From Gammaproteobacteria bacterium (GTDB lineage Bacteria; Pseudomonadota; Gammaproteobacteria; JAABTG01): 64,000 nucleotides of DNA. Below are positions 1 to 64,000 of this stretch, piece after piece (position 1 is the stretch's first letter; every line of letters begins with the position of its first letter). The notes beneath the pieces are model-generated. The model worked only from the letters and a program-made list of their open reading frames with translations. It searched no databases and was not told the origin of the DNA. Made by a program: the position numbers and the translations under genes. The stretch spans positions 2,108,001-2,172,000 of the forward strand of contig JAXHLS010000002.1 in the NCBI GenBank assembly GCA_034522055.1. The letters run 5' to 3'.

Positions 1-408
1 AAGACCATCGGCCTGTTCAACGCCAAGGCCCGGAACATCATCGCCGCCTGCCGCAGGCTGGAGGAGGAGCACGGCGGTGAGGTGCCGCGCGACCGCGCCG
101 CACTGCAGGCCCTGCCGGGAGTGGGGCGCAAGACGGCCAACGTGATCCTCAACACCGCCTTCGGCGAGCCCACCATCGCCGTGGACACTCACATCTTCCG
201 GGTCGCCAACCGCACCGGTCTGGCCCCGGGCAAGACCCCCCTGGCGGTGGAGCAGGCCCTGGAGAAGGCGGTGCCCGGCCCGTTCAAACAGGATGCCCAC
301 CACTGGCTGATTCTCCATGGCCGCTATACCTGTACCGCGCGCCGGCCGAAGTGCGGGGCATGTGTGGTCCATGATCTGTGCGAGTATCGCGGTAAGGAGG
401 CGGCATGA
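1..408 (+). CDS. nth: Endonuclease III (5' end outside window)
   Basis: DNA glycosylase/AP lyase of base-excision repair that removes oxidised pyrimidines. The reading frame is open from base 1, so the N-terminus lies upstream. The visible part has the helix-hairpin-helix with catalytic lysine (LPGVGRKTANV), the catalytic aspartate in VDTHIFRV, and the C-terminal 4Fe-4S cysteine pattern C-x6-C-x2-C-x5-C near bases 330-385. The stop overlaps the next ATG (ATGA), so it is probably co-transcribed with the DUF1841 gene, a common gammaproteobacterial pairing. Confidence 0.95.
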   Translation, partial: KTIGLFNAKARNIIAACRRLEEEHGGEVPRDRAALQALPGVGRKTANVILNTAFGEPTIAVDTHIFRVANRTGLAPGKTPLAVEQALEKAVPGPFKQDAHHWLILHGRYTCTARRPKCGACVVHDLCEYRGKEAA

Positions 409-842
409 CGGATGACCCGGATCTCCAGGGCCAGCGCCGGGACCTGCGGGAGGTCTATATACGCGCCTGGCGCAAGCATCTGGAGCGGCGCCCCCTCGAG
501 CCCCTGGAGGCCCTGCTGGTGGATGTCATCGGACGCCATCCGGAATACCACGGCCTGCTGAGCGCGGAGGGTGTGGCCGACCGGGACTTCCACGAAGAGA
601 CGGGTGGCACCAACCCCTTCGTCCACCTGGGCCTCCATGTGGCCCTGCGGGAGCAGGTGGCGGCCGACCGGCCGCCGGGGATCCGTGTCCTCTACGAGGG
701 CCTGGCGGCCCGCTTCAGTGATCCCCATGCCCTCGAGCACGCCGTCATGGAGTGCCTGGTCACCGTGCTGTGGGAGGCCCAGTCCCGGGGCGGGGCGCCC
801 GACGAGGCGCAGTTGCTGGAGTGCATGAGAGGGTTGGCGTGA
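405..842 (+). CDS. DUF1841 family protein
   Basis: 145-residue protein of the DUF1841 family, function unknown. It is recognised by length, the N-terminal pattern with YIRAWRKHLERRPLEPLE, the HPEYH motif, the NPFVHLGLHVALREQ segment typical of the family, and its place directly after nth, where family members usually sit. It starts with ATG overlapping the nth stop by 4 bases. It ends inside the GTG start of the SpoIIE-type gene (GTGA), so translation is probably coupled through three genes. No signal peptide or membrane segment. Confidence 0.85.
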   Translation: MTDDPDLQGQRRDLREVYIRAWRKHLERRPLEPLEALLVDVIGRHPEYHGLLSAEGVADRDFHEETGGTNPFVHLGLHVALREQVAADRPPGIRVLYEGLAARFSDPHALEHAVMECLVTVLWEAQSRGGAPDEAQLLECMRGLA

Positions 843-2554
843 AGGCCGCCGGCGACGAGGGGCGGGAGGCCAGCCTCAAGGCCCTGGCCGAGGAACTCAA
901 GGACCCCCTGGGCCTGCTGGCCGACGTCAGCCAGGCCTTCGCCACCTCCCTCGATCTCGACGAGACCCTGGAAAATACCGTCGCTCAGATCTCCCATTAC
1001 ATGCACGCCGAGGCGGCTTCCCTGTTCCTGCTGGAGAACGATGACACGGAACTGGTGTGCAAGGCCTCGGCGGGGCCGGTGGACGTGGTGGGGCTGCGCC
1101 TCGGGGCCGACCAGGGCATCGTCGGCAAGTCCGTCACCAGCGGCCAGGTGCAGTTCATCCGCGACGTGCGATCCGACCCCGCGTTCGCCGGCTTCGTCGA
1201 TGCCCGGACGGGCTTCGAGACGCGCTCGGTGCTGTGCGCCCCCCTGATCCTGCGGGGCCATTGCCTGGGGGCCATGGAGGTGCTCAACAAGGGCGAGGGG
1301 GATGGCCTGTTCGACGCCAGTGACCGGCATCTGTTGCAGGTGCTGGCCTCCTCCGCGGCCCTGGTGATCCGCAATGCCCGCATGGCGGTGGAACTGGTGG
1401 AGCAGGAGCGCATTCGCAAGGAGCTGGAACTGGCCCGCGAGATCCAGGCCACCCTGCTGCCGGGACAGGGTAATCCCGCGGATCCCATCACCGGCGTCAA
1501 CATCCCCGCCCGCGAGGTGTCCGGGGATTTCTACGACTACTACCGGCTGGCGGACGGACGCATGGCCTTCAGCCTCGGCGACGTATCCGGCAAGGGCATG
1601 AACGCCGCCCTCCTGATGGCCAAGACCTCCAGCCTGCTCCACTGCCTGGGCAAGGGCATCACGCGCCCCTCGGAACTGCTGGCCCAGGTCAACCGCGAGG
1701 TGTGCGAGTCCGTCACCCGCGGCATGTTCGTGACCCTGGTGGCGGGTATCTACGATGCCGCCCATGACGAGGTCTGTCTGGCCAATGCCGGCCACCAGCC
1801 CCCGATGCTTCTGGATGCCGCGGGCGGCATGACGGAGCTGCCCGCCACCGCCCCGCCCCTGGGGATACTGGCGGACGTGGAGTTCCCGGAACAGCGCGTG
1901 CGCCTCGAGGGCCGGCGCCTGTACCTGTTCACCGACGGGGTGACCGAGGCGCCGGGCCCCGGGGGCGGCGATCTGGGAGTGGAGGGATTGCGCCGGGAAT
2001 TGGCGATCCACGGTGCCTTGCCGGCCCGCGAGCGCCTGGAGCGGGTGGTGGCCGAACTCGCCGGACGCGAGGCGGTGCGCCGCGACGACATCACCCTGCT
2101 GGTGATCGAGAGTCCGCGGGAAACGCGCCATCGTTACGCCTTCGAGGCGCGGGCGGAGAACCTCGAGGGCTTGCGGGGATACGTGGATGGCGTCCTGCGC
2201 GCCATGACCTGTCCCGACAAGCTGCGGGACCAGCTGGTGCTGGCGGTCAACGAGGCCTGCATGAACATCATCCAGCACGGTTACGGCGGCGATTCCCGGG
2301 ATGCAATCACCCTGCAGATACTCAATAATGACGGGATAGTGGAATTTCGGGTCGAGGATGCGGCGCCACCCGTCGATCCGGCGAAGATCAAGCCGCGGGC
2401 ATTGACGGACATCCGGCCGGGGGGACTGGGTACCCATTTCATCCGCCAGATCATGGACGAGGTGGACTATCAGGTGCCGCAACACGGGAGGGGGAATCGA
2501 TTGGTCATGAGGAAAAGAATCAGCAATCAAGAGGTGGCGCGCGATGCAGTGTGA
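839..2554 (+). CDS. GAF - SpoIIE phosphatase - HATPase partner-switch regulator
   Basis: Cytosolic regulator of about 571 residues. A GAF sensor (about residues 25-185) is followed by a PP2C/SpoIIE phosphatase domain (about 195-425; AREIQATLLPG, REVSGDFYDYY, LGDVSGKGMNAALLMA, LFTDGVTE, RRDDITLLVI) and a C-terminal RsbW-like HATPase (about 430-568; N-box NEACMNIIQHGY, then FRVEDAAPP and GGLGTHFIRQIMDEV). I chose GTG 839, which overlaps the upstream stop and follows AGAGGG; an open frame runs back to 752 but lies inside DUF1841. In known partner switches the HATPase phosphorylates a STAS protein and SpoIIE reverses this. Here the STAS gene comes next, overlapping by 11 bases, and transporter genes follow. 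Confidence 0.9.
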   Translation: MKAAGDEGREASLKALAEELKDPLGLLADVSQAFATSLDLDETLENTVAQISHYMHAEAASLFLLENDDTELVCKASAGPVDVVGLRLGADQGIVGKSVTSGQVQFIRDVRSDPAFAGFVDARTGFETRSVLCAPLILRGHCLGAMEVLNKGEGDGLFDASDRHLLQVLASSAALVIRNARMAVELVEQERIRKELELAREIQATLLPGQGNPADPITGVNIPAREVSGDFYDYYRLADGRMAFSLGDVSGKGMNAALLMAKTSSLLHCLGKGITRPSELLAQVNREVCESVTRGMFVTLVAGIYDAAHDEVCLANAGHQPPMLLDAAGGMTELPATAPPLGILADVEFPEQRVRLEGRRLYLFTDGVTEAPGPGGGDLGVEGLRRELAIHGALPARERLERVVAELAGREAVRRDDITLLVIESPRETRHRYAFEARAENLEGLRGYVDGVLRAMTCPDKLRDQLVLAVNEACMNIIQHGYGGDSRDAITLQILNNDGIVEFRVEDAAPPVDPAKIKPRALTDIRPGGLGTHFIRQIMDEVDYQVPQHGRGNRLVMRKRISNQEVARDAV

Positions 2555-2876
2555 GGTCCGTAAAGAGGCCACCTTCGACGTGGTCAGCCTGAAGGGCGAG
2601 GTGGACCTGTCCACGTCGCCGGCGGTGCGCCAGGCCATCCTCGCCAGCCTGGAGGCGGGCACTCCGGTGGCCATAGAACTCCAGGATGTGACCTACATCG
2701 ACAGCTCCGGGGTGGCCAGCCTGGTGGAGGGGTACCAGACCGCCAAGTCCCGCGGCTTGCTTTTCACCCTGGTGGGGGCCAGCGAGTCGGTGATGGGGGT
2801 GCTCGAACTGGCGCGCCTGGACAAGGTCTTTCCCATCGCCGAGACCCTGGGCGAGCTGACGGCGGATGGCGGTTGA
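2544..2876 (+). CDS. STAS-domain protein (anti-sigma-antagonist / MlaB-like)
   Basis: 110-residue STAS protein. The segment VTYIDSSGVASLVEGYQ carries the conserved serine that RsbW-type kinases phosphorylate in SpoIIAA/RsbV proteins. Its position just before an MlaE-like permease is also that of MlaB, the STAS subunit of the MlaFEDB complex. It could therefore be the phosphorylatable switch between the preceding SpoIIE/HATPase protein and the following transporter. It overlaps both neighbours by 11 bases. Whether it binds the ATPase, the HATPase or both is inference. Confidence 0.88.
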   Translation: MQCEVRKEATFDVVSLKGEVDLSTSPAVRQAILASLEAGTPVAIELQDVTYIDSSGVASLVEGYQTAKSRGLLFTLVGASESVMGVLELARLDKVFPIAETLGELTADGG

Positions 2877-3684
2877 GGGGACTCCCCACAGCGGCATAGG
2901 CGGCGCGGTGGAGCGCCTCGGACGGGGCACGGTCCGGAGTGTGGAGGAGTGGGGCTACGCCTTCGCTATGCTCGTGGAGACCTTCTACTGGATCCTCGCC
3001 GGACACTTCCAGCGGCAGCCGGTACGCCTGGCGCCGGTGGCGGCGCGCATGATGACTATCGGCGTGCAGGCGGCGCCCATTCTCGCGGTACTCACCTTCT
3101 CCATCGGCGTCATGCTCGCCATCCAGGGGATCCACACCCTCAAGTTGTTCGGTGCCGAATCCCAGGTAGTGGTGGGGATCGCCCTGTCCGTGACCCGGGA
3201 GTTCGGACCCATGATCACCGGTGTGTTGGTGGCCGGGCGTTCCGGCTCCGCCCTCACCGCGGAGATCGGCACCAAGCAGATCTCCCAGGAGATAGATGCC
3301 CTGCGGGTTATGGGTATCAATCCTTTGCGTTACCTGGTGGCCCCCGCCCTGCTGGCCATGTTGGTGATGCTGCCGGCCCTCACTATCCTGGCCGACATCA
3401 TGGGGTTGCTGGGCGGGGCGGTCTACACCGCCCTGGCCATGGATCTGAGCATCTACGCCTACCTCGACCGTACCGCCGCCGTCCTGCAGTTGGATGACAT
3501 CCGCCAGGGCCTGGTGAAGAGTGTGGTGTTCGCCCTCATCATTACCCTGGTGGCGGTCACCAACGGCTTCGCCGTCGAGGGGGGCGCGGAAGGCGTGGGG
3601 CGGGCTACCACCCGCGCCGTGGTGCTGTCCATCGCCTACATCGTGGTGGCGGACATGCTGTTCACCTTCTTTCTTACTCGTTGA
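2866..3684 (+). CDS. MlaE-like ABC transporter permease
   Basis: 272-residue integral membrane protein of the MlaE family. It contains the family core EFGPMITGVLVAGRSGSA followed by LTAEIGTKQISQEIDALRVM, and several hydrophobic helices (for example ILAVLTFSIGVMLAIQGIHT). It is the permease of a lipid ABC transporter that moves phospholipid between inner membrane and periplasmic carriers. The start overlaps the STAS gene by 11 bases; ATPase, MCE protein and lipoprotein follow in the order expected for MCE systems. Confidence 0.92.
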   Translation: MAVEGTPHSGIGGAVERLGRGTVRSVEEWGYAFAMLVETFYWILAGHFQRQPVRLAPVAARMMTIGVQAAPILAVLTFSIGVMLAIQGIHTLKLFGAESQVVVGIALSVTREFGPMITGVLVAGRSGSALTAEIGTKQISQEIDALRVMGINPLRYLVAPALLAMLVMLPALTILADIMGLLGGAVYTALAMDLSIYAYLDRTAAVLQLDDIRQGLVKSVVFALIITLVAVTNGFAVEGGAEGVGRATTRAVVLSIAYIVVADMLFTFFLTR

Positions 3685-3703
3685 CCGCTCCGGCCGTCGA
3701 TCC

Positions 3704-4519
3704 GTGCCAGTCTCAACCTCCCCGCACCCAAGGCCCGTGGTCATCGAGGTCACCGATCTGGTGGCCCATTACGGTCCCCTTCGGGTGCTCGATGGCATCG
3801 ACATGCGGCTCCATCAGGGCGAGATCATGGTGGTCATGGGGGGCAGCGGGTCGGGCAAGAGTACCCTGTTGCGTCACCTGCTGGGCCTCAATCGTCCTAC
3901 CAGCGGCCGGATAGTACTGCTGGGCACGGACATGGCACGGGCCGGCGCGCGGCAGATGCAGGACCTGCGCAAGAACATGGGGGTGTCCTTCCAGGGGGGG
4001 GCGCTGTTCAACTCCATGACCGTGGCCGAGAACGTGATGCTGCCCCTGCGCGAGCACACCCGCCTGGACGAACGCACCATGTCCATCATGGCCCGCATGA
4101 AGCTCGAGGTAGTGAACATGGGGGGCTTCGAGCATCTTATGCCGGCGCAGCTCTCGGGCGGCATGGTCAAGCGGGTGGCCCTGGCGCGGGCCATCGTCAT
4201 GGATCCCAAGCTGCTGTTCTTCGACGAGCCTTCGGCGGGCCTCGACCCGGTGGTCTCCGCCGAGCTGGATGAACTCATCCTGCGCCTGCGCCGGGTCATG
4301 AACATGAGCATCGTGGTGGTCACCCATGAACTGGACAGCGCTTTCAAGATCGCCGACCGTATCATGGTGCTCGACGGCGGCCGGGTGCTGCAGACGGGCA
4401 CGGTGGAAGAGATCAGACGCAGTGACAATCAGCGCATACAGGACCTGCTCGAGCGCCGTCCCCGTATCCTGGAGATGGATGCCGATGAGTATCTGGCGCG
4501 GCTGACGGGTACGGAGTGA
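3704..4519 (+). CDS. MlaF-like ABC transporter ATP-binding protein
   Basis: About 271 residues, energising subunit of the MCE/Mla-type transporter. Visible motifs are Walker [13 protein letters not shown]-loop region VSFQGGALF, signature LSGGMVKRVALARA, Walker B LLFFDEPSAGLDP and switch histidine VVVTHEL. The frame is open from 3521 within the permease gene. Homology starts near VVIEVTDLVAHYG, so GTG 3704 or GTG 3737 are the likely starts; neither has a strong ribosome site. It lies 4 bases from the MCE gene. Confidence 0.9.
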   Translation: MPVSTSPHPRPVVIEVTDLVAHYGPLRVLDGIDMRLHQGEIMVVMGGSGSGKSTLLRHLLGLNRPTSGRIVLLGTDMARAGARQMQDLRKNMGVSFQGGALFNSMTVAENVMLPLREHTRLDERTMSIMARMKLEVVNMGGFEHLMPAQLSGGMVKRVALARAIVMDPKLLFFDEPSAGLDPVVSAELDELILRLRRVMNMSIVVVTHELDSAFKIADRIMVLDGGRVLQTGTVEEIRRSDNQRIQDLLERRPRILEMDADEYLARLTGTE

Positions 4520-4523
4520 AGGC

Positions 4524-5516
4524 GTGAAACGGGACAACGTCAACTACTTGCTGGTGGGTACGTTCGTCCTCGCCATGCTGGGGGCGCTGCTGGTGGGCCT
4601 GTATTTCGTCACCGGGCGCAGCGGCCCCAGTGATGCCTACTATGTTACCTATCCCCATGTCACCGGCATCAAGTTCGGTACGCCGGTCTACTTCGAGGGC
4701 TATCCAGTGGGACAGGTGGAGGATGTGGAGCCCGTCGCCGGCAGCGGCCCGGGCCTGCGCTATCGGGTGGAGATCAGCGTCAGCCGGGGCTGGCCGATCC
4801 CCCGGGACAGCGTGGCCCGGATGATGGCCACCGGCCTGCTGGCGGCGCTGTCCATCAATATCTCCCAGGGTACGAGCACGGACATGCTGAGCCCCGGCGA
4901 GGACCTCAAGGGCGAGGCCGGCGGCGATCTGTTCAGCGTGCTTCATACCGTGGCCATCGACCTCAATGAACTGGCCCAGACCAGCCTCAGGCCGCTGCTG
5001 GACAATCTCAATCTCCAGCTCGAGCATGTGGCCGCGGAGCTGAGTACCCATGGGCCGCTACTGTTGTCCCGGAGCAGCGAGCTGCTGGAGCGCCTCCATG
5101 CGAGCGCCGGACAGCTCGAGGCGATGCTGAGCGACGCCAACCGGCGCCAGGTGGAGGCCATCATCGGCAATGCCAGGCTCACCAGCGACAACGCATTGGA
5201 GATGTCCGAAGGGGGCGTGCGCTTCGTTGCCGAGTTGAACCGGCTGGCCGCGGATGTGAATCAAACCCGCAGCCGGGTGGACGCCCTGCTGGCGGAGTTG
5301 CAGGGCGTGGTGGACGACAACCGCAGCAATATTAAGATCTCCCTCAGGGACCTGCGCCGTACCCTCGACGTCACGGCACGCAACGTGGACCAGGTTGCTT
5401 ATCACCTCAAGGGCACCACCCGCAACATGCATGAGTTCAGCCGTCAGATCCGCCAGAATCCCGGCGTGTTGCTCGGCGGCAAGCCGCCCGCGGAGGCCGC
5501 CGAGGTGGCCGAGTGA
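4524..5516 (+). CDS. MCE/MlaD family substrate-binding protein
   Basis: 330-residue protein with one N-terminal membrane anchor (about residues 8-30, LLVGTFVLAMLGALLVGLYF), an MCE domain (about 38-115, with HVTGIKFGTPVYFEGYPVG) and a long helical C-terminal region (about 130-300) that should form a periplasmic coiled-coil extension. MCE proteins form hexameric lipid-conducting rings on the permease. Its stop overlaps the GTG of the following lipoprotein gene. The 330-residue length and helical tail resemble Ttg2C/PqiB-like forms rather than the short E. coli MlaD. Confidence 0.9.
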   Translation: MKRDNVNYLLVGTFVLAMLGALLVGLYFVTGRSGPSDAYYVTYPHVTGIKFGTPVYFEGYPVGQVEDVEPVAGSGPGLRYRVEISVSRGWPIPRDSVARMMATGLLAALSINISQGTSTDMLSPGEDLKGEAGGDLFSVLHTVAIDLNELAQTSLRPLLDNLNLQLEHVAAELSTHGPLLLSRSSELLERLHASAGQLEAMLSDANRRQVEAIIGNARLTSDNALEMSEGGVRFVAELNRLAADVNQTRSRVDALLAELQGVVDDNRSNIKISLRDLRRTLDVTARNVDQVAYHLKGTTRNMHEFSRQIRQNPGVLLGGKPPAEAAEVAE

Positions 5517-6130
5517 AGGTCATGTTGCTCCTCGCGGTGTCTGTCGCCGTACTCGCCGGATGTGCGGCGGCGCCGGTGCCGCCGGAGCGTTTTTTCCGCC
5601 TGCACGACCCCGCGGAGGTCGCCCGGGCCCCTGCCACCCTGGCGGGACAGCTGGTGGTGCAGGCACCGCGGGTGGAGGGCCTTTATAACGAGCGTGCCGT
5701 CATCTACAGCCGCGGCCCGGACCATCGGGAGCTGCGCCAGTATCACTATAAGTACTGGGTGGCGCCCCCGGCGCAGCTCGTACAGGACTATCTGGTGGCG
5801 TACCTGCGCCGCGGTGCCAGCGCGTCCCGGGTGGTGCGGGAGTTCGGGGACGGCTACACGGACCATCTGGTGACCGGGCGCCTGCTCGGCTTCGAGCGGC
5901 GGGTGGACGATGAGAGGCGGGCGGTCGTGGTCGATATGGAGTTGGCGGTGACGCCCCCGGGGAAGCAGCGGCCGGCCTTCATCAGACGTTATAATGAGAC
6001 CACCGGCGTGGGAGGGGGCACCATGGCGGATACCGTAAAGGCCTTCGAGAGAGCACTGCACGCCATCGCATCCGACTTCGCGGCGGACCTGGCCGTCCTG
6101 GTGCGCGCCGGGGCCGAAAAGAACGAATAA
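5513..6130 (+). CDS. ABC-type transport auxiliary lipoprotein (PqiC/MlaX-like)
   Basis: 205-residue lipoprotein. The N-terminus is a short signal peptide ending in the lipobox LAGC near residue 18. The rest fits the ABC_trans_aux/PqiC family that partners MCE transporters, probably linking them to the outer membrane. The start is GTG 5513, overlapping the MCE stop; an ATG at 5522 is an alternative. It closes the transporter operon; the cyclase gene follows after 13 bases, so transcription may continue. Confidence 0.82.
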   Translation: MKVMLLLAVSVAVLAGCAAAPVPPERFFRLHDPAEVARAPATLAGQLVVQAPRVEGLYNERAVIYSRGPDHRELRQYHYKYWVAPPAQLVQDYLVAYLRRGASASRVVREFGDGYTDHLVTGRLLGFERRVDDERRAVVVDMELAVTPPGKQRPAFIRRYNETTGVGGGTMADTVKAFERALHAIASDFAADLAVLVRAGAEKNE

Positions 6131-6143
6131 CCGGGATGGGAAC

Positions 6144-8390
6144 GTGAACGATTTCGTCGGGCAGCTGAGAAAGCACTGGGTTCGCAGTGTCCTCAACGTG
6201 TTGGTGGTGGCGTTCTTCCTGGTGCATGTCAGCGGCTATATGTCCTTCGGTATCATCGAGCGCATGGAGAACCTGGCCTACGATGTGAGGCTGCTGCTCA
6301 CCATGCCCCATACCAAGGATGAACGCATCGTCATCGTCGATATCGACGAGAAAAGCCTCGCCGAGGTGGGACGCTGGCCGTGGCCACGCACCACCATGGC
6401 ACGCATGGTGGAGCAGCTGTTCGGCCACTATGACGTGGCCTTGGTGGGTTTCGATGTGGTGTTCGCCGAGCCCGACGAAAGCTCCGGCCTGAAGGTGCTG
6501 GAGGACCTCGCGGAGAACGAACTCAAGGAGGATGAGACCTATCTGGCGGCCCTGGAGAAGGTGCGCCCTGAACTCGCCTATGATCGACTGTTCGCCGCCA
6601 GCCTCACTAATCGGCCCATCATACTCGGCTACTATTTCAGCGTGAAGACCGGTGACGACGATGCCCTGAGGACCGGGCAACTGCCGCCGCCGACCTTCGA
6701 GAAGGGCTTCTTTCGCGGTCGCAACATCCCCTTCCCGCAGGCCGACGGCTATGGCGCCAATCTTCAGGAGCTCCAGGAGGCCGCTGCCGGCGCCGGGCAC
6801 TTCAACCCCACCACCGATCGGGATGGTCTCGTCAGGCGCGTGCCCCTGCTCTATGAGTTCGAGGGCGACTACTACGAGGCTCTGTCCCTGGCCATGGCAC
6901 GGGCGGTGCTCGGCGTGGACCGGGTGGAGCCGGTGTACGCCGGTTCCACCCTAGGCAGCGAGAGCTATAGCGGCCTCGAATGGCTGCGAGTGGGTAACCG
7001 TACCATCCCGGTGGACGCCGAGGTCCGGGCCCTGGTGCCCTACCGGGGTCCCAAGGGCAGTTTCCCCTACGTCTCGGCGGTAGACGTGCTGGAGGGGCGG
7101 GCAGATCCGGCGAAGCTGCAGGGCACCATCGTTCTGGTGGGTACGTCCGCACCCGGCCTGCTGGATCTGCGGTCCACGCCGGTGCAGGAGGTCTATCCCG
7201 GGGTGGAGATCCACGCCAATCTCATCGCCGGCATCATCGACAACGTGCTCAAGGAAAAACCGGCCTATACCCTGGGCGCCGAGTTCATCATCGTCATCCT
7301 CGCCGGTATCCTGATGTTCCTCACCTTCGCCCTTATGGGGCCGGGCCGCGCGACCCTGGTGACCCTGATGCTGGCCGCCACCGTCATCGCCATCAACGCC
7401 ATGGTGTGGACCCAGGGTAACCTGGTGCTTCCCATCGCGGCGGGCCTGCTGATGATCGCGGTGCTCTATCTGGTGAACATGTCCTACGGCTTCTTCGTGG
7501 AATCCCGGGGCAAGCGTCAGCTCGCCGGCCTGTTCGGACAATACGTGCCGCCCGAGCTGGTGGACGAGATGAGTGACGATCCAGATCGTTACACCCTGGA
7601 GGCCGAGAGCCGCGAACTCACGGTGTTGTTCTCGGACGTGCGGGGATTCACGACCATCTCCGAGGGCCTGGAGCCGAAGGAGCTGTCGGAACTCATGAAT
7701 CACTTCCTGACGCCCCTGACCCAGGTCATCCACCAGCACCGTGGCACCATCGACAAGTACATGGGGGATGCCATCATGGCCTTCTGGGGGGCGCCCCTGC
7801 CGGAGCCGGACCATGCCCGCCACGCCCTGGTGGCCGCCCTGGAGATGGTGGCGAAGCTGGATGCCATGCAGCCGGAGTTTCGTGCCAAGGGCTGGCCGGA
7901 GGTGCGCATTGGCGTGGGCCTCAATACCGGTTCCATGAGCGTAGGCAACATGGGCTCGGAGTTTCGTATGGCCTATACCGTGCTCGGCGATGCGGTGAAC
8001 CTGGGCTCGCGGCTGGAGGGACTGACACGCCAGTACGGTGTCGACATCATCGTCAGTGAGACCACCAAGGATGCAACGCCCGATTATGTGTACCGGGAAC
8101 TCGACCGGGTGCGGGTCAAGGGCAAGGACAAGCCGGTAGCCATCTTCGAGCCCGTGGGGTTGCGTGGAGCGCTGGACAAGGCCACCCGGGATGAACTGGC
8201 CATCTATGAACAGGCTCTCAAACTCTACCGCGGCCAGAACTGGGACATGGCGGAGCTGCAGTTTCTCAACTTGCAGCACATGTCGCCCTTCAGGGCCGTC
8301 TACAAGATCTACGCGGAACGCATCGTGCTGTTCCGCCAACAGCCACCGGGAGACGAATGGGATGGCGTATTCACCTTCAAGACCAAGTGA
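6144..8390 (+). CDS. CHASE2-domain adenylate cyclase (class III)
   Basis: 748-residue membrane enzyme. A membrane helix near residues 14-32 leads to a periplasmic CHASE2 sensor (about 45-370, with IVIVDIDEKSLAEVGRWPW). Three hydrophobic helices follow (about 375-450), then a cytosolic class III cyclase domain (about 490-680). The cyclase keeps the first metal-binding aspartate in VLFSDVRGFTTISEG, the second in DKYMGDAIMAFWG with the adenine-selecting lysine, and YTVLGDAVNLGSRLEG. It should make cAMP in response to an unknown periplasmic signal. A cAMP phosphodiesterase gene lies 37 bases downstream. It could alternatively make cGMP, but the lysine favours ATP. Confidence 0.92.
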   Translation: MNDFVGQLRKHWVRSVLNVLVVAFFLVHVSGYMSFGIIERMENLAYDVRLLLTMPHTKDERIVIVDIDEKSLAEVGRWPWPRTTMARMVEQLFGHYDVALVGFDVVFAEPDESSGLKVLEDLAENELKEDETYLAALEKVRPELAYDRLFAASLTNRPIILGYYFSVKTGDDDALRTGQLPPPTFEKGFFRGRNIPFPQADGYGANLQELQEAAAGAGHFNPTTDRDGLVRRVPLLYEFEGDYYEALSLAMARAVLGVDRVEPVYAGSTLGSESYSGLEWLRVGNRTIPVDAEVRALVPYRGPKGSFPYVSAVDVLEGRADPAKLQGTIVLVGTSAPGLLDLRSTPVQEVYPGVEIHANLIAGIIDNVLKEKPAYTLGAEFIIVILAGILMFLTFALMGPGRATLVTLMLAATVIAINAMVWTQGNLVLPIAAGLLMIAVLYLVNMSYGFFVESRGKRQLAGLFGQYVPPELVDEMSDDPDRYTLEAESRELTVLFSDVRGFTTISEGLEPKELSELMNHFLTPLTQVIHQHRGTIDKYMGDAIMAFWGAPLPEPDHARHALVAALEMVAKLDAMQPEFRAKGWPEVRIGVGLNTGSMSVGNMGSEFRMAYTVLGDAVNLGSRLEGLTRQYGVDIIVSETTKDATPDYVYRELDRVRVKGKDKPVAIFEPVGLRGALDKATRDELAIYEQALKLYRGQNWDMAELQFLNLQHMSPFRAVYKIYAERIVLFRQQPPGDEWDGVFTFKTK

Positions 8391-8427
8391 TGACGGCTTC
8401 ATCACGTGGGGCGGCGGCCGGTAAGCC

Positions 8428-9195
8428 ATGCGGATAAAGGTACTGGGTTGCAGTGGCGGTATCGGCGGCAATCGCCGCACCACCTCGTTTCTCATCGACG
8501 ACGATACTTTGCTCGATGCCGGTACCGGCGTCATGGACCTGGAAGTGGACGAACTGGTTCGAGTGGGCCGGATCTTTCTCACCCATACCCACCTGGACCA
8601 CATCGCCGCCCTGCCCCTTATGGTCGACACGGTGGGAGCGATGCGGTCCGCCCCCATCATCCTCTATGCCTCCTGCGCCGGTCTCGCTACCCTGAAGGCC
8701 CATATATTCAACTGGTATATCTGGCCGGACTTTTTCCGTATCCCCGATGCCGATTCGGCCTTCCTCACCTCCGAGGTGTTTGAGGAGGGCGAGACTTTCG
8801 ACTTGGGTGCCGGCAGGCGTATCCGCGCCTTACCGGTGAACCACACGGTGCCGGCGGTGGGCTATGCGGTGAGTGGTCCCAGCGGCACGCTGGTGTTCAG
8901 CGGCGACACCACCCGCTGCCCGGCGTTCTGGAAGACAGTCAACGCCATCAAGGATCTGAAATATCTGATCATCGAGACCGCCTTCAGTGAGAACGAGAAA
9001 TCCATCGCCGAAGCGTCCAAACACCTGTGCCCCAGCATGCTGGGCGCCGAACTCGCCCAATACACCAACACCGCTCCCCTTTATATCACCCACCTCAAGC
9101 CGCGGGAGGAAGACCTGATCATGGAACAGGTACACGAAGTGGCCGGCGAGCGCGAGGTCCACCGGCTGGAGAAGGGCCAGCTTTTCGAACTCTGA
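8428..9195 (+). CDS. 3',5'-cyclic-nucleotide phosphodiesterase, class II
   Basis: 255-residue metallo-beta-lactamase-fold enzyme resembling class II cAMP phosphodiesterases (PDEase_II). The metal-binding motif is THTHLDHIAAL; further ligands are probably in LPVNHTVPAVGY, FSGDTTRCPAFW and ITHLKPREEDL. It should hydrolyse cAMP made by the adjacent cyclase, giving a make-and-break pair in one operon. ATG 8428 follows a GGCGGCCGG stretch. A general MBL hydrolase is the alternative; neighbour and fold make PDE the better call. Confidence 0.87.
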   Translation: MRIKVLGCSGGIGGNRRTTSFLIDDDTLLDAGTGVMDLEVDELVRVGRIFLTHTHLDHIAALPLMVDTVGAMRSAPIILYASCAGLATLKAHIFNWYIWPDFFRIPDADSAFLTSEVFEEGETFDLGAGRRIRALPVNHTVPAVGYAVSGPSGTLVFSGDTTRCPAFWKTVNAIKDLKYLIIETAFSENEKSIAEASKHLCPSMLGAELAQYTNTAPLYITHLKPREEDLIMEQVHEVAGEREVHRLEKGQLFEL

Positions 9196-9816
9196 GCGGA
9201 TAGGGAACGGCAAAGGCGAAAAGCGGGAACCACGAAAGACACGAAATAAGCGAAAGAGATCGGGGCGCCGGGGGATGAACGGCATCATCTTCAGCTTCGT
9301 GGCTATGGCGTGTTCTACGGGAAAAATAAAAAATGGGAACTACGAAAGACGCGAAAGACGCGAAACGAGGTTTTAATGTCGGGATGAATCCCGACCTACA
9401 TTCGTGCCGCAGGAACGGGCGGTGGTGGTGTCTCTGTAGGTCGGGCTGTAGGTTGGGCTGTAGGTCGGGCTTCAGCCCGACAGCCTTTCGCGCCTTTCGC
9501 AGTTAACTCTCATGGCGATACGCGCCACCCTAGATGATGAAAGCGGAGCGCGTATCGCCATGTTCGTTCCCTCACCCCATCCCTCTCCCAGAGGGAGAGG
9601 GGGAGATCGTGCTTCGCGACTTTCACGTTAAAACAGTAGGTTGGGGTGACGCAGGAACCCCAACAGCTTGGCCATGTTACGTGTTGATGTTGGGCTTCGT
9701 TCCTCACCCCAACCTACGTTCGTCTATTAACTTTCGTATGTTTCGTGTATTTCGTGGTTAAAAAAAGCAAAACCCCAACGTGTTTCGTGGTTAAAACCAG
9801 TCCTGATTGATACGCG
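9196..9816. repeat. Repeat-filled intergenic region between convergent operons
   Basis: No gene is supported in these 621 bases. The region is a patchwork of short dispersed repeats: two runs of ACGAAAGACnCGAAA (near 9233 and 9342), a block of GTAGGTCGGG/CCCGACCTAC palindromic units (9378-9482) of the same family as the large block at 22.8-23.4 kb, a mobile-like repeat at 9505-9633, and more TTCGTGGTTAAAA copies near 9750-9795. It separates the plus-strand cyclase/PDE operon from the minus-strand kinase operon and may help end both transcripts, though I see no classical terminator. Confidence 0.6.
9505..9633 (+). repeat. Dispersed repeat, short copy
   Basis: 129-base unit starting AACTCTCATGGCGATACGCG and ending CGCGACTTTCACGTTAAA. 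It contains an internal inverted pair (GGCGATACGCGCC / GCGCGTATCGCC) and a purine/pyrimidine hairpin CCCTCTCCCAGAGGGAGAGG. A longer copy on the other strand lies at 24304-24503. No coding potential of its own. Confidence 0.75.
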
Positions 9817-10530
9817 CTAGCGGTTGACGAAGAACTCCATGCGTACGCCGGCCAGTTCCACCACGTCGTTGTTGTGCAGGGGGTGGGCCTGGGCGCCGAT
9901 GGCCTCGCCGTTGACGATGGGGTGTTTGCCCTCGACGGGGGTGATGAAATAACCCTGGGGCCGGCGGGTGATGACGGCCACCTGGGCACCCGGTTTGCCG
10001 AGGGTGGTCAGGGCCTTCTTGAGTTCCATCTCCTTGCCCTGGGCAGGGCCGTTCAGCACGTATACTTTGCCCAGGGGCAGGTCCTCTTCCATGGTGTTGC
10101 CGGAGGCCGCGGTGCTTTCCTGAGCCGCCGCCACTTGAGCGGCCTTGTGGGCCGATTCGGCCACGTCTGCCGGCGCCTGGTCCGCCATCCCCGGGCGAAT
10201 GATCATGGTCTTCTCGAAATCGGACTCGGACGAGGAGGCCTGCTCGTTGATGTACTTGAGTTCGTGCTTGCCGATGCCGATGACGTCACCGTTCTGCAAC
10301 GCATGCTTCTTGATGAGCTTGCCGTTGACGTAGGTGCCGTTGGTGCTGCCGAGATCCTCGAGGAACGAGTCGTTGAGGATAGTGATGATCAGCGCGTGCT
10401 GTCCGCTCACCGCGAGGTTGTCGACGTGAATGTCGTTCGACGGTTTGCGGCCGATGGTGAGCCGCTCCTTGGTCAGGGGGTACTCGCGGAGCACCGAGTT
10501 GTTCAGACTTAGAACCAGTTTTGCCGTCAT
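9817..10530 (-). CDS. Tandem FHA-domain protein
   Basis: 237-residue cytosolic protein. The N-terminal FHA domain is complete (about residues 20-95: LTIGRKPSNDIHVDN, SGQHALI, DLGSTNGTYVNGKLI). A second, weaker FHA-like domain lies at about 155-235 (VITRRPQGYFI, HPIVNGEAIG). FHA domains bind phosphothreonine peptides. As the last gene of a kinase-phosphatase-FHA set it is a likely reader or substrate of the kinase at 11410-14097. The gap to the PP2C gene is 25 bases, so the three are probably one minus-strand operon. Confidence 0.9.
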   Translation of the reverse strand: MTAKLVLSLNNSVLREYPLTKERLTIGRKPSNDIHVDNLAVSGQHALIITILNDSFLEDLGSTNGTYVNGKLIKKHALQNGDVIGIGKHELKYINEQASSSESDFEKTMIIRPGMADQAPADVAESAHKAAQVAAAQESTAASGNTMEEDLPLGKVYVLNGPAQGKEMELKKALTTLGKPGAQVAVITRRPQGYFITPVEGKHPIVNGEAIGAQAHPLHNNDVVELAGVRMEFFVNR

Positions 10531-10555
10531 TCTCGTAACCCGTCCGCTGTGTTAG

Positions 10556-11386
10556 TCAGTTAAACCAGTTGATGACTTTCGAATACCAGGTGCTGCCCAC
10601 GCGCGCGGGGAAAGGTTCGGTTGGCTTGACCAGGAGGACGGAGACGTTATCCGTACCCCCGCCCCGGTTCGCCTTCTGAATCAGGGCGTCCGCTGCTTGG
10701 TCAAGATTAGCACTGTATTCTTCAAGGGTTAAGTGTATGTCCTCGTCGGAGACCAGGTCGCTCAGACCGTCGGAGCACAGCAGGTAGATGTCACCGGTTT
10801 CCACCGGTTCCTCCTGCAGCGCCGTCTCGACGGCGGGTTCCACGCCCATGGCGCGGGTCACGAGATTCTTCTGGTTGGAGTCCCGCGCCTCCTCCTTGGT
10901 ATAGAAGCCTTTCTCGATCAACTCCTGGAGCAGGGAATGGTCGACCGTCAGTTGTTCCAGCTGATCTCCCCGCAGGCGGTAGAGCCGGGAGTCCCCGACG
11001 TGGGCGATGGTCATGCGGTCGTTATAGAACAGGGCCACCACGATTGTGGTGCCCATGCCCTGGCATTGGGGTTGTTTCTGGGCGGTGGTGTAGATGGCGT
11101 CATTGGCCTTGGTCACCGCGTCGCGCACGAACAGCGAGCCGCGGCAATATCCGCTGTCGCGGTCCAGGGCTTCTGGGGGGGCCTGCTTGAGGCTGTTGCG
11201 CACCTCCTCCAGCACCACGTTCACGGCGATGGCGCTCGCCACCTCACCGGCCTTATAGCCCCCCATGCCGTCGGCCAGCACCACCAGTCCGAGATCCGGA
11301 TCCATGGCGATACTGTCTTCGTTGTGATCACGCCTGAGACCCACATCGGAGCGACCGACCAGCGTCAATTTGTCCTGCAAGCCCAT
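10556..11386 (-). CDS. PP2C-type Ser/Thr protein phosphatase
   Basis: 276-residue PPM/PP2C phosphatase (Stp1/PrpC type). Metal-binding motifs are present in order: RRDHNEDSIAMD, VVLADGMGGYKAGE, GMGTTIVVALF, AHVGDSRLYRLR, LLCSDGLSDLVSDEDI and GGTDNVSVLLV. It should remove phosphate from targets of the CHASE2 kinase encoded 23 bases upstream. Cytosolic, with no membrane segment apart from a short hydrophobic C-terminal tail. Confidence 0.94.
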   Translation of the reverse strand: MGLQDKLTLVGRSDVGLRRDHNEDSIAMDPDLGLVVLADGMGGYKAGEVASAIAVNVVLEEVRNSLKQAPPEALDRDSGYCRGSLFVRDAVTKANDAIYTTAQKQPQCQGMGTTIVVALFYNDRMTIAHVGDSRLYRLRGDQLEQLTVDHSLLQELIEKGFYTKEEARDSNQKNLVTRAMGVEPAVETALQEEPVETGDIYLLCSDGLSDLVSDEDIHLTLEEYSANLDQAADALIQKANRGGGTDNVSVLLVKPTEPFPARVGSTWYSKVINWFN

Positions 11387-11409
11387 GTCGGTCCTACGTC
11401 GCTAACCCA

Positions 11410-14097
11410 TCATCCGAGTTGGGCCGCACATTCGCGCAGGGCCTGCGCGAACTCACTGCCCGTCTGGTAGCGCTCGTCGGCGTTCTTGGCCAGCGCCTTG
11501 TCCAGCACCGCCTTCAGGCAGGGCGGCACGTCCGCCTTGACGGTGGTGATGTCGGGATGGGGATCGTTGGCGATCTTGTACATCAGGGTGGCCATGGAGT
11601 CGCCCGAGAAGGGCAGGGTGCCGGTCACCATCTGGTACAGCATCACCCCCAGGGAGAAAAGGTCGGAGCGTCCGTCCACCTTCTTGCCGGAGAGCTGCTC
11701 GGGGGACATGTAGGACGGAGTCCCCAACACCATGCCGGTCTTGGTGCGGCTGGAGTCGGTGATACGGGCGATACCGAAGTCGGTGATCTTCATGCTGCCC
11801 GATACCGGCTCGTACATGATATTCGCGGGCTTGATGTCGCGATGCACCACGTTCTGGGCATGGGCGTAGGCCAGGGCGTCCGCCGCCTTGGCCACCAGAT
11901 CCATGGAGGTTATGATGGGGAGCAGAGCGTCCTTCTTGGTGAAGGGTACCAGGTCCTTGCCCTTGAGGAACTCCATCGCGATGTACGCCAGGTCGTGTTC
12001 CTCTCCCGCATCGTAGATGGTGACGATGTGGGGGTGGGTGAGGCGGCCGGCGGTTTCGGCCTCGCGGAAGAAGCGGGCCTTCACCTCTTCCAACTCGTCT
12101 GCCTCGAACTCCTGGGACAGGGCCATGGTCTTGATGGCTACCACGCGGTTGATCTTGGGGTCCTTGCCCAGATACACCACGCCCATGGCACCCTTACCCA
12201 GTTCCTTCTCCACCTCGTAGCGCCCAAGCATGGGCTTGGACATCCCGCCACCGCCGTCCATGATGAGGGTGCCGGCCGCGGAACCACCGCCACCGCCGAG
12301 CATGACGGTCTCCTCCATGGCTCTGGTACGGTTCATACGGTCCTTGAGGTCGCGGAAGTTGGCGTCGAAGGCCGCCATGTACTGGTAGACGGAGCTGGCC
12401 TTGTTGTATTGGCGCTTGCGTTCGAAATCCAGGGCCAGATTGTAGAGGTTGTCCATGACTTGCTTGTCCAGGGGCACCTTGCGGAAGGCGTCGAAGGCCA
12501 TGTCCAGCTGGCCCTGACCCTGGAACTGCAGGCCCAGCATGCGGTTGCTTTCCGCGGAAAGGGTGTCGGTGCGCTCCTTCGCCTTCTCCGTCACCAGGAA
12601 GCGCTTGGTGGTGAGCAGCAGGTGCCCGACCACCAGCAGGGTGGCCGGAATCACGAGTTGCAGCCACATGGCCTGGGTGACCATCATGGTCATATGGGTG
12701 GCCAGCAGGGCGAGGAGCAGCACCAGGGTGATGGCCGCGCCCATGCCCGCCTTGAGCCTGGGCAACAGCGCGATGAGGTAGACGGCGATCACCAGGAAGA
12801 TGCCCCATTCGGCCATGCCGGCCCATTCCGGGCGCACGAAGAAGTCCTCGTTGAGGATGCTGGAGACCGAGTGAGCCAGGGTCAGCACGGGGGCCATGGC
12901 AGGCGATACCGGCGTCACCTGGGGGCTGCCCACGCCGACCGCCGTGGCGCCGATGAGCACGATCTTGTTGCGGTATTTCTCCGCCGGAATCTTGCCGGAG
13001 ATGACGTCGAAGAAGGAGTCCACCGCGAAGGCCGGCCGGCCGTCGTCCCGGTCGCTGTAAAAGAACGTGTTCATCAGCAGGTGGGGGTCGGTGTCGATGA
13101 CCAGATTCTTGAGCTGCACGCCTTCGCCCAGGTGCACCTGGATGTCATCGGGGGTCAGATTGAGGAAGCGTGCCGCCACCTGCAGCGCCAGGGACGGCAG
13201 GTAGGTGTCGTAGTGGAGCAGCACCAGGGGCTCGGTACGGATGCCGCCGTCCACGTCGGGGATGCTGTTGAGGTGGCCGATGGCGGCCGCCGGCTCGCCG
13301 ACCTCGGGGATGGGGGGGATGGCCGCCACCGTGGGCAGGGGGAACAGGCCGGCCTCGGCCGCACCTACGCGGTCATCCACGCTGAGCAGGGCGTTGCGGG
13401 TGACGTAGGCGGGCAGTTCGGCATCCGGATTGCCCTGGGGCTGGCCCAGCACCAGAGGCATGCTGAGTACCACGTTGCCGGCGTTGGCTATGTGTTCCGC
13501 GAGAATGCGATCGGTGTTGAGGGCAGCCTCGGCCTCCACCAGTCGCTGGCCCAGGGTGCCGAGGTCCTCGAGGAGGCGTCCCGACAGGCTCGACTGGGCG
13601 TAGAAATCGGCGATGGTGAGGATGGATTCGGGCGGCTGCGGCGCGGCCTCACCCTGGGCGGCCTGGGGCACACTACCGATGGCGTCGTCGACGAGGGCGC
13701 CCAGCAGGTCGAGGTCGCCGGGCGCCTCCTTGACGATGCTGGAGTCCGCGAAAAAGTTACTGATGTCCCGGATGAAGGCCAGGCCCGGATCGATCTGGGG
13801 TTCGAGGAAGAACACAGTGTGGCCGACGACCTTGGCGCCTCCCGCGTCGAGCATGCGAATAAGCTCGGCGTGAATATCCCGGGACCAGGGCCAGCGCCCG
13901 ATGTTGGCGATGCTCTGGTCATCGATGGCGATGACGGCCACCTGTTCGCTGGGCGCGCGGTCGCTCGCCCTCACGCCCACGTCATAGGCGAAGCGCTCGA
14001 GGCCTTGAAGATAAGTGCTGCCCGACGCCAGCAGAAAGACCACGGTGATGGCCATGCCGGCGAACCAGTCCGTTTTCCAGAAGGCCCTTTTCACCAC
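11410..14097 (-). CDS. CHASE2-domain serine/threonine protein kinase
   Basis: 895-residue membrane kinase. A membrane helix (about 12-30) precedes a CHASE2 periplasmic sensor (about 40-420; VAVIAIDDQSIANIGRWPW). Three or so hydrophobic helices follow (about 425-500), then a linker with TPR-like helices, and a Hanks-type kinase domain (about 625-885). Kinase motifs: GKGAMGVVYLGKD, VAIKTM lysine, VVHRDIKPANIM, ITDFGIARI and GTPSYMSPEQL. The CHASE2 layout matches that of the adenylate cyclase at 6144-8390, so two different outputs share one sensor type. First gene of the kinase-PP2C-FHA operon. Confidence 0.94.
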   Translation of the reverse strand: MVKRAFWKTDWFAGMAITVVFLLASGSTYLQGLERFAYDVGVRASDRAPSEQVAVIAIDDQSIANIGRWPWSRDIHAELIRMLDAGGAKVVGHTVFFLEPQIDPGLAFIRDISNFFADSSIVKEAPGDLDLLGALVDDAIGSVPQAAQGEAAPQPPESILTIADFYAQSSLSGRLLEDLGTLGQRLVEAEAALNTDRILAEHIANAGNVVLSMPLVLGQPQGNPDAELPAYVTRNALLSVDDRVGAAEAGLFPLPTVAAIPPIPEVGEPAAAIGHLNSIPDVDGGIRTEPLVLLHYDTYLPSLALQVAARFLNLTPDDIQVHLGEGVQLKNLVIDTDPHLLMNTFFYSDRDDGRPAFAVDSFFDVISGKIPAEKYRNKIVLIGATAVGVGSPQVTPVSPAMAPVLTLAHSVSSILNEDFFVRPEWAGMAEWGIFLVIAVYLIALLPRLKAGMGAAITLVLLLALLATHMTMMVTQAMWLQLVIPATLLVVGHLLLTTKRFLVTEKAKERTDTLSAESNRMLGLQFQGQGQLDMAFDAFRKVPLDKQVMDNLYNLALDFERKRQYNKASSVYQYMAAFDANFRDLKDRMNRTRAMEETVMLGGGGGSAAGTLIMDGGGGMSKPMLGRYEVEKELGKGAMGVVYLGKDPKINRVVAIKTMALSQEFEADELEEVKARFFREAETAGRLTHPHIVTIYDAGEEHDLAYIAMEFLKGKDLVPFTKKDALLPIITSMDLVAKAADALAYAHAQNVVHRDIKPANIMYEPVSGSMKITDFGIARITDSSRTKTGMVLGTPSYMSPEQLSGKKVDGRSDLFSLGVMLYQMVTGTLPFSGDSMATLMYKIANDPHPDITTVKADVPPCLKAVLDKALAKNADERYQTGSEFAQALRECAAQLG

Positions 14098-14124
14098 ATC
14101 CCCCCAACCTGTGATTGTTCGCTA

Positions 14125-14154
14125 ACTATAGGCTATAGTTAGCTGAAATTACAA
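14125..14154 (-). promoter_or_regulatory. Candidate promoter with overlapping inverted repeat for the kinase operon
   Basis: On the minus strand TTGTAA (14149-14154) and TATAGT (14125-14130) are 18 bases apart, 30-50 bases upstream of the kinase start. A perfect inverted repeat with 10-base arms, GCTAACTATA/TATAGTTAGC, spans 14121-14143 and overlaps the -10, so it is a possible operator. Pattern-based only. Confidence 0.4.
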
Positions 14155-14356
14155 TAAAAATGCAAAGCTGTTTGTCGGTCTTTGAAGCGGGTTGCCGGCG
14201 CCGGAGACTCCGCCATGATCGGTTCGGCATCGGTATGGGTCGGCCGGCATGGTGGGTACGGCCCTGTTCGTCGACCCGGCGACAGACGGAGTCCGCGGGC
14301 ATGCCGCCTGTCGGTACCAGGAGCGTCAGGCAGCAGGTCCGAAAGGTTTTGAACAC
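14126..14356 (-). CDS. Small exported DUF4124-like protein, possibly decaying
   Basis: A 76-residue frame begins at GTG 14356, preceded by a good ribosome site (CGGGAGG, 5 bases away). The N-terminus looks like a short signal peptide. Then comes VCRRVDEQGRTHHAGRPIP, which closely matches the DUF4124 core (usually Y-W/R-VDxxGRxHYxDRP). The positions normally Y, Y and D are C, H and G here, each one transition from the usual codon, which may mean early decay. The tail runs into the promoter inverted repeat. DUF4124 proteins are periplasmic and of unknown role. A chance frame cannot be excluded. Confidence 0.45.
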   Translation of the reverse strand: MFKTFRTCCLTLLVPTGGMPADSVCRRVDEQGRTHHAGRPIPMPNRSWRSLRRRQPASKTDKQLCIFIVISANYSL

Positions 14357-14476
14357 GGATACCTCCCGAGGATGGGGAGCGGCCTGGAAGGCCATCGCTT
14401 TCCGGGCCCCATGCAATGGTATCGTAGCCAAAGACCGTCGGCGGATCATCGCCGGCGACGTCATCGGGAGTGGGAA

Positions 14477-15304
14477 GTGAGGTTGAGTTTCACGAAAATG
14501 CATGGATTGGGGAACGATTTCGTGGTCATCGACGCCGTGAACCAGTCCATCGACCCCACACCGGACGTCGTGCGCCGCCTCGCCGATCGGCGCTATGGTG
14601 TGGGCTGCGACCAGGTGCTGCTGGTGGAACGGGCGCGGGGCGCGGCCGACTTCGGTTACCGCATATTCAATCGTGACGGCGGCGAGGTGGAGCAGTGCGG
14701 CAATGGCGCCCGCTGCTTCCTGCGCTTCGTGCTGGACAAGGGCCTGACGCGTTCCAAGAGTGTAAGGGTGGAGACCCTGGGGGGGCTATTGCGACTGGAG
14801 ATGGATGAGCAGGGCCTGGTGACTGTGGATATGGGCACCCCCGATTTCGCCCCCGCGGCGTTGCCTTTTGTGGCCGATGGGGAGGCCCTCACGTATGCTC
14901 TGGAGGGGCCGGCCGGCGTGGTGGAGTTCGGGGCGGTGTCCATGGGCAATCCCCACGCGGTGATCGCCGTGGACAGCGTGGAGAATGCGCCGGTGGCGAC
15001 CCTGGGGCCAGCCCTCGGTGCCCACGAGCGCTTCCCTGCCGGCGTCAACGTGGGCTTCATGGAAGTGGTGTCGTCCCACCGCATTCGGCTGCGGGTCTAC
15101 GAGCGCGGTGCGGGAGAGACCCTGGCCTGCGGCACGGGGGCCTGCGCGGCGGTGGCCGTGGGCCGTCGCCGGGGTGTGCTGGCGGATCCCGTGGCCGTGG
15201 AGTTACCGGGCGGGGAGTTGACTGTCAGTTGGCCCGGCGGCGCGGGTCCCGTGATGATGAAGGGGCCCGCCACTACTGTATTCGAGGGTGAGATAGAGCT
15301 ATGA
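14477..15304 (+). CDS. dapF: Diaminopimelate epimerase
   Basis: About 275 residues. Interconverts LL- and meso-diaminopimelate for lysine and peptidoglycan synthesis. The N-terminal motif FTKMHGLGNDFVVIDAV and the two catalytic cysteine sites, EQCGNGARCF and LACGTGACAAV, are all present. GTG 14477 is chosen because it follows GGGAG and fits family starts; the open frame back to 14249 is not conserved. The stop overlaps the next ATG, starting the chain dapF-DUF484-xerC. Confidence 0.96.
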   Translation: MRLSFTKMHGLGNDFVVIDAVNQSIDPTPDVVRRLADRRYGVGCDQVLLVERARGAADFGYRIFNRDGGEVEQCGNGARCFLRFVLDKGLTRSKSVRVETLGGLLRLEMDEQGLVTVDMGTPDFAPAALPFVADGEALTYALEGPAGVVEFGAVSMGNPHAVIAVDSVENAPVATLGPALGAHERFPAGVNVGFMEVVSSHRIRLRVYERGAGETLACGTGACAAVAVGRRRGVLADPVAVELPGGELTVSWPGGAGPVMMKGPATTVFEGEIEL

Positions 15305-16017
15305 ATCCCCATAACGCCGAAGAGTCCGAGAACACCGCCGAGGGCCAGGCCCGCGGCCTGTCCGCCGCCGCCGTGGCGGCCTTCCTGCAGGGACATCCGG
15401 ATTTTTTCATTCGCCACAGCCAGCTGCTGGCGGGTCTCCATCTGCCCCACGACTGCGGCGATGCCGTGTCCCTGGTGGAGTATCAGGTGAGCGTGCTGCG
15501 GGACCAGAACCTGCGGTTGCGCCGCCAACTGGACGGCCTGGTGGCCACCGCCCGCGACAACGAGTCCCTCATCGAGCGGCTGCACCACCTCACCCTGGGC
15601 TTCCTGTCCTGCGAAGACGTGGCTCAGGCTCTCGACGTGCTGGATGACGCCATTCGCGGTGGCTTCCATGGGGATTTCGCCGCCGTGCGCCTGTTCGTGG
15701 CGCCGCCCCCCGAGGAGCGCGGGCGCCCGGAGTTTCTGGGTGACGGCGAGGAGGTCACCGCCCTCTACGGTGACATCCTGAGGGCCCGGGCCCCGGCCTG
15801 CGGGCCGTTGGCTGCGCCCCTGGCCGAATCCCTGTTCGGTGACGCGGCGCGGGAAGTGGGATCGGCGGTGGTGGCCCCACTGGGGCGGAGCGAGTGCTTC
15901 GGGGTGCTGGCCATCGGCAGCCGCGACGCGGCGCGCTTCCAGGCGGGCATGGGCACCCTTTTCATACGTCAGCTCGCCGACGTGGCCGCCGCCATCATCC
16001 GTCGCCATCTGCCCTGA
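15301..16017 (+). CDS. DUF484 family protein
   Basis: 238-residue protein with the N-terminal DUF484 signature (VAAFLQGHPDFFIRHSQLL), a short helical stretch (VSLVEYQVSVLRDQN), then a GAF-like domain ending in LADVAAAIIRRHL. Function unknown; nearly always found between dapF and xerC in gammaproteobacteria, as here. It overlaps dapF by 4 bases and lies 16 bases before xerC. Confidence 0.92.
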   Translation: MNPHNAEESENTAEGQARGLSAAAVAAFLQGHPDFFIRHSQLLAGLHLPHDCGDAVSLVEYQVSVLRDQNLRLRRQLDGLVATARDNESLIERLHHLTLGFLSCEDVAQALDVLDDAIRGGFHGDFAAVRLFVAPPPEERGRPEFLGDGEEVTALYGDILRARAPACGPLAAPLAESLFGDAAREVGSAVVAPLGRSECFGVLAIGSRDAARFQAGMGTLFIRQLADVAAAIIRRHLP

Positions 16018-16033
16018 GGCCGGTCGGCCCGCC

Positions 16034-16954
16034 GTGTCCCCCGTCGCCGAAACCCTGCGCCACTGGCTGCCTCGCTACCTGGATCATCTCGCCCGGGAGC
16101 GTCGCCTCTCGCCCCATACCACGGCGGCCTATGGCCGGGACCTGGAGGGGTTCCTGGACTTTCTCGATGCCCGGGGGGGCGCGGCGCCGTGTGACATCGA
16201 CGCCGCCACCGTGCGGGCCTTCGCCGCGGAACGTCACCGGGGTGGCCTCGGCGGACACAGCATCCAGCGCAAGTTGTCGGCGGTGCGGGGGCTCTTCGCC
16301 TATCTGATGCGGGAGGGCGTGGTGGGCGCCAATCCGGGGCGCGGCGTGGCGGCGCCCAAGGTGGCCCGGCGCCTGCCCGCGCTGCTCGACGTGGATGGGG
16401 CGGCGGCGGTGGTGGGAGGCGGCGAGCCTGATGATCTGGGCCTGCGGGACCGCGCCATGTGGGAGCTGATGTATGGCTCCGGCCTGCGGCTGGCGGAGCT
16501 GGTGGGGCTGAATCTGGAGGCGCTGGATCTCCACGAGGCCCTGGTGACGGTGACGGGCAAGGGCAACAAGCGCCGCGTGGTACCGGTTGGGCGCCACGCC
16601 GTTGCCGCCCTCCAGGACTGGCTCAAGGTGCGCGGCGGGCTGGCCCGGGCCGACGTCCGCGCGGTATTCGTGAGCCGCCGCGGCGGGCGCCTCTCCGGCC
16701 GCGCGGTGCAACAGCGCCTCGGCCGGCGCGCCGCGGCGGTGGGCCTGGGGCGCGGCGTGCATCCCCACATGCTGCGTCACTCCTTCGCCAGCCACCTGCT
16801 GGAATCCAGCGGCGATCTGCGGGCGGTACAGGAACTCCTCGGCCACTCGAACATCAGCACCACTCAGATCTACACCCATTTGGATTTCCAGCACCTGGCG
16901 CGGGTCTACGACGCCGCCCACCCGCGGGCCAGGAAACGCTCCTCCTCCTCCTGA
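16034..16954 (+). CDS. xerC: Site-specific tyrosine recombinase XerC
   Basis: 306-residue recombinase that resolves chromosome dimers at dif with XerD. N-terminal SAM-like core-binding domain (about 8-95), catalytic domain (about 115-295) with R in YGSGLRLAELVGL, K in TGKGNKRRVVPVG, HxxR in HMLRHSFASHLL, and H/Y in LGHSNISTTQIYTHLD. GTG 16034 is chosen because upstream codons lie within DUF484. Unlike the RIT recombinases later in this window it is a chromosomal housekeeping copy in its usual place. Confidence 0.95.
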   Translation: MSPVAETLRHWLPRYLDHLARERRLSPHTTAAYGRDLEGFLDFLDARGGAAPCDIDAATVRAFAAERHRGGLGGHSIQRKLSAVRGLFAYLMREGVVGANPGRGVAAPKVARRLPALLDVDGAAAVVGGGEPDDLGLRDRAMWELMYGSGLRLAELVGLNLEALDLHEALVTVTGKGNKRRVVPVGRHAVAALQDWLKVRGGLARADVRAVFVSRRGGRLSGRAVQQRLGRRAAAVGLGRGVHPHMLRHSFASHLLESSGDLRAVQELLGHSNISTTQIYTHLDFQHLARVYDAAHPRARKRSSSS

Positions 16955-17081
16955 GGCGGGGGCTGCCGCTTCACTACCGCAACGGAGCGGGTCCCCGGTG
17001 CCTCTGCGTCGCGCCGGCGGCGCGGGGGCGCCGGAAGATGATAAGATTGTGGGTCCATAACCCCACTCCAGGGAGAGACCC

Positions 17082-17624
17082 TTGCAGCAGTTCAGAGGCA
17101 CCACCATCCTCTCGGTCCGCCGGCAGGGCCGGGTCGCCATCGGCGGCGACGGTCAGGTTTCCATGGGCGACACCGTCATGAAGGGCAACGCGCGCAAGGT
17201 GCGGCGGCTGTTCCAGGGCCGCGTCATCGCCGGTTTCGCCGGCGGCACCGCCGACGCCTTCACCCTTTTCGAGCGCTTCGAGGGCAAGCTGGAGAAGCAC
17301 CAGGGCAACCTGGTGCGCTCCGCCGTGGAACTGGCCAAGGACTGGCGCACCGACCGCAGCCTGCGGCGTCTCGAGGCCCTGCTCACGGTGGCGGACGTCA
17401 AGGATTCCCTTATTATTTCCGGTACCGGCGACGTCATCGAGCCCGAGTACGACCTCATGGCCATCGGCTCGGGCGGCCCCTACGCCGAGGCCGCCGCCCG
17501 GGCCCTGCTGGAGAACACGGAACTCGGTGCCCGGGATATCGTGGAACGCGCCCTGTCGATCGCCGCCGATATCTGCGTCTACACCAATCACCATCTTACC
17601 ATCGAAGAACTGGAAGCCGATTGA
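17082..17624 (+). CDS. hslV: ATP-dependent protease HslUV, peptidase subunit
   Basis: 180-residue threonine peptidase of the HslUV chaperone-protease. After a short propeptide MQQFRG the mature N-terminus would be TTILSVRR with catalytic threonine. [13 protein letters not shown] and [18 protein letters not shown] are conserved. The start is TTG 17082, supported by GGGAGA about 9 bases before it. hslU follows after 59 bases. Confidence 0.96.
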
Positions 17625-17683
17625 ACCCCCGCGGTCGCCGGCAATCCCATGTTTTTCACCCACCCGAGTCGGTTTGAACACCC

Positions 17684-19021
17684 ATGTCCCAAATGACCCC
17701 CCGAGAGATCGTCCACGAACTGGACAAGCACATCATCGGCCAGGACGAGGCGAAGCGTGCGGTGGCCATCGCCCTGCGCAACCGCTGGCGCCGTGCCCAG
17801 ATAGAGGAGCCCCTGCGCAGCGAGATCTCCCCCAAGAACATCCTCATGATCGGGCCCACCGGCGTGGGCAAGACGGAGATCGCCCGCCGCCTCGCCCGTC
17901 TCGCCCATGCCCCCTTCATCAAGGTGGAGGCCACCAAGTTCACCGAGGTGGGCTACGTCGGACGGGACGTGGAGTCCATCATCCGCGACCTCATGGATTC
18001 CGCGGTATCCATGCAGCGGGACGCGGAGACCGCCAAGGTGCGCACGCGGGCCGAGGAACTGGCCGAGGAGCGCCTGCTGGACGCCCTCCTGAGGCCCGCC
18101 CGGGAGGGTTTCGACAGCCGCGCCGCCGACGCGCCTGAAGAGGGCTCGGATACCCGCCAGAAGTTCCGCAAGATGCTGCGGGAGGGCCGCCTCGACGAGC
18201 GCGAGGTGGAGATCGAGGTGAGGGCCGCCGGACCGGGGGTGGAGATCATGGCCCCGCCCGGCATGGAGGAGATGACCAGCCAGCTCCAGAGCATGTTCCA
18301 GAACATGGCCGGCAATCGCACCAAGAGCCGCAAGTTGCAGATAAAGCATGCCCTCAAGCTGCTGGTGGAGGAGGAGGCCGGCAAGCTGGTGAACGAGGAC
18401 GACATCAAGACCAGCGCCCTCTACAACGTGGAGCAGAACGGCATCGTGTTCCTGGACGAGTTGGACAAGGTGGCCAGCCGTTCGGAGACCAGCGGCGCCG
18501 ACGTGTCCCGGGAGGGCGTGCAGCGGGACCTGCTGCCGCTGGTGGAGGGTTCCACCGTCTCCACCAAGTACGGCATGGTGCGCACCGACCACATCCTGTT
18601 CATCGCCTCCGGTGCCTTCCATCTGGCCAAGCCCTCGGACCTCATCCCCGAGCTCCAGGGCCGCCTGCCCATCCGCGTCGAACTGGCCGCCCTGGGGGTG
18701 GAGGACTTCGTGCGCATCCTCAAGGAGCCCGACGCCTCCCTGATGGAGCAGTACCAGGCCCTGATGGCCACCGAGGAGGTGAGGCTCTCTTTCACCGACG
18801 ATGCCGTGAGGCGCCTCGCCGAGGTGGCCTGGGAGGTCAACGAGCGGGCCGAGAACATCGGCGCGCGGCGGCTGCACACGGTGCTGGAGCGCCTGTTGGA
18901 GACCATCTCCTTCGAGGCGCCGGAATGCGCCGGCCAGGCGGTGGTGGTGGACGCGGCCTACGTGGACGAGCATCTGGCCGAACTGGCCCGGGACGAGGAT
19001 CTGAGCCAGTACATCCTCTAG
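17684..19021 (+). CDS. hslU: ATP-dependent protease HslUV, ATPase subunit
   Basis: 445-residue AAA+ unfoldase that feeds substrates to HslV. N-terminal [20 protein letters not shown], Walker [16 protein letters not shown], Walker [13 protein letters not shown], the intermediate (I) domain (about 110-230), and C-terminal sensor-2 and DLSQYIL tail that docks into HslV. Length and motifs are complete. Confidence 0.97.
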
Positions 19022-19198
19022 GGACAGGCTGATGATTGGCCATCCAGGGCCACATCGGCACGGCAGACGAATCTGCCGCGGCAAACGCATCGGGGATGCA
19101 GCGTTTCCCCGGCGCCAATACCCCGACAAGGGTGGGTGCCTGCGGTCCCGGGGCTTGTTTACACTGACGGCGTTACCCTACCGACACGAGACACGACC

Positions 19199-19570
19199 AT
19201 GAGCGACAACACACCCACTCCCACGGAGCTCAATCTTCACCAGAAATCCAGGACCCTGGAGGTTGCCTTCTCCGACGGCGCACGCTTCAATCTGCCCTGC
19301 GAGTACCTGCGGGTGTATTCGCCTTCGGCGGAGGTGCGGGGCCATGGGCCGGGCGAGGGCACCCTGCAGGTGGGCAAGGAGGACGTCAACATCGTCAAGA
19401 TCGAGCCCGTGGGTAACTACGCCGTGTGCCTGCACTTCGACGACGAGCACAACACCGGGATCTATGCCTGGCATACCCTGTACGATCTCGGTGCCAACTA
19501 CGAGACCTACTGGCGGGACTACCTGGAGGCCCTGGAGCAGGCGGGCCGCAAACGCCGCACCGATTCCTGA
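19199..19570 (+). CDS. DUF971 / gamma-butyrobetaine-hydroxylase-like N-terminal domain protein
   Basis: 123-residue protein of the DUF971 (GBBH-like_N) family. Conserved parts include FNLPCEYLRVYSPSAEVRGHG, GNYAVCLHFDDEHNTGIYAW and LYDLG. Family members are often next to hslVU and ubiE and are linked to iron-sulfur biology only by context. ATG 19199 is chosen; the open frame from 19136 adds an unconserved 21-residue stretch. The interval 19022-19198 holds no other gene. Confidence 0.88.
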   Translation: MSDNTPTPTELNLHQKSRTLEVAFSDGARFNLPCEYLRVYSPSAEVRGHGPGEGTLQVGKEDVNIVKIEPVGNYAVCLHFDDEHNTGIYAWHTLYDLGANYETYWRDYLEALEQAGRKRRTDS

Positions 19571-19595
19571 CAGATGACGCCATAGGAGGCGCCGC

Positions 19596-20342
19596 GTGGA
19601 CAGCAACAAGACCCATTTCGGATATCAGGAGGTGGACGAGGCGGACAAGGCCGGCCGCGTGGGGCAGGTGTTCGAGTCCGTGGCGGACCGCTACGACATC
19701 ATGAACGACCTCATGTCCCTGGGCATCCACCGGGTGTGGAAGCGCTTCACGGTATCCACCGCCGGGCTGCGGCCGGGGCACCGGGTGCTGGACCTGGCGG
19801 GGGGCACCGGTGACCTCGCCGCCCTCATGGCCCCCCGGGTGGGCGCGGCCGGCCGGGTGGTGTTGAGTGACATCAATGCCGCCATGCTGGAGGTGGGACG
19901 CCGCCGCCTGGTGGACCGCGGCATCGTGGGCAACGTGGACTACGTCCTCGCCGACGCCGAGAGTCTGCCCTTCGCCGACGATCACTTCGATTGCGTCACC
20001 ATGGCCTTCGGTCTGCGCAACGTCACCCGCAAGGAGCGCGCCCTGGCGGCCATCCAGCGGGTGCTGCGGCCGGGCGGCAAGCTGCTGGTGTTGGAGTTCT
20101 CCCACGTCCAAAGCCGCCTGTTGCGGCGCCTCTACGACGGCTATTCTTTCAACGTGCTGCCGCGCCTCGGCCGCCTGGTGGCGGGTGACGACCAGAGCTA
20201 TCGTTACCTGGCGGAATCCATCCGCATGCATCCCGACCAGGAGGACCTCAAGGCCATGATGGAGGCCGCCGGCTTCGGGCGTTGCGACTATCACAACCTG
20301 TCCGCGGGCGTGGTGGCCGTGCACCGCGGCTTCAAGGTCTGA
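19596..20342 (+). CDS. ubiE: Ubiquinone/menaquinone C-methyltransferase UbiE
   Basis: 248-residue SAM-dependent methyltransferase acting on the demethylated quinone ring. SAM-binding loop [15 protein letters not shown], the family signature [21 protein letters not shown] near residues 30-50, and [16 protein letters not shown] 19596 follows a strong AGGAGG site. First of three quinone genes (ubiE-ubiJ-ubiB). Confidence 0.96.
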
Positions 20343-20358
20343 CCACGGGAGCCCGGAG

Positions 20359-20988
20359 ATGGCCTGGATGCTGGTGCTGGAGGAGTTCATCAACCGCGGC
20401 CTGGGGCTGGATCCGGCGGCCGCCGGAGCCCTCGGGGCCCTGTCGGGCCGCAACCTGGGCATCGAGGTGCGGGGCCTGGGGTTGAGGATGCAGGTGTTCA
20501 TCGCCGCCGACGGCGTTCATCTGGCCTCCTGGCCGCGGGAGGGCGGCGACGCCCCCGACACCATCATCAGCGGGCCGCCCCTGGCCCTGCTGCGCCTGTT
20601 CACCAGCACCGAGCCCTACCAATCCCTGTTCCGGGGCGAGGTCGAGGTGACGGGGGACACCAGGTTGCTGGAACGCCTGCGGGGGATCCTGGCCGCCGCG
20701 GACCTGGATTGGGAGGAGCCCCTCACCCGTCTCTTGGGGGACACCGTGGGTCATCAGATGGCGCGCGGCGTGCGCGGCCTGGGGAGGTGGTCGGACCAGA
20801 CCCGGGCGAGCCTGGCCGAGGACACCCGGGACTTCCTCGAAGAGGAGTCGCGGCTGGTGGTGCGGGAGGAAGAGGTGCGGGCCTTCAGCGCCGCGGCGGA
20901 CATCCTGAGGGACGACGTGGCGCGCCTGGAGGCGCGGCTGGAACGCCTGGAGGGGGCGGCGGGTGGTGACCCGGAGGAACCCGCATGA
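20359..20988 (+). CDS. ubiJ: Ubiquinone biosynthesis accessory factor UbiJ (SCP2 domain)
   Basis: 209-residue protein with an SCP2 sterol-carrier-like lipid-binding domain (about residues 15-115) and a C-terminal helical segment (about 140-200, ending in a coiled coil ARLEARLERLEG). With UbiK it helps assemble the ubiquinone-synthesis complex. Position between ubiE and ubiB is diagnostic. An unremarkable 106-base gap separates it from ubiB. Confidence 0.9.
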   Translation: MAWMLVLEEFINRGLGLDPAAAGALGALSGRNLGIEVRGLGLRMQVFIAADGVHLASWPREGGDAPDTIISGPPLALLRLFTSTEPYQSLFRGEVEVTGDTRLLERLRGILAAADLDWEEPLTRLLGDTVGHQMARGVRGLGRWSDQTRASLAEDTRDFLEEESRLVVREEEVRAFSAAADILRDDVARLEARLERLEGAAGGDPEEPA

Positions 20989-21094
20989 TAGGGCCGACCC
21001 GCGGCGTGGGGCCGGGATCCCGGCGCCGCCGCCCGGTGGCTGGCTTGCCATGGGCGGCGCGCGGACGCGGCGGTGACGAGGCTCGTCTGCGGGC

Positions 21095-22762
21095 ATGATG
21101 GGTCTCGGCAGGGCCCTGCGCCTGGCCCATATCAACCTGGTGCTGGTACGCCACGGCCTGGACGATGTCATCCTCGCCACCCACCTGCTGCGGCCGGTGC
21201 GCTGGATGTTCTACCTGGTGCGGCCGTGGCAATGGTTCCCCCGTAATCTGCCCGCCCGGGGCCAGCGCATCCGCGAGTCCCTGGAGGACCTGGGGCCCAT
21301 CTTCGTCAAGTTCGGCCAGCTCCTGTCCACCCGCCGGGACCTGTTGCCCGCGGACATCGCCGACGAACTCGCCGGCCTCCAGGACCGCGTGCCGCCCTAT
21401 CCCGGGGTCGAAGCCCGGGCCATCATCGAGAAGGCCTACGGCCATCGCCTGGAGGAGGTCTTCGACCGCTTCGACGAGACCCCCTTGGCCTCGGCCTCCA
21501 TCGCCCAGGTCCATGCCGCCCGCCTGAAGGACGGCCGTGAGGTGGTGGTGAAGGTGCTGAGGCCGCGCATCGAACGGGTGATCCGCCGCGACATGGAACT
21601 CCTGCACACCATGGCGGCCCTGGCCGACCGCTTCTGGGCCGAGGGCCGGCGGCTGCGGCCCCGCGAGGTGGTGGCGGAATACGAAAAGACCATCCTGGAT
21701 GAACTGGACCTGTTGCGGGAGGCCGGCTCGGCCTCCCAGCTGCGGCGCAACTTCGAGGACTCCGAACTCCTCTACATTCCGGAGGTGCACTGGCCCCTGA
21801 CGCGGCGCAACGTCATGGTGATGGAACGGGTGGGGGGCTATGCCATCGGTGACCTCCCCACCCTGCGGGCAGCCGGGGTCAACCTCAAGGTGTTGGCGGA
21901 GCGAGGGGTGGAGATCTTCTTCACCCAGGTGTTTCGGCACAACTTTTTCCACGCCGACATGCACCCGGGCAATATCTTCATCAACGCCGACGACCTTCAG
22001 CGGCCCTATTACATCTCGGTGGACTTCGGCATCGTCGGTACCCTGAGCCGGGAGGACCAGCGCTACCTGGCGGAGAATCTCTATGCCTTCTTCCGCCGCG
22101 ACTACCGCCGGGTGGCGGAACTCCACGTGCAGTCCGGCTGGGTCCCCGCCCACACCCGGGTGGACGAGTTCGAGGCAGCCATCCGTACCGTGTGCGAGCC
22201 CATCTTCGACCGCCCATTCAAGGAAATATCCTTCGCCACCCTGCTGGTACGGCTGTTCCAGACCGCGCGGCGTTTCAATATGGAGGTGCAACCGCAGCTG
22301 GTGCTGCTGGAGAAGACTCTGCTGAACATCGAGGGTCTGGGGCGCCAGGTTTACCCCGATCTGGACCTGTGGACCACTGCCAAGCCCTTCATGGAACGCT
22401 GGATGAGCGAGCAGATCGGCGTGCGCGGCCTGGTGCGCGGCGTGCGCACCGCGGCCCCCGAGTGGGGCGAGATGCTGCCCCGGCTGCCGGCCATGACCCA
22501 TGACGTGCTGAAGAAGGCCCAGGACGGGACCCTGGTGGTGCAGTGGCAATCCACGGAGCTGGCCAAACTGCGCCGGGAGATGCGCCGGCATAACGAACGC
22601 ACCGTGTTCGCCATCATCGGCACCGGCCTGGTGTTGTCCGCGGCCGTGCTCCTCGGCCTCGACGGTTACGCCCCCCCCATGCTGGGCCCCGCCCCCATTG
22701 GCACCTGGGTGCTGGGCGGCCTGGGGGTGTTTCTGCTGCTGGCCGCATGGCCTTACGACTAG
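21095..22762 (+). CDS. ubiB: Ubiquinone biosynthesis protein UbiB (ABC1/ADCK atypical kinase)
   Basis: 555-residue atypical kinase/ATPase of coenzyme Q synthesis. The KxGQ motif (FVKFGQLLSTRRDLLP), Ala-rich loop LASASIAQVHAARL, catalytic-loop HADMHPGNIFI and metal-binding SVDFGIVG are present. Two C-terminal hydrophobic segments (about 500-520 and 530-550) anchor it in the inner membrane. The stop at 22762 is 3 bases from the inverted-repeat block that follows. Confidence 0.95.
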   Translation: MMGLGRALRLAHINLVLVRHGLDDVILATHLLRPVRWMFYLVRPWQWFPRNLPARGQRIRESLEDLGPIFVKFGQLLSTRRDLLPADIADELAGLQDRVPPYPGVEARAIIEKAYGHRLEEVFDRFDETPLASASIAQVHAARLKDGREVVVKVLRPRIERVIRRDMELLHTMAALADRFWAEGRRLRPREVVAEYEKTILDELDLLREAGSASQLRRNFEDSELLYIPEVHWPLTRRNVMVMERVGGYAIGDLPTLRAAGVNLKVLAERGVEIFFTQVFRHNFFHADMHPGNIFINADDLQRPYYISVDFGIVGTLSREDQRYLAENLYAFFRRDYRRVAELHVQSGWVPAHTRVDEFEAAIRTVCEPIFDRPFKEISFATLLVRLFQTARRFNMEVQPQLVLLEKTLLNIEGLGRQVYPDLDLWTTAKPFMERWMSEQIGVRGLVRGVRTAAPEWGEMLPRLPAMTHDVLKKAQDGTLVVQWQSTELAKLRREMRRHNERTVFAIIGTGLVLSAAVLLGLDGYAPPMLGPAPIGTWVLGGLGVFLLLAAWPYD

Positions 22763-22765
22763 CGT

Positions 22766-23528
22766 CGAATTTTGAATTTTGAATTCTTAATTTTGAATTT
22801 TTTGGGTGGGGTGGGGGCTGCAGATGCCCTGGGATTCACCGTTTGCTCCTGTGGCACGGACGTAGGTCGGGATTCATCCCGACATTCAAGCCGCCGTGTA
22901 TACCTCGCGCCGGGGTGGAAGCCCCACCGCGGGCTGTCGGACTGAAGTCCGACCTACAGCCCGACCCACAGCCTGACCTACAGATACACAACCACCGCCT
23001 GCTCTTGTGGCACGGATGTAGGTCGGGATTCATCCCGACATCCAAGCCGCCGCGGATACCTCGCGCCGGGGTGGAAGCCCCACCGCGGGCTGTCGGACTG
23101 AAGTCCGACCTACAGCCCGACCCACAGCCCGACCTACAGATACACAACCACCGCCTGCTCTTGTGGCACGGATGTAGGTCGGGATTCATCCCGACATTCA
23201 AGCCCGCCGCGCATACCTCGCGCCGGGTCGGTGCCGCCCGCCAGCGTTGGCTGTCGGGCTGAAGCCCGACCTACAGATACACAACCACCGCCTGCTCTTG
23301 TGGCACGGATGTAGGTCGGGATTCATCCCGACATTCAAGCCCGCCGCGCATACCACGGGCCGGGTCGGTGCCGCCCGCCAGCGTTGGCTGTCGGGCTGAA
23401 GCCCGACCTACAGCCCGACCTACAGCCCGACCACAGCCCGACCTACAATCAGCCGTCCGGTTTTAATCAACGGGCGAGCGCAGCGAAGCGCATCAATTCA
23501 AAATTAAGAATTCAAAATTCAAAATTCG
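22766..23528. repeat. Composite repeat block bounded by perfect 34-bp inverted repeats
   Basis: Two identical AT-rich 34-base arms in inverted orientation (22766-22799 and 23495-23528, starting CGAATTTTGAATTTTGAATT) enclose about 695 bases of GC-rich, non-coding repeats. Inside are four tandem units beginning GTAGGTCGGGATTCATCC at 22862, 23018, 23174 and 23311 (spacing 156, 156, 137). Each unit contains GTAGGTCGGG/CCCGACCTAC palindromes. The open frames seen here are only translations of the repeat. The right arm supplies the last codons and stop of the neighbouring deacetylase gene. Related single units occur at 9378-9482. Confidence 0.85.
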
Positions 23529-24276
23529 CCAGGCGCCGGTGTTGTCTTAGCTCGATGAGGCGCGAAACCGGCACGAGCTCGATACCCCGCTCGTCGAGGG
23601 CGGGAAGCCAGGCGTTGAGGGCGTCGAGGGTGGCGGGGTAGGGGTGGCCGATGCCGAGGGCCATGCCCCGGGTACGGGCCTTGTGTTCCAGACGGGCGAG
23701 CTGGAGTTCGATGGCCTCGGGCGACGGGTCGTCGTCCAGGAACACGTCGCGGGTGTAATGGGGTATGCCGTGGTCGCGGGCCGCGGCGGCGGCGACGCTG
23801 GCGCCCGCGGTGCGGCTGTCCACGAAATACAGGCCGGGGTAGTCACCCATGGCCTCCATGAGCCAGCCCATGGGGGCTGCGCGGGTGGTGAGCAGGCTGC
23901 CCATGTGATTGCTTACGCCGGCCACCGCCGGCAGGCTGTCCAGGGCCTGGCGGAAGGTCCCCATGAGGTCGGCGCGGGCCATGGCCGCCGTCAGGCCCCC
24001 GGGCCCGAGGGTCTTGCCGCTGCGCGCCTCCATGGGCATGTGGAGCATGATCTCGTGGCCCTCGGCCACGGCCGCCGCCGCCAGGGCCGGGGTGTGGGGG
24101 GTATGGGGCAGGAAGCCGAGGGTGACGGCCCTGGGCAGGGCCACCGTCTCCCGACCTTCCTTGAGGCGGTATCCCAGGTCGTCCATGACCAGGGCGATAT
24201 AGGCGCTGCCGGGCTCGGCGGCGGCCGGCCACGGCACGAGGGCGAGGCCGGCAAGCACCGCCAACAGCCCCCGCAC
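23512..24276 (-). CDS. Divergent polysaccharide deacetylase family protein (YibQ-like)
   Basis: About 254 residues with an N-terminal signal peptide (VRGLLAVLAGLALVPWPAAA) and a divergent polysaccharide-deacetylase NodB-like fold: YIALVMDDLGYR, GHEIMLHMPME, SNHMGSLLT, YFVDSRT, ALGIGHPYP. Probably periplasmic. I chose GTG 24276 because codons further upstream lie in the dispersed repeat 24304-24503. The C-terminus ANFEF-stop is encoded by the AT-rich inverted-repeat arm, so the natural end may have been altered. Usual partner of envC/ctpA, as here. Confidence 0.82.
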   Translation of the reverse strand: MRGLLAVLAGLALVPWPAAAEPGSAYIALVMDDLGYRLKEGRETVALPRAVTLGFLPHTPHTPALAAAAVAEGHEIMLHMPMEARSGKTLGPGGLTAAMARADLMGTFRQALDSLPAVAGVSNHMGSLLTTRAAPMGWLMEAMGDYPGLYFVDSRTAGASVAAAAARDHGIPHYTRDVFLDDDPSPEAIELQLARLEHKARTRGMALGIGHPYPATLDALNAWLPALDERGIELVPVSRLIELRQHRRLANFEF

Positions 24277-24303
24277 GGCGGTCCGGCGGCCGCAACCCCG
24301 CGG

Positions 24304-24503
24304 TTTAACGTGAAAGTCGCGAAGCACAAACTCCCCCTCTCCCTCTGGGACAAATCCGTTGGGAACGGAATTGAACGCGCCTTGGCGCGGCCCGCAGGGC
24401 GCAGGGCAGGATGCCCGGAGTACAGGGATGGGGTGAGGGAACGAACATGGTGATACGCGCCCTTCTTTCATCATCTCGGACGGCGCGTATCGCCATGAGA
24501 GTT
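24304..24503 (-). repeat. Dispersed repeat, long copy with internal insertion
   Basis: On the minus strand this 200-base unit starts AACTCTCATGGCGATACGCG and ends CGCGACTTTCACGTTAAA, like the copy at 9505-9633. It carries about 75 extra bases placed inside the CCCTCTCCCAGAGGGAGAGG hairpin. It abuts the ctpA stop codon and separates ctpA from the deacetylase gene. Confidence 0.75.
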
Positions 24504-25848
24504 AGGAGCGGCCGCGGATGATGGCCAGGCCCTTGAGCAGGTTGAGGGCCTCGTAGAGGGGATAGTCCCGGCTCGCCAGGGGGGCGATGTCTTCTTCTTC
24601 TTCATTCTGACCCTTGGTGGATGGGGCGTCGTCCCGTGGCGTATCCTCGTCCTCGCCGTTGGTGAGATGGCGCGTCAGGTCCCGCTCCTTCAGGCGTGCC
24701 GAGCCCGTATCCTCGGCCGCGGCCACCGTCACGTTCTCCAGGACGATATCGGGCACGATGCCCTCCGCTTGAATGGAGCGCCCGGAGGGGGTGTAGTAAC
24801 GGGCGGTGGTGAGCTTGAGGGCGGAGCCGTTCTCCATCGGCAGGATGGTCTGCACCGAGCCCTTGCCGAAGGTGGCTTCACCCATGATCACCGCCCGCTC
24901 CTGGTCCTGGAGGGCGCCGGCCACGATCTCGGAGGCGGATGCCGAGCCGCCGTTCACCAGCACCACCAGGGGGGCGCCGTTGAGGATGTCCGTGGGCTTG
25001 GCGTTGAACTTGAGCCGCGAATCCCCGATGCGGCCTTCCGTATACACCAGCAACCCCTTCTTGATGAAGGCGTCGGAGACGGACACCGCCGCGCTCAGCA
25101 CCCCGCCGGGGTTGTTGCGCAGATCGAGTACCAGGCCCCGCAGTTCCCCGCCGTTGTCCCGCTTGAGTTCATCCACCGCGTCCCGCAGGTGGTCGTTGGT
25201 GTGCGACTGGAACTGGGTGATGCGGACGTAGCCGTAGCCGTCCTCCAGGGTGCGGGACTTGACGCTCTGCACCTTGATGACATCGCGCTCGATATCCAGT
25301 TTGAGGGGCTTGTCCGCGCCCTCGCGGATGATGGTGAGGGTGATGACCGAGCCTGGTTTGCCGCGCATGACCTTGACGGCGTCGCCGAGGGACAGCCCCT
25401 TCACGGAGGTGTCGTCCAGCCGGATGATGGTGTCGCCGGCCTTCACTCCAGCGCGCTGGGCGGGGGTATCATCGATGGGGGCCACCACCTTGATGAAGCC
25501 GTCCTCCATGGTGACCTCGATGCCGAGGCCGCCGAACTCCCCGCTGGTGCCGGCCTGGAGATCCTTGTAGTCGTCCGGGTCCAGGTAGGTGGAGTGGGGA
25601 TCGAGCCCTGACAGCATGCCCTTGATGGCGTTGTTGATGAGGGTCTTGTCGTCCACCTCCTCCACGTAGTCGCTCTTGATCTTCTCCAGTACCTGGCTGA
25701 AGGCCTGGAGTTCGGCCAGGGGCAGGGGGGCGGCGTTCTCCTTTTTCGCCAGCACGTCCTGGCCCACGGAGACCATCGCGCCGGCCACGAGGCCGGCCAG
25801 CAACAGGGGGAATATTCGAACCAAGGGTCTCATAAACGTTCTCCACAC
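24502..25848 (-). CDS. ctpA: S41 family C-terminal processing peptidase
   Basis: 448-residue periplasmic serine protease. N-terminal signal/anchor (about 8-30), PDZ domain (about 95-180, with GGLGIEVTMEDGFIKVV), and the S41 catalytic domain with the serine in NGGSASASEIVAGALQD and the lysine in GKGSVQTILPM. An acidic, probably flexible tail follows (about 395-430). It trims or degrades periplasmic proteins, often cell-wall hydrolases; envC, a hydrolase activator, is the next gene upstream. The 25849-25950 gap holds no gene. Confidence 0.93.
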   Translation of the reverse strand: MWRTFMRPLVRIFPLLLAGLVAGAMVSVGQDVLAKKENAAPLPLAELQAFSQVLEKIKSDYVEEVDDKTLINNAIKGMLSGLDPHSTYLDPDDYKDLQAGTSGEFGGLGIEVTMEDGFIKVVAPIDDTPAQRAGVKAGDTIIRLDDTSVKGLSLGDAVKVMRGKPGSVITLTIIREGADKPLKLDIERDVIKVQSVKSRTLEDGYGYVRITQFQSHTNDHLRDAVDELKRDNGGELRGLVLDLRNNPGGVLSAAVSVSDAFIKKGLLVYTEGRIGDSRLKFNAKPTDILNGAPLVVLVNGGSASASEIVAGALQDQERAVIMGEATFGKGSVQTILPMENGSALKLTTARYYTPSGRSIQAEGIVPDIVLENVTVAAAEDTGSARLKERDLTRHLTNGEDEDTPRDDAPSTKGQNEEEEDIAPLASRDYPLYEALNLLKGLAIIRGRS

Positions 25849-25950
25849 ACAGGTGGGCTAGCATAGCGGTCGCCTGTCGGCGGGTACAAGACATGCCTGG
25901 CATCCGTACGCGGGGAGGACCGGGGGTGGGTCGCAATCCTCACCGCGCGA

Positions 25951-27153
25951 TCAGCTCCGGCACCAGGCAGCAGGGTCGAGGGGCGTGGCGTTCTTGCGGA
26001 TCTCGAAATAGACCCCGGGCCGTTCGATGCCGCCACTGGCCCCCACGGTGGCCACCGCCTCGCCGCTGTCGACCCAGTCCCCGGTTTCCTTGATGAGAGT
26101 CTGGTTGTGGCCATACAGGCTCATGTAGCCGTCGCCGTGGTCGAGGATGATGAGCAGGCCGAAGCCCCGCAGCCAGTCCGCGAAGGCCACCCGGCCATGA
26201 TGGATGGCGCGCACGGGCTCGCCGGGGCGGCCCGCCAGCACCACGCCCTGCCAGCGCAGGTTGCCGATACCGCGGGCGCTGCCGTAGCGATAGACGGTTC
26301 GGCCGCCATAGGGCCAGGGCAGTTGCCCGCGCAGGGTGGCGAAGGCCCGTTCCCGCTCCGGCATGGGGGCGATGTCCGCCAGGGCCTGGCCCAGTTCCTC
26401 GATCAGCCGTTCGAGTTCGCGGCGGTTGCTGTTCAGGTGAGCGAGTTCCTGGCCGCGGGATGCGATATCCCGGGTCAGGGTCCGTAGCAGCTCGCGGCGC
26501 CTGTGCTGTTCGGCCTCGAGCTGCCGCCGCTCCTGTTCCAACTGCCGGTGCAGGGTGGCGAGTCGGGCCTCCTCCTCGCCGATGCGGCGGGCCACCGCCG
26601 CCAGCTCGGCGAGGCGCCGGCGTACCGTCTCGATGGCGGTGCGGTACTCGCGGTTGATGTAGTCATGGTAGGTGAGGGCGCGCTGCACCGCCGCCGGGTC
26701 GTTCTGGTTGAGCATCAACTTGACGGCGTTCTGGCGGCTCATGATGAACGCGGACCGGATCTGGCGGGCCAGGGCCGCCGTCTGCGCCCGGTCCCGGGCC
26801 TGGAGCTCCGACTGCTGCTCCCGCAGCGCGGCCAGGCGCCGGCGGGTGGCCTCCACCTGGCGCTCCGTATGCCCGCCCTCCCGGGCCAGGCGCGCCACCC
26901 GGCGGTCATGCTCCTCGAGTTCCTGCTCGGTACGGGTCTTGGCGCCGCGCATCTCCTTGAGGCGCCGGTTGAGGGTCTGGATGCGCTCCTTGACCAGTCG
27001 CAGCTCCGCCTCCTTGTCGGCCTGCACCTCCTGGGGACCGGCCCCGGCGAGGGAGGGGGCGGCCGCCAGGGCGGCCACCATCAGCAGGAGAAGAACGGGC
27101 CGGGCCGGGCGCCGGGCCTTGGACGGCCAGGCCACGCCGCCACCGTCCATCAC
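25951..27153 (-). CDS. envC: Murein hydrolase activator EnvC
   Basis: 400-residue exported protein. Signal peptide (about 15-38), long coiled coil (about 40-255), C-terminal LytM/M23 domain (about 285-395) with [19 protein letters not shown] and [13 protein letters not shown]. In E. coli EnvC the LytM domain is catalytically dead and activates amidases AmiA/AmiB. Here the YGH histidine survives but the complete metal set is not evident. The start overlaps the gpmI stop by 4 bases. Confidence 0.92.
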
Positions 27154-28712
27154 GCCGCCGGGGCGTCGGTGGCGAAGGCCAGTAGGGAGCGCCCGTCCAT
27201 CTCCGGGGGTTGGGGCAACCCGAGGAGGTAGAGCAGGGTGGGGGCGATGTCCCGTAGCGCACCGCGCTCGGCGGCGAGGGTGGGACGGCCGACGTGGACG
27301 AAGGGCACCGGATTGAGGGTGTGGGCGGTATGGGGCTGGTCGATGGCGGTGTTCACCATCATCTCGGCGTTGCCGTGGTCCGCCGTGATCACCAGTTCGC
27401 CGCCGCGCGCCCGCACGGCGGCCTCCACCCGGGCGAGGCAGCCGTCGAGGGCCTCGATGGCCCGCACTGTGGCCTCGAAGTTACCCGTGTGCCCCACCAT
27501 GTCCGGGTTGGCGTAGTTGCAGATGCACAGGTCGTAGGTTGCGCCCTCGATGGCGGCCACCAGACGGTCCGTGACCTCCGGAGCACTCATTTCCGGCACC
27601 TCGTCGTAGGTGCGCACGTTGGGGGATGGCACCAGCACCCGATCCTCGCCTTCGTAACGGGTGTCGAGACCGCCGTTGAAGAAGAAGGTGACGTGGGCGT
27701 ATTTCTCCGTCTCCGCGATGCGCAGCTGGCGCAAGCCGATGTTGGAGGCGTATTCCCCGAGGACGTTGCGCAGGCGTTCCGGGGGAAAGGCGACGGGGAT
27801 GTCGAAGTCCGCGCTGTACTCGGTGAGGCTGACGAAGCGACCCAGTTCGACATGGCGCGGGCGGGGGAAGCCGTCGAAGCCGGGCTCGATGAAGGCGCGC
27901 GTGATCTGGCGGGCCCGGTCCGAGCGGTAGTTGATGAAGACCACCACGTCGCCGTCCTCCAGAGTCACGGGGCCCTCGTCCCGCCCCGTGATGGCCGTGG
28001 CCTTCACGAACTCGTCACTCTCGCCGCGAGCGTAGGCGGCCTCCAGGGCGGACAGGGCGTCGGCGGCGTGATGGTCGGCGCGGCCCTCGGCGATCAACTC
28101 GTAGGCGGCCTGGATGCGCGGCCAGCGGTGGTCGCGGTCCATGGCGTAGTAGCGGCCGATGACCGAGGCGAAGCGGCCCCGGCCCAGCTCGGCGAACTTG
28201 TCCTCCATCAGGCGGATGGAGTCGGCGGCGCTCCTGGGCGGCGTGTCGCGGCCGTCCAGGAAGGCGTGGAGATAGAGCTTGTGGGCGCCGCGGCCGGCGG
28301 CGAGCTCGGCGAAGGCGCGGATGTGGTCCTCGTGGCTGTGGACCCCCCCCGGCGACAGCAGGCCGAGGATGTGTACGGCCCGGTCCTTGGCCACCGCGAG
28401 GTCCACGGCGTCGGTGAGGGTGGCATTGTTGAAGAAGGAACCGGTGCGGATGGCTCGGCTGACGCGGGTGAACTCCTGGTAGACCACGCGGCCCGCGCCC
28501 AGGTTCAGGTGGCCCACCTCGGAATTGCCCATCTGGTCCGCGGGTAGGCCCACGGCGGCGCCGGAGGCGTCCAGGGCACCATGGGGGTAGCCCGACCACA
28601 GGCGATCCCAGGTGGGGGTGTGGGCCGCGGCGATGGCGTTGTGGTCTTGCTGTTCGCTCGACCCCCAGCCATCGAGAATGATCAGAACGACGGGACGATG
28701 GCTTGCTGGCAT
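27150..28712 (-). CDS. gpmI: 2,3-bisphosphoglycerate-independent phosphoglycerate mutase
   Basis: 520-residue manganese-dependent glycolytic/gluconeogenic enzyme. N-terminal metal site LIILDGWG, phosphoserine in [18 protein letters not shown] in [17 protein letters not shown], and C-terminal ITADHGNAE and [12 protein letters not shown] 28712 is chosen; the open frame extends 27 codons upstream without conserved sequence. First gene of the minus-strand operon gpmI-envC-ctpA-yibQ, divergent from the ArsR regulator. Confidence 0.96.
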
Positions 28713-28862
28713 GGGAAGGCGGCGAAGATCGAAAACGGGTTGCGGACATACCCATATTAGCATGACCGCCGGGTCTCGGTGCCAAAAGGCCAACCGCCGG
28801 AGGGTCCGCCGGGCGGGCGGGAGAGGGTCGGACGCATCCCATCGACTTCACCGGCCGTATCT

Positions 28863-28889
28863 TTGATGTTAATCGTATTATTGTATACT
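28863..28889 (+). promoter_or_regulatory. Candidate promoter of the ArsR-type regulator
   Basis: An AT-rich stretch in GC-rich surroundings with TTGATG, then about 15 bases later TATACT preceded by TTG. It lies 80-100 bases before the regulator and could be autoregulated. The spacer is shorter than ideal. Confidence 0.35.
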
Positions 28890-28969
28890 GGTAAACTTCG
28901 AAAGGGTCGGGGATACTGCGTCCATCATCCCGACTCGTATGGGCCTCCGGGCCTCATCAGGAACCGTCC

Positions 28970-29293
28970 GTGAGCGACGACATGGCCTCTGAAGATTCCC
29001 TCATCACCCGTGACGAAGACATCGAGCGCGCCTCTCGCTCCATGAAGGCGATAGCCCACCCCCTGCGGCTGAAGATCCTCTGCACCCTCGGCAACGAGGA
29101 GGTCAGCGTGCAGGACATCGTCGAGAAGGTGGGGACGTCCCAGAGCAACATCTCCCAGCATCTGGCCATCCTGCGGGACAAGGGCATCCTGACGGCGCGC
29201 AAAGACGCCAATCGGGTGTATTACAAGGTGGAGGATGCCCGCACCCTGCGTCTCATCGGCCTCATGCGCGACGTGTTCTGCCATTATTCCTGA
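28970..29293 (+). CDS. ArsR/SmtB-family regulator, BigR/SqrR-like cysteine pair
   Basis: 107-residue winged-helix repressor with recognition region VQDIVEKVGTSQSNISQHL and wing DANRVYYKV. It lacks the ELCVCDL metal site. It has only two cysteines, Cys38 (KILCTLG) and Cys104 (DVFCHYS), 66 residues apart. That spacing equals the pair used by BigR/SqrR/YgaV persulfide sensors. A rhodanese and a thioredoxin follow on the same strand. Prediction: a repressor released when the two cysteines link through persulfide. GTG 28970 start; ATG 28982 is an alternative. Confidence 0.85.
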   Translation: MSDDMASEDSLITRDEDIERASRSMKAIAHPLRLKILCTLGNEEVSVQDIVEKVGTSQSNISQHLAILRDKGILTARKDANRVYYKVEDARTLRLIGLMRDVFCHYS

Positions 29294-29403
29294 GGCTTCT
29301 CCGGGGCGCGGTGGTTGATTGTCCGCCGGTTTCTGGTAGTTTCCCCCCCTTCCTTCCCGCCGTCTGCGGGGCCATTCAACATAGATAACAGTCGGGACAT
29401 GCT

Positions 29404-29835
29404 GTGGATAGAGTGATCGAGTTCTCGGGCAATCACCTCGGCCTGGTGAGCGCGTTCTTCGTCGTGCTGGCCCTGCTGTTGGCCACCTTTCTGCGCGCCT
29501 CCCTGCAGGGCTTCAAGAGCGTAGACCCCATGGGCGCGACTCAGCTCATCAACCATGACGATGCCGTGGTGGTGGATATACGCGAGCCCAAGGAGTTGTC
29601 CGAGGGCAGCATCATCAACTCCACCCATATCCCCCTGGCCAAGTTCGACGGCAGCGTGAAGCAACTGGAGAAGCACAAGGACAAGCCGGTCATCGTGGTG
29701 TGCCGCAGCGGCAGCCGCTCCCAGGTGGCCTGCGCCACCCTCACCAAGAACGGTTTCGATCGGGTCTACAACCTCAAGGGCGGCATCCTCGCCTGGCAGG
29801 GGGCCGGCCTGCCCCTGAAACGCTCCAAGAAATGA
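29404..29835 (+). CDS. Membrane-anchored rhodanese-like protein (YibN-like)
   Basis: 143 residues with one N-terminal membrane helix (about 12-32, LGLVSAFFVVLALLLATFL) and a single rhodanese domain (about 45-140). The active-site cysteine lies in VVCRSGSRSQVA. It should carry sulfane sulfur near the membrane. Located before thioredoxin-secB-gpsA, like E. coli yibN before grxC-secB-gpsA. GTG 29404 start; the gap after the regulator is 110 bases without another gene. Confidence 0.9.
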   Translation: MDRVIEFSGNHLGLVSAFFVVLALLLATFLRASLQGFKSVDPMGATQLINHDDAVVVDIREPKELSEGSIINSTHIPLAKFDGSVKQLEKHKDKPVIVVCRSGSRSQVACATLTKNGFDRVYNLKGGILAWQGAGLPLKRSKK

Positions 29836-29845
29836 GGTGTGATTG

Positions 29846-30277
29846 ATGGCCTCGGGAAACGTCGTTTGCCCCCATTGCCTCGGCGTCAATCGCCTGCCCG
29901 CCGGCAAAGACCCGCGCCACGGTAAGTGCGGCCGCTGCCATGGAGCGCTCTTCACCGGCACGCCCGTGGCCGTTGACCACGAGGCCTTCCAGCGTCACGT
30001 CACGCGCAACGACATCCCCGTGCTGGTGGACTTCTGGGCCGACTGGTGCGGCCCCTGCAAGATGATGGCCCCCCATTTCCAGCGCGCGGCGGCGGAACTA
30101 GAGCCCGCGGTGCGGCTGCTCAAGGTGGATACGGAGGTGGAGCAGAACCTGGCCATGCAATACGGCATTCGCAGCATCCCCACCCTGATCCTCTTCAAGG
30201 ATGGCGCCGAGCTGGCCCGCACCGCCGGTGCCCTCGACCTCCAGGGCCTGCTGGGGTGGACGCGCCAGCACCTGTAA
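29846..30277 (+). CDS. trxC: Thioredoxin 2 (TrxC-type)
   Basis: 143-residue zinc-binding thioredoxin. An N-terminal zinc ribbon (CPHC near residues 8-11 and CGRCHG near 28-33) precedes a thioredoxin fold with active site WADWCGPCKMMAP. Cytosolic disulfide reductase active in oxidative stress. ATG 29846 preferred over the TTG one codon earlier. It replaces the glutaredoxin found at this place in enterobacteria; beside the rhodanese it fits persulfide turnover. Confidence 0.9.
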   Translation: MASGNVVCPHCLGVNRLPAGKDPRHGKCGRCHGALFTGTPVAVDHEAFQRHVTRNDIPVLVDFWADWCGPCKMMAPHFQRAAAELEPAVRLLKVDTEVEQNLAMQYGIRSIPTLILFKDGAELARTAGALDLQGLLGWTRQHL

Positions 30278-30359
30278 GGCCCCAGGCGGTCATCGACGAT
30301 AATGTCACCTCTGGCGGATACGTTGGTGTCCGTTTCATTCGAAAATCAGGAGTAGCCCC

Positions 30360-30845
30360 ATGAGCGAAGCAGCAAAACAAGCGGACGGCGACCAGCAGCC
30401 GCAGTTGGTGATCCAGAAGATCTACACCAAGGATCTGTCCTTCGAGACCCCCAACTCCCCCCAGGTGTTCTCCCAGGAGTGGAAGCCCAACGTCAATCTC
30501 AATATCGCCACGGACAACGTCGATCTGGGCAACGAGCATTACGAGGTCACGGTGAGCGTCACGGTCACCGCCAAGGTGGGCGAGAACACCGCCTTCCTGG
30601 CGGAGGTCAAGCAGGCGGGGATCTTCGGCATCCGCGGCCTCGAGCCGGACCAGCTCAAGCAGACCCTGGGGGCCTATTGCGCCAACGTCCTGTTCCCCTA
30701 TGCCCGCGAGGTGGTGTCCGACCTCATCATCCGTGGCGGTTTCCCGCAGCTCAACATCGCGCCGGTGAACTTCGACGCCCTGTACCTGCAGCAACTGCAG
30801 CAGGCGCAGCAGCGGGAGACCGATGCGGCGGTGCCCTTGCAGTGA
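30360..30845 (+). CDS. secB: Protein-export chaperone SecB
   Basis: 161 residues. Tetrameric chaperone that keeps preproteins unfolded for SecA. Conserved [58 protein letters not shown] and [17 protein letters not shown]. Start is well defined by spacing to an AGGAG site. Confidence 0.97.
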
Positions 30846-30916
30846 CCCATTGGGGGCGCTGACGGCACCATGCCTCCCCTCGCCACCCTGCCTCGGCCCA
30901 TCGTAGCCGTAATGCC

Positions 30917-31939
30917 ATGAGCCCCCTCACTCCCAGCGTCCTCGCGTCCTCGCCCATCGCGGTGCTGGGTGCCGGCGCCTGGGGTACCGCCCTGGCCATC
31001 CTGCTGGCGGCCAACGGCCAGGCCGTGCGCCTGTGGGGCCATGAGCCCGCGCAGCTGCGACGCCTGGCCCGCGACCGCGAGCACCGTGATGCCCTGCCGG
31101 GGGTGGTTTTTCCTCCGGCCCTGGAGATCCACGAGGTCCTCGAGGAGGCGGTGGCGGGTTGCCGTGACCTGCTGGTGGTGGTGCCCAGTCACGGATTCCA
31201 GGATCTCATGGAACGCCTCGCCGACATGGCGCTGGAGGCGCCGCGTATCGCCTGGGGCACCAAGGGCCTCGAGCCCGGCCGCGCGCGGCTGCTCCACGAG
31301 GTTGCCGCAGAGGCCCTGGGTACGGTTCCCCTGGCGGTGGTGTCGGGCCCGACCTTTGCCGCCGAGGTGGCTGCCCGGCTGCCCACCGCCGTCACCGTGG
31401 CCGCCAACGACGCCGACTTCGCCGCGGACATGGCCTCCCGCCTCACCAGCCCGTGGTTTCGGGTCTATATCAGCGAAGATCTGATCGGTGTACAGCTCGG
31501 TGGGGCGGTGAAGAACGTCCTCGCCATCGCGGCGGGTATCGCCGACGGCCTGGGCTTCGGCGCCAACACCCGCGCCGCCCTGGTGACTCGCGGTCTGGCG
31601 GAGATGGGGCGGCTGGGGCTGGCCGCGGGAGGGCGCCAGGACACCTTCAATGGCCTGGCCGGTCTCGGCGATCTGGTTCTCACCTGCACGGACAACCAGT
31701 CCCGCAACCGCCGCTTCGGCAAGGCCCTGGGCGAGGGTCGCGCGGCGGCCGCGGCGCTTACCGAAGTGGGGCAGGTGGTGGAGGGCGTGGCGACCACCCG
31801 CGAGGTGGTGGCGCTGGCGGCCCGGCTGGGGGTGGAGATGCCCATCTCGGAGCAGGTATACCGGGTGATCCACGAGGGCTTGCCTCCTTCGCAGGCGGTA
31901 CGCTCGTTGTTGTCCCGAGCCGATATCCGCGGCGAATGA
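30917..31939 (+). CDS. gpsA: Glycerol-3-phosphate dehydrogenase [NAD(P)+]
   Basis: 340 residues. Makes sn-glycerol 3-phosphate for phospholipid synthesis. Rossmann motif VLGAGAWGTALAILLA, substrate/catalytic region KNVLAIAAGIADGLGFG with active-site lysine, and LGDLVLTCTDNQSRNRRFG. End of the rhodanese-trxC-secB-gpsA group. The 178-base gap after it has a GCTGAAGCTTCAGC palindrome (near 32008) but no gene. Confidence 0.96.
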   Translation: MSPLTPSVLASSPIAVLGAGAWGTALAILLAANGQAVRLWGHEPAQLRRLARDREHRDALPGVVFPPALEIHEVLEEAVAGCRDLLVVVPSHGFQDLMERLADMALEAPRIAWGTKGLEPGRARLLHEVAAEALGTVPLAVVSGPTFAAEVAARLPTAVTVAANDADFAADMASRLTSPWFRVYISEDLIGVQLGGAVKNVLAIAAGIADGLGFGANTRAALVTRGLAEMGRLGLAAGGRQDTFNGLAGLGDLVLTCTDNQSRNRRFGKALGEGRAAAAALTEVGQVVEGVATTREVVALAARLGVEMPISEQVYRVIHEGLPPSQAVRSLLSRADIRGE

Positions 31940-32117
31940 ATAGCGGTCGCCGTGGCAACCGCTTTTGCATCCGTTGCATTTAGGGAGTTAAATTGTTATT
32001 CGGGCAGCCGCTGAAGCTTCAGCATTTTGTCTATGAAGGGGGACTTGGTCGATCGTCGGGGGACGGCTCGGTCAGCAAGCCGCACTCTGTTAGCCGTAAG
32101 CCTTTGAGCCAACGACA

Positions 32118-33314
32118 ATGGCGATTACCCTGAAGATTGCGCGCAGCGAAAAAGAGGTGGATGACGCCCTGTGGTTGCGCCATGAGGTCTTCGTCATCGA
32201 GGACGGCAAATTCGGCGGCAAGGCGCTGCCGGGGGCGCGCATCCTGGACCGTTACGATGCCTTTCCCAACGTCCACAACATCGTGGTCTACGAAGATCAG
32301 GAGCCGGTGGCGACCATGCGCATGGTCAAGGAATCCGCCGTCGGCCTGCCCACCGATGAATACTTCGATTTCGGGGATTACCGGACTCAGGCAGCCAGGG
32401 AATTGAAGGCGGCCGGCCAATCCGACTGCGGCGTGGTGCTGGGCAGTGCCGGGATGCTTGCCATCAGAGGTCCGTGGCGGGTCCGCCGTGATGTCATCCG
32501 CGCCATGTTCCGAATCGCCGCCGGCGTGGCCATGAACAACGCCGTCACCCACATCGTGGTGGCCGTGAATCACGAAACGGCGGGCATGTACCGGCGCCTC
32601 GGCTTCCAGCGTCTGACCGACAAGTTCTGGGTGGAAGAAGTGGGCAACTTCATCGTCCCCCTGGCGGGTTCCGTGGAAGGCTTTCATAAGTGGGCCTTCG
32701 GGGACCTGCCACCGACGCCTCTGAATACCTTCCAGGACAGTTTCGAGCGTTTCTTCGTCAGGGCGGGAGAGGTGGTATTCAGTGAAGGTGATCTCGGAGA
32801 CATGGCGTTCATCGTCGATCAGGGTATCGTCCGGATCTCCCGCCTGAGCCCGGCTGGGGAAGAGTTGACCCTTGCCCGACTCACCCGCGGCGACCTGTTC
32901 GGGGAATTGGCGCTGGTGGACGAGGCACCGCGTTCGGCCACGGTGACGGCGGTGACCGATTGCGAACTCATCACCCTGGATCGGGAGGCCTTCATGGACG
33001 AACTCTATGCCGAGCCCGAACGCATCCGGGCGCTGCTCAATCTGTTCTCCCGGCGCATCCGGCGCATGGATGATTTTGCCATGGTGCTGGCATTTTCACC
33101 GCTGGACCAGCGCCTGGACTTTGCCCTGCGGATGGCCAAGACTCGATCCAGTCAGGACCGCAAGGACAAACGCATCAAGATATTCAAGGGAGGGGTGGAT
33201 GAATTCGCCACTCTGGCGGGGGTGGATCACGACACGGTGCTGCGTTATCTGGAAGAACGGCGGGACAAGGGTGAGCTGGACTACTCGCCGCGGCATATCC
33301 GTTTCTTCGCCTGA
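32118..33314 (+). CDS. GNAT/autoinducer-synthase-like acyltransferase fused to a cyclic-nucleotide-binding domain and HTH
   Basis: 398 residues. Residues about 1-190 form a GNAT-type acyltransferase like FeeM/LuxI-fold N-acyl synthases (DDALWLRHEVFVIEDGKFGG, VATMRMVKES, VNHETAGMYRRLGFQRL). Residues about 205-320 are a CNB domain whose phosphate-binding cassette FGELALVDEAPRSATV keeps the Arg-Ser expected for cAMP contact. Residues about 325-398 resemble a CRP-type helix-turn-helix (FATLAGVDHDTVLRYLEE). An acyltransferase, cAMP sensor and DNA-binding module in one chain is unusual. Neighbours are a CNB-patatin and a PEP-CTERM-type acyltransferase. Confidence 0.85.
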   Translation: MAITLKIARSEKEVDDALWLRHEVFVIEDGKFGGKALPGARILDRYDAFPNVHNIVVYEDQEPVATMRMVKESAVGLPTDEYFDFGDYRTQAARELKAAGQSDCGVVLGSAGMLAIRGPWRVRRDVIRAMFRIAAGVAMNNAVTHIVVAVNHETAGMYRRLGFQRLTDKFWVEEVGNFIVPLAGSVEGFHKWAFGDLPPTPLNTFQDSFERFFVRAGEVVFSEGDLGDMAFIVDQGIVRISRLSPAGEELTLARLTRGDLFGELALVDEAPRSATVTAVTDCELITLDREAFMDELYAEPERIRALLNLFSRRIRRMDDFAMVLAFSPLDQRLDFALRMAKTRSSQDRKDKRIKIFKGGVDEFATLAGVDHDTVLRYLEERRDKGELDYSPRHIRFFA

Positions 33315-33362
33315 GGCCGGCCCGGTCGCCGGACAGTCCTCCCAATCCCCAGGCGGCCATCC

Positions 33363-35600
33363 ATGACGGCGATCCCCAGCGCCGCCATCCCGGATCCCCT
33401 CGACCAGGTGGAACTGTTCGCCCAGCTCAGTGCCGACGGGCGGCGCCACCTGGCGGGGGCCCTGCAGACGCGCCATCTGGCGGCGGGTGCCGAACTCTTC
33501 CGTCACGGTGATACCGGGGAATGTCTTTATATCCTCACGGCCGGCAGCCTCGAGGTGGTGGTGGAGGGCGGCGACGGTAGTACCCGTAGTCTTGCGCGCA
33601 TCGGACCCCACCAGTGTGTAGGAGAGATGGCACTGCTGGCGCCGAACGCGCGGCGTACGGCCACCGTCAGGGCCCTCGAAGACTCCCGTCTGCTCGAACT
33701 CTCCAAGGCTTCCTTCGAGCACCTGCTGGCGGCAGAGCCCTCCCTGCGGCGTCTCATCGGTCAGGTGCTGCTGCATCGCCTGCCCGGCCTGCATCTGGCC
33801 ACCTCGCGGTTGTTCGGCGACCTCGACCAGCAGCTCCTGGAGGAACTTCATTCCCACTTTTTCTGGGTGAGTCTGGCGCGCGGGGAAGCCCTGTTCCGGC
33901 AGGGTGAACCGGCCAAGGCGGTCTACTACGTCGTCAATGGCCGCCTGCAGGTGAGTGTCGCAGAGCAGGGTCGGCAGATGGAACTGGAGCAGGTAGGGGG
34001 CGGCCACGTGGTGGGGGAGATCGCCATGGTCACCGGCGAGTCCCACTCGGTGACGGCCACCGCGCTGCGGGACAGCGACCTCATCGGTCTGTCCCAGGCG
34101 GGCTTCGAGCAGATCATGGAGCGTAACCCGCGGGCTGCCGTCTATGTGGTGCGCGGCATGCTTGCCGAACTGGGGGGCCGCGAATCCTTCCACGAGCGGG
34201 CCAAGGACAGCCCGGTGCGCACCATTACCGTCGTACCCCTGGAGCCGCGGGTGGAGGATTTCGGGCGGCGCCTCGCCCGGGCGCTCAACGCTGGCGCTAA
34301 GACTCTGTACCTGAACGCCCGCGTCTTCGACCGTTTTCACAACTCGGGGGCCGCTCAATTGGCGGAGGATGACCCCCGCGCGCTGTACCTGCGGAAATGG
34401 TTCAGCCAGCAGGAGGAGAGCCGGGTGCACGTGGTCTACGCCACGGATCCGGAAGACAGCCCCTGGACCCGGCGCTGTATCCGCCAGGCGGATCGCATCC
34501 TGCTGGTGGCGCCGGCCGATGCCTCCCCGCGATTGCGGGCGGTGGAGCGCCTGGCGGGGGAACTGGCCGCCGGCGTGTCGACCGAATTGGTGCTACTCCA
34601 CGACGACGACGGCCAGCTGCCCAAAAATACCCGGGCATGGCTGGAGCCACGACGGGTGGCTGCCCACCATCACCTGCGCCAGGGTCGGGAGGCCGATGTC
34701 GCCCGCCTGGGGCGTTTCCTCACCGGGCGCTCCGTGGGTCTGGTGCTGGGGGCGGGGGGGGCCCGCGGCCTCGCCAATATCGGGGTGTTCAAGGCCCTGC
34801 TCGAGGCGGGCGTGCCGGTGGACTACGTGGGCGGGGCGAGCATGGGGGGCTTCCTGGCCGCCCTGGTGGCGGCCGGCTTCGACTACGAGCAGATCGTGCG
34901 TTTCGTGCGCCTGGTGCTGGTGGACAAGCCCCGGGGCTTCGGCTACACCTTACCCGTCATATCCATGATGTCGGTGCGCAAATCGGAACAGCGCTTCCGC
35001 GACATCTTCGGTGATCGCGACATCGAGGACCTGTGGCTCAATTTTTTTACCGTGTCGGTGAACATCACCAATCCGGCCGTGAAGATCCATCGCGAGGGAC
35101 CGGTGTGGCGGGCGGTACGGGCGAGCCTCGCGATCCCCGGCCTCATCGCGCCGCTGTTCGAAAAGGGCGAACTGCTGGTGGATGGCGCGCTGCTGAACAG
35201 CGTGCCCGTGGATGTCATGCGGGACTTGAACCCGGGCCCGGTCATCGCCAGCGACGTCGGCAAGGTCCCGGCGCTGGCGGTGGACCCGGAGCTGGATAAC
35301 TGCCCGTCGCCCGGCCGCCTGTTGTGGCAGCGCCTGATGCCGGGGGCAAGCAACCGTGAGGTGCCCCGCATGGGCGCCATCCTGCTGCGCTGCATGGATG
35401 TCTCCAGTCACCTCAACAAGCGCCGCAACCGCGACCTTGCGGACCTCTATCTCACGCCGCCGGTGGAGGGCTACCGCATTCTCGACTTCGACCGCGCCGA
35501 CCAGCTCATGGAAACCGGCTACACTTATGCGGTGCGTGCCTTGGAGCAGGCCGATCTGAGCGACCTCCTGCCCGCGCATGAACCCCGCCCCAAGGATTGA
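33363..35600 (+). CDS. Patatin-like phospholipase with two N-terminal cyclic-nucleotide-binding domains (NTE-like)
   Basis: 745 residues. CNB1 (about 15-130) has cassette GEMALLAPNARRTATV with an arginine. CNB2 (about 145-260) has GEIAMVTGESHSVTAT, lacking the arginine, so it may not bind nucleotide. A middle region (about 280-450) resembles the NTE linker. The patatin domain (about 455-690) has the oxyanion loop GAGGARGLANIG, nucleophile serine GGASMGGFLAAL and catalytic aspartate VDGALLN. It should deacylate phospholipid or lysophospholipid, gated by cAMP or similar. It lies 48 bases after the CNB-acyltransferase. Confidence 0.9.
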   Translation: MTAIPSAAIPDPLDQVELFAQLSADGRRHLAGALQTRHLAAGAELFRHGDTGECLYILTAGSLEVVVEGGDGSTRSLARIGPHQCVGEMALLAPNARRTATVRALEDSRLLELSKASFEHLLAAEPSLRRLIGQVLLHRLPGLHLATSRLFGDLDQQLLEELHSHFFWVSLARGEALFRQGEPAKAVYYVVNGRLQVSVAEQGRQMELEQVGGGHVVGEIAMVTGESHSVTATALRDSDLIGLSQAGFEQIMERNPRAAVYVVRGMLAELGGRESFHERAKDSPVRTITVVPLEPRVEDFGRRLARALNAGAKTLYLNARVFDRFHNSGAAQLAEDDPRALYLRKWFSQQEESRVHVVYATDPEDSPWTRRCIRQADRILLVAPADASPRLRAVERLAGELAAGVSTELVLLHDDDGQLPKNTRAWLEPRRVAAHHHLRQGREADVARLGRFLTGRSVGLVLGAGGARGLANIGVFKALLEAGVPVDYVGGASMGGFLAALVAAGFDYEQIVRFVRLVLVDKPRGFGYTLPVISMMSVRKSEQRFRDIFGDRDIEDLWLNFFTVSVNITNPAVKIHREGPVWRAVRASLAIPGLIAPLFEKGELLVDGALLNSVPVDVMRDLNPGPVIASDVGKVPALAVDPELDNCPSPGRLLWQRLMPGASNREVPRMGAILLRCMDVSSHLNKRRNRDLADLYLTPPVEGYRILDFDRADQLMETGYTYAVRALEQADLSDLLPAHEPRPKD

Positions 35601-35619
35601 CCGCAAACCCTCAGCGACC

Positions 35620-36417
35620 ATGACCGACTATCGCATCTCCAGCGCCCTGGGCACCTTGTGGCCGGTGCGCCTGTTCTATCGCACCGCCGTGGGGCACCTG
35701 TTCCACCGCTATTTCCAGGTGGTGGCCGCGGACACCGACGCCCTGCGGGCAGAGGTCTTCCGCATCCGTTACGACGTCTATTGCGACGAACTGGGTTGGG
35801 AGGACCGGGCACGTTATCCCGACCGCCAGGAGACGGACGAGTACGACCGCTACGCCCTCCATTCCCTGCTGCTGCACAAGCCCAGTAACACCTATGCGGG
35901 CTGCGTGCGCTTGGTCCAGGTGCCCGGCGATCCCCCAGGCCTGCAACTGCCCTTCGAGAGCGCCTGCCGGGACCATCTCTTCGAAGATATCTACGCCCCC
36001 CTGGCCCGCGACCGCCGCGCCGTGGGCGAGATCTCCCGCCTCGCCGTGCGCGAGCGCTTCCGCCGTCGCGAGAACGAGCAGCACCGCCCCGAGGGCCAGG
36101 TCCCCGAGCGCAATGGCCGCACCGATCCGCGGCGCCGCACCCCCCCCATCGCCATGGGACTCTACCTGGCCGCCGCCTGCAGCGGCCTGCAGGCCGGCAA
36201 GGAGGGCGTCTTCGCCCTCATGGAGCCCCGCCTCGCCAGGCGCCTGCGCACCTATGGCCTCTATTTCCGCCAGGTGGGCGAGGGCATCGAGCACCGCGGC
36301 ACCCGCGCGCCCTTCTACATCAGCCGCGACGACCTCTACGGCCGCATCTCGCCGCGGGTGCGGGGGTTTCTGGACGTGGTGTGCGGGGATGTGCGGTTCG
36401 GTGGGAATGGGCGCTGA
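35620..36417 (+). CDS. PEP-CTERM/exosortase-associated acyltransferase
   Basis: About 265 residues of the N-acyl amino-acid-synthase-like family found with exosortase/PEP-CTERM systems. Features: FQVVAADTDALRAEVFRIRYDVYC split by family insertions, DEYDRYALHSLLLH, YAGCVRLVQVP, and FYISRDDLYGRISPRVRGF near the end. ATG 35620 avoids a 23-base overlap with the patatin gene; ATG 35578 is possible. PEP-CTERM proteins at 41.2 and 55.0 kb and the PrsT lipoprotein at 56.1 kb support the system assignment. The acyl product is unknown. Confidence 0.85.
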   Translation: MTDYRISSALGTLWPVRLFYRTAVGHLFHRYFQVVAADTDALRAEVFRIRYDVYCDELGWEDRARYPDRQETDEYDRYALHSLLLHKPSNTYAGCVRLVQVPGDPPGLQLPFESACRDHLFEDIYAPLARDRRAVGEISRLAVRERFRRRENEQHRPEGQVPERNGRTDPRRRTPPIAMGLYLAAACSGLQAGKEGVFALMEPRLARRLRTYGLYFRQVGEGIEHRGTRAPFYISRDDLYGRISPRVRGFLDVVCGDVRFGGNGR

Positions 36418-36474
36418 GCCGGTCGTCGGTCTATCCTGCAAGTGATGAGTGTCAGGCAGCAGTAGAGGTGAGCA

Positions 36475-36685
36475 ACGTGCCCGTCGTCCGGCCCCAGATC
36501 CGCTATACCTACGAGGACTAAAGGAGTACTGGGTCGTCGACCCGGCGGCCGGGATGGTGCAGGCCCACGTCTTCGGCGAGGCCGGTACCAGCGGGGTGTC
36601 GGAATTCTTTACATCGACCCCGCTGCGCTCGGGCCTCCTGCCCGCTCTCGCCATCGACCTGGCGGAGGTCTTCCGCCTCGACTAG
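36475..36685 (+). pseudogene. Uma2/DUF820 endonuclease-like gene with internal deletion
   Basis: Starts like a Uma2 protein (VPVVRPQIRYTYEDY) and then jumps, with a frame change near 36521, to the family's C-terminal part (KEYWVVDPAAGMVQAHVFG ... LPALAIDLAEVFRLD). The middle, about 100 residues containing the active site, is missing. A more decayed copy of the same C-terminal part is at 39805-39945. Non-functional remnant. Confidence 0.7.
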
Positions 36686-36747
36686 CCGGCATCGCCGTCC
36701 GCCCGGCGCCGCTTCACTGGACCCCGTGCGTTATCTCCTCACTTCCC

Positions 36748-37116
36748 TCAAGGTAGCAGCAGCTTCAACAAGGCGCCGAACAGGCCGAGCTGTACCATGA
36801 GCATCCCAGCCGTCCACTTGATGGTATCCACCTTCGTCTGGGCGATCTCCCTGGTGAGTTCGGCCCGCAGGCTCTCGATCTCCCTGGTGACTTCGGCCCG
36901 GAGTCGCTCAATCTCCAGACGCAACCGACCCTCGGCCTCGGTAGTATTCGTCTGAAGGCGCAGCTCAGTCTCCCGCATGCCGGACTGGGTGGCCAGTTCC
37001 TTGACCTCCGGGTAGCGCTCCTCCATACGCTCGAATGCCTCGGCAATAAGGCGCGCCCGCGTCTTGTCATCCGGCGCGGAGGCGAGCTGCTCGTAAAATT
37101 CCACGACTGAAGGCAT
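36748..37116 (-). CDS. Coiled-coil protein with C-terminal membrane helix (DUF1640-like)
   Basis: 122 residues: a helical N-terminal part, a charged heptad-rich coiled coil (about 45-95, with repeated EIxRLRAEVTREIESLRAEL-type spacing) and a hydrophobic C-terminal helix (WTAGMLMVQLGLFGALLKLLL). It resembles small bacterial coiled-coil proteins related to DUF1640/CCDC90. Function unknown, possibly an oligomeric tail-anchored protein. Stand-alone gene on the minus strand. Confidence 0.7.
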   Translation of the reverse strand: MPSVVEFYEQLASAPDDKTRARLIAEAFERMEERYPEVKELATQSGMRETELRLQTNTTEAEGRLRLEIERLRAEVTREIESLRAELTREIAQTKVDTIKWTAGMLMVQLGLFGALLKLLLP

Positions 37117-37383
37117 GGGTTGACGCTAGCAGCTTCCCTTTTGGTCCGCAAGAAACAGGTGGGGGTCAACAACTAATAGCCGCCTTCATCGTCGATGCAG
37201 CGGGCTTATTCCAAGGGGATGGTGTTGATGGCCATCTAAACCGACCCCATATCGCGTACTGCACACCTATTATGCAAAAAGTATTAGCTCGAAACCCACA
37301 GGCGGATATTTTGAACGCAAATTGCTCATATGCTAACCTGCACCAATAGTATGATACGCATGCCAGGACCAGGGGGTCGACTA

Positions 37384-37629
37384 ATGGGCACCAAGCGCAA
37401 AACTATTACCATCACCGAAAGTCAGGATAGTTGGATAAAAAGCCAAATCAATGCAGGTGAATTTACTAATGACAGTGAATATATTCGGGATTTGATCCGG
37501 CGTGATCAGACCAGTCAAGCTGATATCGAAACTATCCGAGCAGCCCTGATCGAAGGCGAGGAAAGTGGTGAGCCACAACCATTTGATACAGTCGAATTTA
37601 AAAGCGTAATGACTGCTAAGCATGCCTGA
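37384..37629 (+). CDS. ParD-family antitoxin
   Basis: 81-residue ribbon-helix-helix antitoxin. The N-terminus KRKTITITESQDSWIKSQIN is the DNA-binding strand-helix, followed by NDSEYIRDLIRRDQ and an acidic toxin-binding tail. ATG 37384 follows AGGGGG. It overlaps the ParE toxin gene by 8 bases, as in parDE operons. AT-richer than the surrounding housekeeping DNA, in keeping with transfer. A TATGAT hexamer near 37350 may be the -10. Confidence 0.9.
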   Translation: MGTKRKTITITESQDSWIKSQINAGEFTNDSEYIRDLIRRDQTSQADIETIRAALIEGEESGEPQPFDTVEFKSVMTAKHA

Positions 37630-37918
37630 ACCGGAGTACCGGCTCTCGCCTAAAGCGCGAGACGATTTGGAATCCGTGTGGCTGTACACGCTTTCCCAGT
37701 GGGGTCACGAACAAACCGAAAAATACATTGACGATATAGCGGCCGCGTTTGACCTTCTCACCAGCAATCCAAGGCTCGGGAAGAGATGCGATAATATCCG
37801 GCCAGGATACAGAAAGCATCCAACTTTGCGTCACGTTATCTACTACCGAGAAGTTGACTACGGAATTGAAATCATCCGAGTTCTACACGATCATCAGTTG
37901 GCCACTCGACACTTGTAA
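37622..37918 (+). CDS. ParE-family toxin
   Basis: 98-residue RelE/ParE-superfamily toxin with the family pattern YRLSPKARDDLESVWLYTLS, ADF-like DDIAAAFDLLTSNPRLGKRCDNIRPGYR and C-terminal RVLHDHQLATRHL. ParE toxins inhibit DNA gyrase. It appears intact and overlaps its antitoxin gene. Confidence 0.9.
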   Translation: MPEPEYRLSPKARDDLESVWLYTLSQWGHEQTEKYIDDIAAAFDLLTSNPRLGKRCDNIRPGYRKHPTLRHVIYYREVDYGIEIIRVLHDHQLATRHL

Positions 37919-38030
37919 TCAGAGAAGAATTGCCACGCGGGCACTAGACGTGGCCTGGACCCACGGATAGTGACGTATAGCCAGATTCCCTGAAGTATCG
38001 CAGCGCCGCCTCACCCGAATCGACTATGGG

Positions 38031-38081
38031 TTGCCCGTCCACCGTGCCATGCCTATACTTGACTTAGTCAAGTAGACTAAG
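38031..38081 (+). promoter_or_regulatory. Promoter and operator of the Phd-type antitoxin gene
   Basis: TTGCCC (38031-38036), a 17-base spacer and TATACT (38054-38059) make a good sigma-70 promoter. Directly downstream, at 38063-38081, is a perfect inverted repeat CTTAGTC-AAGTA-GACTAAG overlapping the expected transcription start. This is a plausible autorepression site for the Phd/YefM protein, 11 bases before its GTG. Confidence 0.6.
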
Positions 38082-38091
38082 AGTCATTCAA

Positions 38092-38328
38092 GTGAAACAG
38101 GTAAACGTCCATACCGCCAAGACCCACCTGTCGCGCCTGGTGGCGGAGGCCTGCGCGGGCGAAGACATCGTCATCGCCCGCGGCAATACGCCCCTGGTGC
38201 GGCTTACGCCCCTGAACCCGCCGCAGCGTAAACGCCAGTTTGGTGCCCTCAAAGGCAAGGCGCGGGTCGACGATGCCTTTTTCGAGCCCCTGCCGGAGGA
38301 GGAGGTGGCGGCCTGGGAGACCGAGTAG
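38092..38328 (+). CDS. Phd/YefM-family antitoxin, orphan
   Basis: 78 residues: MKQVNVHTAKTHLSRLVAE and GEDIVIARGNTPLVRLTPL are the classic Phd/YefM (VapB-type) DNA-binding fold, followed by an acidic tail AFFEPLPEEEVAAWE. No PIN toxin follows within 38329-38411, where only a short unassigned stretch (RIQAEVERQEKADAGLNEL) is readable. Promoter and operator look intact, so it may act as an orphan antitoxin or repressor. Confidence 0.85.
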   Translation: MKQVNVHTAKTHLSRLVAEACAGEDIVIARGNTPLVRLTPLNPPQRKRQFGALKGKARVDDAFFEPLPEEEVAAWETE

Positions 38329-38411
38329 CAAGGTACACCCATCCAGGATCTCCCGAATCCAAGCCGAGGTTGAACGACAGGAGAAGGCCGACGCCGGACT
38401 CAATGAGTTGA

Positions 38412-38828
38412 TCAAGTACTACTGGCCGGCTTCATCGTAAGTCGATGCAGCCGGCGCGTTTCACGGGATGGCGCGTCCATCGCTGTGTCGGAAAATTTAG
38501 TAAGTCTTCGTTTGGCCGTAGCCAATTCATTTGCAGGTGTCTTCTGAGACTTCTCGACAAAACCATGGAGCAATACGATGTTGTCTTCATGGATTGTAAA
38601 GAAGGTCCGAGTGATCCCGCTTGCCAGATTGGATCTGAGTTCCCATAAGTCGGTATCCATCTTCCGCGCGAGGGGCATACCTACAGGCCACCCAAACTGC
38701 AACGTCTTGATGTCCTCACCAATCGTCCTACGGCTGGCTGCATCCATTCCTCGGAGCCAATTCATAACCGGCTCTCGACCCGAGTCCAGGCGGAAGAATA
38801 AAACCAGGATTGGTCGGTCCACTGACAT
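38412..38828 (-). CDS. Phage Gp49-like/HigB-family toxin, C-terminus probably abnormal
   Basis: Residues 1-110 match the Gp49-like RelE/HigB family (VLFFRLDSGREPVMNWLRGM, MDTDLWELRSNL, RTFFTIHEDNIVLLHGFVEKSQKTP, AKRRL). Members usually stop soon after AKRRL and are followed by a HigA-type antitoxin. Here about 24 extra residues follow and no antitoxin is seen downstream. The gene was probably cut at its 3' end by rearrangement; a 32-base repeat (38468-38499) lies in this tail. Confidence 0.75.
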   Translation of the reverse strand: MSVDRPILVLFFRLDSGREPVMNWLRGMDAASRRTIGEDIKTLQFGWPVGMPLARKMDTDLWELRSNLASGITRTFFTIHEDNIVLLHGFVEKSQKTPANELATAKRRLTKFSDTAMDAPSRETRRLHRLTMKPASST

Positions 38829-39194
38829 TGATTAATTGCACCAATAGTGGTACAGGCGTCAAGGTTCGATCAGGGAAAATTGAGGGGTCACATAACTAAT
38901 GAGCATTTATCCACCGTGCGCAGCATGGCGAATAAATGTCTGTTGGACTAAGCCGCCCATCAGACCGGCGCGGACTGATTTATAGCGAAATGTATTGCGC
39001 AGGGTGGGCGCGGTGCGCCGGGGGTGGCGCTGATCGGGTGGTGGTCGTGGGCGGTGAGGCGCCTTCGTCCATGTCTTCGGGCCCTGCGACGTGCGATAGG
39101 TGGTCATTCTCTCGCCATTTCTCGGCAAAATCCAATGTCCGGGCGAGCACGAGCACGAGCGCGGCCCCATATCCGCGCGGCGGTTCGCTTCGAA
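38829..39194. other. Intergenic region without recognisable gene
   Basis: No convincing gene. A stem-loop candidate pairs GCATTTATCC near 38902 with GAATAAATG near 38930. A minus-strand frame (to 38980) just after the ParE gene has no recognisable family and skewed composition, so I did not call it. Confidence 0.5.
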
Positions 39195-39506
39195 TCAATC
39201 CAGTCGCTCCTGCAGGCGGGCGATCATGTCCATGCGTTCGTGCAGGATGGCCAGCATCAGCGAGGGCTGATTATCCCGGGGCAGGCAAAAAAGGTAATGG
39301 TGTCCGGCGCGGCGCACTCGCAAGCCGGGCAACAAGTCGTCCCGGTTTTTGTACCCGCCTTGCCCGAGCGCCAGTTCCCGTGGCGGCCTCTCTTCGATCT
39401 GCGCGATATAGGCCTGGCATTGCGTCCGTTCCCAGGTTTGCAGCGTGTAACGGACAACATCGCGCAGATCGGTTGCCGCGCTGCGGGTGAGAACGTAAGG
39501 ACGCAT
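39195..39506 (-). CDS. ParE-family toxin (second locus)
   Basis: 103 residues: YVLTRSAATDLRDVVRYTLQ, TQCQAYIAQIEERPPRELALG, DLLPGLRVRRAGHHYLFCLP, LAILHERMDMIARLQERL. A typical ParE/RelE fold, apparently complete. Its ATG overlaps the stop of the antitoxin gene upstream, the usual antitoxin-first order. Confidence 0.9.
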   Translation of the reverse strand: MRPYVLTRSAATDLRDVVRYTLQTWERTQCQAYIAQIEERPPRELALGQGGYKNRDDLLPGLRVRRAGHHYLFCLPRDNQPSLMLAILHERMDMIARLQERLD

Positions 39507-39760
39507 TAATCTTTTGATTCAGCGTGCAATGCTTGCCCGGCGAGTTCGCTGATGCTGCTCTGGACCACCTCGCCACGCTGGGCTTCGGCCAGACGTTCGG
39601 ACAGTAGCCCTTTAAGTTCATCCAGCGCCTGGTCCCCTGCTGAATCTGGGGGGAACAGGCGTTCAAGGGCATATTGCTTGAGGGTCTTGCCCTCCAGGGC
39701 GGCGAGAGCCTTGAGAGTCTGGTGCTGCTGTTCTGTGACGTCGAGGGTCAGGCGGCTCAT
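39506..39760 (-). CDS. ParD-like antitoxin (second locus)
   Basis: 84 residues with an N-terminal ribbon-helix-helix-like segment (MSRLTLDVTEQQHQTLKALAALEGKTLKQY split after about residue 30) and a C-terminal acidic/helical toxin-binding part (ERLAEAQRGEVVQSSISEL). Coupled to the ParE toxin by a one-base overlap. Confidence 0.82.
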   Translation of the reverse strand: MSRLTLDVTEQQHQTLKALAALEGKTLKQYALERLFPPDSAGDQALDELKGLLSERLAEAQRGEVVQSSISELAGQALHAESKD

Positions 39761-39804
39761 GGCATAAGCTCTATGGTCTGAGGGTGACGCCCGTAGCTTA
39801 CCAC

Positions 39805-39945
39805 AAATGTGGGTTTGTGGGCCTCAAGAAACGGGAAAGCAAGTTGGGTCGTCGACCCGGCGGCAGAGTTGGTCCGGGCCCAGTCTTCGGCGAGGTTGGC
39901 GCCAGCCGGTTGTCGGAATTCTTCACGTCGACCATACCCAATAAG
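39805..39945 (+). pseudogene. Second, more decayed Uma2 C-terminal remnant
   Basis: SWVVDPAAELVRA matches KEYWVVDPAAGMVQA of the remnant at 36475-36685. Beyond it the similarity continues in a shifted frame (the FGEVGA-like and SEFFTST-like parts), showing frameshift decay. It ends just before a TATAAT hexamer (39947-39952), a possible -10 for the HigBA locus. Confidence 0.6.
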
Positions 39946-39976
39946 GTATAATTTCGGCGCGAGTACCTCGTCCCGG

Positions 39977-40318
39977 AATGAGCGGCCGTTGCACTGGATT
40001 GGATCCGCTAAACACGATCTCTGGAATTCCCGGATAACGTGATCGATGATTTCGGATACGGCCTCGGCGTTGCGCAGCCGGGCGGCCAGCCGCCTTCAGC
40101 GAAGCCATGGTGAATTCGAGTTGGTCGAAGATCATCGGGGAGACACCTATCGGGTGGCCTATACGGTGCGGTTTTCGAGAGCGGTGTACGTACTGCACTG
40201 CTTTCAGAAGAAATCGCCTACCGGAATTCGTACTGCCAGGACCGATATAGACCTGATTCGGCAGCGGCTCAAGCTGGCCCACAAAGACTACGATGTGCGC
40301 TATGGCAAAGAAGACTGA
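39977..40318 (+). pseudogene. HigB-like toxin gene with two frameshifts
   Basis: Three frames must be joined: ERPLHWIGSAKHDLW (frame 1), EFPDNVIDDFGYGLGVAQ followed by GGQPPSAKPW (frame 2, after one base lost near 40022), and GEFELVEDHRGDTYRVAY to the end (frame 3, from about 40110). Together they give a complete Gp49/HigB-type toxin. The open frame from 40046 alone begins out of phase. The downstream antitoxin is intact, so the toxin appears silenced and the antitoxin kept. Confidence 0.8.
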
Positions 40319-40637
40319 ACGGGTGGATGTGGGTACGGGCGATGTATTCCGCGATCTCGGGTTGGCGGATGCCGACGAACGCAAGCTGCGCACGCAATTG
40401 GCAATGCGCCTCAATGACCTGATCCGGGAGCGCAAGCTCACGCAGGCGACGGTGGCCGAGATCTTCGGTATATCCCAGCCGCACGTTTCAGACCTGCGCC
40501 GCTATAAGCTCAGCCGATTCTCGTCCGAACGCCTGTTGCACTTCATTACCCTGCTCGATCGGGACGTGGAGATCGTGATTCGCCCCAAGGTGGCGGGTCA
40601 TGCGGCCGGCAGGGTGTCGGTACTGGTTGCGGCCTGA
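40302..40637 (+). CDS. HigA-type XRE-family antitoxin
   Basis: About 111 residues. Helix-turn-helix LTQATVAEIFGISQPHVSDLRR within an XRE/HTH_37 domain, preceded by LRTQLAMRLNDLIRERK. ATG 40302 overlaps the end of the disrupted toxin frame by 17 bases, as in higBA operons (toxin first). The last codons begin a 102-base repeat that recurs at 53383. Confidence 0.88.
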   Translation: MAKKTERVDVGTGDVFRDLGLADADERKLRTQLAMRLNDLIRERKLTQATVAEIFGISQPHVSDLRRYKLSRFSSERLLHFITLLDRDVEIVIRPKVAGHAAGRVSVLVAA

Positions 40638-40723
40638 TGATCCACCATGACCCGGAGCCTAGACCCGGGTCAGTCGAATAGTGGCTGTGGTGGAAAAGGC
40701 AAAAGGCAAGACCCGACCCCGGA
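40622..40723 (+). repeat. 102-base duplicated segment, copy 1
   Basis: Begins in the last codons of higA (ACTGGTTGCGGCCTGATGAT) and includes the palindrome-like CCCGGAGCCTAGACCCGGG and the motif GGCAAAAGGCAAGACCCGAC. It matches 53383-53484 with few mismatches over the same length. A third short piece of its 3' part (AAAGGCAAGACCCGACCCCG) recurs near 40971. Probably marks duplicated toxin-antitoxin flanks. Confidence 0.8.
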
Positions 40724-40942
40724 ATGGAAGGCGCGTGCCGCCATCTGATTGCTGATCGGTTCGAAATCACGGGGGCGCGTTGGTCACTAAAAACCGCGGA
40801 GGGCATCCTTCGACTCCGTGCGATCCGCGCCAGTGGCGACTGGGATAGGTATCAGGCATTCCACAAGAAGCAGGAGTGGAGACGAAACCACCTTCAGCGC
40901 TTTCACGGGCCGGGAACACAAGCCATGGTCTGGTTGGAATGA
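40724..40942 (+). pseudogene. ISKra4-family transposase C-terminal remnant
   Basis: [36 protein letters not shown] and [18 protein letters not shown] match the conserved C-terminal end of ISKra4-family transposases. The upstream body is absent, so only about 70 residues of a former transposase remain. Confidence 0.65.
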
Positions 40943-41026
40943 GTCGTTCTAAAAGAGCCGCACCCAAAGGCAAAAGGCAAGACCCGACCCCGGAGTGCAC
41001 GTGCCCTTACCTACGCCATCATCGGC

Positions 41027-41042
41027 GTCGGAAAATTTTACA
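41027..41042 (+). promoter_or_regulatory. Candidate activator site upstream of PEP-CTERM gene 1
   Basis: GTCGGAAAATTTTACA, ending 86 bases before the -24 GG of the sigma-54 promoter. A near-identical site (GTCGGTAAGTTTTACA) lies 87 bases before the matching GG of PEP-CTERM gene 2. Likely binding site for an enhancer-binding protein such as a PrsR-type regulator (inference). Confidence 0.6.
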
Positions 41043-41126
41043 CTTTCCACCCCTTTGCCAGCGTCTTCCCTTGGTGAGCCTGGTGCCTCCCCTTTGTTTT
41101 CAATTGGTTAAACTCCATCCATGACC

Positions 41127-41143
41127 CTGGCGTTTTTCTTGCA
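41127..41143 (+). promoter_or_regulatory. Sigma-54 promoter of PEP-CTERM gene 1
   Basis: CTGGCGTTTTTCTTGCA fits the -24/-12 consensus TGGCAC-N5-TTGCA. GG (41129-41130) and GC (41141-41142) are exactly 10 bases apart. It lies about 57 bases upstream of the ATG. Confidence 0.75.
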
Positions 41144-41199
41144 TGGGCTTTCCTAAATAGAGTTTCCGTTCAATCCAACCCATAGGAAGAGATGGAATA

Positions 41200-41847
41200 A
41201 TGAACAACAATGGTCTGAAGCATTGCGTCCTCGCCCTGGTACTCGGCGGCCTCAGCGGTACCGCCCAGGCGACGCTGATAACCAACGGCATCTTCGATAG
41301 CGACCTCTCGGGATGGAGCATCGACACCACACTTCAGGGCGGGACATCCGACGGCGTGATCTGGAGCGATGACGCGGTGAACTGGGACGGCGGCCTGGCG
41401 CGGGTCGGCCAGCCCGGCACGCCCGGCGTGACGGAGTTCTTCCAGGTCTTCAACATCCCTACCGGATCCCAGGCCCTCTCGGTAAGCTTCGAGTACCTGT
41501 GGCAGAGCAACAAACCCACGATAGAGGACTTCTTCCAAGTGGAGTTGACCTACGACACCAACGGGGGCAGCCAGACGGTAGTACTGCTGAACGAGGGAAG
41601 CGTGAGCGGCAACTTCAGCCTGCCGCAAACCGCGTTCTCCCAGACCATAGCCTTGTCCGACCTCGCCATCGTCGCGCCCACCGGGGAGGTACGCTTCACC
41701 CTGACCGAGAACAACAGCAGCGCGGGCACCCGGGTGCACTTGGACAACGTAGCCGCCCAGGCGGTCCCCGTCCCCGCCACCCTCGCCCTGATGCTTCTGG
41801 GTGTCGCCGGCATCGGCTGGAGCCGGAGCCGCTCCCGCAAGGCCTAG
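41200..41847 (+). CDS. PEP-CTERM sorting-domain exported protein 1
   Basis: 215 residues. Signal peptide (about 1-25, cleaved near AQA-TL), a jelly-roll-like extracellular domain (ITNGIFDSDLSGWSID is typical of carbohydrate-binding-like repeats in these proteins), and the C-terminal tripartite sorting signal: VPVPATLALM, a hydrophobic helix and a basic tail SRSRSRKA. The motif is VPxP rather than the canonical VPEP. An exosortase (EpsH-type, not in this window) would process it for surface or exopolysaccharide association. Lone gene under a sigma-54 promoter. Confidence 0.92.
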   Translation: MNNNGLKHCVLALVLGGLSGTAQATLITNGIFDSDLSGWSIDTTLQGGTSDGVIWSDDAVNWDGGLARVGQPGTPGVTEFFQVFNIPTGSQALSVSFEYLWQSNKPTIEDFFQVELTYDTNGGSQTVVLLNEGSVSGNFSLPQTAFSQTIALSDLAIVAPTGEVRFTLTENNSSAGTRVHLDNVAAQAVPVPATLALMLLGVAGIGWSRSRSRKA

Positions 41848-41860
41848 CCGCAATGGTGTA

Positions 41861-41933
41861 ACCGCTGCGCTTGTTCCACCCTACGCACCTTGCCGGCATC
41901 GCAGCACCGTAGGGTGGGTCAAGCGCAGCGGAC
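41861..41933. repeat. Imperfect inverted repeat (MITE-like hairpin)
   Basis: CGCTGCGCTTGTTCCACCCT and AGGGTGGGTCAAGCGCAGCG are near-perfect inverted arms around a 25-base loop. This GTAGGGTGGGTC type of hairpin is a common dispersed repeat. It lies between the PEP-CTERM gene and the broken vapC, and appears to have replaced the natural vapC 3' end. Confidence 0.7.
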
Positions 41934-41949
41934 CCACCGCCTGGAGTTG

Positions 41950-42349
41950 GGGATAGCGATTCGATCACCTGCCCGTGCTGGAGGTCCTCCGTGTAGAGCC
42001 GCTCACACCCCGCATCCAGGGCGGCAGCGACGATCAGGCTGTCATAGAAACCGAAACGGTAACGGCCCCGGATATCCAGGGCTCGCTGTTAGAGGGCGGT
42101 ACTGGGCCACACCCGCCACAGGGGCACGAGCACCCGATCCAGGAACTCCCGGGCATCTTCCGGACGGGCCGGAGCCGGCAGCTTGCCGACCAGGACGTTC
42201 AGCACCTCATGTACCACCTGGAAGCTGATTACGCCGCGGCGGGTTTCCATGAGCACGCGTAACAACTCCCGCGAGCGCTTCTGCTTCCCCGCCTCCTCGG
42301 GCGTGAATAGACAGAGCAGCACATTGGAGTCGAGAAAATCACCGCTCAT
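41950..42349 (-). pseudogene. VapC-type PIN toxin with in-frame stop
   Basis: The PIN fold starts normally (MSGDFLDSNVLLCLFTPEEA, VISFQVVHEVLNVL). A TAA interrupts it at 42089-42091, and it then continues in the same frame with RALDIRGRYRFGFYDSLIVAAALDAG and LYTEDLQHGQVIESL, the expected PIN C-terminus with its acidic residues. Family members have a tyrosine-like residue at the stop, so a single TAC/TAT-to-TAA change explains it. The antitoxin gene is intact and overlaps the start. Confidence 0.85.
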
Positions 42350-42563
42350 TCATTTCCTCGCGGCTGAACCGCCGGTCCCCGGTGGTGGCGTAACCCTGCA
42401 GGCGCTCCACCACCTCCATGGCATCCTCCACCTGGCGGCGCTGGCGGACGTACTCGGCGAGCCAGCGCCTGAACTGCTCGTTCAACGTGGTGTGCTCCGC
42501 CCGGGCCCTGGCCCGCGCCGCCTCGATGAGCCGATCATCGGCACTCAGCGTGATGTTCTTCAT
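42339..42563 (-). CDS. VapB-type antitoxin
   Basis: 74 residues: KNITLSADDRLIEAARARA and TLNEQFRRWLAEYV are a ribbon-helix-helix VapB pattern, followed by a toxin-binding C-terminus (EVVERLQGYATTGDRRFSREE). ATG 42563 is chosen over the 24-codon upstream extension. Overlaps vapC by 11 bases. Kept intact while its toxin is interrupted. Confidence 0.85.
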   Translation of the reverse strand: MKNITLSADDRLIEAARARARAEHTTLNEQFRRWLAEYVRQRRQVEDAMEVVERLQGYATTGDRRFSREEMNER

Positions 42564-42633
42564 GATCGATACAAAAACCTCGTGTACACGAGCGCAGTGT
42601 AAAGGGCCAGGGGGAATCAGAATCAATTGGCTC

Positions 42634-42666
42634 AAAAAAAACCCCTCCGCCCTGCGACGGAGGGGG
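42634..42666 (-). terminator. Rho-independent terminator (minus strand)
   Basis: On the minus strand CCCCTCCG, an 8-base loop, CGGAGGGG and then eight T residues. It would end transcripts coming from the right, where only an IS1380-like remnant and the mobile-element stack now lie. It shields vapBC from read-through. Confidence 0.75.
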
Positions 42667-42866
42667 TTGCTCCCGAGAGCCCCCGCGGCCGATCGCCTTT
42701 AGCCCGGATGTTTCATAAACCCGCCATCGCAGCCTGCGGGTGGCCGACCAAGGTGCTTCGATGCCGATCGAGCCGTTTTCCCGGGCGTCCGAGCGAGCAG
42801 AGGGCCATCCTGGGTGCGACCACGCCGTTTGTTCGGGGGGTTTGCGGTGCGCTGAATGCCGTTTTC

Positions 42867-42894
42867 CGCAGCGTGCACCAATCATTGGACATCG
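42867..42894 (-). pseudogene. IS1380-like transposase N-terminal remnant, distal piece
   Basis: Continuation of the frame at 53119-53197 once the IS21-family element and one 5-base target copy are removed. It encodes MSNDWCTLR, fitting the IS1380 pattern after FEGGA. Beyond it similarity is lost. Confidence 0.5.
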
Positions 42895-43168
42895 TGTAGA
42901 TGGCTGTAAAAACCCGCGCATATCTGGCGAAGGATTGATTGCCAGGCCAACCAGTCGCTGAGCCGTCTGGCGGGCGGCCGCGAGCAACCGGTGACAGGAG
43001 TGCCGGAATCGGGTAGATGAAGAGGGGCCGTTGAGACAGGTGCGATACCGGGTCTAATTGACTTGGCGGTCGATCCCGGTATCGCACCCCGGGCCGTGCA
43101 GAGCACGTGCCCGCACACTATTTCTCGTTTTCCCCTGACAATCAAGTCCTCATCGGCCTGGATCGCCG

Positions 43169-43630
43169 ATGGAGAACTCTGCACGCCTGTACAACTGCGC
43201 CCGTTGTCATCGTCAGGTGATGATTTGCAGTGGCTGTGACCGCGGCAACATCTATTGCCCTGAAGGGTGTGCGCAGGCGGCACGAAGCGCGTCTCTGCGG
43301 GCCGCCGGCTGGCGCTACCAGCAGAGCCGCCAGGGCCGGCACAAGCATGCCGAGCGGCAACGCCGCTACCGGGCGAGAAGGCAGAAAGTGACGCATCAGG
43401 GTTCCCCGGCCCCGCCCCCTCATGATCCACTACCCCCCGTTCCGGCGAGGCCGGCTGGCCGCCGCGGTGCGGATGGCGCGCCGATGATGGCGCCCATTCG
43501 CTGCCACTTCTGCGGCCGTGAGTGCGGGCCTTTCCTGCGTACCGGCCCGCTTCATCGCGCCACCGCCGCTGCTGCGCTTGGAACAGTCACCCGACAGGGG
43601 CCACCAGGCGCCCGGGCTCAGCCCCCTTGA
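43169..43630 (+). CDS. Small cysteine-rich IS21-associated accessory protein
   Basis: 153-residue frame. The N-terminal half is Cys/His-rich ([31 protein letters not shown]) and very basic afterwards ([17 protein letters not shown]), suggesting a zinc-binding nucleic-acid-binding protein. A second CHFCGRECG pair occurs near residue 112. I have an impression of similar small proteins near istA in other elements, but function is unknown. The 3' part overlaps the region upstream of istA. The left flank 42934-43168 has an inverted pair GCGATACCGGG/CCCGGTATCGC near 43041-43087. Confidence 0.6.
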
Positions 43631-43646
43631 GCCGGCCGGCCACGAG

Positions 43647-44043
43647 ATGAGGAGAAACGCATTGGCCATCAGCAAAGAACAAGAGGCGCAGATCCTGCGC
43701 TATCACTACGTCGAGAAGTGGCGGGTGGGCACCATTGCCAGCCAGTTGGGCGTACACCACAACGTCGTCAATCGGGTGCTCTCCCAGGCCGGCATGCCGA
43801 AGGTCGAGCGGGCTGCGCAGCCGTCGATGATCGATCCTTATCTGCCGTTCATCACCGACACCCTGGCCCAGTTCCCCACGCTCACCGCCAGCCGCCTCTA
43901 CGGCATGGTGCGTGAACGGGGCTACCCCGGCGGCCCCGACCACTTCCGCCATCAGCTCGCCTGTTACCGGCCACGCCCCCGGCCCGAGGCCTTTCTGCGC
44001 CTGAAGACCCTGCCCGGCGACCAGGGACAGATCGACTGGGGCC
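43647..44043 (+). pseudogene. istA: istA transposase, 5' part (split by RIT element)
   Basis: N-terminal helix-turn-helix of an IS21 transposase ([36 protein letters not shown]) up to the first DDE aspartate (GDQGQIDWG). The RIT element cuts the gene after TGGGGCC. Joining 44043 to 50902 restores HFGKLTIGRATHALMAFVM in frame. Start ATG 43647, or TTG 43662 behind AGGAG. Confidence 0.88.
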
Positions 44044-44068
44044 TATGCCGAGTTCGGCATAGGCCCCA
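44037..44068. repeat. Junction palindrome of the outer RIT element
   Basis: 32-base palindrome: target TGGGGCC, spacer TATGCCGAGTTCGGCATA, inverted target GGCCCCA. Only the central two bases break symmetry. The direct target copy recurs at 50895-50901 at the other end, where there is no palindrome. Confidence 0.9.
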
Positions 44069-44182
44069 CTATGCCGAGTTTCAGACTATGCCGAGTTTTT
44101 CCTCTTGTCCCTCGTGGTGACCCTCAACTTAAGGTCTCGGGTAAGCCATGCGAGTCGATAACTCGGCATAGTCGCTATTGCG

Positions 44183-45181
44183 TCAAAGCGCCTTGAGGAA
44201 GGCGACCAAGGCATCATCGGGTTTGTAGATCCCGTGGGAGCCCTCGTGCGGTGTGGTCTTGGCAAGGACTCTTTCCTTCATCGCCAAGTCGGCCTCCAGA
44301 TAAATGTGCGTGGTCTGCACCGACTCATGGCCCAGCCACAGGGCGATCACAGTTGTGTCGACGCCCGCCTGCAACAATTCCATGGCGGCGGTATGTCGCA
44401 GAAGGTGTGGAGACACTCGTTTGCCACGAAGTGACGGACAGGTTTCACGGGCGGTTGCAACATGCTTGGCCAGCAGATACTGGAGTCCGTCGTTACTCAG
44501 GCGAGTACCGCGGCGGTTGGGAAAGAGGATCCGCCCTTCGCCCACTGCCGGTTCTGCCAACCAGGCCTGGAGTACCGCCACCGTCTGACGGGCGAGTGGA
44601 ACGGCGCGTTCCTTTCGGCCCTTGCCCAGCACATGCACATAGGCACCGCTGCCGAGATGGGTATCCTCGCGCGCCAGTGCGGTCAGTTCGGACAACCGCA
44701 ACCCGGTTTGTACCGCCAGCAAGATCCAAGCGTGATCACGCCGGCCAGACCAAGTGGATGGGTCCGGGGCGGCGAGTAGAGCGTCGATTTCCGGCCGGGG
44801 CAGGTAATGGACCTGCTCGTGCGTACAGCGTTGGGCCGGAATCGCCAAGACCCGCTGGATCTGCTCGGCATGCTCCGGCAGTTCGAAGGCAGCGTAACCG
44901 AACAGAGAACGGATAGCTGTCAGGCGCAAATTGCGGGTGCGCGCCCCAATCCCACGCTGCGCCTGAAGATCGTCGAGAAAAATGCCAACAAGCGGCGCGT
45001 CGATCTCCTCCCAGGCCAGTTGGGACGGCTCTTTGCCAAGACGCGTCTTGGCGAACCGCAGCAGCAAGCGAAAGGTATCGCGGTAAGAGTGGATGGTGTG
45101 GGGACTGACTTGTCGTTGTTGCATCAGCCGCTGGGTGAAAAAGCGGGTCAACATGCTGGCGAAAGATGTTTGCGGCTTCAC
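44183..45181 (-). CDS. Tyrosine recombinase RitC, outer RIT
   Basis: 332 residues. Core-binding domain (about 8-100), catalytic domain with R in QTGLRLSELTAL, K in LGKGRKERAVPLA, HxxR in HLLRHTAAMELLQ, H in LGHESVQTTHIYLEAD with the nucleophile tyrosine. Start GTG 45181 overlaps the ritB stop (GTGA). Complete and probably active. Closest to the inner element's RitC in layout but clearly diverged. Confidence 0.9.
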   Translation of the reverse strand: MKPQTSFASMLTRFFTQRLMQQRQVSPHTIHSYRDTFRLLLRFAKTRLGKEPSQLAWEEIDAPLVGIFLDDLQAQRGIGARTRNLRLTAIRSLFGYAAFELPEHAEQIQRVLAIPAQRCTHEQVHYLPRPEIDALLAAPDPSTWSGRRDHAWILLAVQTGLRLSELTALAREDTHLGSGAYVHVLGKGRKERAVPLARQTVAVLQAWLAEPAVGEGRILFPNRRGTRLSNDGLQYLLAKHVATARETCPSLRGKRVSPHLLRHTAAMELLQAGVDTTVIALWLGHESVQTTHIYLEADLAMKERVLAKTTPHEGSHGIYKPDDALVAFLKAL

Positions 45182-45373
45182 GATACGTCCTCCCAGCGAT
45201 TTTCCAGCCGGTCCTTGGCCGCCTCCATTAGCTCGGGACAGGCCGACAGATACCAATAGGTATCCCGGACTTCGACATGACCAAGGAAGGCCGACAGTAC
45301 GGGTAGCCGCCGCTCCACGTCTTGCTTTTCCCGATACCATCGCACCACCGTCGAGATGGCAAAATGATGACGC
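45178..45373 (-). pseudogene. ritB of outer RIT, 3' part
   Basis: Encodes FAISTVVRWYREKQDVERR, LPVLSAFLGHVEVRDTYWYL and the end ENRWEDVS, containing the last catalytic His and Tyr region. It joins in frame to 48805-49545 across the inner RIT element, giving a 308-residue RitB. Stop TGA 45178 overlaps the ritC start. Confidence 0.9.
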
Positions 45374-45403
45374 TTATGCCGCGCGCGGCATAAGCGTCAT
45401 CAT
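45364..45403. repeat. Junction palindrome of the inner RIT element
   Basis: Perfect 40-base palindrome: target ATGATGACGC, spacer TTATGCCGCGCGCGGCATAA, inverted target GCGTCATCAT. The direct target copy recurs at 48805-48814 without a palindrome. Same layout and same (ritC) side as in the outer element. Confidence 0.93.
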
Positions 45404-45481
45404 GCCGACAACCGGATTATGCCGAATCGCGCTGCTGGAAAGCGGCTGGCGGCGCTCGGGCGGTGCCTCGAGTCGGCATAA

Positions 45482-46477
45482 TCACAGGCTCTCGAGGAAT
45501 GCCAGCAGCTGGTCGTCGGGGCGGTAGCGAGCCGGTTCGATCCCTCGGGGCGTGGTGCGAGACAGCGCCTGCTCCTTCAGGCGGAGGTCTGCATGGAGAT
45601 ACATCTGTGTCGTTTCCACGGACTCATGTCCCAGCCAGAGGGCAATCACCGATCGATCGATACCGTGCTGCAAAAGGTCCATCGCGGCGCTGTGCCTCAG
45701 GACATGGGCGGTCACTTTTTTGCGGCGCAGGGAGGGACAGCTTTGCTCGGCTATCTTGGCATGTTTTGCGACCAGGCGTTCGATCGCATCCCGGCTGAGT
45801 GGCCCGCCGCGGCTGCTGGGAAAGACTGGCTCTTGAGGCAAGCCGTTACGCTCTTGCAGCCAACTGCCCAACATGGCCGCAACTTCCTCACTCAGTGGTG
45901 TTGCGCGTTGTTTTCTGCCTTTTCCTAGGCATGTCACATGGGCCCCGGTTTCCAGAACGACGTCCTGACAGCGAAGTCCGATCAGTTCAGAAACCCGCAG
46001 TCCTGTCTGAACGGCCACGGTCAGGAAGGTTCGATCCCGGCGGCCGATCCACGTGGAGGGGTCTGGAGCGGCGATCAATGCATCGATCTCATCGCGGTGG
46101 AGAAACTCGATCAGCCGGCGCTCATGGCGTTTGTTCGGCATGGCCAGGACGCGCTGGCAAAGCAGCGCATGGGCGGGCTCCTCCAAAGCGACATATTGAA
46201 AGAACGAATGGATTGCAGCCAGGCGGGCGTTGCGGGTGCGCGCGCTGTTTCCCCGCTCCTGTTCGAGATGATCGAGGAACTGCCCGATGAAGGACGCATC
46301 GAGATCCTCGAGCCGCAGTTTCGAGGGCGCTGTGCCGAGGCGTTCTGCTGCGTAACGCAGAAGAAGACGGAAGGCATCACGGTATCCAGCGATGGTGTGT
46401 CCGCTGGCGCAGCGTTGCCGAAATAGGCGCTCCGTGAAAAAGGATTGAAGCATGGCGGGAAAGCTGTTGGCGATCAT
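45482..46477 (-). CDS. Tyrosine recombinase RitC, inner RIT
   Basis: 331 residues. R in QTGLRVSELIGL, K in LGKGRKQRATPLS, HxxR in HVLRHSAAMDLLQ, H/Y in LGHESVETTQMYLHAD. N-terminal core-binding domain with SGHTIAGYRDAFRLLLRYAA. Start overlaps the ritB stop by 4 bases. Appears complete. The 78 bases between the IR and its stop hold no gene. Confidence 0.9.
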   Translation of the reverse strand: MIANSFPAMLQSFFTERLFRQRCASGHTIAGYRDAFRLLLRYAAERLGTAPSKLRLEDLDASFIGQFLDHLEQERGNSARTRNARLAAIHSFFQYVALEEPAHALLCQRVLAMPNKRHERRLIEFLHRDEIDALIAAPDPSTWIGRRDRTFLTVAVQTGLRVSELIGLRCQDVVLETGAHVTCLGKGRKQRATPLSEEVAAMLGSWLQERNGLPQEPVFPSSRGGPLSRDAIERLVAKHAKIAEQSCPSLRRKKVTAHVLRHSAAMDLLQHGIDRSVIALWLGHESVETTQMYLHADLRLKEQALSRTTPRGIEPARYRPDDQLLAFLESL

Positions 46478-47414
46478 GAGCGGACCTCCTCGGCCTTCTC
46501 CATCAGGCGCTTGGTGGCCAACTGGAGGAGTTCCGGGACGGCCTCGAGATACCAGTAGGTCTCATTCACGTGAACGTGGCCAAGATAGGTGGCAAGCTTG
46601 GGTAACTCGTGCTCGACATCGACCCCCGCGCGGTACCATTGCAGTAACGTGCGGGCCGCAAATCGGTGGCGCATGTCATGAATCCGCGGTCCGCGCCCGT
46701 GACCCTTCGCGGCGCCGCGCAGGCCGATCCGTTGGGAGAGTTTCGCGAAGGTGTAACGCGCGCTCCACTCCGTGATGCGTCGACCACGCTCGGAGAGAAG
46801 AATGCCGGTGTTTCCGGGCGGGGAAACACACGCGTTCTTTGCGTGTCGTAGCTTTCCAGCGCATCGCGGGTTGAGCGATGGACTGGCACCAACCGTGACT
46901 TGCCGAACTTCGTGCGTCGTATGGTAAGGATTCCTTGCTCCAAATCGACATCCACACGATCGAGCATGAGTGCTTCGCTTACGCGCATGCCCGTGACGGA
47001 AAGCAGGCCGAACAGCGTCAAGTAGCTGCGGGCTTTCAGGCCATTGGCGGAAGGCAGCCCTGCGGCGGCGCCAAGGAGCCGCTCGATCTCCTCATCGGTG
47101 TAAATGTAAGGAGGGTTACGGTGGTAGCGGTAAGGCAAGAGGCCATCCGGTGGGATCTCGGTGCGCGGATCGGTCACGCTGCGCCAGCGGGCGAAGCGAC
47201 GCACCACTCCCAGGCGCCCCGCCCATGTGGCTAGCTGCGCGTCGCGGGGTTGTTCGGCCCAGCGAATCGCCAACGCTCGGGTAATATAGGTCGCCTCGTT
47301 GGCTTCCAGAAAGGAGACAAAGTTATGTAGCAAGCTCGCCGGTATCCGCAGGCCAAATCCCAGGCTCCGGCGCACGGCAAGATACTCCTCCAAAGCGTCA
47401 CGTAGCTGGTTCAT
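46474..47414 (-). pseudogene. ritB of inner RIT with a frameshift
   Basis: From ATG 47414 the RitB frame reads MNQLRDALEEYLAVRRSLGF through the catalytic arginine (SVTGMRVSEALML) and TKFGKSRLVPVHR. Near 46803, in TTCTTCTCTCC, the frame must shift to continue LSERGRRITEWSARYTFAK, IHDMRHRFAARTLLQWY, YLGHVHVNETYWYLEA and end at 46474. One missing base explains it. Sequencing error, recent decay or programmed shifting are all possible; the catalytic His and Tyr lie after the shift. Confidence 0.85.
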
Positions 47415-48655
47415 TGCCCACCCCCTATGTCCGGCCACGGTGGGGCAAGGGAGCGGAGACCGGAGAGGTCGACTTTGGCGTAAATCTCCGTGGTGTTCGG
47501 GGAGCGATGTCGGAGCACTTGGCCGATCTCGCTCATGGATGCACCCCCTCGGAGCATCTCCGTCGCCAGGGTGTGGCGGAGTAGGTGGGCGCCCTTGGCA
47601 GGCGGTTGGAGACTGGCGCGTTCCAGAGCGCGCCGAACAATGGTCGAGACGGTTGATGGCCCGGCGAAGCCCGAATGGGGTGCCTTCATGCGAACGAAGA
47701 CCCGGCGCGAGCGGGTCTCGGGACGATCCCGACGCAAGTAGGCAGCCATCGCCTCTCCCGGTTCGGTGAGCAACGGTAAGCGCTCATGCACGAAGCCTTT
47801 CCCGCGAATCATCACTTCGCCGGCTCGCCAATTGATGTCATCGATTTCGAGGGCGACGACCTCGCCGGCACGTAGTCCAAGGCGGGCGAGGAGGACCAGG
47901 ACCGCATAGTCGCGTCTCCCTGTCGCTGTCGTGCGATCGCAGCCATCCAACAGGCGTTGGATCTCCTCCGCGGTCAGGAATTTGGGAACGGACGACAAGC
48001 GCCAATCCGCGACGGCCGGCACACAAGCGGCCAGATCGATCTGGGTCTTCGCCTCGCGCAACAAGAATCGAAAGAACGAGCGCAGTGCCGTGACTAGAAG
48101 CTGCGCTCTTTTTGCGCCTTGGCAGCGAGCGTGGGTAAGGACGTAGGTGGAGATGTCCGATCCCGTCAGCTCCTCGATACGCAAGGGGCCGTCGCCGAAA
48201 TGATGGACCAGAAAACCATGGGCAGCGGGCCGGTAGTTCAACACCGTCGCCGTGGTCAGGCCGCGTTCGGTTCGCAGATAGCGCTCGTACCGGCGCTCGA
48301 GCTCGGCCAGCGGCGAGGTGTCACAAACCGGCTCAGGAAACGGAATGACCCCCTGACTCTGCAGATACGCAACAAACCTTAGGGTGGTCGGCCTTTGACC
48401 TCGCTGCAGCTGTCCCAGGCGCTGCAACTCCTTCAGGAACCGATCGACAATGTGCTCGCTGAGCTGCTCAGCTGTGAGCTGCTCCTCTTGCAGCCACCAA
48501 CCAAATTCGACGACCCAGAGAAGCTTCAATCGGACTGTCGACGAAGCGTAGGCTTCCTCGACCAGTGAGGTCGAGAACGAATCGAGGTGTTCCCGCAGCG
48601 GGTTACTGTGTAAGCGCTCGAGGAAATCGCCCTGTTTTAAGAACTCTTTGAGCAT
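47411..48655 (-). CDS. Tyrosine recombinase RitA, inner RIT
   Basis: 414 residues, the first and longest recombinase of the trio. N-terminal extension (about 1-120), core-binding domain (about 125-210), catalytic part with R in LLARLGLRAGEVVAL, HxxR in HLLRHTLATEML and LRHRSPNTTEIYAKVD. Stop overlaps the ritB ATG. The promoter should lie in 48656-48782, next to the terminal repeat. Confidence 0.9.
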   Translation of the reverse strand: MLKEFLKQGDFLERLHSNPLREHLDSFSTSLVEEAYASSTVRLKLLWVVEFGWWLQEEQLTAEQLSEHIVDRFLKELQRLGQLQRGQRPTTLRFVAYLQSQGVIPFPEPVCDTSPLAELERRYERYLRTERGLTTATVLNYRPAAHGFLVHHFGDGPLRIEELTGSDISTYVLTHARCQGAKRAQLLVTALRSFFRFLLREAKTQIDLAACVPAVADWRLSSVPKFLTAEEIQRLLDGCDRTTATGRRDYAVLVLLARLGLRAGEVVALEIDDINWRAGEVMIRGKGFVHERLPLLTEPGEAMAAYLRRDRPETRSRRVFVRMKAPHSGFAGPSTVSTIVRRALERASLQPPAKGAHLLRHTLATEMLRGGASMSEIGQVLRHRSPNTTEIYAKVDLSGLRSLAPPWPDIGGGQ

Positions 48656-48804
48656 GTCTCTTCTCCTTCCTGACCCTATTGTCAGTCCGGAGAGATGACC
48701 GGATTATGCCGCGTCTGAAAACCGTGCTATGGCCGTAACTAGGCAAAACTAGGAGAGAAAAAAGCAAAGGATTGCCGATCACTCGGCATAATCCGGTTGT
48801 CGGC

Positions 48805-49545
48805 ATGATGACGCAAGTCGTGTAGCCGGGGTCGCCGCCGTCCGTTTTGGTCGGGCAGAGTGGCGGTCAGGCGACGGAAAACGGCCCTGACGTTGTCGTA
48901 ACCCAGCGGGTTGCCTTGAGTGTTGACGAACCAGTGGCAAGCCGCACGGCCGGCCAAAAAGTGGTCGCGTCGGCGCCGATAATCGGCCAATACCGCCACA
49001 CTCGTAGCGTGGAGTGGCACCAGCCGGGACTTGCCAAACTTGGTGGAGCGCAACGTCAAGATCCCCTCATCGAGATCGACGTCATCGATTGTCAACGCCA
49101 GGGCTTCGCCGATGCGCAGACCCGCGACGCTGAGTAGGCCAAATAGACAATGGTAGGTGTGATTGGCCAGTTCATCCTGGGCTGGCAGCCGCGACGCGCC
49201 CAGCAGCAAGGTTTCGATGTCCCCGTTGGTAAAGAAGTAGGGTCTTGGCGAGCGGCGGGGAAATGGCAGCAACTGTGAGGGTGGGATCTCTGTACGCTCA
49301 TCGAAGGCCCGGCAGTACCGGGCGAAGCCGCGCACGAAGCCCAAGCGCCTCGCCCATTGCTCCGGCCGGACCGCTGTGGGTTGTTTCGCCCAGGCGAGCG
49401 CGAGATCTGTGCGGATGGTATCGGCCTGTTGCTGTTCCATGAAACCGACAAAAGTCGACAGCCCTGTTCCGTCGCTGTGTAATTTGAATCCGAGGGCGCG
49501 GCGCATCGTCAGGTAATCGTCCAGTAAATCCCGCAACGTGCTCAT
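48805..49545 (-). pseudogene. ritB of outer RIT, 5' part
   Basis: From ATG 49545 (overlapping the ritA stop) the frame reads MSTLRDLLDDYLTMRRALGF through SVAGLRIGEALAL and ends natively at RPRLHDLRHH, where the inner RIT is inserted. The frame runs on into the insertion, giving a false tail to 48739. The 741 native bases are exactly 247 codons, so precise loss of the inner element restores ritB. Confidence 0.9.
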
Positions 49546-50777
49546 ATCGCACCCCCCGGCCACGGCGCGCTCAACGGTCGCAGCGCCGCAAAATCGACTT
49601 TCGCGTAAATACTGGTGGTCTTTATATGACGGTGTCGCAAGACGCTGGCGATCTCGGTCAGCGCGGCGCCGTGACGCAACATGTCGATAGCCAGGGCATG
49701 GCGGAACTGGTGGGCTCCGTGGTGCGGGGCGTCCACACCAGCGCGCCGAAGGGCAGCCCCCACGAGAGTAGTAACAGTCTGCGCTGCTCCCAGCCCACGC
49801 AACGGCGCCACGGCGCGCAAAAACAGGCGGCGACTGTCACTGCGGGGGCGTCCGTGACGCAGGTAATCGGCAATCGCTTCGCCTACATCCGTCGGCAAGG
49901 GCAGACTGGCGGGCTGTGCGCCTTTTCCACAGATGCTGATCACGCCCGCTTCCCAATCGATGCTCTCCAGGGACAGCGAGACGATTTCGCCCGCCCGCAG
50001 ACCCAGGCGCGCCAGTAGCAGGAGGATGGCGTAATCACGGCGTCCGACTGGCGTGTTGCGCGGACAGTGGGCGAGAACGGCGCGCACATGCTCCGCGGCG
50101 ATGGCGCGAGGGATCCCGGTCATCGACCAGTTGGGTACGGTCGGCACCGCCGCGACCAGGTCGCATGACAGCAGACCGCTATGGTGCAGGTAGCGAAAGA
50201 ACGCCCGAAGCGCCGTCGTTGCTGACTTGGCTACAGACGGGCTCAGATGAGCGGCTTGTTGCCGGACGAATCTGATGACGTCCGCCGCCCGTAAGGTCTG
50301 GAATTTTACCTGGCCTTGGCCGAAACACTCGGACAGGAATTGCTCGACAAACGGGCAGTATTTGATCAGCGTGCGATCCGACAGCGCCCGCTCCTGCTGC
50401 AGGTACTCGGCGAAGGCGCGGACGGTTTGTTGGACCGGCGTAGCCTGCGTGGGCACGGGCAGCGGGCCAATGATGTCGCGCTGGCGCAAGAAATCCACAA
50501 AGCGGCCCAGAGCCGCCCGCTCACCCGCCTGAACCACGGGTCGTCCTACCATCGAACCGAAGAAACGCCCGACCTGCTCATCGGTGATCGACCTGGCGGG
50601 GATCTGCTTAGCCTCAAGCCAGCAGCTGAAATACGCGACCACCCGGATCTGCCGACCGAGTAGATGGCGTTTAAAACCTTGAGCGTCCAAGTGACTGGCG
50701 AAGGCATCTAGAAAGGGCGTTAACGGACCCACCGGCTCATGCCGCAACGTCCACAATCTTTCGACAATTGGTTGCAT
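49542..50777 (-). CDS. Tyrosine recombinase RitA, outer RIT
   Basis: 411 residues. R in LLARLGLRAGEIVSL, HxxR in HQFRHALAIDML, LRHRHIKTTSIYAKVD with nucleophile tyrosine. Start ATG 50777 follows GAGGAGAG on the minus strand. About 90 bases separate it from the terminal inverted repeat and probably hold the promoter. Complete. Confidence 0.9.
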   Translation of the reverse strand: MQPIVERLWTLRHEPVGPLTPFLDAFASHLDAQGFKRHLLGRQIRVVAYFSCWLEAKQIPARSITDEQVGRFFGSMVGRPVVQAGERAALGRFVDFLRQRDIIGPLPVPTQATPVQQTVRAFAEYLQQERALSDRTLIKYCPFVEQFLSECFGQGQVKFQTLRAADVIRFVRQQAAHLSPSVAKSATTALRAFFRYLHHSGLLSCDLVAAVPTVPNWSMTGIPRAIAAEHVRAVLAHCPRNTPVGRRDYAILLLLARLGLRAGEIVSLSLESIDWEAGVISICGKGAQPASLPLPTDVGEAIADYLRHGRPRSDSRRLFLRAVAPLRGLGAAQTVTTLVGAALRRAGVDAPHHGAHQFRHALAIDMLRHGAALTEIASVLRHRHIKTTSIYAKVDFAALRPLSAPWPGGAI

Positions 50778-50894
50778 TTTGACTCTCCTCTCTGATCAGG
50801 GAGGAGATAGCCTATGCCGAGCACCGATGGGCTCAGAATCAACCTCTACGATGGATTTGCCGCTTTACTCGGCATAGTCTGAAACTCGGCATAG

Positions 50895-52039
50895 TGGGGC
50901 CATTTCGGCAAGCTCACCATCGGCCGCGCAACCCATGCCCTGATGGCCTTTGTCATGGTGCTCAGCTACTCCCGGCGCATTTTTTGCGCTTCTTCCTCGA
51001 TGCCAAGATGGCCAACTTCCTGCGGGGCCATGAGGCGGCCTTCACCGCCTCGAACGGCCTGCCCAAGGTCCTGCTCTACGACAACCTCAAAAGCGCCGTG
51101 CTGGAGCGCCAGGGTGAGGCCATCCGCTTCCATCCCACCTTGCTCGAGTTCGCCGCCCACTACCGCTTTGAGCCCCGTCCGGTGGCGGTGGCCCGGGGCA
51201 ACGAGAAGGGGCGGGTGGAGCGCGCCATCCGCACGATACGCGATAATTTCTGGCCGGCCCGCCAATGGACCGACATCGATGATCTCAACGCCCAGGCCGA
51301 GGCCTGGTGCAACGGCTGGGCCATGGACCGGCCCTGCCCGGAGGACCGTGCCCTCTCGGTGCGCCAGGCCTTCGAGCAGGAGCCCCTGCTGGCGCTGCCC
51401 GATAACCCCTATCCCACCGACGAGCGGGTCGAGGTCCACATCGGCAAGACCCCTTACGCGCGCTTCGAGGGCAACGACTACAGCGTGCCCCACACCCATG
51501 TGCGCCGCACCCTCACCGTCTCGGCCTCACCCACCGAGGTGCGGATCCTCGACGGCGGAGACGTCATCGCCCGCCACCCGCGCAGCTACGACAAGGGCCG
51601 GCAGATCGAACAGCCGGAACACATCGAGGCACTGGTCCAGATCAAACGCCAGGCCCGGCATCATCGCGGCCAGGACCACCTGGCCCAGGCCGCACCGGCC
51701 AGCCGGCAGTTACTCATACAGGCCGCTGAGCGTGGCGACAACCTCGGCGCCATCACCGCCGCCCTGCTGCGCCTCCTCGATGCCTACGGCGCCCCCGAGC
51801 TGGAAGCGGCCATCCAGGAGAGCCTGGCCCACGGGGTCGCTCACCCCAACGGCGTGCGCATCGCCCTGCAGCGGAGGCGCGAGGCGAGAAACCAGCCGCC
51901 CCGGGTGGGAGTGCGCATCGACCACGCGCGCGCCAGGGGGCTGGTGGTACGCACCCATGATCTGGGCGGCTACGACGCCTTGCAGTCCACCCCGCCCGAA
52001 GCCGAAGACGACGCCCAGGAGGAGCCCAATGATCCCTAA
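50895..52039 (+). pseudogene. istA: istA transposase, 3' part (with T-tract frameshift)
   Basis: Native sequence resumes at TGGGGCC and encodes HFGKLTIGRATHALMAFVMV and LSYSRRIF. At a run of six T (50980-50985) the frame shifts by one base to LRFFLDAKMANFLRGHEAAF. The rest of the DDE domain (VLLYDNLKSAV, GNEKGRVERAIRTIR) and the C-terminus follow. One missing T explains the shift. Joined parts give about 511 residues, normal for IstA. Confidence 0.88.
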
Positions 52040-52802
52040 CCCATCCCTGAAAGAACGGGCCACGGCCCTCAAGCTCCATGGCCTGCTGAGCCATTGGGAG
52101 GAGCACGCCGACGCTGGCTGGGTCGAGTCCCTGATCCAGTGGGAAGAGGAAGAACGTGCCGACCGCAGCCTCGAGCGGCGCATGAAAGGGGCGCGGCTGG
52201 GCCGCTTCAAACCCCTGGCCGACTTCGACTGGGGCTGGCCCAGCCGTTGCGACCGGGAACTGGTCAGTGAGCTGATGCGCCTCGACTTCCTTACCGAGGC
52301 GGTCAATATCATCCTGGTGGGACCCAACGGGGTCGGCAAATCCACCCTGGCCCGCAACATCGCCCATCAAGCGGTGCTGGCCGGCCACAGCGTCCTCTTT
52401 ACCAGCGCCGGCCAGATGCTCAATGACTTGGCCGCCCAGGATGGCGACAGCGCCCTCAAGCGGCGCCTCGCCCGCTACGCCCGCCCTCAACTGCTAGCGG
52501 TCGACGAGGTGGGGTATCTCGCCTACTCCAATCGCCATGCCGATCTGCTGTTCGAGATCGTCTCCCGCCGCTACGAGGAGAAATCCACCCTGGTCACCAC
52601 CAACCGACCCTTCGCCGAATGGGGTGAAGTCTTTCCCAACGCCTCCTGCGTGGTCTCCCTCGTGGACCGGCTGGTACACCGCTCCGAGATCCTCACTATC
52701 GAAGGTGAATCCTACCGGCTCAAGGAGGCCAAGGAGCGACAGCAGCAACAGGCGCAGCGGCGCCAATCCGCAGCCAAATCCAACAAAGGAGCCCAACCAT
52801 GA
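52029..52802 (+). CDS. istB: IstB-like ATP-binding transposition helper
   Basis: 257-residue AAA+ ATPase of IS21 elements, related to DnaC. Walker A VGPNGVGKSTLARN, Walker B LLAVDEVGYLAYS, VTTNRPFAEWGEVF and VVSLVDRLVHRSEIL. ATG 52029 overlaps the istA end by 11 bases. Intact. Confidence 0.93.
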   Translation: MIPNPSLKERATALKLHGLLSHWEEHADAGWVESLIQWEEEERADRSLERRMKGARLGRFKPLADFDWGWPSRCDRELVSELMRLDFLTEAVNIILVGPNGVGKSTLARNIAHQAVLAGHSVLFTSAGQMLNDLAAQDGDSALKRRLARYARPQLLAVDEVGYLAYSNRHADLLFEIVSRRYEEKSTLVTTNRPFAEWGEVFPNASCVVSLVDRLVHRSEILTIEGESYRLKEAKERQQQQAQRRQSAAKSNKGAQP

Positions 52803-52975
52803 CCCATCCCCCGATACCGGACGACTGGACACCAGAGCAGGCATTGGCGATCTATGACTTTATCGACGAACTCCGCGATGCCATCTGGAGCCGATACGAT
52901 CGGCAGCTGGTCGAACTCATGCAACAAGACCGCATAACGACCTTTGAAGTCGACGACGATGACTTGATCTTCTGA
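52799..52975 (+). CDS. 58-residue protein downstream of istB
   Basis: ATG 52799 overlaps the istB stop by 4 bases. The protein is acidic with pattern DDWTPEQALAIYDFIDELRD and ends FEVDDDDLIF. The tight overlap and lack of internal stops support a real gene carried by this IS21 subgroup; function unknown. It lies inside the element's right end. Confidence 0.7.
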   Translation: MTHPPIPDDWTPEQALAIYDFIDELRDAIWSRYDRQLVELMQQDRITTFEVDDDDLIF

Positions 52976-53118
52976 GCCGACTCTTAAGCCCACCCCGGCG
53001 GCGTGACCTGGCTTGAGTCGAGGCGACCTATCCGCGCTGAGGCCGCGTCACGCCGCTCGAACCTGCGCCTGCGACCTTCGCCATTTATGCGCGGGTTTGC
53101 TCAGCCGTTAACACATCG

Positions 53119-53197
53119 CACCGCCCTCGAAATTGGCACGCCCCGTGAAGCCGGCTATGTCGGGGAAACGAAGTTGGGTTGGGGTAGACGTGTCCAT
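53119..53197 (-). pseudogene. IS1380-like transposase N-terminal remnant, proximal piece
   Basis: From ATG 53197 the minus frame reads MDTSTPTQLRFPDIAGF then TGRANFEGGA, close to the IS1380 N-terminal pattern (TQL-F-P-G-x2-DGGA). It is cut by the IS21-family element and continues at 42894-42867. The transposase body is missing. Confidence 0.5.
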
Positions 53198-53382
53198 GGG
53201 CAATCTCATCTAGGCTTCGCACGAAGCGTTATTGACACAACTCTAATTATATCAGAGGGATAGGTCGATACGGCGGGTATGTTTCGAGGAAATGGCGCGG
53301 CCATCGCTGTGTCGGGAAATTTAACTCTGGCGAGTTTTTGGAAAAGTCAAGAACCGACCCCGCTCCCACCGACCCCGCTCCC
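53198..53382. other. Non-coding interval right of the IS stack
   Basis: No gene recognised. Positions 53292-53323 repeat 38468-38499 (ATGGCGCG, CCATCGCTGTGTCGG) and contain a partial GTCGG-AAATTT motif resembling the PEP-CTERM activator site. A short direct duplication ACCGACCCCGCTCCC lies near 53352-53380. Confidence 0.5.
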
Positions 53383-53484
53383 ACTGGTTGCAGCCTGATG
53401 ATCCACCATGACCCGGAACCTAGACCCGGGTCAGTCGAATAGTGGCTGTGGTCGAATAGGCAAAAGGCAAGACCCGACCTCGGA
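53383..53484 (+). repeat. 102-base duplicated segment, copy 2
   Basis: Copy of 40622-40723, starting with the higA tail sequence (ACTGGTTGCAGCCTGATGAT) although no higA gene precedes it here. It ends 6 bases before the stop of the SMP-30-like gene. Suggests copying or deletion of a toxin-antitoxin flank. Confidence 0.8.
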
Positions 53485-53490
53485 GTGCGT

Positions 53491-54621
53491 TCAGTGGACC
53501 GGTAGTTCAACCCGTCCGACCGCAGGCTCATCGAAGCTCCCTAGATAGAGATAGCCTTCGTATTCGGCTACATCGGTGATGGGTGCGAAGGCGCCGCGCG
53601 GGTCCTGCAGGTTCCTCACGACTTTCCCGGCTTCGTCGAGGCCGAGCACCATTCCGTAGGCCTCGGGATCGGGAATAATGGCTTGTGGTAGGCGACTGAG
53701 AATCTGGCGTAGAAAGGGGTATGGCATCACAACGTCCAGTAACGGACTCCGGGGTGCATACAATGCTAACCAGTAGATCCCATGCTCACCCCTTGAGATG
53801 CCGTCGGGGAAACCAGGAAGATTGGACGCAAAAGAGGTCGTCTCCCCTTTCCGGGGCCCTTTGAGCCAGACACGCAGTATGCGGTAGCGAAATGTCTCTG
53901 CCACGAGGGCAAAGGCCTCACCAGGGCCCAACGTGACCCCGTTGGGGAAGTAAAGGTCATTCAATAGGGTCTCGGCTCGCCCTGAGATGGGGTCATAGCG
54001 GATTAGGCGGCCGGACGCCCGTTGCTCGAACAGTTCGCGGTGGAGGTCGGCCGGCCCATGACGACTGGACGAGTCCGTGAAATAGACATGCCCGGAGGCA
54101 GCGACGGCGACACCATTCACGAAGCCAAGGGGGATACCGTCGACCTCGGAGAGCAGCACGCCCTCGCGTCGCCCGGCCGGAATTCGTAACAGCCCACTCC
54201 CGGGCAGCGCCACGAAAAGCTCACCACGTGTGGAGACTGCAATGCCAAGCGGTCGCCCATCCACCTTCGCGATGGTGGCGGCCGGCGACTGCGGATGGCC
54301 AAAGTGGAGTATGTCACCGTGTTCACAGGCGGCGTAAACTCCCCCCTGCGTGTCTCTGGCGATGCCCTCTGGGGCACCTGCATCACCCGTAGGGAGTCGT
54401 TCAACTTTGGCTAAATGGCTGTTTTCTGACAGAATACCTGAAAGTTCGGGGGCGGCCGCGGGTGTCCAGGCCACTGGCTCCAATCCTGTGGGCCACAGCA
54501 GCGCATAGAACAGAGAGAACAAGAACGCAGCGGCGAAGAGTCTCGTGATCAAGATTGAATTACTCGGCTTCGAGTCGGATTGTCGAAATATCTTACAAGC
54601 GGAGTCGCCTGAACTCACCAT
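53491..54621 (-). CDS. SMP-30/strictosidine-synthase-like beta-propeller protein
   Basis: About 376 residues. An N-terminal membrane segment (about 22-42, LFAAAFLFSLFYALLW) suggests anchoring with the propeller outside. Repeated motifs PEGIARDTQGGVYAACE, PLGIAVSTRGELFVALPG, VNGVAVAASGHVYFTDSS, YFPNGVTLGPGEAFALV and GFPDGISRGEHGIYWLAL are typical of the strictosidine-synthase/APMAP branch of SMP-30-like lactonases. Substrate unknown. ATG 54621 or GTG 54645 could be the start. Next to sigma-54-driven PEP-CTERM genes but with its own orientation. Confidence 0.82.
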   Translation of the reverse strand: MVSSGDSACKIFRQSDSKPSNSILITRLFAAAFLFSLFYALLWPTGLEPVAWTPAAAPELSGILSENSHLAKVERLPTGDAGAPEGIARDTQGGVYAACEHGDILHFGHPQSPAATIAKVDGRPLGIAVSTRGELFVALPGSGLLRIPAGRREGVLLSEVDGIPLGFVNGVAVAASGHVYFTDSSSRHGPADLHRELFEQRASGRLIRYDPISGRAETLLNDLYFPNGVTLGPGEAFALVAETFRYRILRVWLKGPRKGETTSFASNLPGFPDGISRGEHGIYWLALYAPRSPLLDVVMPYPFLRQILSRLPQAIIPDPEAYGMVLGLDEAGKVVRNLQDPRGAFAPITDVAEYEGYLYLGSFDEPAVGRVELPVH

Positions 54622-54843
54622 CGAGCCGATTATCCCGCCCCTCACTCAACTCAAGGCCCCCTACCGAGGAACGGTTCGTTCGCTCGACATGCCCGCCGCG
54701 CGGCCAGGAGCGGCACAGTACTTCACCGTCTCAGGGGGTTTTTGCGATAGAACAATGGGTTGGAGTGCAGCGCAGGTTGCGCTGCGGGCCTGTAGGCCGG
54801 GAGACAGGTTAGGCGGCATAGGAACTCTATCCGAACTGGATGT
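54622..54843. other. Intergenic region upstream of PEP-CTERM gene 2
   Basis: No gene recognised here. The divergent SMP-30-like gene must have its promoter in this part. The small frames show no family pattern. The regulatory sites of the next gene begin at 54844. Confidence 0.5.
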
Positions 54844-54859
54844 GTCGGTAAGTTTTACA
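54844..54859 (+). promoter_or_regulatory. Candidate activator site upstream of PEP-CTERM gene 2
   Basis: GTCGGTAAGTTTTACA, 14 of 16 bases identical to the site at 41027-41042. It ends 87 bases before the -24 GG at 54947. Position and sequence suggest an enhancer-binding-protein site. Confidence 0.6.
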
Positions 54860-54944
54860 GTTCGTGGCGCGAGCAACTATGGTTCACCCAGGCAATGCTC
54901 AGTATGCTTCTGTTTATAAAAGATAAACTATGTCATCCGGGTTT

Positions 54945-54961
54945 TTGGCATGGATGATGCT
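54945..54961 (+). promoter_or_regulatory. Sigma-54 promoter of PEP-CTERM gene 2
   Basis: TTGGCATGGATGATGCT: GG at 54947-54948 and GC at 54959-54960, exactly 10 bases between. Matches TTGGCAyG-N4-nTGCT. About 90 bases upstream of the ATG. Confidence 0.72.
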
Positions 54962-55050
54962 TTACTCTTGGCGAAGGCGACTTAAACGTGGTCATACGAG
55001 TCCACCTCAACCAAACACGTACACTCGAATACGCTCTAAGGAGACGACAA

Positions 55051-55983
55051 ATGAACAATCTCTCTAAACTTTCCCTGGCTCTGGCGGCCACCCTGGCCGC
55101 CGGTCCGGCAACCGCTAACAACGTTTTTCTGGATTTGACACCCTTTGGTGGTGGTTTTGAAGTAAGCCCCCCCAACACAGCAGATGCGAATGACACCACC
55201 GGTGTTTTCAACGAATTCGGTTTCAGCCAGATCCTCGCAACGTCTGTTTATGACTTCAGTGACAGTTCAGTTTTCGGTTCTTTTTACGATACGAACATCA
55301 TCGGGAATAATGCGACAGCCAACACTCTTGCTTACGCTGGTGTCCCCACTTCCGGGACCGCGCTGGACGGTGTTTCCACCGTCAACCTCGTCAATCCCGA
55401 CTGCTCGGCTGGCCAGTGTGACCTCGACGCGTTGTCGCCCCTGGTACCGCCGCTTGGAAGCGATAGCGAAGGTTTTCTCCAGAGTTGGGACCTGCAGGTC
55501 GAGTACACGTTCTTTGGTAACTTGACCGCCGCCGGCCCGCAATATAATTCAGGCACTTTTGACGTCTTCTTTAATGACTTTAGTGTCCCAGGGCTGAATG
55601 ATGTTCTGGCCTTTTCCGGGGCTCTGACCGGTTCAGATGTTCAGCTCTCGAACCTGGATCTGTTCTTCGACATCACGTTTGCGGTAGATGACTTCCTCTG
55701 GATAGAGGACTCCAGCGCGCCTGGCACTTTCCGTGATGCCGCCGATGTCATTGCTGGAGGCGGAAACCTTCCGACCCTTACCTTGGATACCAACGTGAAT
55801 CCGCCCATTCCCACAACTAACCAGCTCTTGGCGGTGGTTGATGCCGGCGGCAATACCAACGCAATCCGTCAGACTACCCTTGACGGCTCGATAACGGCTG
55901 CAGTGCCTGAGCCCTCTACCCTCGCGCTGTTCGGGGCTGCCCTGATAGGCTTCGGGGCGTATGCCAAGCGCCGCCGCAGCTAA
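55051..55983 (+). CDS. PEP-CTERM sorting-domain exported protein 2
   Basis: 310 residues. Signal peptide (about 1-23, cleaved near ATA-NN), an acidic beta-rich domain without recognisable repeats, and the canonical C-terminal sorting signal VPEPSTLALFGAALIGFG with basic tail AKRRRS. ATG 55051 follows AAGGAG. It should be processed by an exosortase and displayed or secreted with exopolysaccharide. Single gene between a sigma-54 promoter and a strong terminator. AT-richer than housekeeping neighbours. Confidence 0.93.
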   Translation: MNNLSKLSLALAATLAAGPATANNVFLDLTPFGGGFEVSPPNTADANDTTGVFNEFGFSQILATSVYDFSDSSVFGSFYDTNIIGNNATANTLAYAGVPTSGTALDGVSTVNLVNPDCSAGQCDLDALSPLVPPLGSDSEGFLQSWDLQVEYTFFGNLTAAGPQYNSGTFDVFFNDFSVPGLNDVLAFSGALTGSDVQLSNLDLFFDITFAVDDFLWIEDSSAPGTFRDAADVIAGGGNLPTLTLDTNVNPPIPTTNQLLAVVDAGGNTNAIRQTTLDGSITAAVPEPSTLALFGAALIGFGAYAKRRRS

Positions 55984-56011
55984 TGGTATAATCATCCTCA
56001 ATGGGATGGAA

Positions 56012-56036
56012 AACCCCGCTCTGCGGGGTTTTTTTT
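56012..56036 (+). terminator. Rho-independent terminator after PEP-CTERM gene 2
   Basis: Stem AACCCCGC / GCGGGGTT with a 3-base loop, followed by eight T in all. 29 bases after the stop codon. Confidence 0.9.
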
Positions 56037-56070
56037 GGTATGATGCGCGAGAGTTCAGTACCCGTCTGGC

Positions 56071-56084
56071 CTTGTGCGCACAAG
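56071..56084. promoter_or_regulatory. Palindrome upstream of the PrsT gene
   Basis: CTTGTGCGCACAAG is a perfect 14-base palindrome 39 bases before the prsT start. It could be an operator. No sigma-54 motif is seen here, so this gene appears to be controlled differently from the two PEP-CTERM genes. Confidence 0.35.
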
Positions 56085-56122
56085 CGCAGAAAACTGGTGA
56101 TTACCCATCCTCGGACTAAGTC

Positions 56123-58822
56123 ATGCGGAAGCCTCTTTCAGCCCTACTCCTCTCAACCCTAGTTATGGGGGCCTGCGGACCGGGGCTATCCGATACGGAT
56201 TATGTAGAACGAGCCTCCCGCCATGCGAGTGAGGGTGACCTCAGCGCCGCGGCCATCGAATTGCGGAACGCTCTGGAACTGAACCCACAGAATCCCCAGG
56301 CACGGCGGATGTTGGGCAGCACGGAGCTGCAAATGGGCAACGGCGCGGCTGCGGAAAAGGAACTGAGGCGGGCCCTCGAGCTGGGTGCGGACGAATCCCT
56401 GGTGCTGCCCGCCTTGGGGAAGGCACTCCTGCTTCGGGGCAAATACAGTGAAGCGATTACACTCCTGAGAGACCGCCAGTTCGAGGAGATTGCTTCGCAG
56501 CAGACGGCGCCACTACCACCGAAGGTGCTGGGAGAACTCGCCGCGACGGCCTCGTCGGCCCAGCTTGCACTGGGAAACACCGACGGTGTGGCGGTATTAT
56601 TGGAAGAGGCCATGCGATTGGCCCCTGAAAGCCCCCATGTTCGAACAGTTTACGCTCAGATTCTCGCGCGGCGAGGCCAGACCTCCGAGGCAAAGGAGGC
56701 CTTGCAGTCGGCGGTAGAGGCGGCACCAGAGTACGCCCCCGCTTGGAGCCTCCTGGGGGATGTGGCCAAACGTCTGGGCCAGCGCGAGTTGGCACTCAAG
56801 GCGTACTCGAGTGCAGTTGACAACAGCTGGAACAATGCGGCAGAACGTCTAAAGCGCGCCCTGCTGCTGATTGAATTGAGAAGATTCGATGATGCCCGGC
56901 CCGATATACGAGCGTTGGAAGCGAACGACCTGGTGGCGGCCGAGTATCCGCAAGGGTTGATCCACTTCTACAAGAAAGATTACGAGGCGGCGCTGAACTC
57001 GTTTTCACAAGTGTTGAAGGCGGATCCTAACTATTTCCTGGCTCCGTTTTTCGCGGCTGCCGCCCATTATGAGATGGGTACCATCGAGCAGGCGGAGAGC
57101 CTGCTGGAACGGTTTGTCTACCGGAATCCAAACTATTGGCCTAGTCGCAAGATGCTCGCGCTCATGCGGACGCAACAAGGGCGGTTCCAAGATGTCCTGG
57201 AATTGCTGAGGCCGCTCGAAAACATGGATACCAAGGACACTTTCGCATTAAATTTGTTGGTGAGGGCGCAGCTCCGCACTGGTAATACTGATCAAGCCCT
57301 TGCTGTCCTGCAGAAGATCGTTCGTGTCCAGCCCCAGTCCGCGGAGGCTATGTCCAATCTCGGTCTGGGGCTCCTGATCCAAGGAGAAGCAGATACCGGC
57401 ATCGAACACCTCAGGGCCGCCAGGGAACTGGATGATGATTTTCTGTTGGCGGACGTCAAACTGATTCTGCACTCTATCCAACAAAATAAGTTGGACGAAG
57501 CGCTGGCCGAGGCCGAGGGTTTCGAAGAGCGTAATCCTGACAGAGCGTTGCCTTTGATCCTGCTGGGGCGAGTCCATGCCGAAAGAGGGGAGAAGGTACT
57601 TGCCAGGGAGAAGCTGGAGCTGGCGAACTCAATGGCCCCGGGAGATCCCGCGGCATTGACGCTTCTTGCGGGCTTGGCGCTCGAGGAGGGCGATGAGACG
57701 CGGGCGCGGGAGCATTATTCTCAGTTGCTGCAGCAGCATCCGGGACATCTGCAGACTCTACTGCGTTTGGTTGCGTTAGCGGACCGCCAGGGTGATCAGG
57801 CGGCGATGGAGCGTCATTTGAAAACGGCGACGGATGCTCATCCGGATGCTATCGCTCCAAGTCTGTTATTAAGCCGTTTATGGACATTACAGGGAAAAAC
57901 GGCTGAGGCCCTGGATTTGCTTGAAGGGCTGAGAGACGTTGATGCGGCGCGGGAGGAACCAAGATACCTGTACGCGTTGGGGAATCTGCAACTGGCCACG
58001 GGCGTGACTGAGAGGGCTAGGCGGACGCTTGAGCGCGTTGCCAGGCTGGCGCCGAACTCGCCAGCGGGGGCCTATGCGTATGCGCGGGTCCTTGCGGCAG
58101 CAGGTGAAAACGATGCCGCCGAGCGCGAGTTGCGGCGCGCCATCGCCATCGAGGGTGAGCATATTCCAGCCCGGATGGCCTACACGCGGCTCCTCTTATC
58201 GGAAGGAAAGATCGAGCAAGCTCGCCAAAGCCTGGATACGCTACGCGACTTGGCGGGAAACGCGCCCGGAGTCCTGCTCCTGGAAGGGGCGTTAGCCGAC
58301 TATGCCGGGCGGCCCGAAGAGGCTGAAAAGGCATTTAGCGAGCTCTTCGCTGATGTTGGCAGTACGGAGACCATGTTGTTCTTGGCCGCACAGCGTGCGA
58401 AGGCCGGTGACCGTGCTTCGGCTTTCAAGGTTGTGAAGGACTGGGTCGAAGAACATCCTAAGGATGTCAAAGCGCGGTTTGCGCTGGCTCAGGCGTATCT
58501 GAAGGATGAGGATCGTGAAAACGCGATAGTTCAGTATCAAGCCATTCATTCCCTCATGCCAGATAACGCTGTCGCCCTCAACAATCTAGCGTATAACATG
58601 ATGGAAACGGAGCCAGAAAAAGCCCTTGAGTATGCTAAGCAGGCTTCGCAGATTCGGCCTGACTCGCCCGATGTCCTGCACACGTATGCGACTGTTTTGG
58701 CTCGGAACGATGAACTCGCGGATGCGCAACGGACCATCGAAAGGGCACTGCAACTCGCTCCTGACAATGAAATACTGATACAGACTGAATCAGAGATCCG
58801 CCGTCTACTTGGTGAACGTTGA
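56123..58822 (+). CDS. prsT: PEP-CTERM system TPR-repeat lipoprotein PrsT
   Basis: 899 residues. Signal peptide with lipobox VMGAC (cysteine near residue 19), then TPR repeats along the full length (for example AAIELRNALELNPQNPQARR, ALAVLQKIVRVQPQSAEAMS, VALNNLAYNMMETEPEKALE). This fits the long TPR lipoprotein that marks PEP-CTERM/exosortase gene sets. Probably a periplasmic scaffold for exopolysaccharide export or protein sorting. It follows a PEP-CTERM gene but is separated from it by a terminator. Confidence 0.9.
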   Translation: MRKPLSALLLSTLVMGACGPGLSDTDYVERASRHASEGDLSAAAIELRNALELNPQNPQARRMLGSTELQMGNGAAAEKELRRALELGADESLVLPALGKALLLRGKYSEAITLLRDRQFEEIASQQTAPLPPKVLGELAATASSAQLALGNTDGVAVLLEEAMRLAPESPHVRTVYAQILARRGQTSEAKEALQSAVEAAPEYAPAWSLLGDVAKRLGQRELALKAYSSAVDNSWNNAAERLKRALLLIELRRFDDARPDIRALEANDLVAAEYPQGLIHFYKKDYEAALNSFSQVLKADPNYFLAPFFAAAAHYEMGTIEQAESLLERFVYRNPNYWPSRKMLALMRTQQGRFQDVLELLRPLENMDTKDTFALNLLVRAQLRTGNTDQALAVLQKIVRVQPQSAEAMSNLGLGLLIQGEADTGIEHLRAARELDDDFLLADVKLILHSIQQNKLDEALAEAEGFEERNPDRALPLILLGRVHAERGEKVLAREKLELANSMAPGDPAALTLLAGLALEEGDETRAREHYSQLLQQHPGHLQTLLRLVALADRQGDQAAMERHLKTATDAHPDAIAPSLLLSRLWTLQGKTAEALDLLEGLRDVDAAREEPRYLYALGNLQLATGVTERARRTLERVARLAPNSPAGAYAYARVLAAAGENDAAERELRRAIAIEGEHIPARMAYTRLLLSEGKIEQARQSLDTLRDLAGNAPGVLLLEGALADYAGRPEEAEKAFSELFADVGSTETMLFLAAQRAKAGDRASAFKVVKDWVEEHPKDVKARFALAQAYLKDEDRENAIVQYQAIHSLMPDNAVALNNLAYNMMETEPEKALEYAKQASQIRPDSPDVLHTYATVLARNDELADAQRTIERALQLAPDNEILIQTESEIRRLLGER

Positions 58823-58883
58823 GACTATGCCGAAGATCGAAGGCCGCGTTCGCCGAGACCCCAGCCAGCCGATCCACCTACGT

Positions 58884-59759
58884 CTATTGCGCTGCGCTTC
58901 GAAAGTGCTTCAATTGACGACGTGCAATAATAAGTCCGAGTCGTTGTAAGGGATTCTGATTGCCGGCCGGACGCCAAGTCTTTGTCAGCTTATTCCGGTA
59001 TGCGTCAAACTGAAGCCCCCAGGGTGCGTAATATACCCTCCCGCGTTTCAGAAGGATCTTGAGCGCTTGAGTTGCGGCCAACCCGGCACAAATCTCGCAA
59101 GCCATGGAGGTGGAAGGACCCTTTTGGGCTACAAAATCCACGGCCTGAGGATATACGAGATATCCTCGTTGGAGCATGGCAGGCGAAAGACCGAGGAGGA
59201 AACGCACCAACTGCTCGTCCTGTGACTGACCTTCCAACCTGAAGTACTCCTCAAAGGTCATCTTGCCAGGCAGGAAGTTCACCACTGCTGAGCCCATACC
59301 AAGAGGGGCGGCAGTAACGGCGGGAATTTTCTTCTCGGTACTCTTGGCGAACACCAGGCGCCTTGCCTCGACGGCGAAAAAGTCGAGGCCGTCCACGTAG
59401 ATGTCCACGTCCTTGAGGAAGTCATCCACGTTGTCGGCGGAGACGCCCTTGGGAAACGTGCGAACGTTCAGTTCGGGGTTGATGTCGAGGGCCCGCTCGG
59501 CGATGACCTCTACCTTCTCACGCCCCACGGTGCTCATCATGGCACCCACCTGGCGGTTGAAGTTGGCCACTTCGAACACGTCCAGATCGGAGATGTTGAA
59601 GGCACCGATTCCCAGCCGGGCGAGAGTGAGGCAGTGGGCACCGCCCACGCCGCCGACACCCGCAATGGCCACCCGCTTGCCGCGGAGTGTCTCCTGCTCT
59701 TCGGGAGTGAGCCACCCGATGTTTCGCGAGAAAGCTTTCTGGTAGGAGAAGCTTGACAT
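58884..59759 (-). CDS. ThiF/HesA/MoeB-family adenylyltransferase (E1-like)
   Basis: About 291 residues. Nucleotide-binding loop VAIAGVGGVGGAHCLTLARLG, FNRQVGAM (the conserved R), ALDINPELNV, and DGLDFFAVEARRLVF. The C-terminal half has FFEYF-like EEYFRLEGQSQDE and a single MACEICAGLAATQAL cysteine pair instead of two full zinc CxxC pairs. ThiF/MoeB enzymes adenylate a C-terminal glycine or amino acid. Its substrate here is unknown; no ThiS/MoaD-like gene is nearby. ATG 59759 sits in GGGAGGATG. Convergent with prsT. Confidence 0.85.
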   Translation of the reverse strand: MSSFSYQKAFSRNIGWLTPEEQETLRGKRVAIAGVGGVGGAHCLTLARLGIGAFNISDLDVFEVANFNRQVGAMMSTVGREKVEVIAERALDINPELNVRTFPKGVSADNVDDFLKDVDIYVDGLDFFAVEARRLVFAKSTEKKIPAVTAAPLGMGSAVVNFLPGKMTFEEYFRLEGQSQDEQLVRFLLGLSPAMLQRGYLVYPQAVDFVAQKGPSTSMACEICAGLAATQALKILLKRGRVYYAPWGLQFDAYRNKLTKTWRPAGNQNPLQRLGLIIARRQLKHFRSAAQ

Positions 59760-59916
59760 CCTCCCGCCCCCTTTGGATGAATTACTGAAGTGTGAGAGTT
59801 TAGCAGACACTACTGTCGCAATGACGATGCACCGCACAGCGGTGCAACCTCGTCCCCCCGTCATTTCGGATGCCAGAACAGAGTAAGCTGGCATCCCGAG
59901 GAAAAAACATCACTTT

Positions 59917-59946
59917 TTCAGTCGGATAGCGCTTCATTACTATACT
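59917..59946 (+). promoter_or_regulatory. Candidate promoter of the permease operon
   Basis: TTCAGT and TATACT 18 bases apart in an AT-rich stretch, about 75 bases before the zinc-ribbon permease gene. Weak -35. Confidence 0.3.
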
Positions 59947-60021
59947 AGCCACCAGGTAAGCTATTATTTCCATGCCGACGGGATACCGTCGCTAGGCCGT
60001 TCTCTACCGCGGATCCGCTCA

Positions 60022-61683
60022 ATGCGTACCCAATGCCCGAAATGTAGCTCCGCCTACACCGTTCGCGCCCACCACCTGCGTGAGGCCATGGGCTACGTTC
60101 GCTGCCCATCCTGCAAGGCCGTATTCAATGCTTTGTCGAGCCTCACAGAGGAGGGTAGAGAGGCCCCGGAGATCGGTCGGCAGTTGCCATTTATCCATGC
60201 GGGGGACCGGGCGATTGTGGACCGTTCCTACCTCGAGCAGACCGGGATCTTTTCCTCGCTGGCGGAGCTGCGGCGTCGGGAAGCCGAGCGCGAGCACCAC
60301 GCGGGCTTCGCCCAGACCCAGGTGTTCCAGGCAGATGGGGTGATCAAGGTGTCCCTGCCGGACACGCCTCCCCGCCTGAAGGTCAAGAGTGCATTGCGGG
60401 AGCGGGACGCGGACCCGGAGCGGCAGCTTGTCCAGACCAAGGCGCGGATCTCGCTGCTGGCGGTGTTCTCAACGTTCACCCTGGCGCTGCGGAACCTGAC
60501 CCGCCAGAAGAAGCGCACCGCCATCGGCCTGTCTACCGTGGGTTTTGGGGTGGTGGCGATGTTGCTGGCCAGCGGTTTCATCGAGTGGAGCTACGAGAAC
60601 CTGAGGGAGACCACCATTCGCTCGCGCCTGGGCCATGTCCAAGTGGCCCAGGAAGGCTATTTCGAGAAGGGTCAGGCCGATCCGGGCGCCTATCTGCTAC
60701 CGGAATCGCGAGAGACCATAGCACAACTTGAGGCCCTTCCTAATGTTCAGCTGGTGACACAGCGGCTGTCTTTCTCGGGGCTCGCCAGCCACGGCGAAAC
60801 CACGGTCTCCTTTCTCGGCGAGGGCGTGGAGCCGGCCAAGGAGGCTGAGGTCTCCCGCCACATGAAGATCGTCGAGGGGCAGGGGCTGTCATTGGACGAA
60901 CCGAATGGAGCTCTGTTGGGCGCTGGTCTGGCGGAGAACCTTGGCGTGGGGCCGGGCGATGTTTTGGTGCTGCTGGGAAGCACGCCGGGCGGGGGCTTCA
61001 ATGCTGTGGAGGTGCGGGTCCAGGGGCTGTTCCGGAGCATCACCAAAGCCTTTGATGATACCGTGTTACGGACCTCCATCGACCTCGCTCGCCAGTTAAC
61101 CCGCCAGGAGGGCGCCCATGTGTGGGTGGTGCTCGCCGACGAGACGCGATTCAGCCAGGCCGTGGAGCAGGAGCTGAAGCGGGTGCTAGCGGGGGAGGGC
61201 TTCGATGTCGTGCACTGGGAAGATCTGGCGGAGTTCTACCGGAAGGTGAAGGAACTGTTCGCCAACCAAGTCATGGTGGTGCGCGTGATTATAGCGGCGA
61301 TTATTCTCATCAGCATCAGCAACACCCTGTTCATGACCGTTGCGGAGCGCGTAGGCGAGATCGGCACCTTGATGGCCGTGGGATTTCGACGCCGGCGCAT
61401 TCTGGAGCTGTTCGTCCAGGAGGGCTTTCTCGTCGGCTTGTTCGGAGGGCTCTTCGGCTTGGTAGTCGGGCTGGCCCTCGCCGCCCTTATTTCGGCGGTG
61501 GGGATCCCGCTGCCTCCCCCGCCGGGCTCCACCATCGGTGCTGTCGGCCAGATCCACGTCACTGTCGAGGCAGCCGTACTCACCTTGGCGTTGGCGGTGG
61601 TGGCATCGGTCCTGGCCAGTCTGTACCCGTCGTGGAAGGCATCGCGGCTGGTAATCGTCGATGCCTTGAGAAAGGCACGTTAG
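60022..61683 (+). CDS. FtsX/MacB-type permease with N-terminal MJ0042 zinc ribbon
   Basis: 553 residues. Residues 1-40 are a zinc ribbon (MRTQCPKCSSAYTV, YVRCPSCKAVFNAL) of the MJ0042 type. A charged linker of about 100 residues follows. From about 150 it is a LolC/E-MacB-like permease: first helix TAIGLSTVGFGVVAMLL, a periplasmic domain (about 190-400), then three helices with ISISNTLFMTVAERVGEIGTL (FtsX motif) and ending WKASRLVIVDALRKAR. The fusion is unusual: a cytosolic zinc-binding head on an export permease. Followed after 27 bases by a second permease. Confidence 0.87.
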   Translation: MRTQCPKCSSAYTVRAHHLREAMGYVRCPSCKAVFNALSSLTEEGREAPEIGRQLPFIHAGDRAIVDRSYLEQTGIFSSLAELRRREAEREHHAGFAQTQVFQADGVIKVSLPDTPPRLKVKSALRERDADPERQLVQTKARISLLAVFSTFTLALRNLTRQKKRTAIGLSTVGFGVVAMLLASGFIEWSYENLRETTIRSRLGHVQVAQEGYFEKGQADPGAYLLPESRETIAQLEALPNVQLVTQRLSFSGLASHGETTVSFLGEGVEPAKEAEVSRHMKIVEGQGLSLDEPNGALLGAGLAENLGVGPGDVLVLLGSTPGGGFNAVEVRVQGLFRSITKAFDDTVLRTSIDLARQLTRQEGAHVWVVLADETRFSQAVEQELKRVLAGEGFDVVHWEDLAEFYRKVKELFANQVMVVRVIIAAIILISISNTLFMTVAERVGEIGTLMAVGFRRRRILELFVQEGFLVGLFGGLFGLVVGLALAALISAVGIPLPPPPGSTIGAVGQIHVTVEAAVLTLALAVVASVLASLYPSWKASRLVIVDALRKAR

Positions 61684-61710
61684 CTTTCACAGAGAGATCG
61701 CGCCTACGAT

Positions 61711-62922
61711 ATGCTCAAGCTCGCATTCCGCAATATATTCCGGCAGAAGGCCCGCATGCTGCTTACCCTAATGGTGATTGCTTTCGGCGTGGTGGGGCTG
61801 ATCCTGAGTGGTGGCTTCGTGGAGGACATATTCGTCCAGTTGCGCGAGGCGACCATCCACTCGCGGCTGGGCCATATCCAGGTCTATTCGAAGGGTTACT
61901 ACGAATACGGTCGCCGGGATCCTTATGAATACATGATCGCCGAACCGAAGGAGGTGGTCGAGCAACTCGGCGAGTGGCCGGAAGTGGAAGAAATCCTCCA
62001 GCGTTTGAACTTCTTCGGCCTCCTCAACAATGGCAAAACCGATATCCCCATCATGGGTGAAGGCGTACAGCCGGATAAGGAGGCCCGCCTGGGAAGCTAT
62101 TTTTTCATTGCCGAAGGTCGGGCCTTGACGGCCGAGGACGAGTACGGCGTATTGCTGGGTGAAGGCGTCGCAGCCTCGTTACAGGTGGGTCCCGGTGATT
62201 ACGTCAACCTACTGTTGAGTACCAAGCAGGGTTCATTGAATTCTCTAGAGTTGGAGGTCGTGGGCACGTTCCGAACCTTTTCAAAGGAATACGATGACAG
62301 GGCAATCCGGCTTCCCTTGGAGCGGGCAAAGGAGTTGACGGATACCGAGCAGGTCCATGCGCTGGTGCTGCTGCTGGCGTCGAATACCGCGACGGACCGG
62401 CTTGCGGATTACCTTGACCAAGTGCTGGGCCCGCTGGGTTACGAGGTGTGGACGTGGGTCGAGCTGGATGATTTCTATCCGAAGACCGTGGAGCTCTACA
62501 AGGGGCAGTTCGGCTTCCTGCAGGGCATTATTCTGCTCATTGTTCTGCTAAGCGTGCTGTCCAGTGTCAGCATGACCATGAACGAGCGCGTGGGCGAATT
62601 CGGGACGTTGCGCGCCATCGGGCTGCGGTCGAGCCAGCTTTTCAGGCAAGCCCTATTGGAAAACGTAATCCTGGGTGCAGGGGGGGGCGCCCTCGGGGTC
62701 ATCCTTGGTATTGCGCTGGCACTCATAATCTCGGAGATCGGTATCCCCATGCCACCGCCGCCTAACTCCAATACTCCCTACACGGCCTATATCCGCATCG
62801 TGCCCGACATACTAGTGACCGCCTTCATCGTCGGCTTTGCCGCGACGTTTTTCTCCGCGCTCCTTGCGGCGCGGCGGCCGGTTAAGACTCCCATCGTCGA
62901 CGCGTTGCGACAGAACATTTGA
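61711..62922 (+). CDS. FtsX/MacB-type ABC transporter permease
   Basis: 403 residues, similar in plan to the previous permease without the zinc ribbon: N-terminal helix (about 15-35, MLLTLMVIAFGVVGLILSGG), periplasmic domain with TIHSRLGHIQVYSKGYYE matching TIRSRLGHVQVAQEGYFE of its neighbour, and the C-terminal FtsX core SSVSMTMNERVGEFGTLRAIG. Together they look like a LolCE-type heterodimer whose ATPase could be the gene starting at 63850. Confidence 0.9.
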   Translation: MLKLAFRNIFRQKARMLLTLMVIAFGVVGLILSGGFVEDIFVQLREATIHSRLGHIQVYSKGYYEYGRRDPYEYMIAEPKEVVEQLGEWPEVEEILQRLNFFGLLNNGKTDIPIMGEGVQPDKEARLGSYFFIAEGRALTAEDEYGVLLGEGVAASLQVGPGDYVNLLLSTKQGSLNSLELEVVGTFRTFSKEYDDRAIRLPLERAKELTDTEQVHALVLLLASNTATDRLADYLDQVLGPLGYEVWTWVELDDFYPKTVELYKGQFGFLQGIILLIVLLSVLSSVSMTMNERVGEFGTLRAIGLRSSQLFRQALLENVILGAGGGALGVILGIALALIISEIGIPMPPPPNSNTPYTAYIRIVPDILVTAFIVGFAATFFSALLAARRPVKTPIVDALRQNI

Positions 62923-62946
62923 GCCGCACTGTACTAAACGCGACAG

Positions 62947-63705
62947 CTAATTCAACTTCTTGAGATAGCTCTTGGTGAAGATTTTGTCGGGCAGATTCCG
63001 CTTGACCATATCCTTGTAATGCATGTACGACTCCTCTCCCTCTTTGACGTTGTCCACGAGGCGCATGCGTACGGGTCGTATCATCCCTCCGAGTTCTTCG
63101 TACTTGTCGTAATAGCTGAGCTTAAGCAGACGCCCTGACTTGGTGTAGAACTCGGCCTTATGGGGATGGTAGTTCTCCTTGTTGACCCAGTACTTCACCC
63201 GGTGATAGGTGACGCCCGGCTTGGCAGCTAACAGATCGAGAACATAGTGTTCCGCTCCGGCGATGTCCTCGGTGCCGATCACTTCCGCGGTGTAGTCACC
63301 GGCGAAATTGGCGCGCGCCAAATCTCCGTTGGCCACCTGACCTGTCAGACGCTGGGACAGGGGTAAGCGGACGGGTTGCGACACCGTGGGCAGGAAGACC
63401 CACAGGTCAGAGCCTTTCATCAACATGATTCTGCCGCGCTCGGAGGCTGGGTAGGTAGTCATGACAACGGTGTCCTCATTGCTTTTGGAAAGCACCCGAT
63501 ACCGGAACACCTCCGGCTCTCGATCCGGATAGAGAGACTGCACCGCCACATCCACTTGGAAACCATCATCGGGGAATCTCACGCGGTCCGCCCGCTTGAT
63601 TATCTCAGCCGCAGAGATGGCCTCCGCGTTGACAGGTGAAGTAAAACTACAAAGGACAATAAACAGCGGCGCTAGAAAGGCATAGAGTGTCGAGTTTTGC
63701 GGCAT
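62947..63705 (-). CDS. Outer-membrane-lipoprotein-sorting-like protein (LolA/LolB fold)
   Basis: 252 residues. Signal peptide (about 1-27, cleaved near VNA-EA). The mature part resembles the LolA-like family annotated as outer membrane lipoprotein-sorting protein: SAAEIIKRADRVRFPDDGF, MLMKGSDLWVFLPTVSQPVRL, GDYTAEVIGTEDIAGAEHY and RVKYWVNKENYHPHKAEFY. Periplasmic carrier or chaperone that may accept cargo from the adjacent FtsX-type permeases. It runs opposite to both neighbours. Confidence 0.88.
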   Translation of the reverse strand: MPQNSTLYAFLAPLFIVLCSFTSPVNAEAISAAEIIKRADRVRFPDDGFQVDVAVQSLYPDREPEVFRYRVLSKSNEDTVVMTTYPASERGRIMLMKGSDLWVFLPTVSQPVRLPLSQRLTGQVANGDLARANFAGDYTAEVIGTEDIAGAEHYVLDLLAAKPGVTYHRVKYWVNKENYHPHKAEFYTKSGRLLKLSYYDKYEELGGMIRPVRMRLVDNVKEGEESYMHYKDMVKRNLPDKIFTKSYLKKLN

Positions 63706-63776
63706 CGTGATGTACTCTTAATCTGATAAGACAAGGGGTAAGAGTAGCTCGGTCCTGGGCTCTTTGAAATCGTTTC

Positions 63777-63806
63777 TTTACATTCGCAGCGTAACTTACC
63801 TAATAT
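63777..63806 (+). promoter_or_regulatory. Candidate promoter of the ABC ATPase gene
   Basis: TTTACA, 18-base spacer, TAATAT, about 45 bases before the ATG. The divergent LolA-like gene is also read from this 144-base interval. Confidence 0.4.
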
Positions 63807-63849
63807 GCTCAAATTTTGGGGATAACTGCGCCTGCAGAGCGCTTGGGCC

Positions 63850-64000
63850 ATGGCGGTCGTACGTGTCGAAAATGTAACCAAGACCTATATCATGGGCAAG
63901 CAGGAGGTTCATGCCCTCAGAGGGGTCTCCCTGGAAGTCGGCGAGGGCCGATTCCTAGCGATAGCTGGCCCGTCTGGGAGCGGCAAGTCAACCCTGCTTA
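63850..64000 (+). CDS. ABC transporter ATP-binding protein (3' end outside window)
   Basis: First 50 residues of a LolD/MacB-type ATPase: [37 protein letters not shown] and Walker [12 protein letters not shown] at the window edge. Probably the energy subunit for the FtsX-type permeases at 60-62.9 kb. The frame is open to the last base. Confidence 0.9.

Follow-up and report, generated by a model that had tools for sequence, protein, structure and literature searches.

When two different acyltransferase genes flank a phospholipase gene, and cyclic nucleotide-binding (CNB) domains occur in two of the three products, do the three genes constitute a lipid pathway of their own under the control of cAMP, or do they belong to a larger cellular system? 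The question is raised by the genes P0001, P0002 and P0003 at positions 32118-36417 of the window, i.e. the whole 64,000-nucleotide stretch of gammaproteobacterial DNA that was analysed. The three genes lie on the same (+) strand, 3' of gpsA, and are separated by 48 bp (P0001-P0002) and about 20 bp (P0002-P0003); a sigma-70 promoter scan of the cluster region found no promoter. The first-pass annotation had regarded them as a pathway in which the phospholipase supplies acyl chains, the acyltransferases convert these to N-acyl products, and cAMP from a CHASE2 cyclase in the window controls the process. The adjacency of the three genes and the domains assigned to them were confirmed by Pfam and NCBIfam searches, by alignment with CRP and by structure matches of an AlphaFold model, and are as follows:

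32118..33314, + strand: P0001, 398 aa, with a FeeM-type N-acyltransferase domain (aa 1-192), a CNB (aa 209-318) and a CRP-type winged helix (aa 326-398)
32757..32999, + strand: CNB of P0001, with a complete cassette GELAL(x)nPRSA including Glu263 and Arg272
33093..33311, + strand: winged helix of P0001, with a recognition helix that lacks the CRP RE...R motif
33363..35600, + strand: P0002, 745 aa, an NTE-type patatin phospholipase with two CNBs, NTE_Ploop (PF24179) and patatin (PF01734) domains
35620..36417, + strand: P0003, TIGR03694 PEP-CTERM/exosortase system-associated acyltransferase (exosort_acyl)

P0002 has the features of an NTE-type patatin, namely the CNBs, the NTE_Ploop and a patatin domain with the motifs GAGGARG, GASMG and DGA, the latter two being those of the Ser/Asp dyad. 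The Arg of the cyclic-nucleotide cassette is kept in its first CNB (GEMAL..RRTATV) and is replaced in its second (GEIAM..SHSVTA), likewise in the sister species; thus the earlier statements that one of the two patatin CNBs lacks this residue, and that the first CNB of the cluster, that of P0001, keeps its Arg-Ser cassette (GELAL..PRSA), were both correct. P0003 scores 227.3 bits against TIGR03694, for which the curated cut-off is 111.95, and carries an E-x-S-R motif. Comparison with the sister species indicates that the open reading frame listing places its start (35578) probably 42 bases upstream of the true one, the likely ATG being at 35620. Directly 3' of P0003, positions 36500-36690 (+) contain, as judged by eye, an apparent remnant of a Uma2-type (DUF820) gene with a broken frame.

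P0001 unites an enzyme half and a sensor half. Its residues 18-182 match the FeeM family PF21926 (76.1 bits, cut-off 27), and residues 214-294 match PF00027 (87 bits, cut-off 27.5); the Pfam search reported no HTH family in this protein, and CRP-family proteins align to it as far as residue 391. In the AlphaFold model (mean pLDDT 78.6, with values of about 50-76 in the winged helix), residues 1-192 have FeeM (2g0b) as their best structural match (Z 17.7, rmsd 2.9, 171 aligned residues), with plain GNAT acetyltransferases close behind. Residues 196-394 match whole CRP-family structures with Z scores of 17-18, hence the C-terminal half resembles an entire CRP rather than a CNB alone; the high rmsd of these matches (about 7-8) may be put down to differences in the domain hinge and to the low-confidence tail of the model. 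The four conserved residues of LuxI-type enzymes (R21, D44, D47 and R68) are invariant in all 20 aligned rows, including P0001. The Glu/Arg pair of the LuxI E-x-x-R strand is replaced in the alignment by Ser and Met in P0001, the same replacement as in an OxzA-like protein (L069), so that catalysis in the P0001 clade may differ from that of LuxI, and an assignment of P0001 as a LuxI-type AHL synthase was rejected on the basis of these two columns. Membership in TIGR03694 was rejected as well, since P0001 scores 16.3 bits against the cut-off of 111.95 and falls into a separate clade, and no model in the NCBIfam search fits the protein. In the sensor half, all 13 winged-helix orthologues and the CNB-only relatives have Glu263 and Arg272 without exception, as would be expected if cyclic-nucleotide binding has been retained. 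Given its fold and this invariance, P0001 is probably a synthase of N-acyl amino acids that is controlled by a cyclic nucleotide, so this part of the first-pass proposal stands.

A single-sequence search of 398 genomes with the N-terminal domain of P0001 found few relatives, and the family of ~400-aa proteins emerged only by profile search, through which ten further genomes with the full architecture were identified among 369 gammaproteobacterial genomes; the nearest named relative of the source of the window in the genome set is a MAG labelled Thiotrichales bacterium S21.Bin127. A scan of genome_contigs (84,980 species) with the same domain returned 14 loci, most of which encode ~300-aa FeeM-CNB proteins without a winged helix. 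P0001 is 37-73% identical to the winged-helix orthologues and 26-32% identical to the CNB-only relatives. The 12 winged-helix rows group together as a single clade (100/99) in a 37-domain tree. Their neighbours there are OxzA-like proteins whose genes adjoin ThiF-nitroreductase fusions (92/89), and TIGR03694 forms a separate clade (100/100) far from them. No XrtA-type loci were seen around the ~300-aa FeeM-CNB proteins, whose partner in most loci is an LCM methyltransferase. An LCM-type SAM methyltransferase gene precedes the FeeM-CNB gene in distant taxa (L057 376-2210, L058 7066-8945, L059 7102-8909, L060 6024-8924, L062 7056-8906 and L066 7096-8933), a pairing which suggests N-acyl amino acids with a methylated carboxylate, formed under cyclic-nucleotide control.

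The surroundings of the P0001 orthologues point to a specific system. Outside the genus, 9 of the 11 P0001-type loci are situated within XrtA/PEP-CTERM exopolysaccharide loci, the other two being short contigs or contig ends. The accompanying genes encode OPX, a chain-length determinant, a tyrosine autokinase, the TIGR03016 outer-membrane protein, an ATPase, a polysaccharide deacetylase, FemAB, the TIGR03087 glycosyltransferase, PrsT, PrsK and PrsR, as identified by NCBIfam scores in L136 and for single genes of L140, L143 and L144, and by similarity to those in the other loci. The slot next to the OPX gene is taken by a P0001-type gene in L135, L136, L138 and L139, and by a TIGR03694 gene in L153 and L154. 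Furthermore, an exosortase is encoded in 10 of the 12 genomes that carry a P0001-type gene vs 107 of 357 other genomes (Fisher p = 0.0003, with no correction for kinship); no exosortase was found in the carriers G450 and G454, but PrsT or PrsK/PrsR are present in both. It is very probable, then, that the P0001 family belongs with the XrtA/PEP-CTERM system, and this is the system that P0001 and P0003 share; in the genome G486, one XrtA contig carries homologues of both within 27 kb, and no P0002-like patatin is encoded in that genome at E 1e-40. In the window itself, the informative neighbours are three genes that the first-pass annotation had omitted:

54988..55983, + strand: PEP-CTERM protein (exosortase substrate), PF07589, 29 bits, cut-off 20.7
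56123..58822, + strand: PrsT, XrtA/PEP-CTERM system TPR protein, TIGR02917, 582.9 bits, cut-off 312
58884..59894, - strand: ThiF/E1-like protein, PRK08223 family, 447 bits

These nearest genes of the system are located 19-23 kb downstream of P0003, and the exosortases are encoded elsewhere in the genome; the trio thus appears to lie outside the XrtA core locus in this genus, and a mobile-element region with recombinases and an IS21 element intervenes. The latter comprises a run of recombinase-like genes at 44183-50777 (-), of which 44183-45340 is XerC-like, and an adjoining IS21-type helper ATPase region at 50943-52802 (+). A second PEP-CTERM protein (TIGR02595, 19.6 bits, cut-off 16) is encoded in the mobile-element-rich region at 41200-41847 (+). 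We set aside the idea that the mobile-element region (about 37-53 kb) has split an ancestral cluster, as an unrelated gene follows P0003 in the sister species.

The ThiF-like gene bears on the chemistry to be expected. It has been shown that ThiF and nitroreductase partners turn N-acyl amino acids into oxazolones in the Tyz, Trz and Oxz systems, in which the FeeM-fold synthases TyzA and TrzA, with such partners, acylate Tyr and Trp, respectively (PMC10404671, PMC12856293), and that producers of N-acyl dehydrotyrosine carry an N-acyl amino acid synthase (NAS), ThiF and a nitroreductase (PMC12479983). Moreover, NAS genes near PEP-CTERM/exosortase genes have been known since 2011, as mentioned in PMC7293339 with reference to Craig et al. 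2011. Homologues of the ThiF protein of the window were found in 8 of the 12 carriers of P0001-type genes, and among non-carriers in 9 of 34 exosortase-positive and 0 of 34 exosortase-negative genomes. In L139, L140 and L145 they are encoded directly next to a P0001-type gene or at most 3 kb from one, and in L153-L156 beside TIGR03694, being fused to a nitroreductase domain in L153-L155. The set of synthase, ThiF cyclase and nitroreductase-type oxidase is complete in some orthologous loci (L139 and L140), and the divergent arrangement in L139 matches the tyzA / tyzBC layout of PMC10404671. The ThiF-nitroreductase fusions that directly adjoin TIGR03694 are OxzB/TrzS-like (L153 4612-6588, L154 4797-6779 and L155 6221-8194); they predict that XrtA loci give rise to acyl-oxazolones or dehydro products. 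In the genome of the window ThiF is present and the sole nitroreductase match is weak (27%), and the sister species yielded no ThiF match; consequently, we do not claim the late ThiF/nitroreductase steps for this organism.

We consider it moderately likely that P0001 serves the XrtA/PEP-CTERM system as an N-acyl amino acid synthase gated by a cyclic nucleotide, for which we infer the following ligand, substrate, chemistry, gating with its direction, and product. An amino acid, probably aromatic, would receive a long acyl chain carried by ACP or CoA, the transfer being made by the N-terminal FeeM/LuxI-fold domain; cAMP bound by the CNB would switch the enzyme by way of the CRP-type dimerisation helix. 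The winged helix, having lost the CRP recognition motif, would more likely play a structural or regulatory role than read DNA in the manner of CRP. P0003 would serve as a second synthase, of the TIGR03694 type, in the same system, and the ThiF-like cyclase and nitroreductase-type oxidase found by either synthase in relatives suggest conversion to dehydro-acyl amino acids or acyl-oxazolones. A possible source of cAMP lies in the window:

6144..8390, + strand: CHASE2-adenylate cyclase, PF05226 and PF00211

This protein, which the first-pass annotation had named as a possible controller of the cluster, is a genuine cyclase by its domains, and its sequence has the metal Asp residues together with a Lys/Asp pair of the kind usual in adenylate cyclases. 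Nothing ties it to the cluster, since the genome encodes five class III cyclases and 33 CNB stretches, so that no particular cyclase can be assigned. Near this gene, a CHASE2 domain fused to a protein kinase domain is encoded at 11410-14097 (-).

The three genes might still form a dedicated cAMP-gated lipid pathway, in which the patatin frees acyl chains for both acyltransferases, as initially proposed together with the expectation that the genes would co-occur elsewhere. The tight same-strand spacing and the CNBs in two of the three proteins would suit such a pathway, as would the conservation of the cluster in the sister species, which has all three genes (73% identity for P0001, 83% for P0002 and 86% for P0003); their adjacency there is deduced rather than read through, as a contig break falls inside the cluster, leaving gpsA and the P0001 orthologue at the end of one contig and the P0002 and P0003 orthologues at the end of another. 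Co-occurrence stops at this point, however. No trio was found outside the genus, where the P0001 orthologues (11 loci in ten genomes) are never beside a patatin; and among 49 genomes, 47 of which have a P0003 homologue, two outside the genus encode a P0002-like patatin (E 1e-40), in neither case adjoining the P0003 homologue. The notion of the trio as a widespread cassette was accordingly rejected outside the genus, and the lack of co-occurrence that the first-pass annotation had named as refuting its proposal is thus observed there. In addition, FeeM and the TyzA/TrzA relatives use acyl-ACP or acyl-CoA and not free fatty acids (PMC10404671, PMC12856293), so that the patatin is not needed for acyl supply, and one of its CNBs lacks the cassette Arg. 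We thus regard a phospholipase-fed pathway as very improbable; the three genes are better read as part of the XrtA/PEP-CTERM system of exopolysaccharide production and surface-protein sorting, with the patatin appearing, from its distribution, to be a genus-specific neighbour whose part in the system is unproven.

Two other readings place the weight on different halves of P0001. One takes the protein mainly as a CRP-family transcription factor, whose acyltransferase-fold domain senses or makes an acyl ligand and whose targets are the adjoining exopolysaccharide/PEP-CTERM genes. It would account for the complete CRP fold of the model including the winged helix, for the retention of the winged helix in all 12 full-length orthologues, and for the frequent position of the gene just upstream of the OPX gene, but the recognition helix argues against it: of 17 CRP-family rows drawn from the same genomes, 13 keep the RExxxR motif, whereas in the 12 full-length P0001-type proteins it is absent throughout and no other conserved basic motif was found, with a small difference in net charge between the helices of the two families (p = 0.03). 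This pattern is read as a loss of CRP-type DNA reading, a loss of DNA binding as such being unproven, and it leaves direct gene regulation by P0001, which had been suggested on account of its HTH, unsupported. Furthermore, a search upstream of the cluster genes gave no CRP-like palindrome, TGTGA-N6-TCACA is not in excess across the window (9 observed vs 16 expected), and PrsK/PrsR are already annotated as the two-component regulators of the system. A mainly regulatory P0001 is therefore unlikely; a bifunctional class in XrtA/PEP-CTERM loci, in which a cAMP-gated synthase of N-acyl amino acids (or acyl-oxazolone precursors) also acts on exopolysaccharide genes through its CRP module, is quite unlikely, though if it existed, it would tie cAMP, lipid signal production and biofilm matrix assembly into one polypeptide. 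In the other reading, the substrate is not a free amino acid: the acyltransferase domain, controlled by a cyclic nucleotide, would acylate some protein, lipid or polysaccharide belonging to the XrtA system, much as Pat of mycobacteria acetylates proteins. The breadth of the GNAT superfamily, the replaced LuxI Glu/Arg pair and the exopolysaccharide made by the locus are compatible with it; yet FeeM is the top structural match, albeit with plain GNAT acetyltransferases close behind, and P0001-type genes swap their slot with TIGR03694, whose relatives make N-acyl amino acids, so we deem acylation of a macromolecule highly unlikely.

An N-acyl amino acid synthase gated by a cyclic nucleotide would matter for the role and control of such synthases near PEP-CTERM/exosortase genes, for which the P0001 family, with its own cAMP sensor in the same slot, offers a handle. 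The family predicts that acyl amino acid output follows cyclic-nucleotide levels and is tied to exopolysaccharide/PEP-CTERM function, and the ThiF/nitroreductase neighbours predict oxidised or cyclised products in P0001-type loci. Our literature search, in which subscription papers were thinly covered, returned no paper combining PEP-CTERM, CNB and acyltransferase, and the text of Haft 2006 contains neither 'acyltransferase' nor 'cyclic nucleotide'; each part of P0001 is known, and it is their combination and its place in XrtA loci that appear to be undescribed in the literature searched.

The principle of a cAMP-gated GNAT enzyme is known from mycobacterial Pat, which like P0001 fuses a cNMP-binding domain to a GNAT-fold acyltransferase, but has the reverse domain order, a protein substrate and no winged helix; P0001 scores 39.4 bits against the NCBIfam model of Pat (cut-off 460), in the CNB region only. 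With the CRP/FNR regulators CRP, Vfr and GlxR, P0001 shares the full CRP fold (residues 196-394) and the complete cAMP cassette, and it differs from them in its N-terminal acyltransferase and in a recognition helix without RE...R. The ~300-aa FeeM-CNB proteins have the same two domains and the invariant cassette, but not the winged helix, and no XrtA neighbours were seen around them, LCM methyltransferases being their usual partners. The synthases FeeM and TyzA/TrzA/OxzA resemble P0001 in fold, in PF21926, in the conserved Arg/Asp/Asp/Arg residues and, as regards several P0001 orthologues, in their ThiF/nitroreductase neighbours, whereas no CNB or winged helix has been described in them and no XrtA loci are reported in the papers cited. 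TIGR03694, finally, has no sensor domain, keeps the E-x-S-R motif and forms its own clade, but belongs to the same superfamily as P0001, has ThiF partners and occupies the same OPX-adjacent slot in other genomes.
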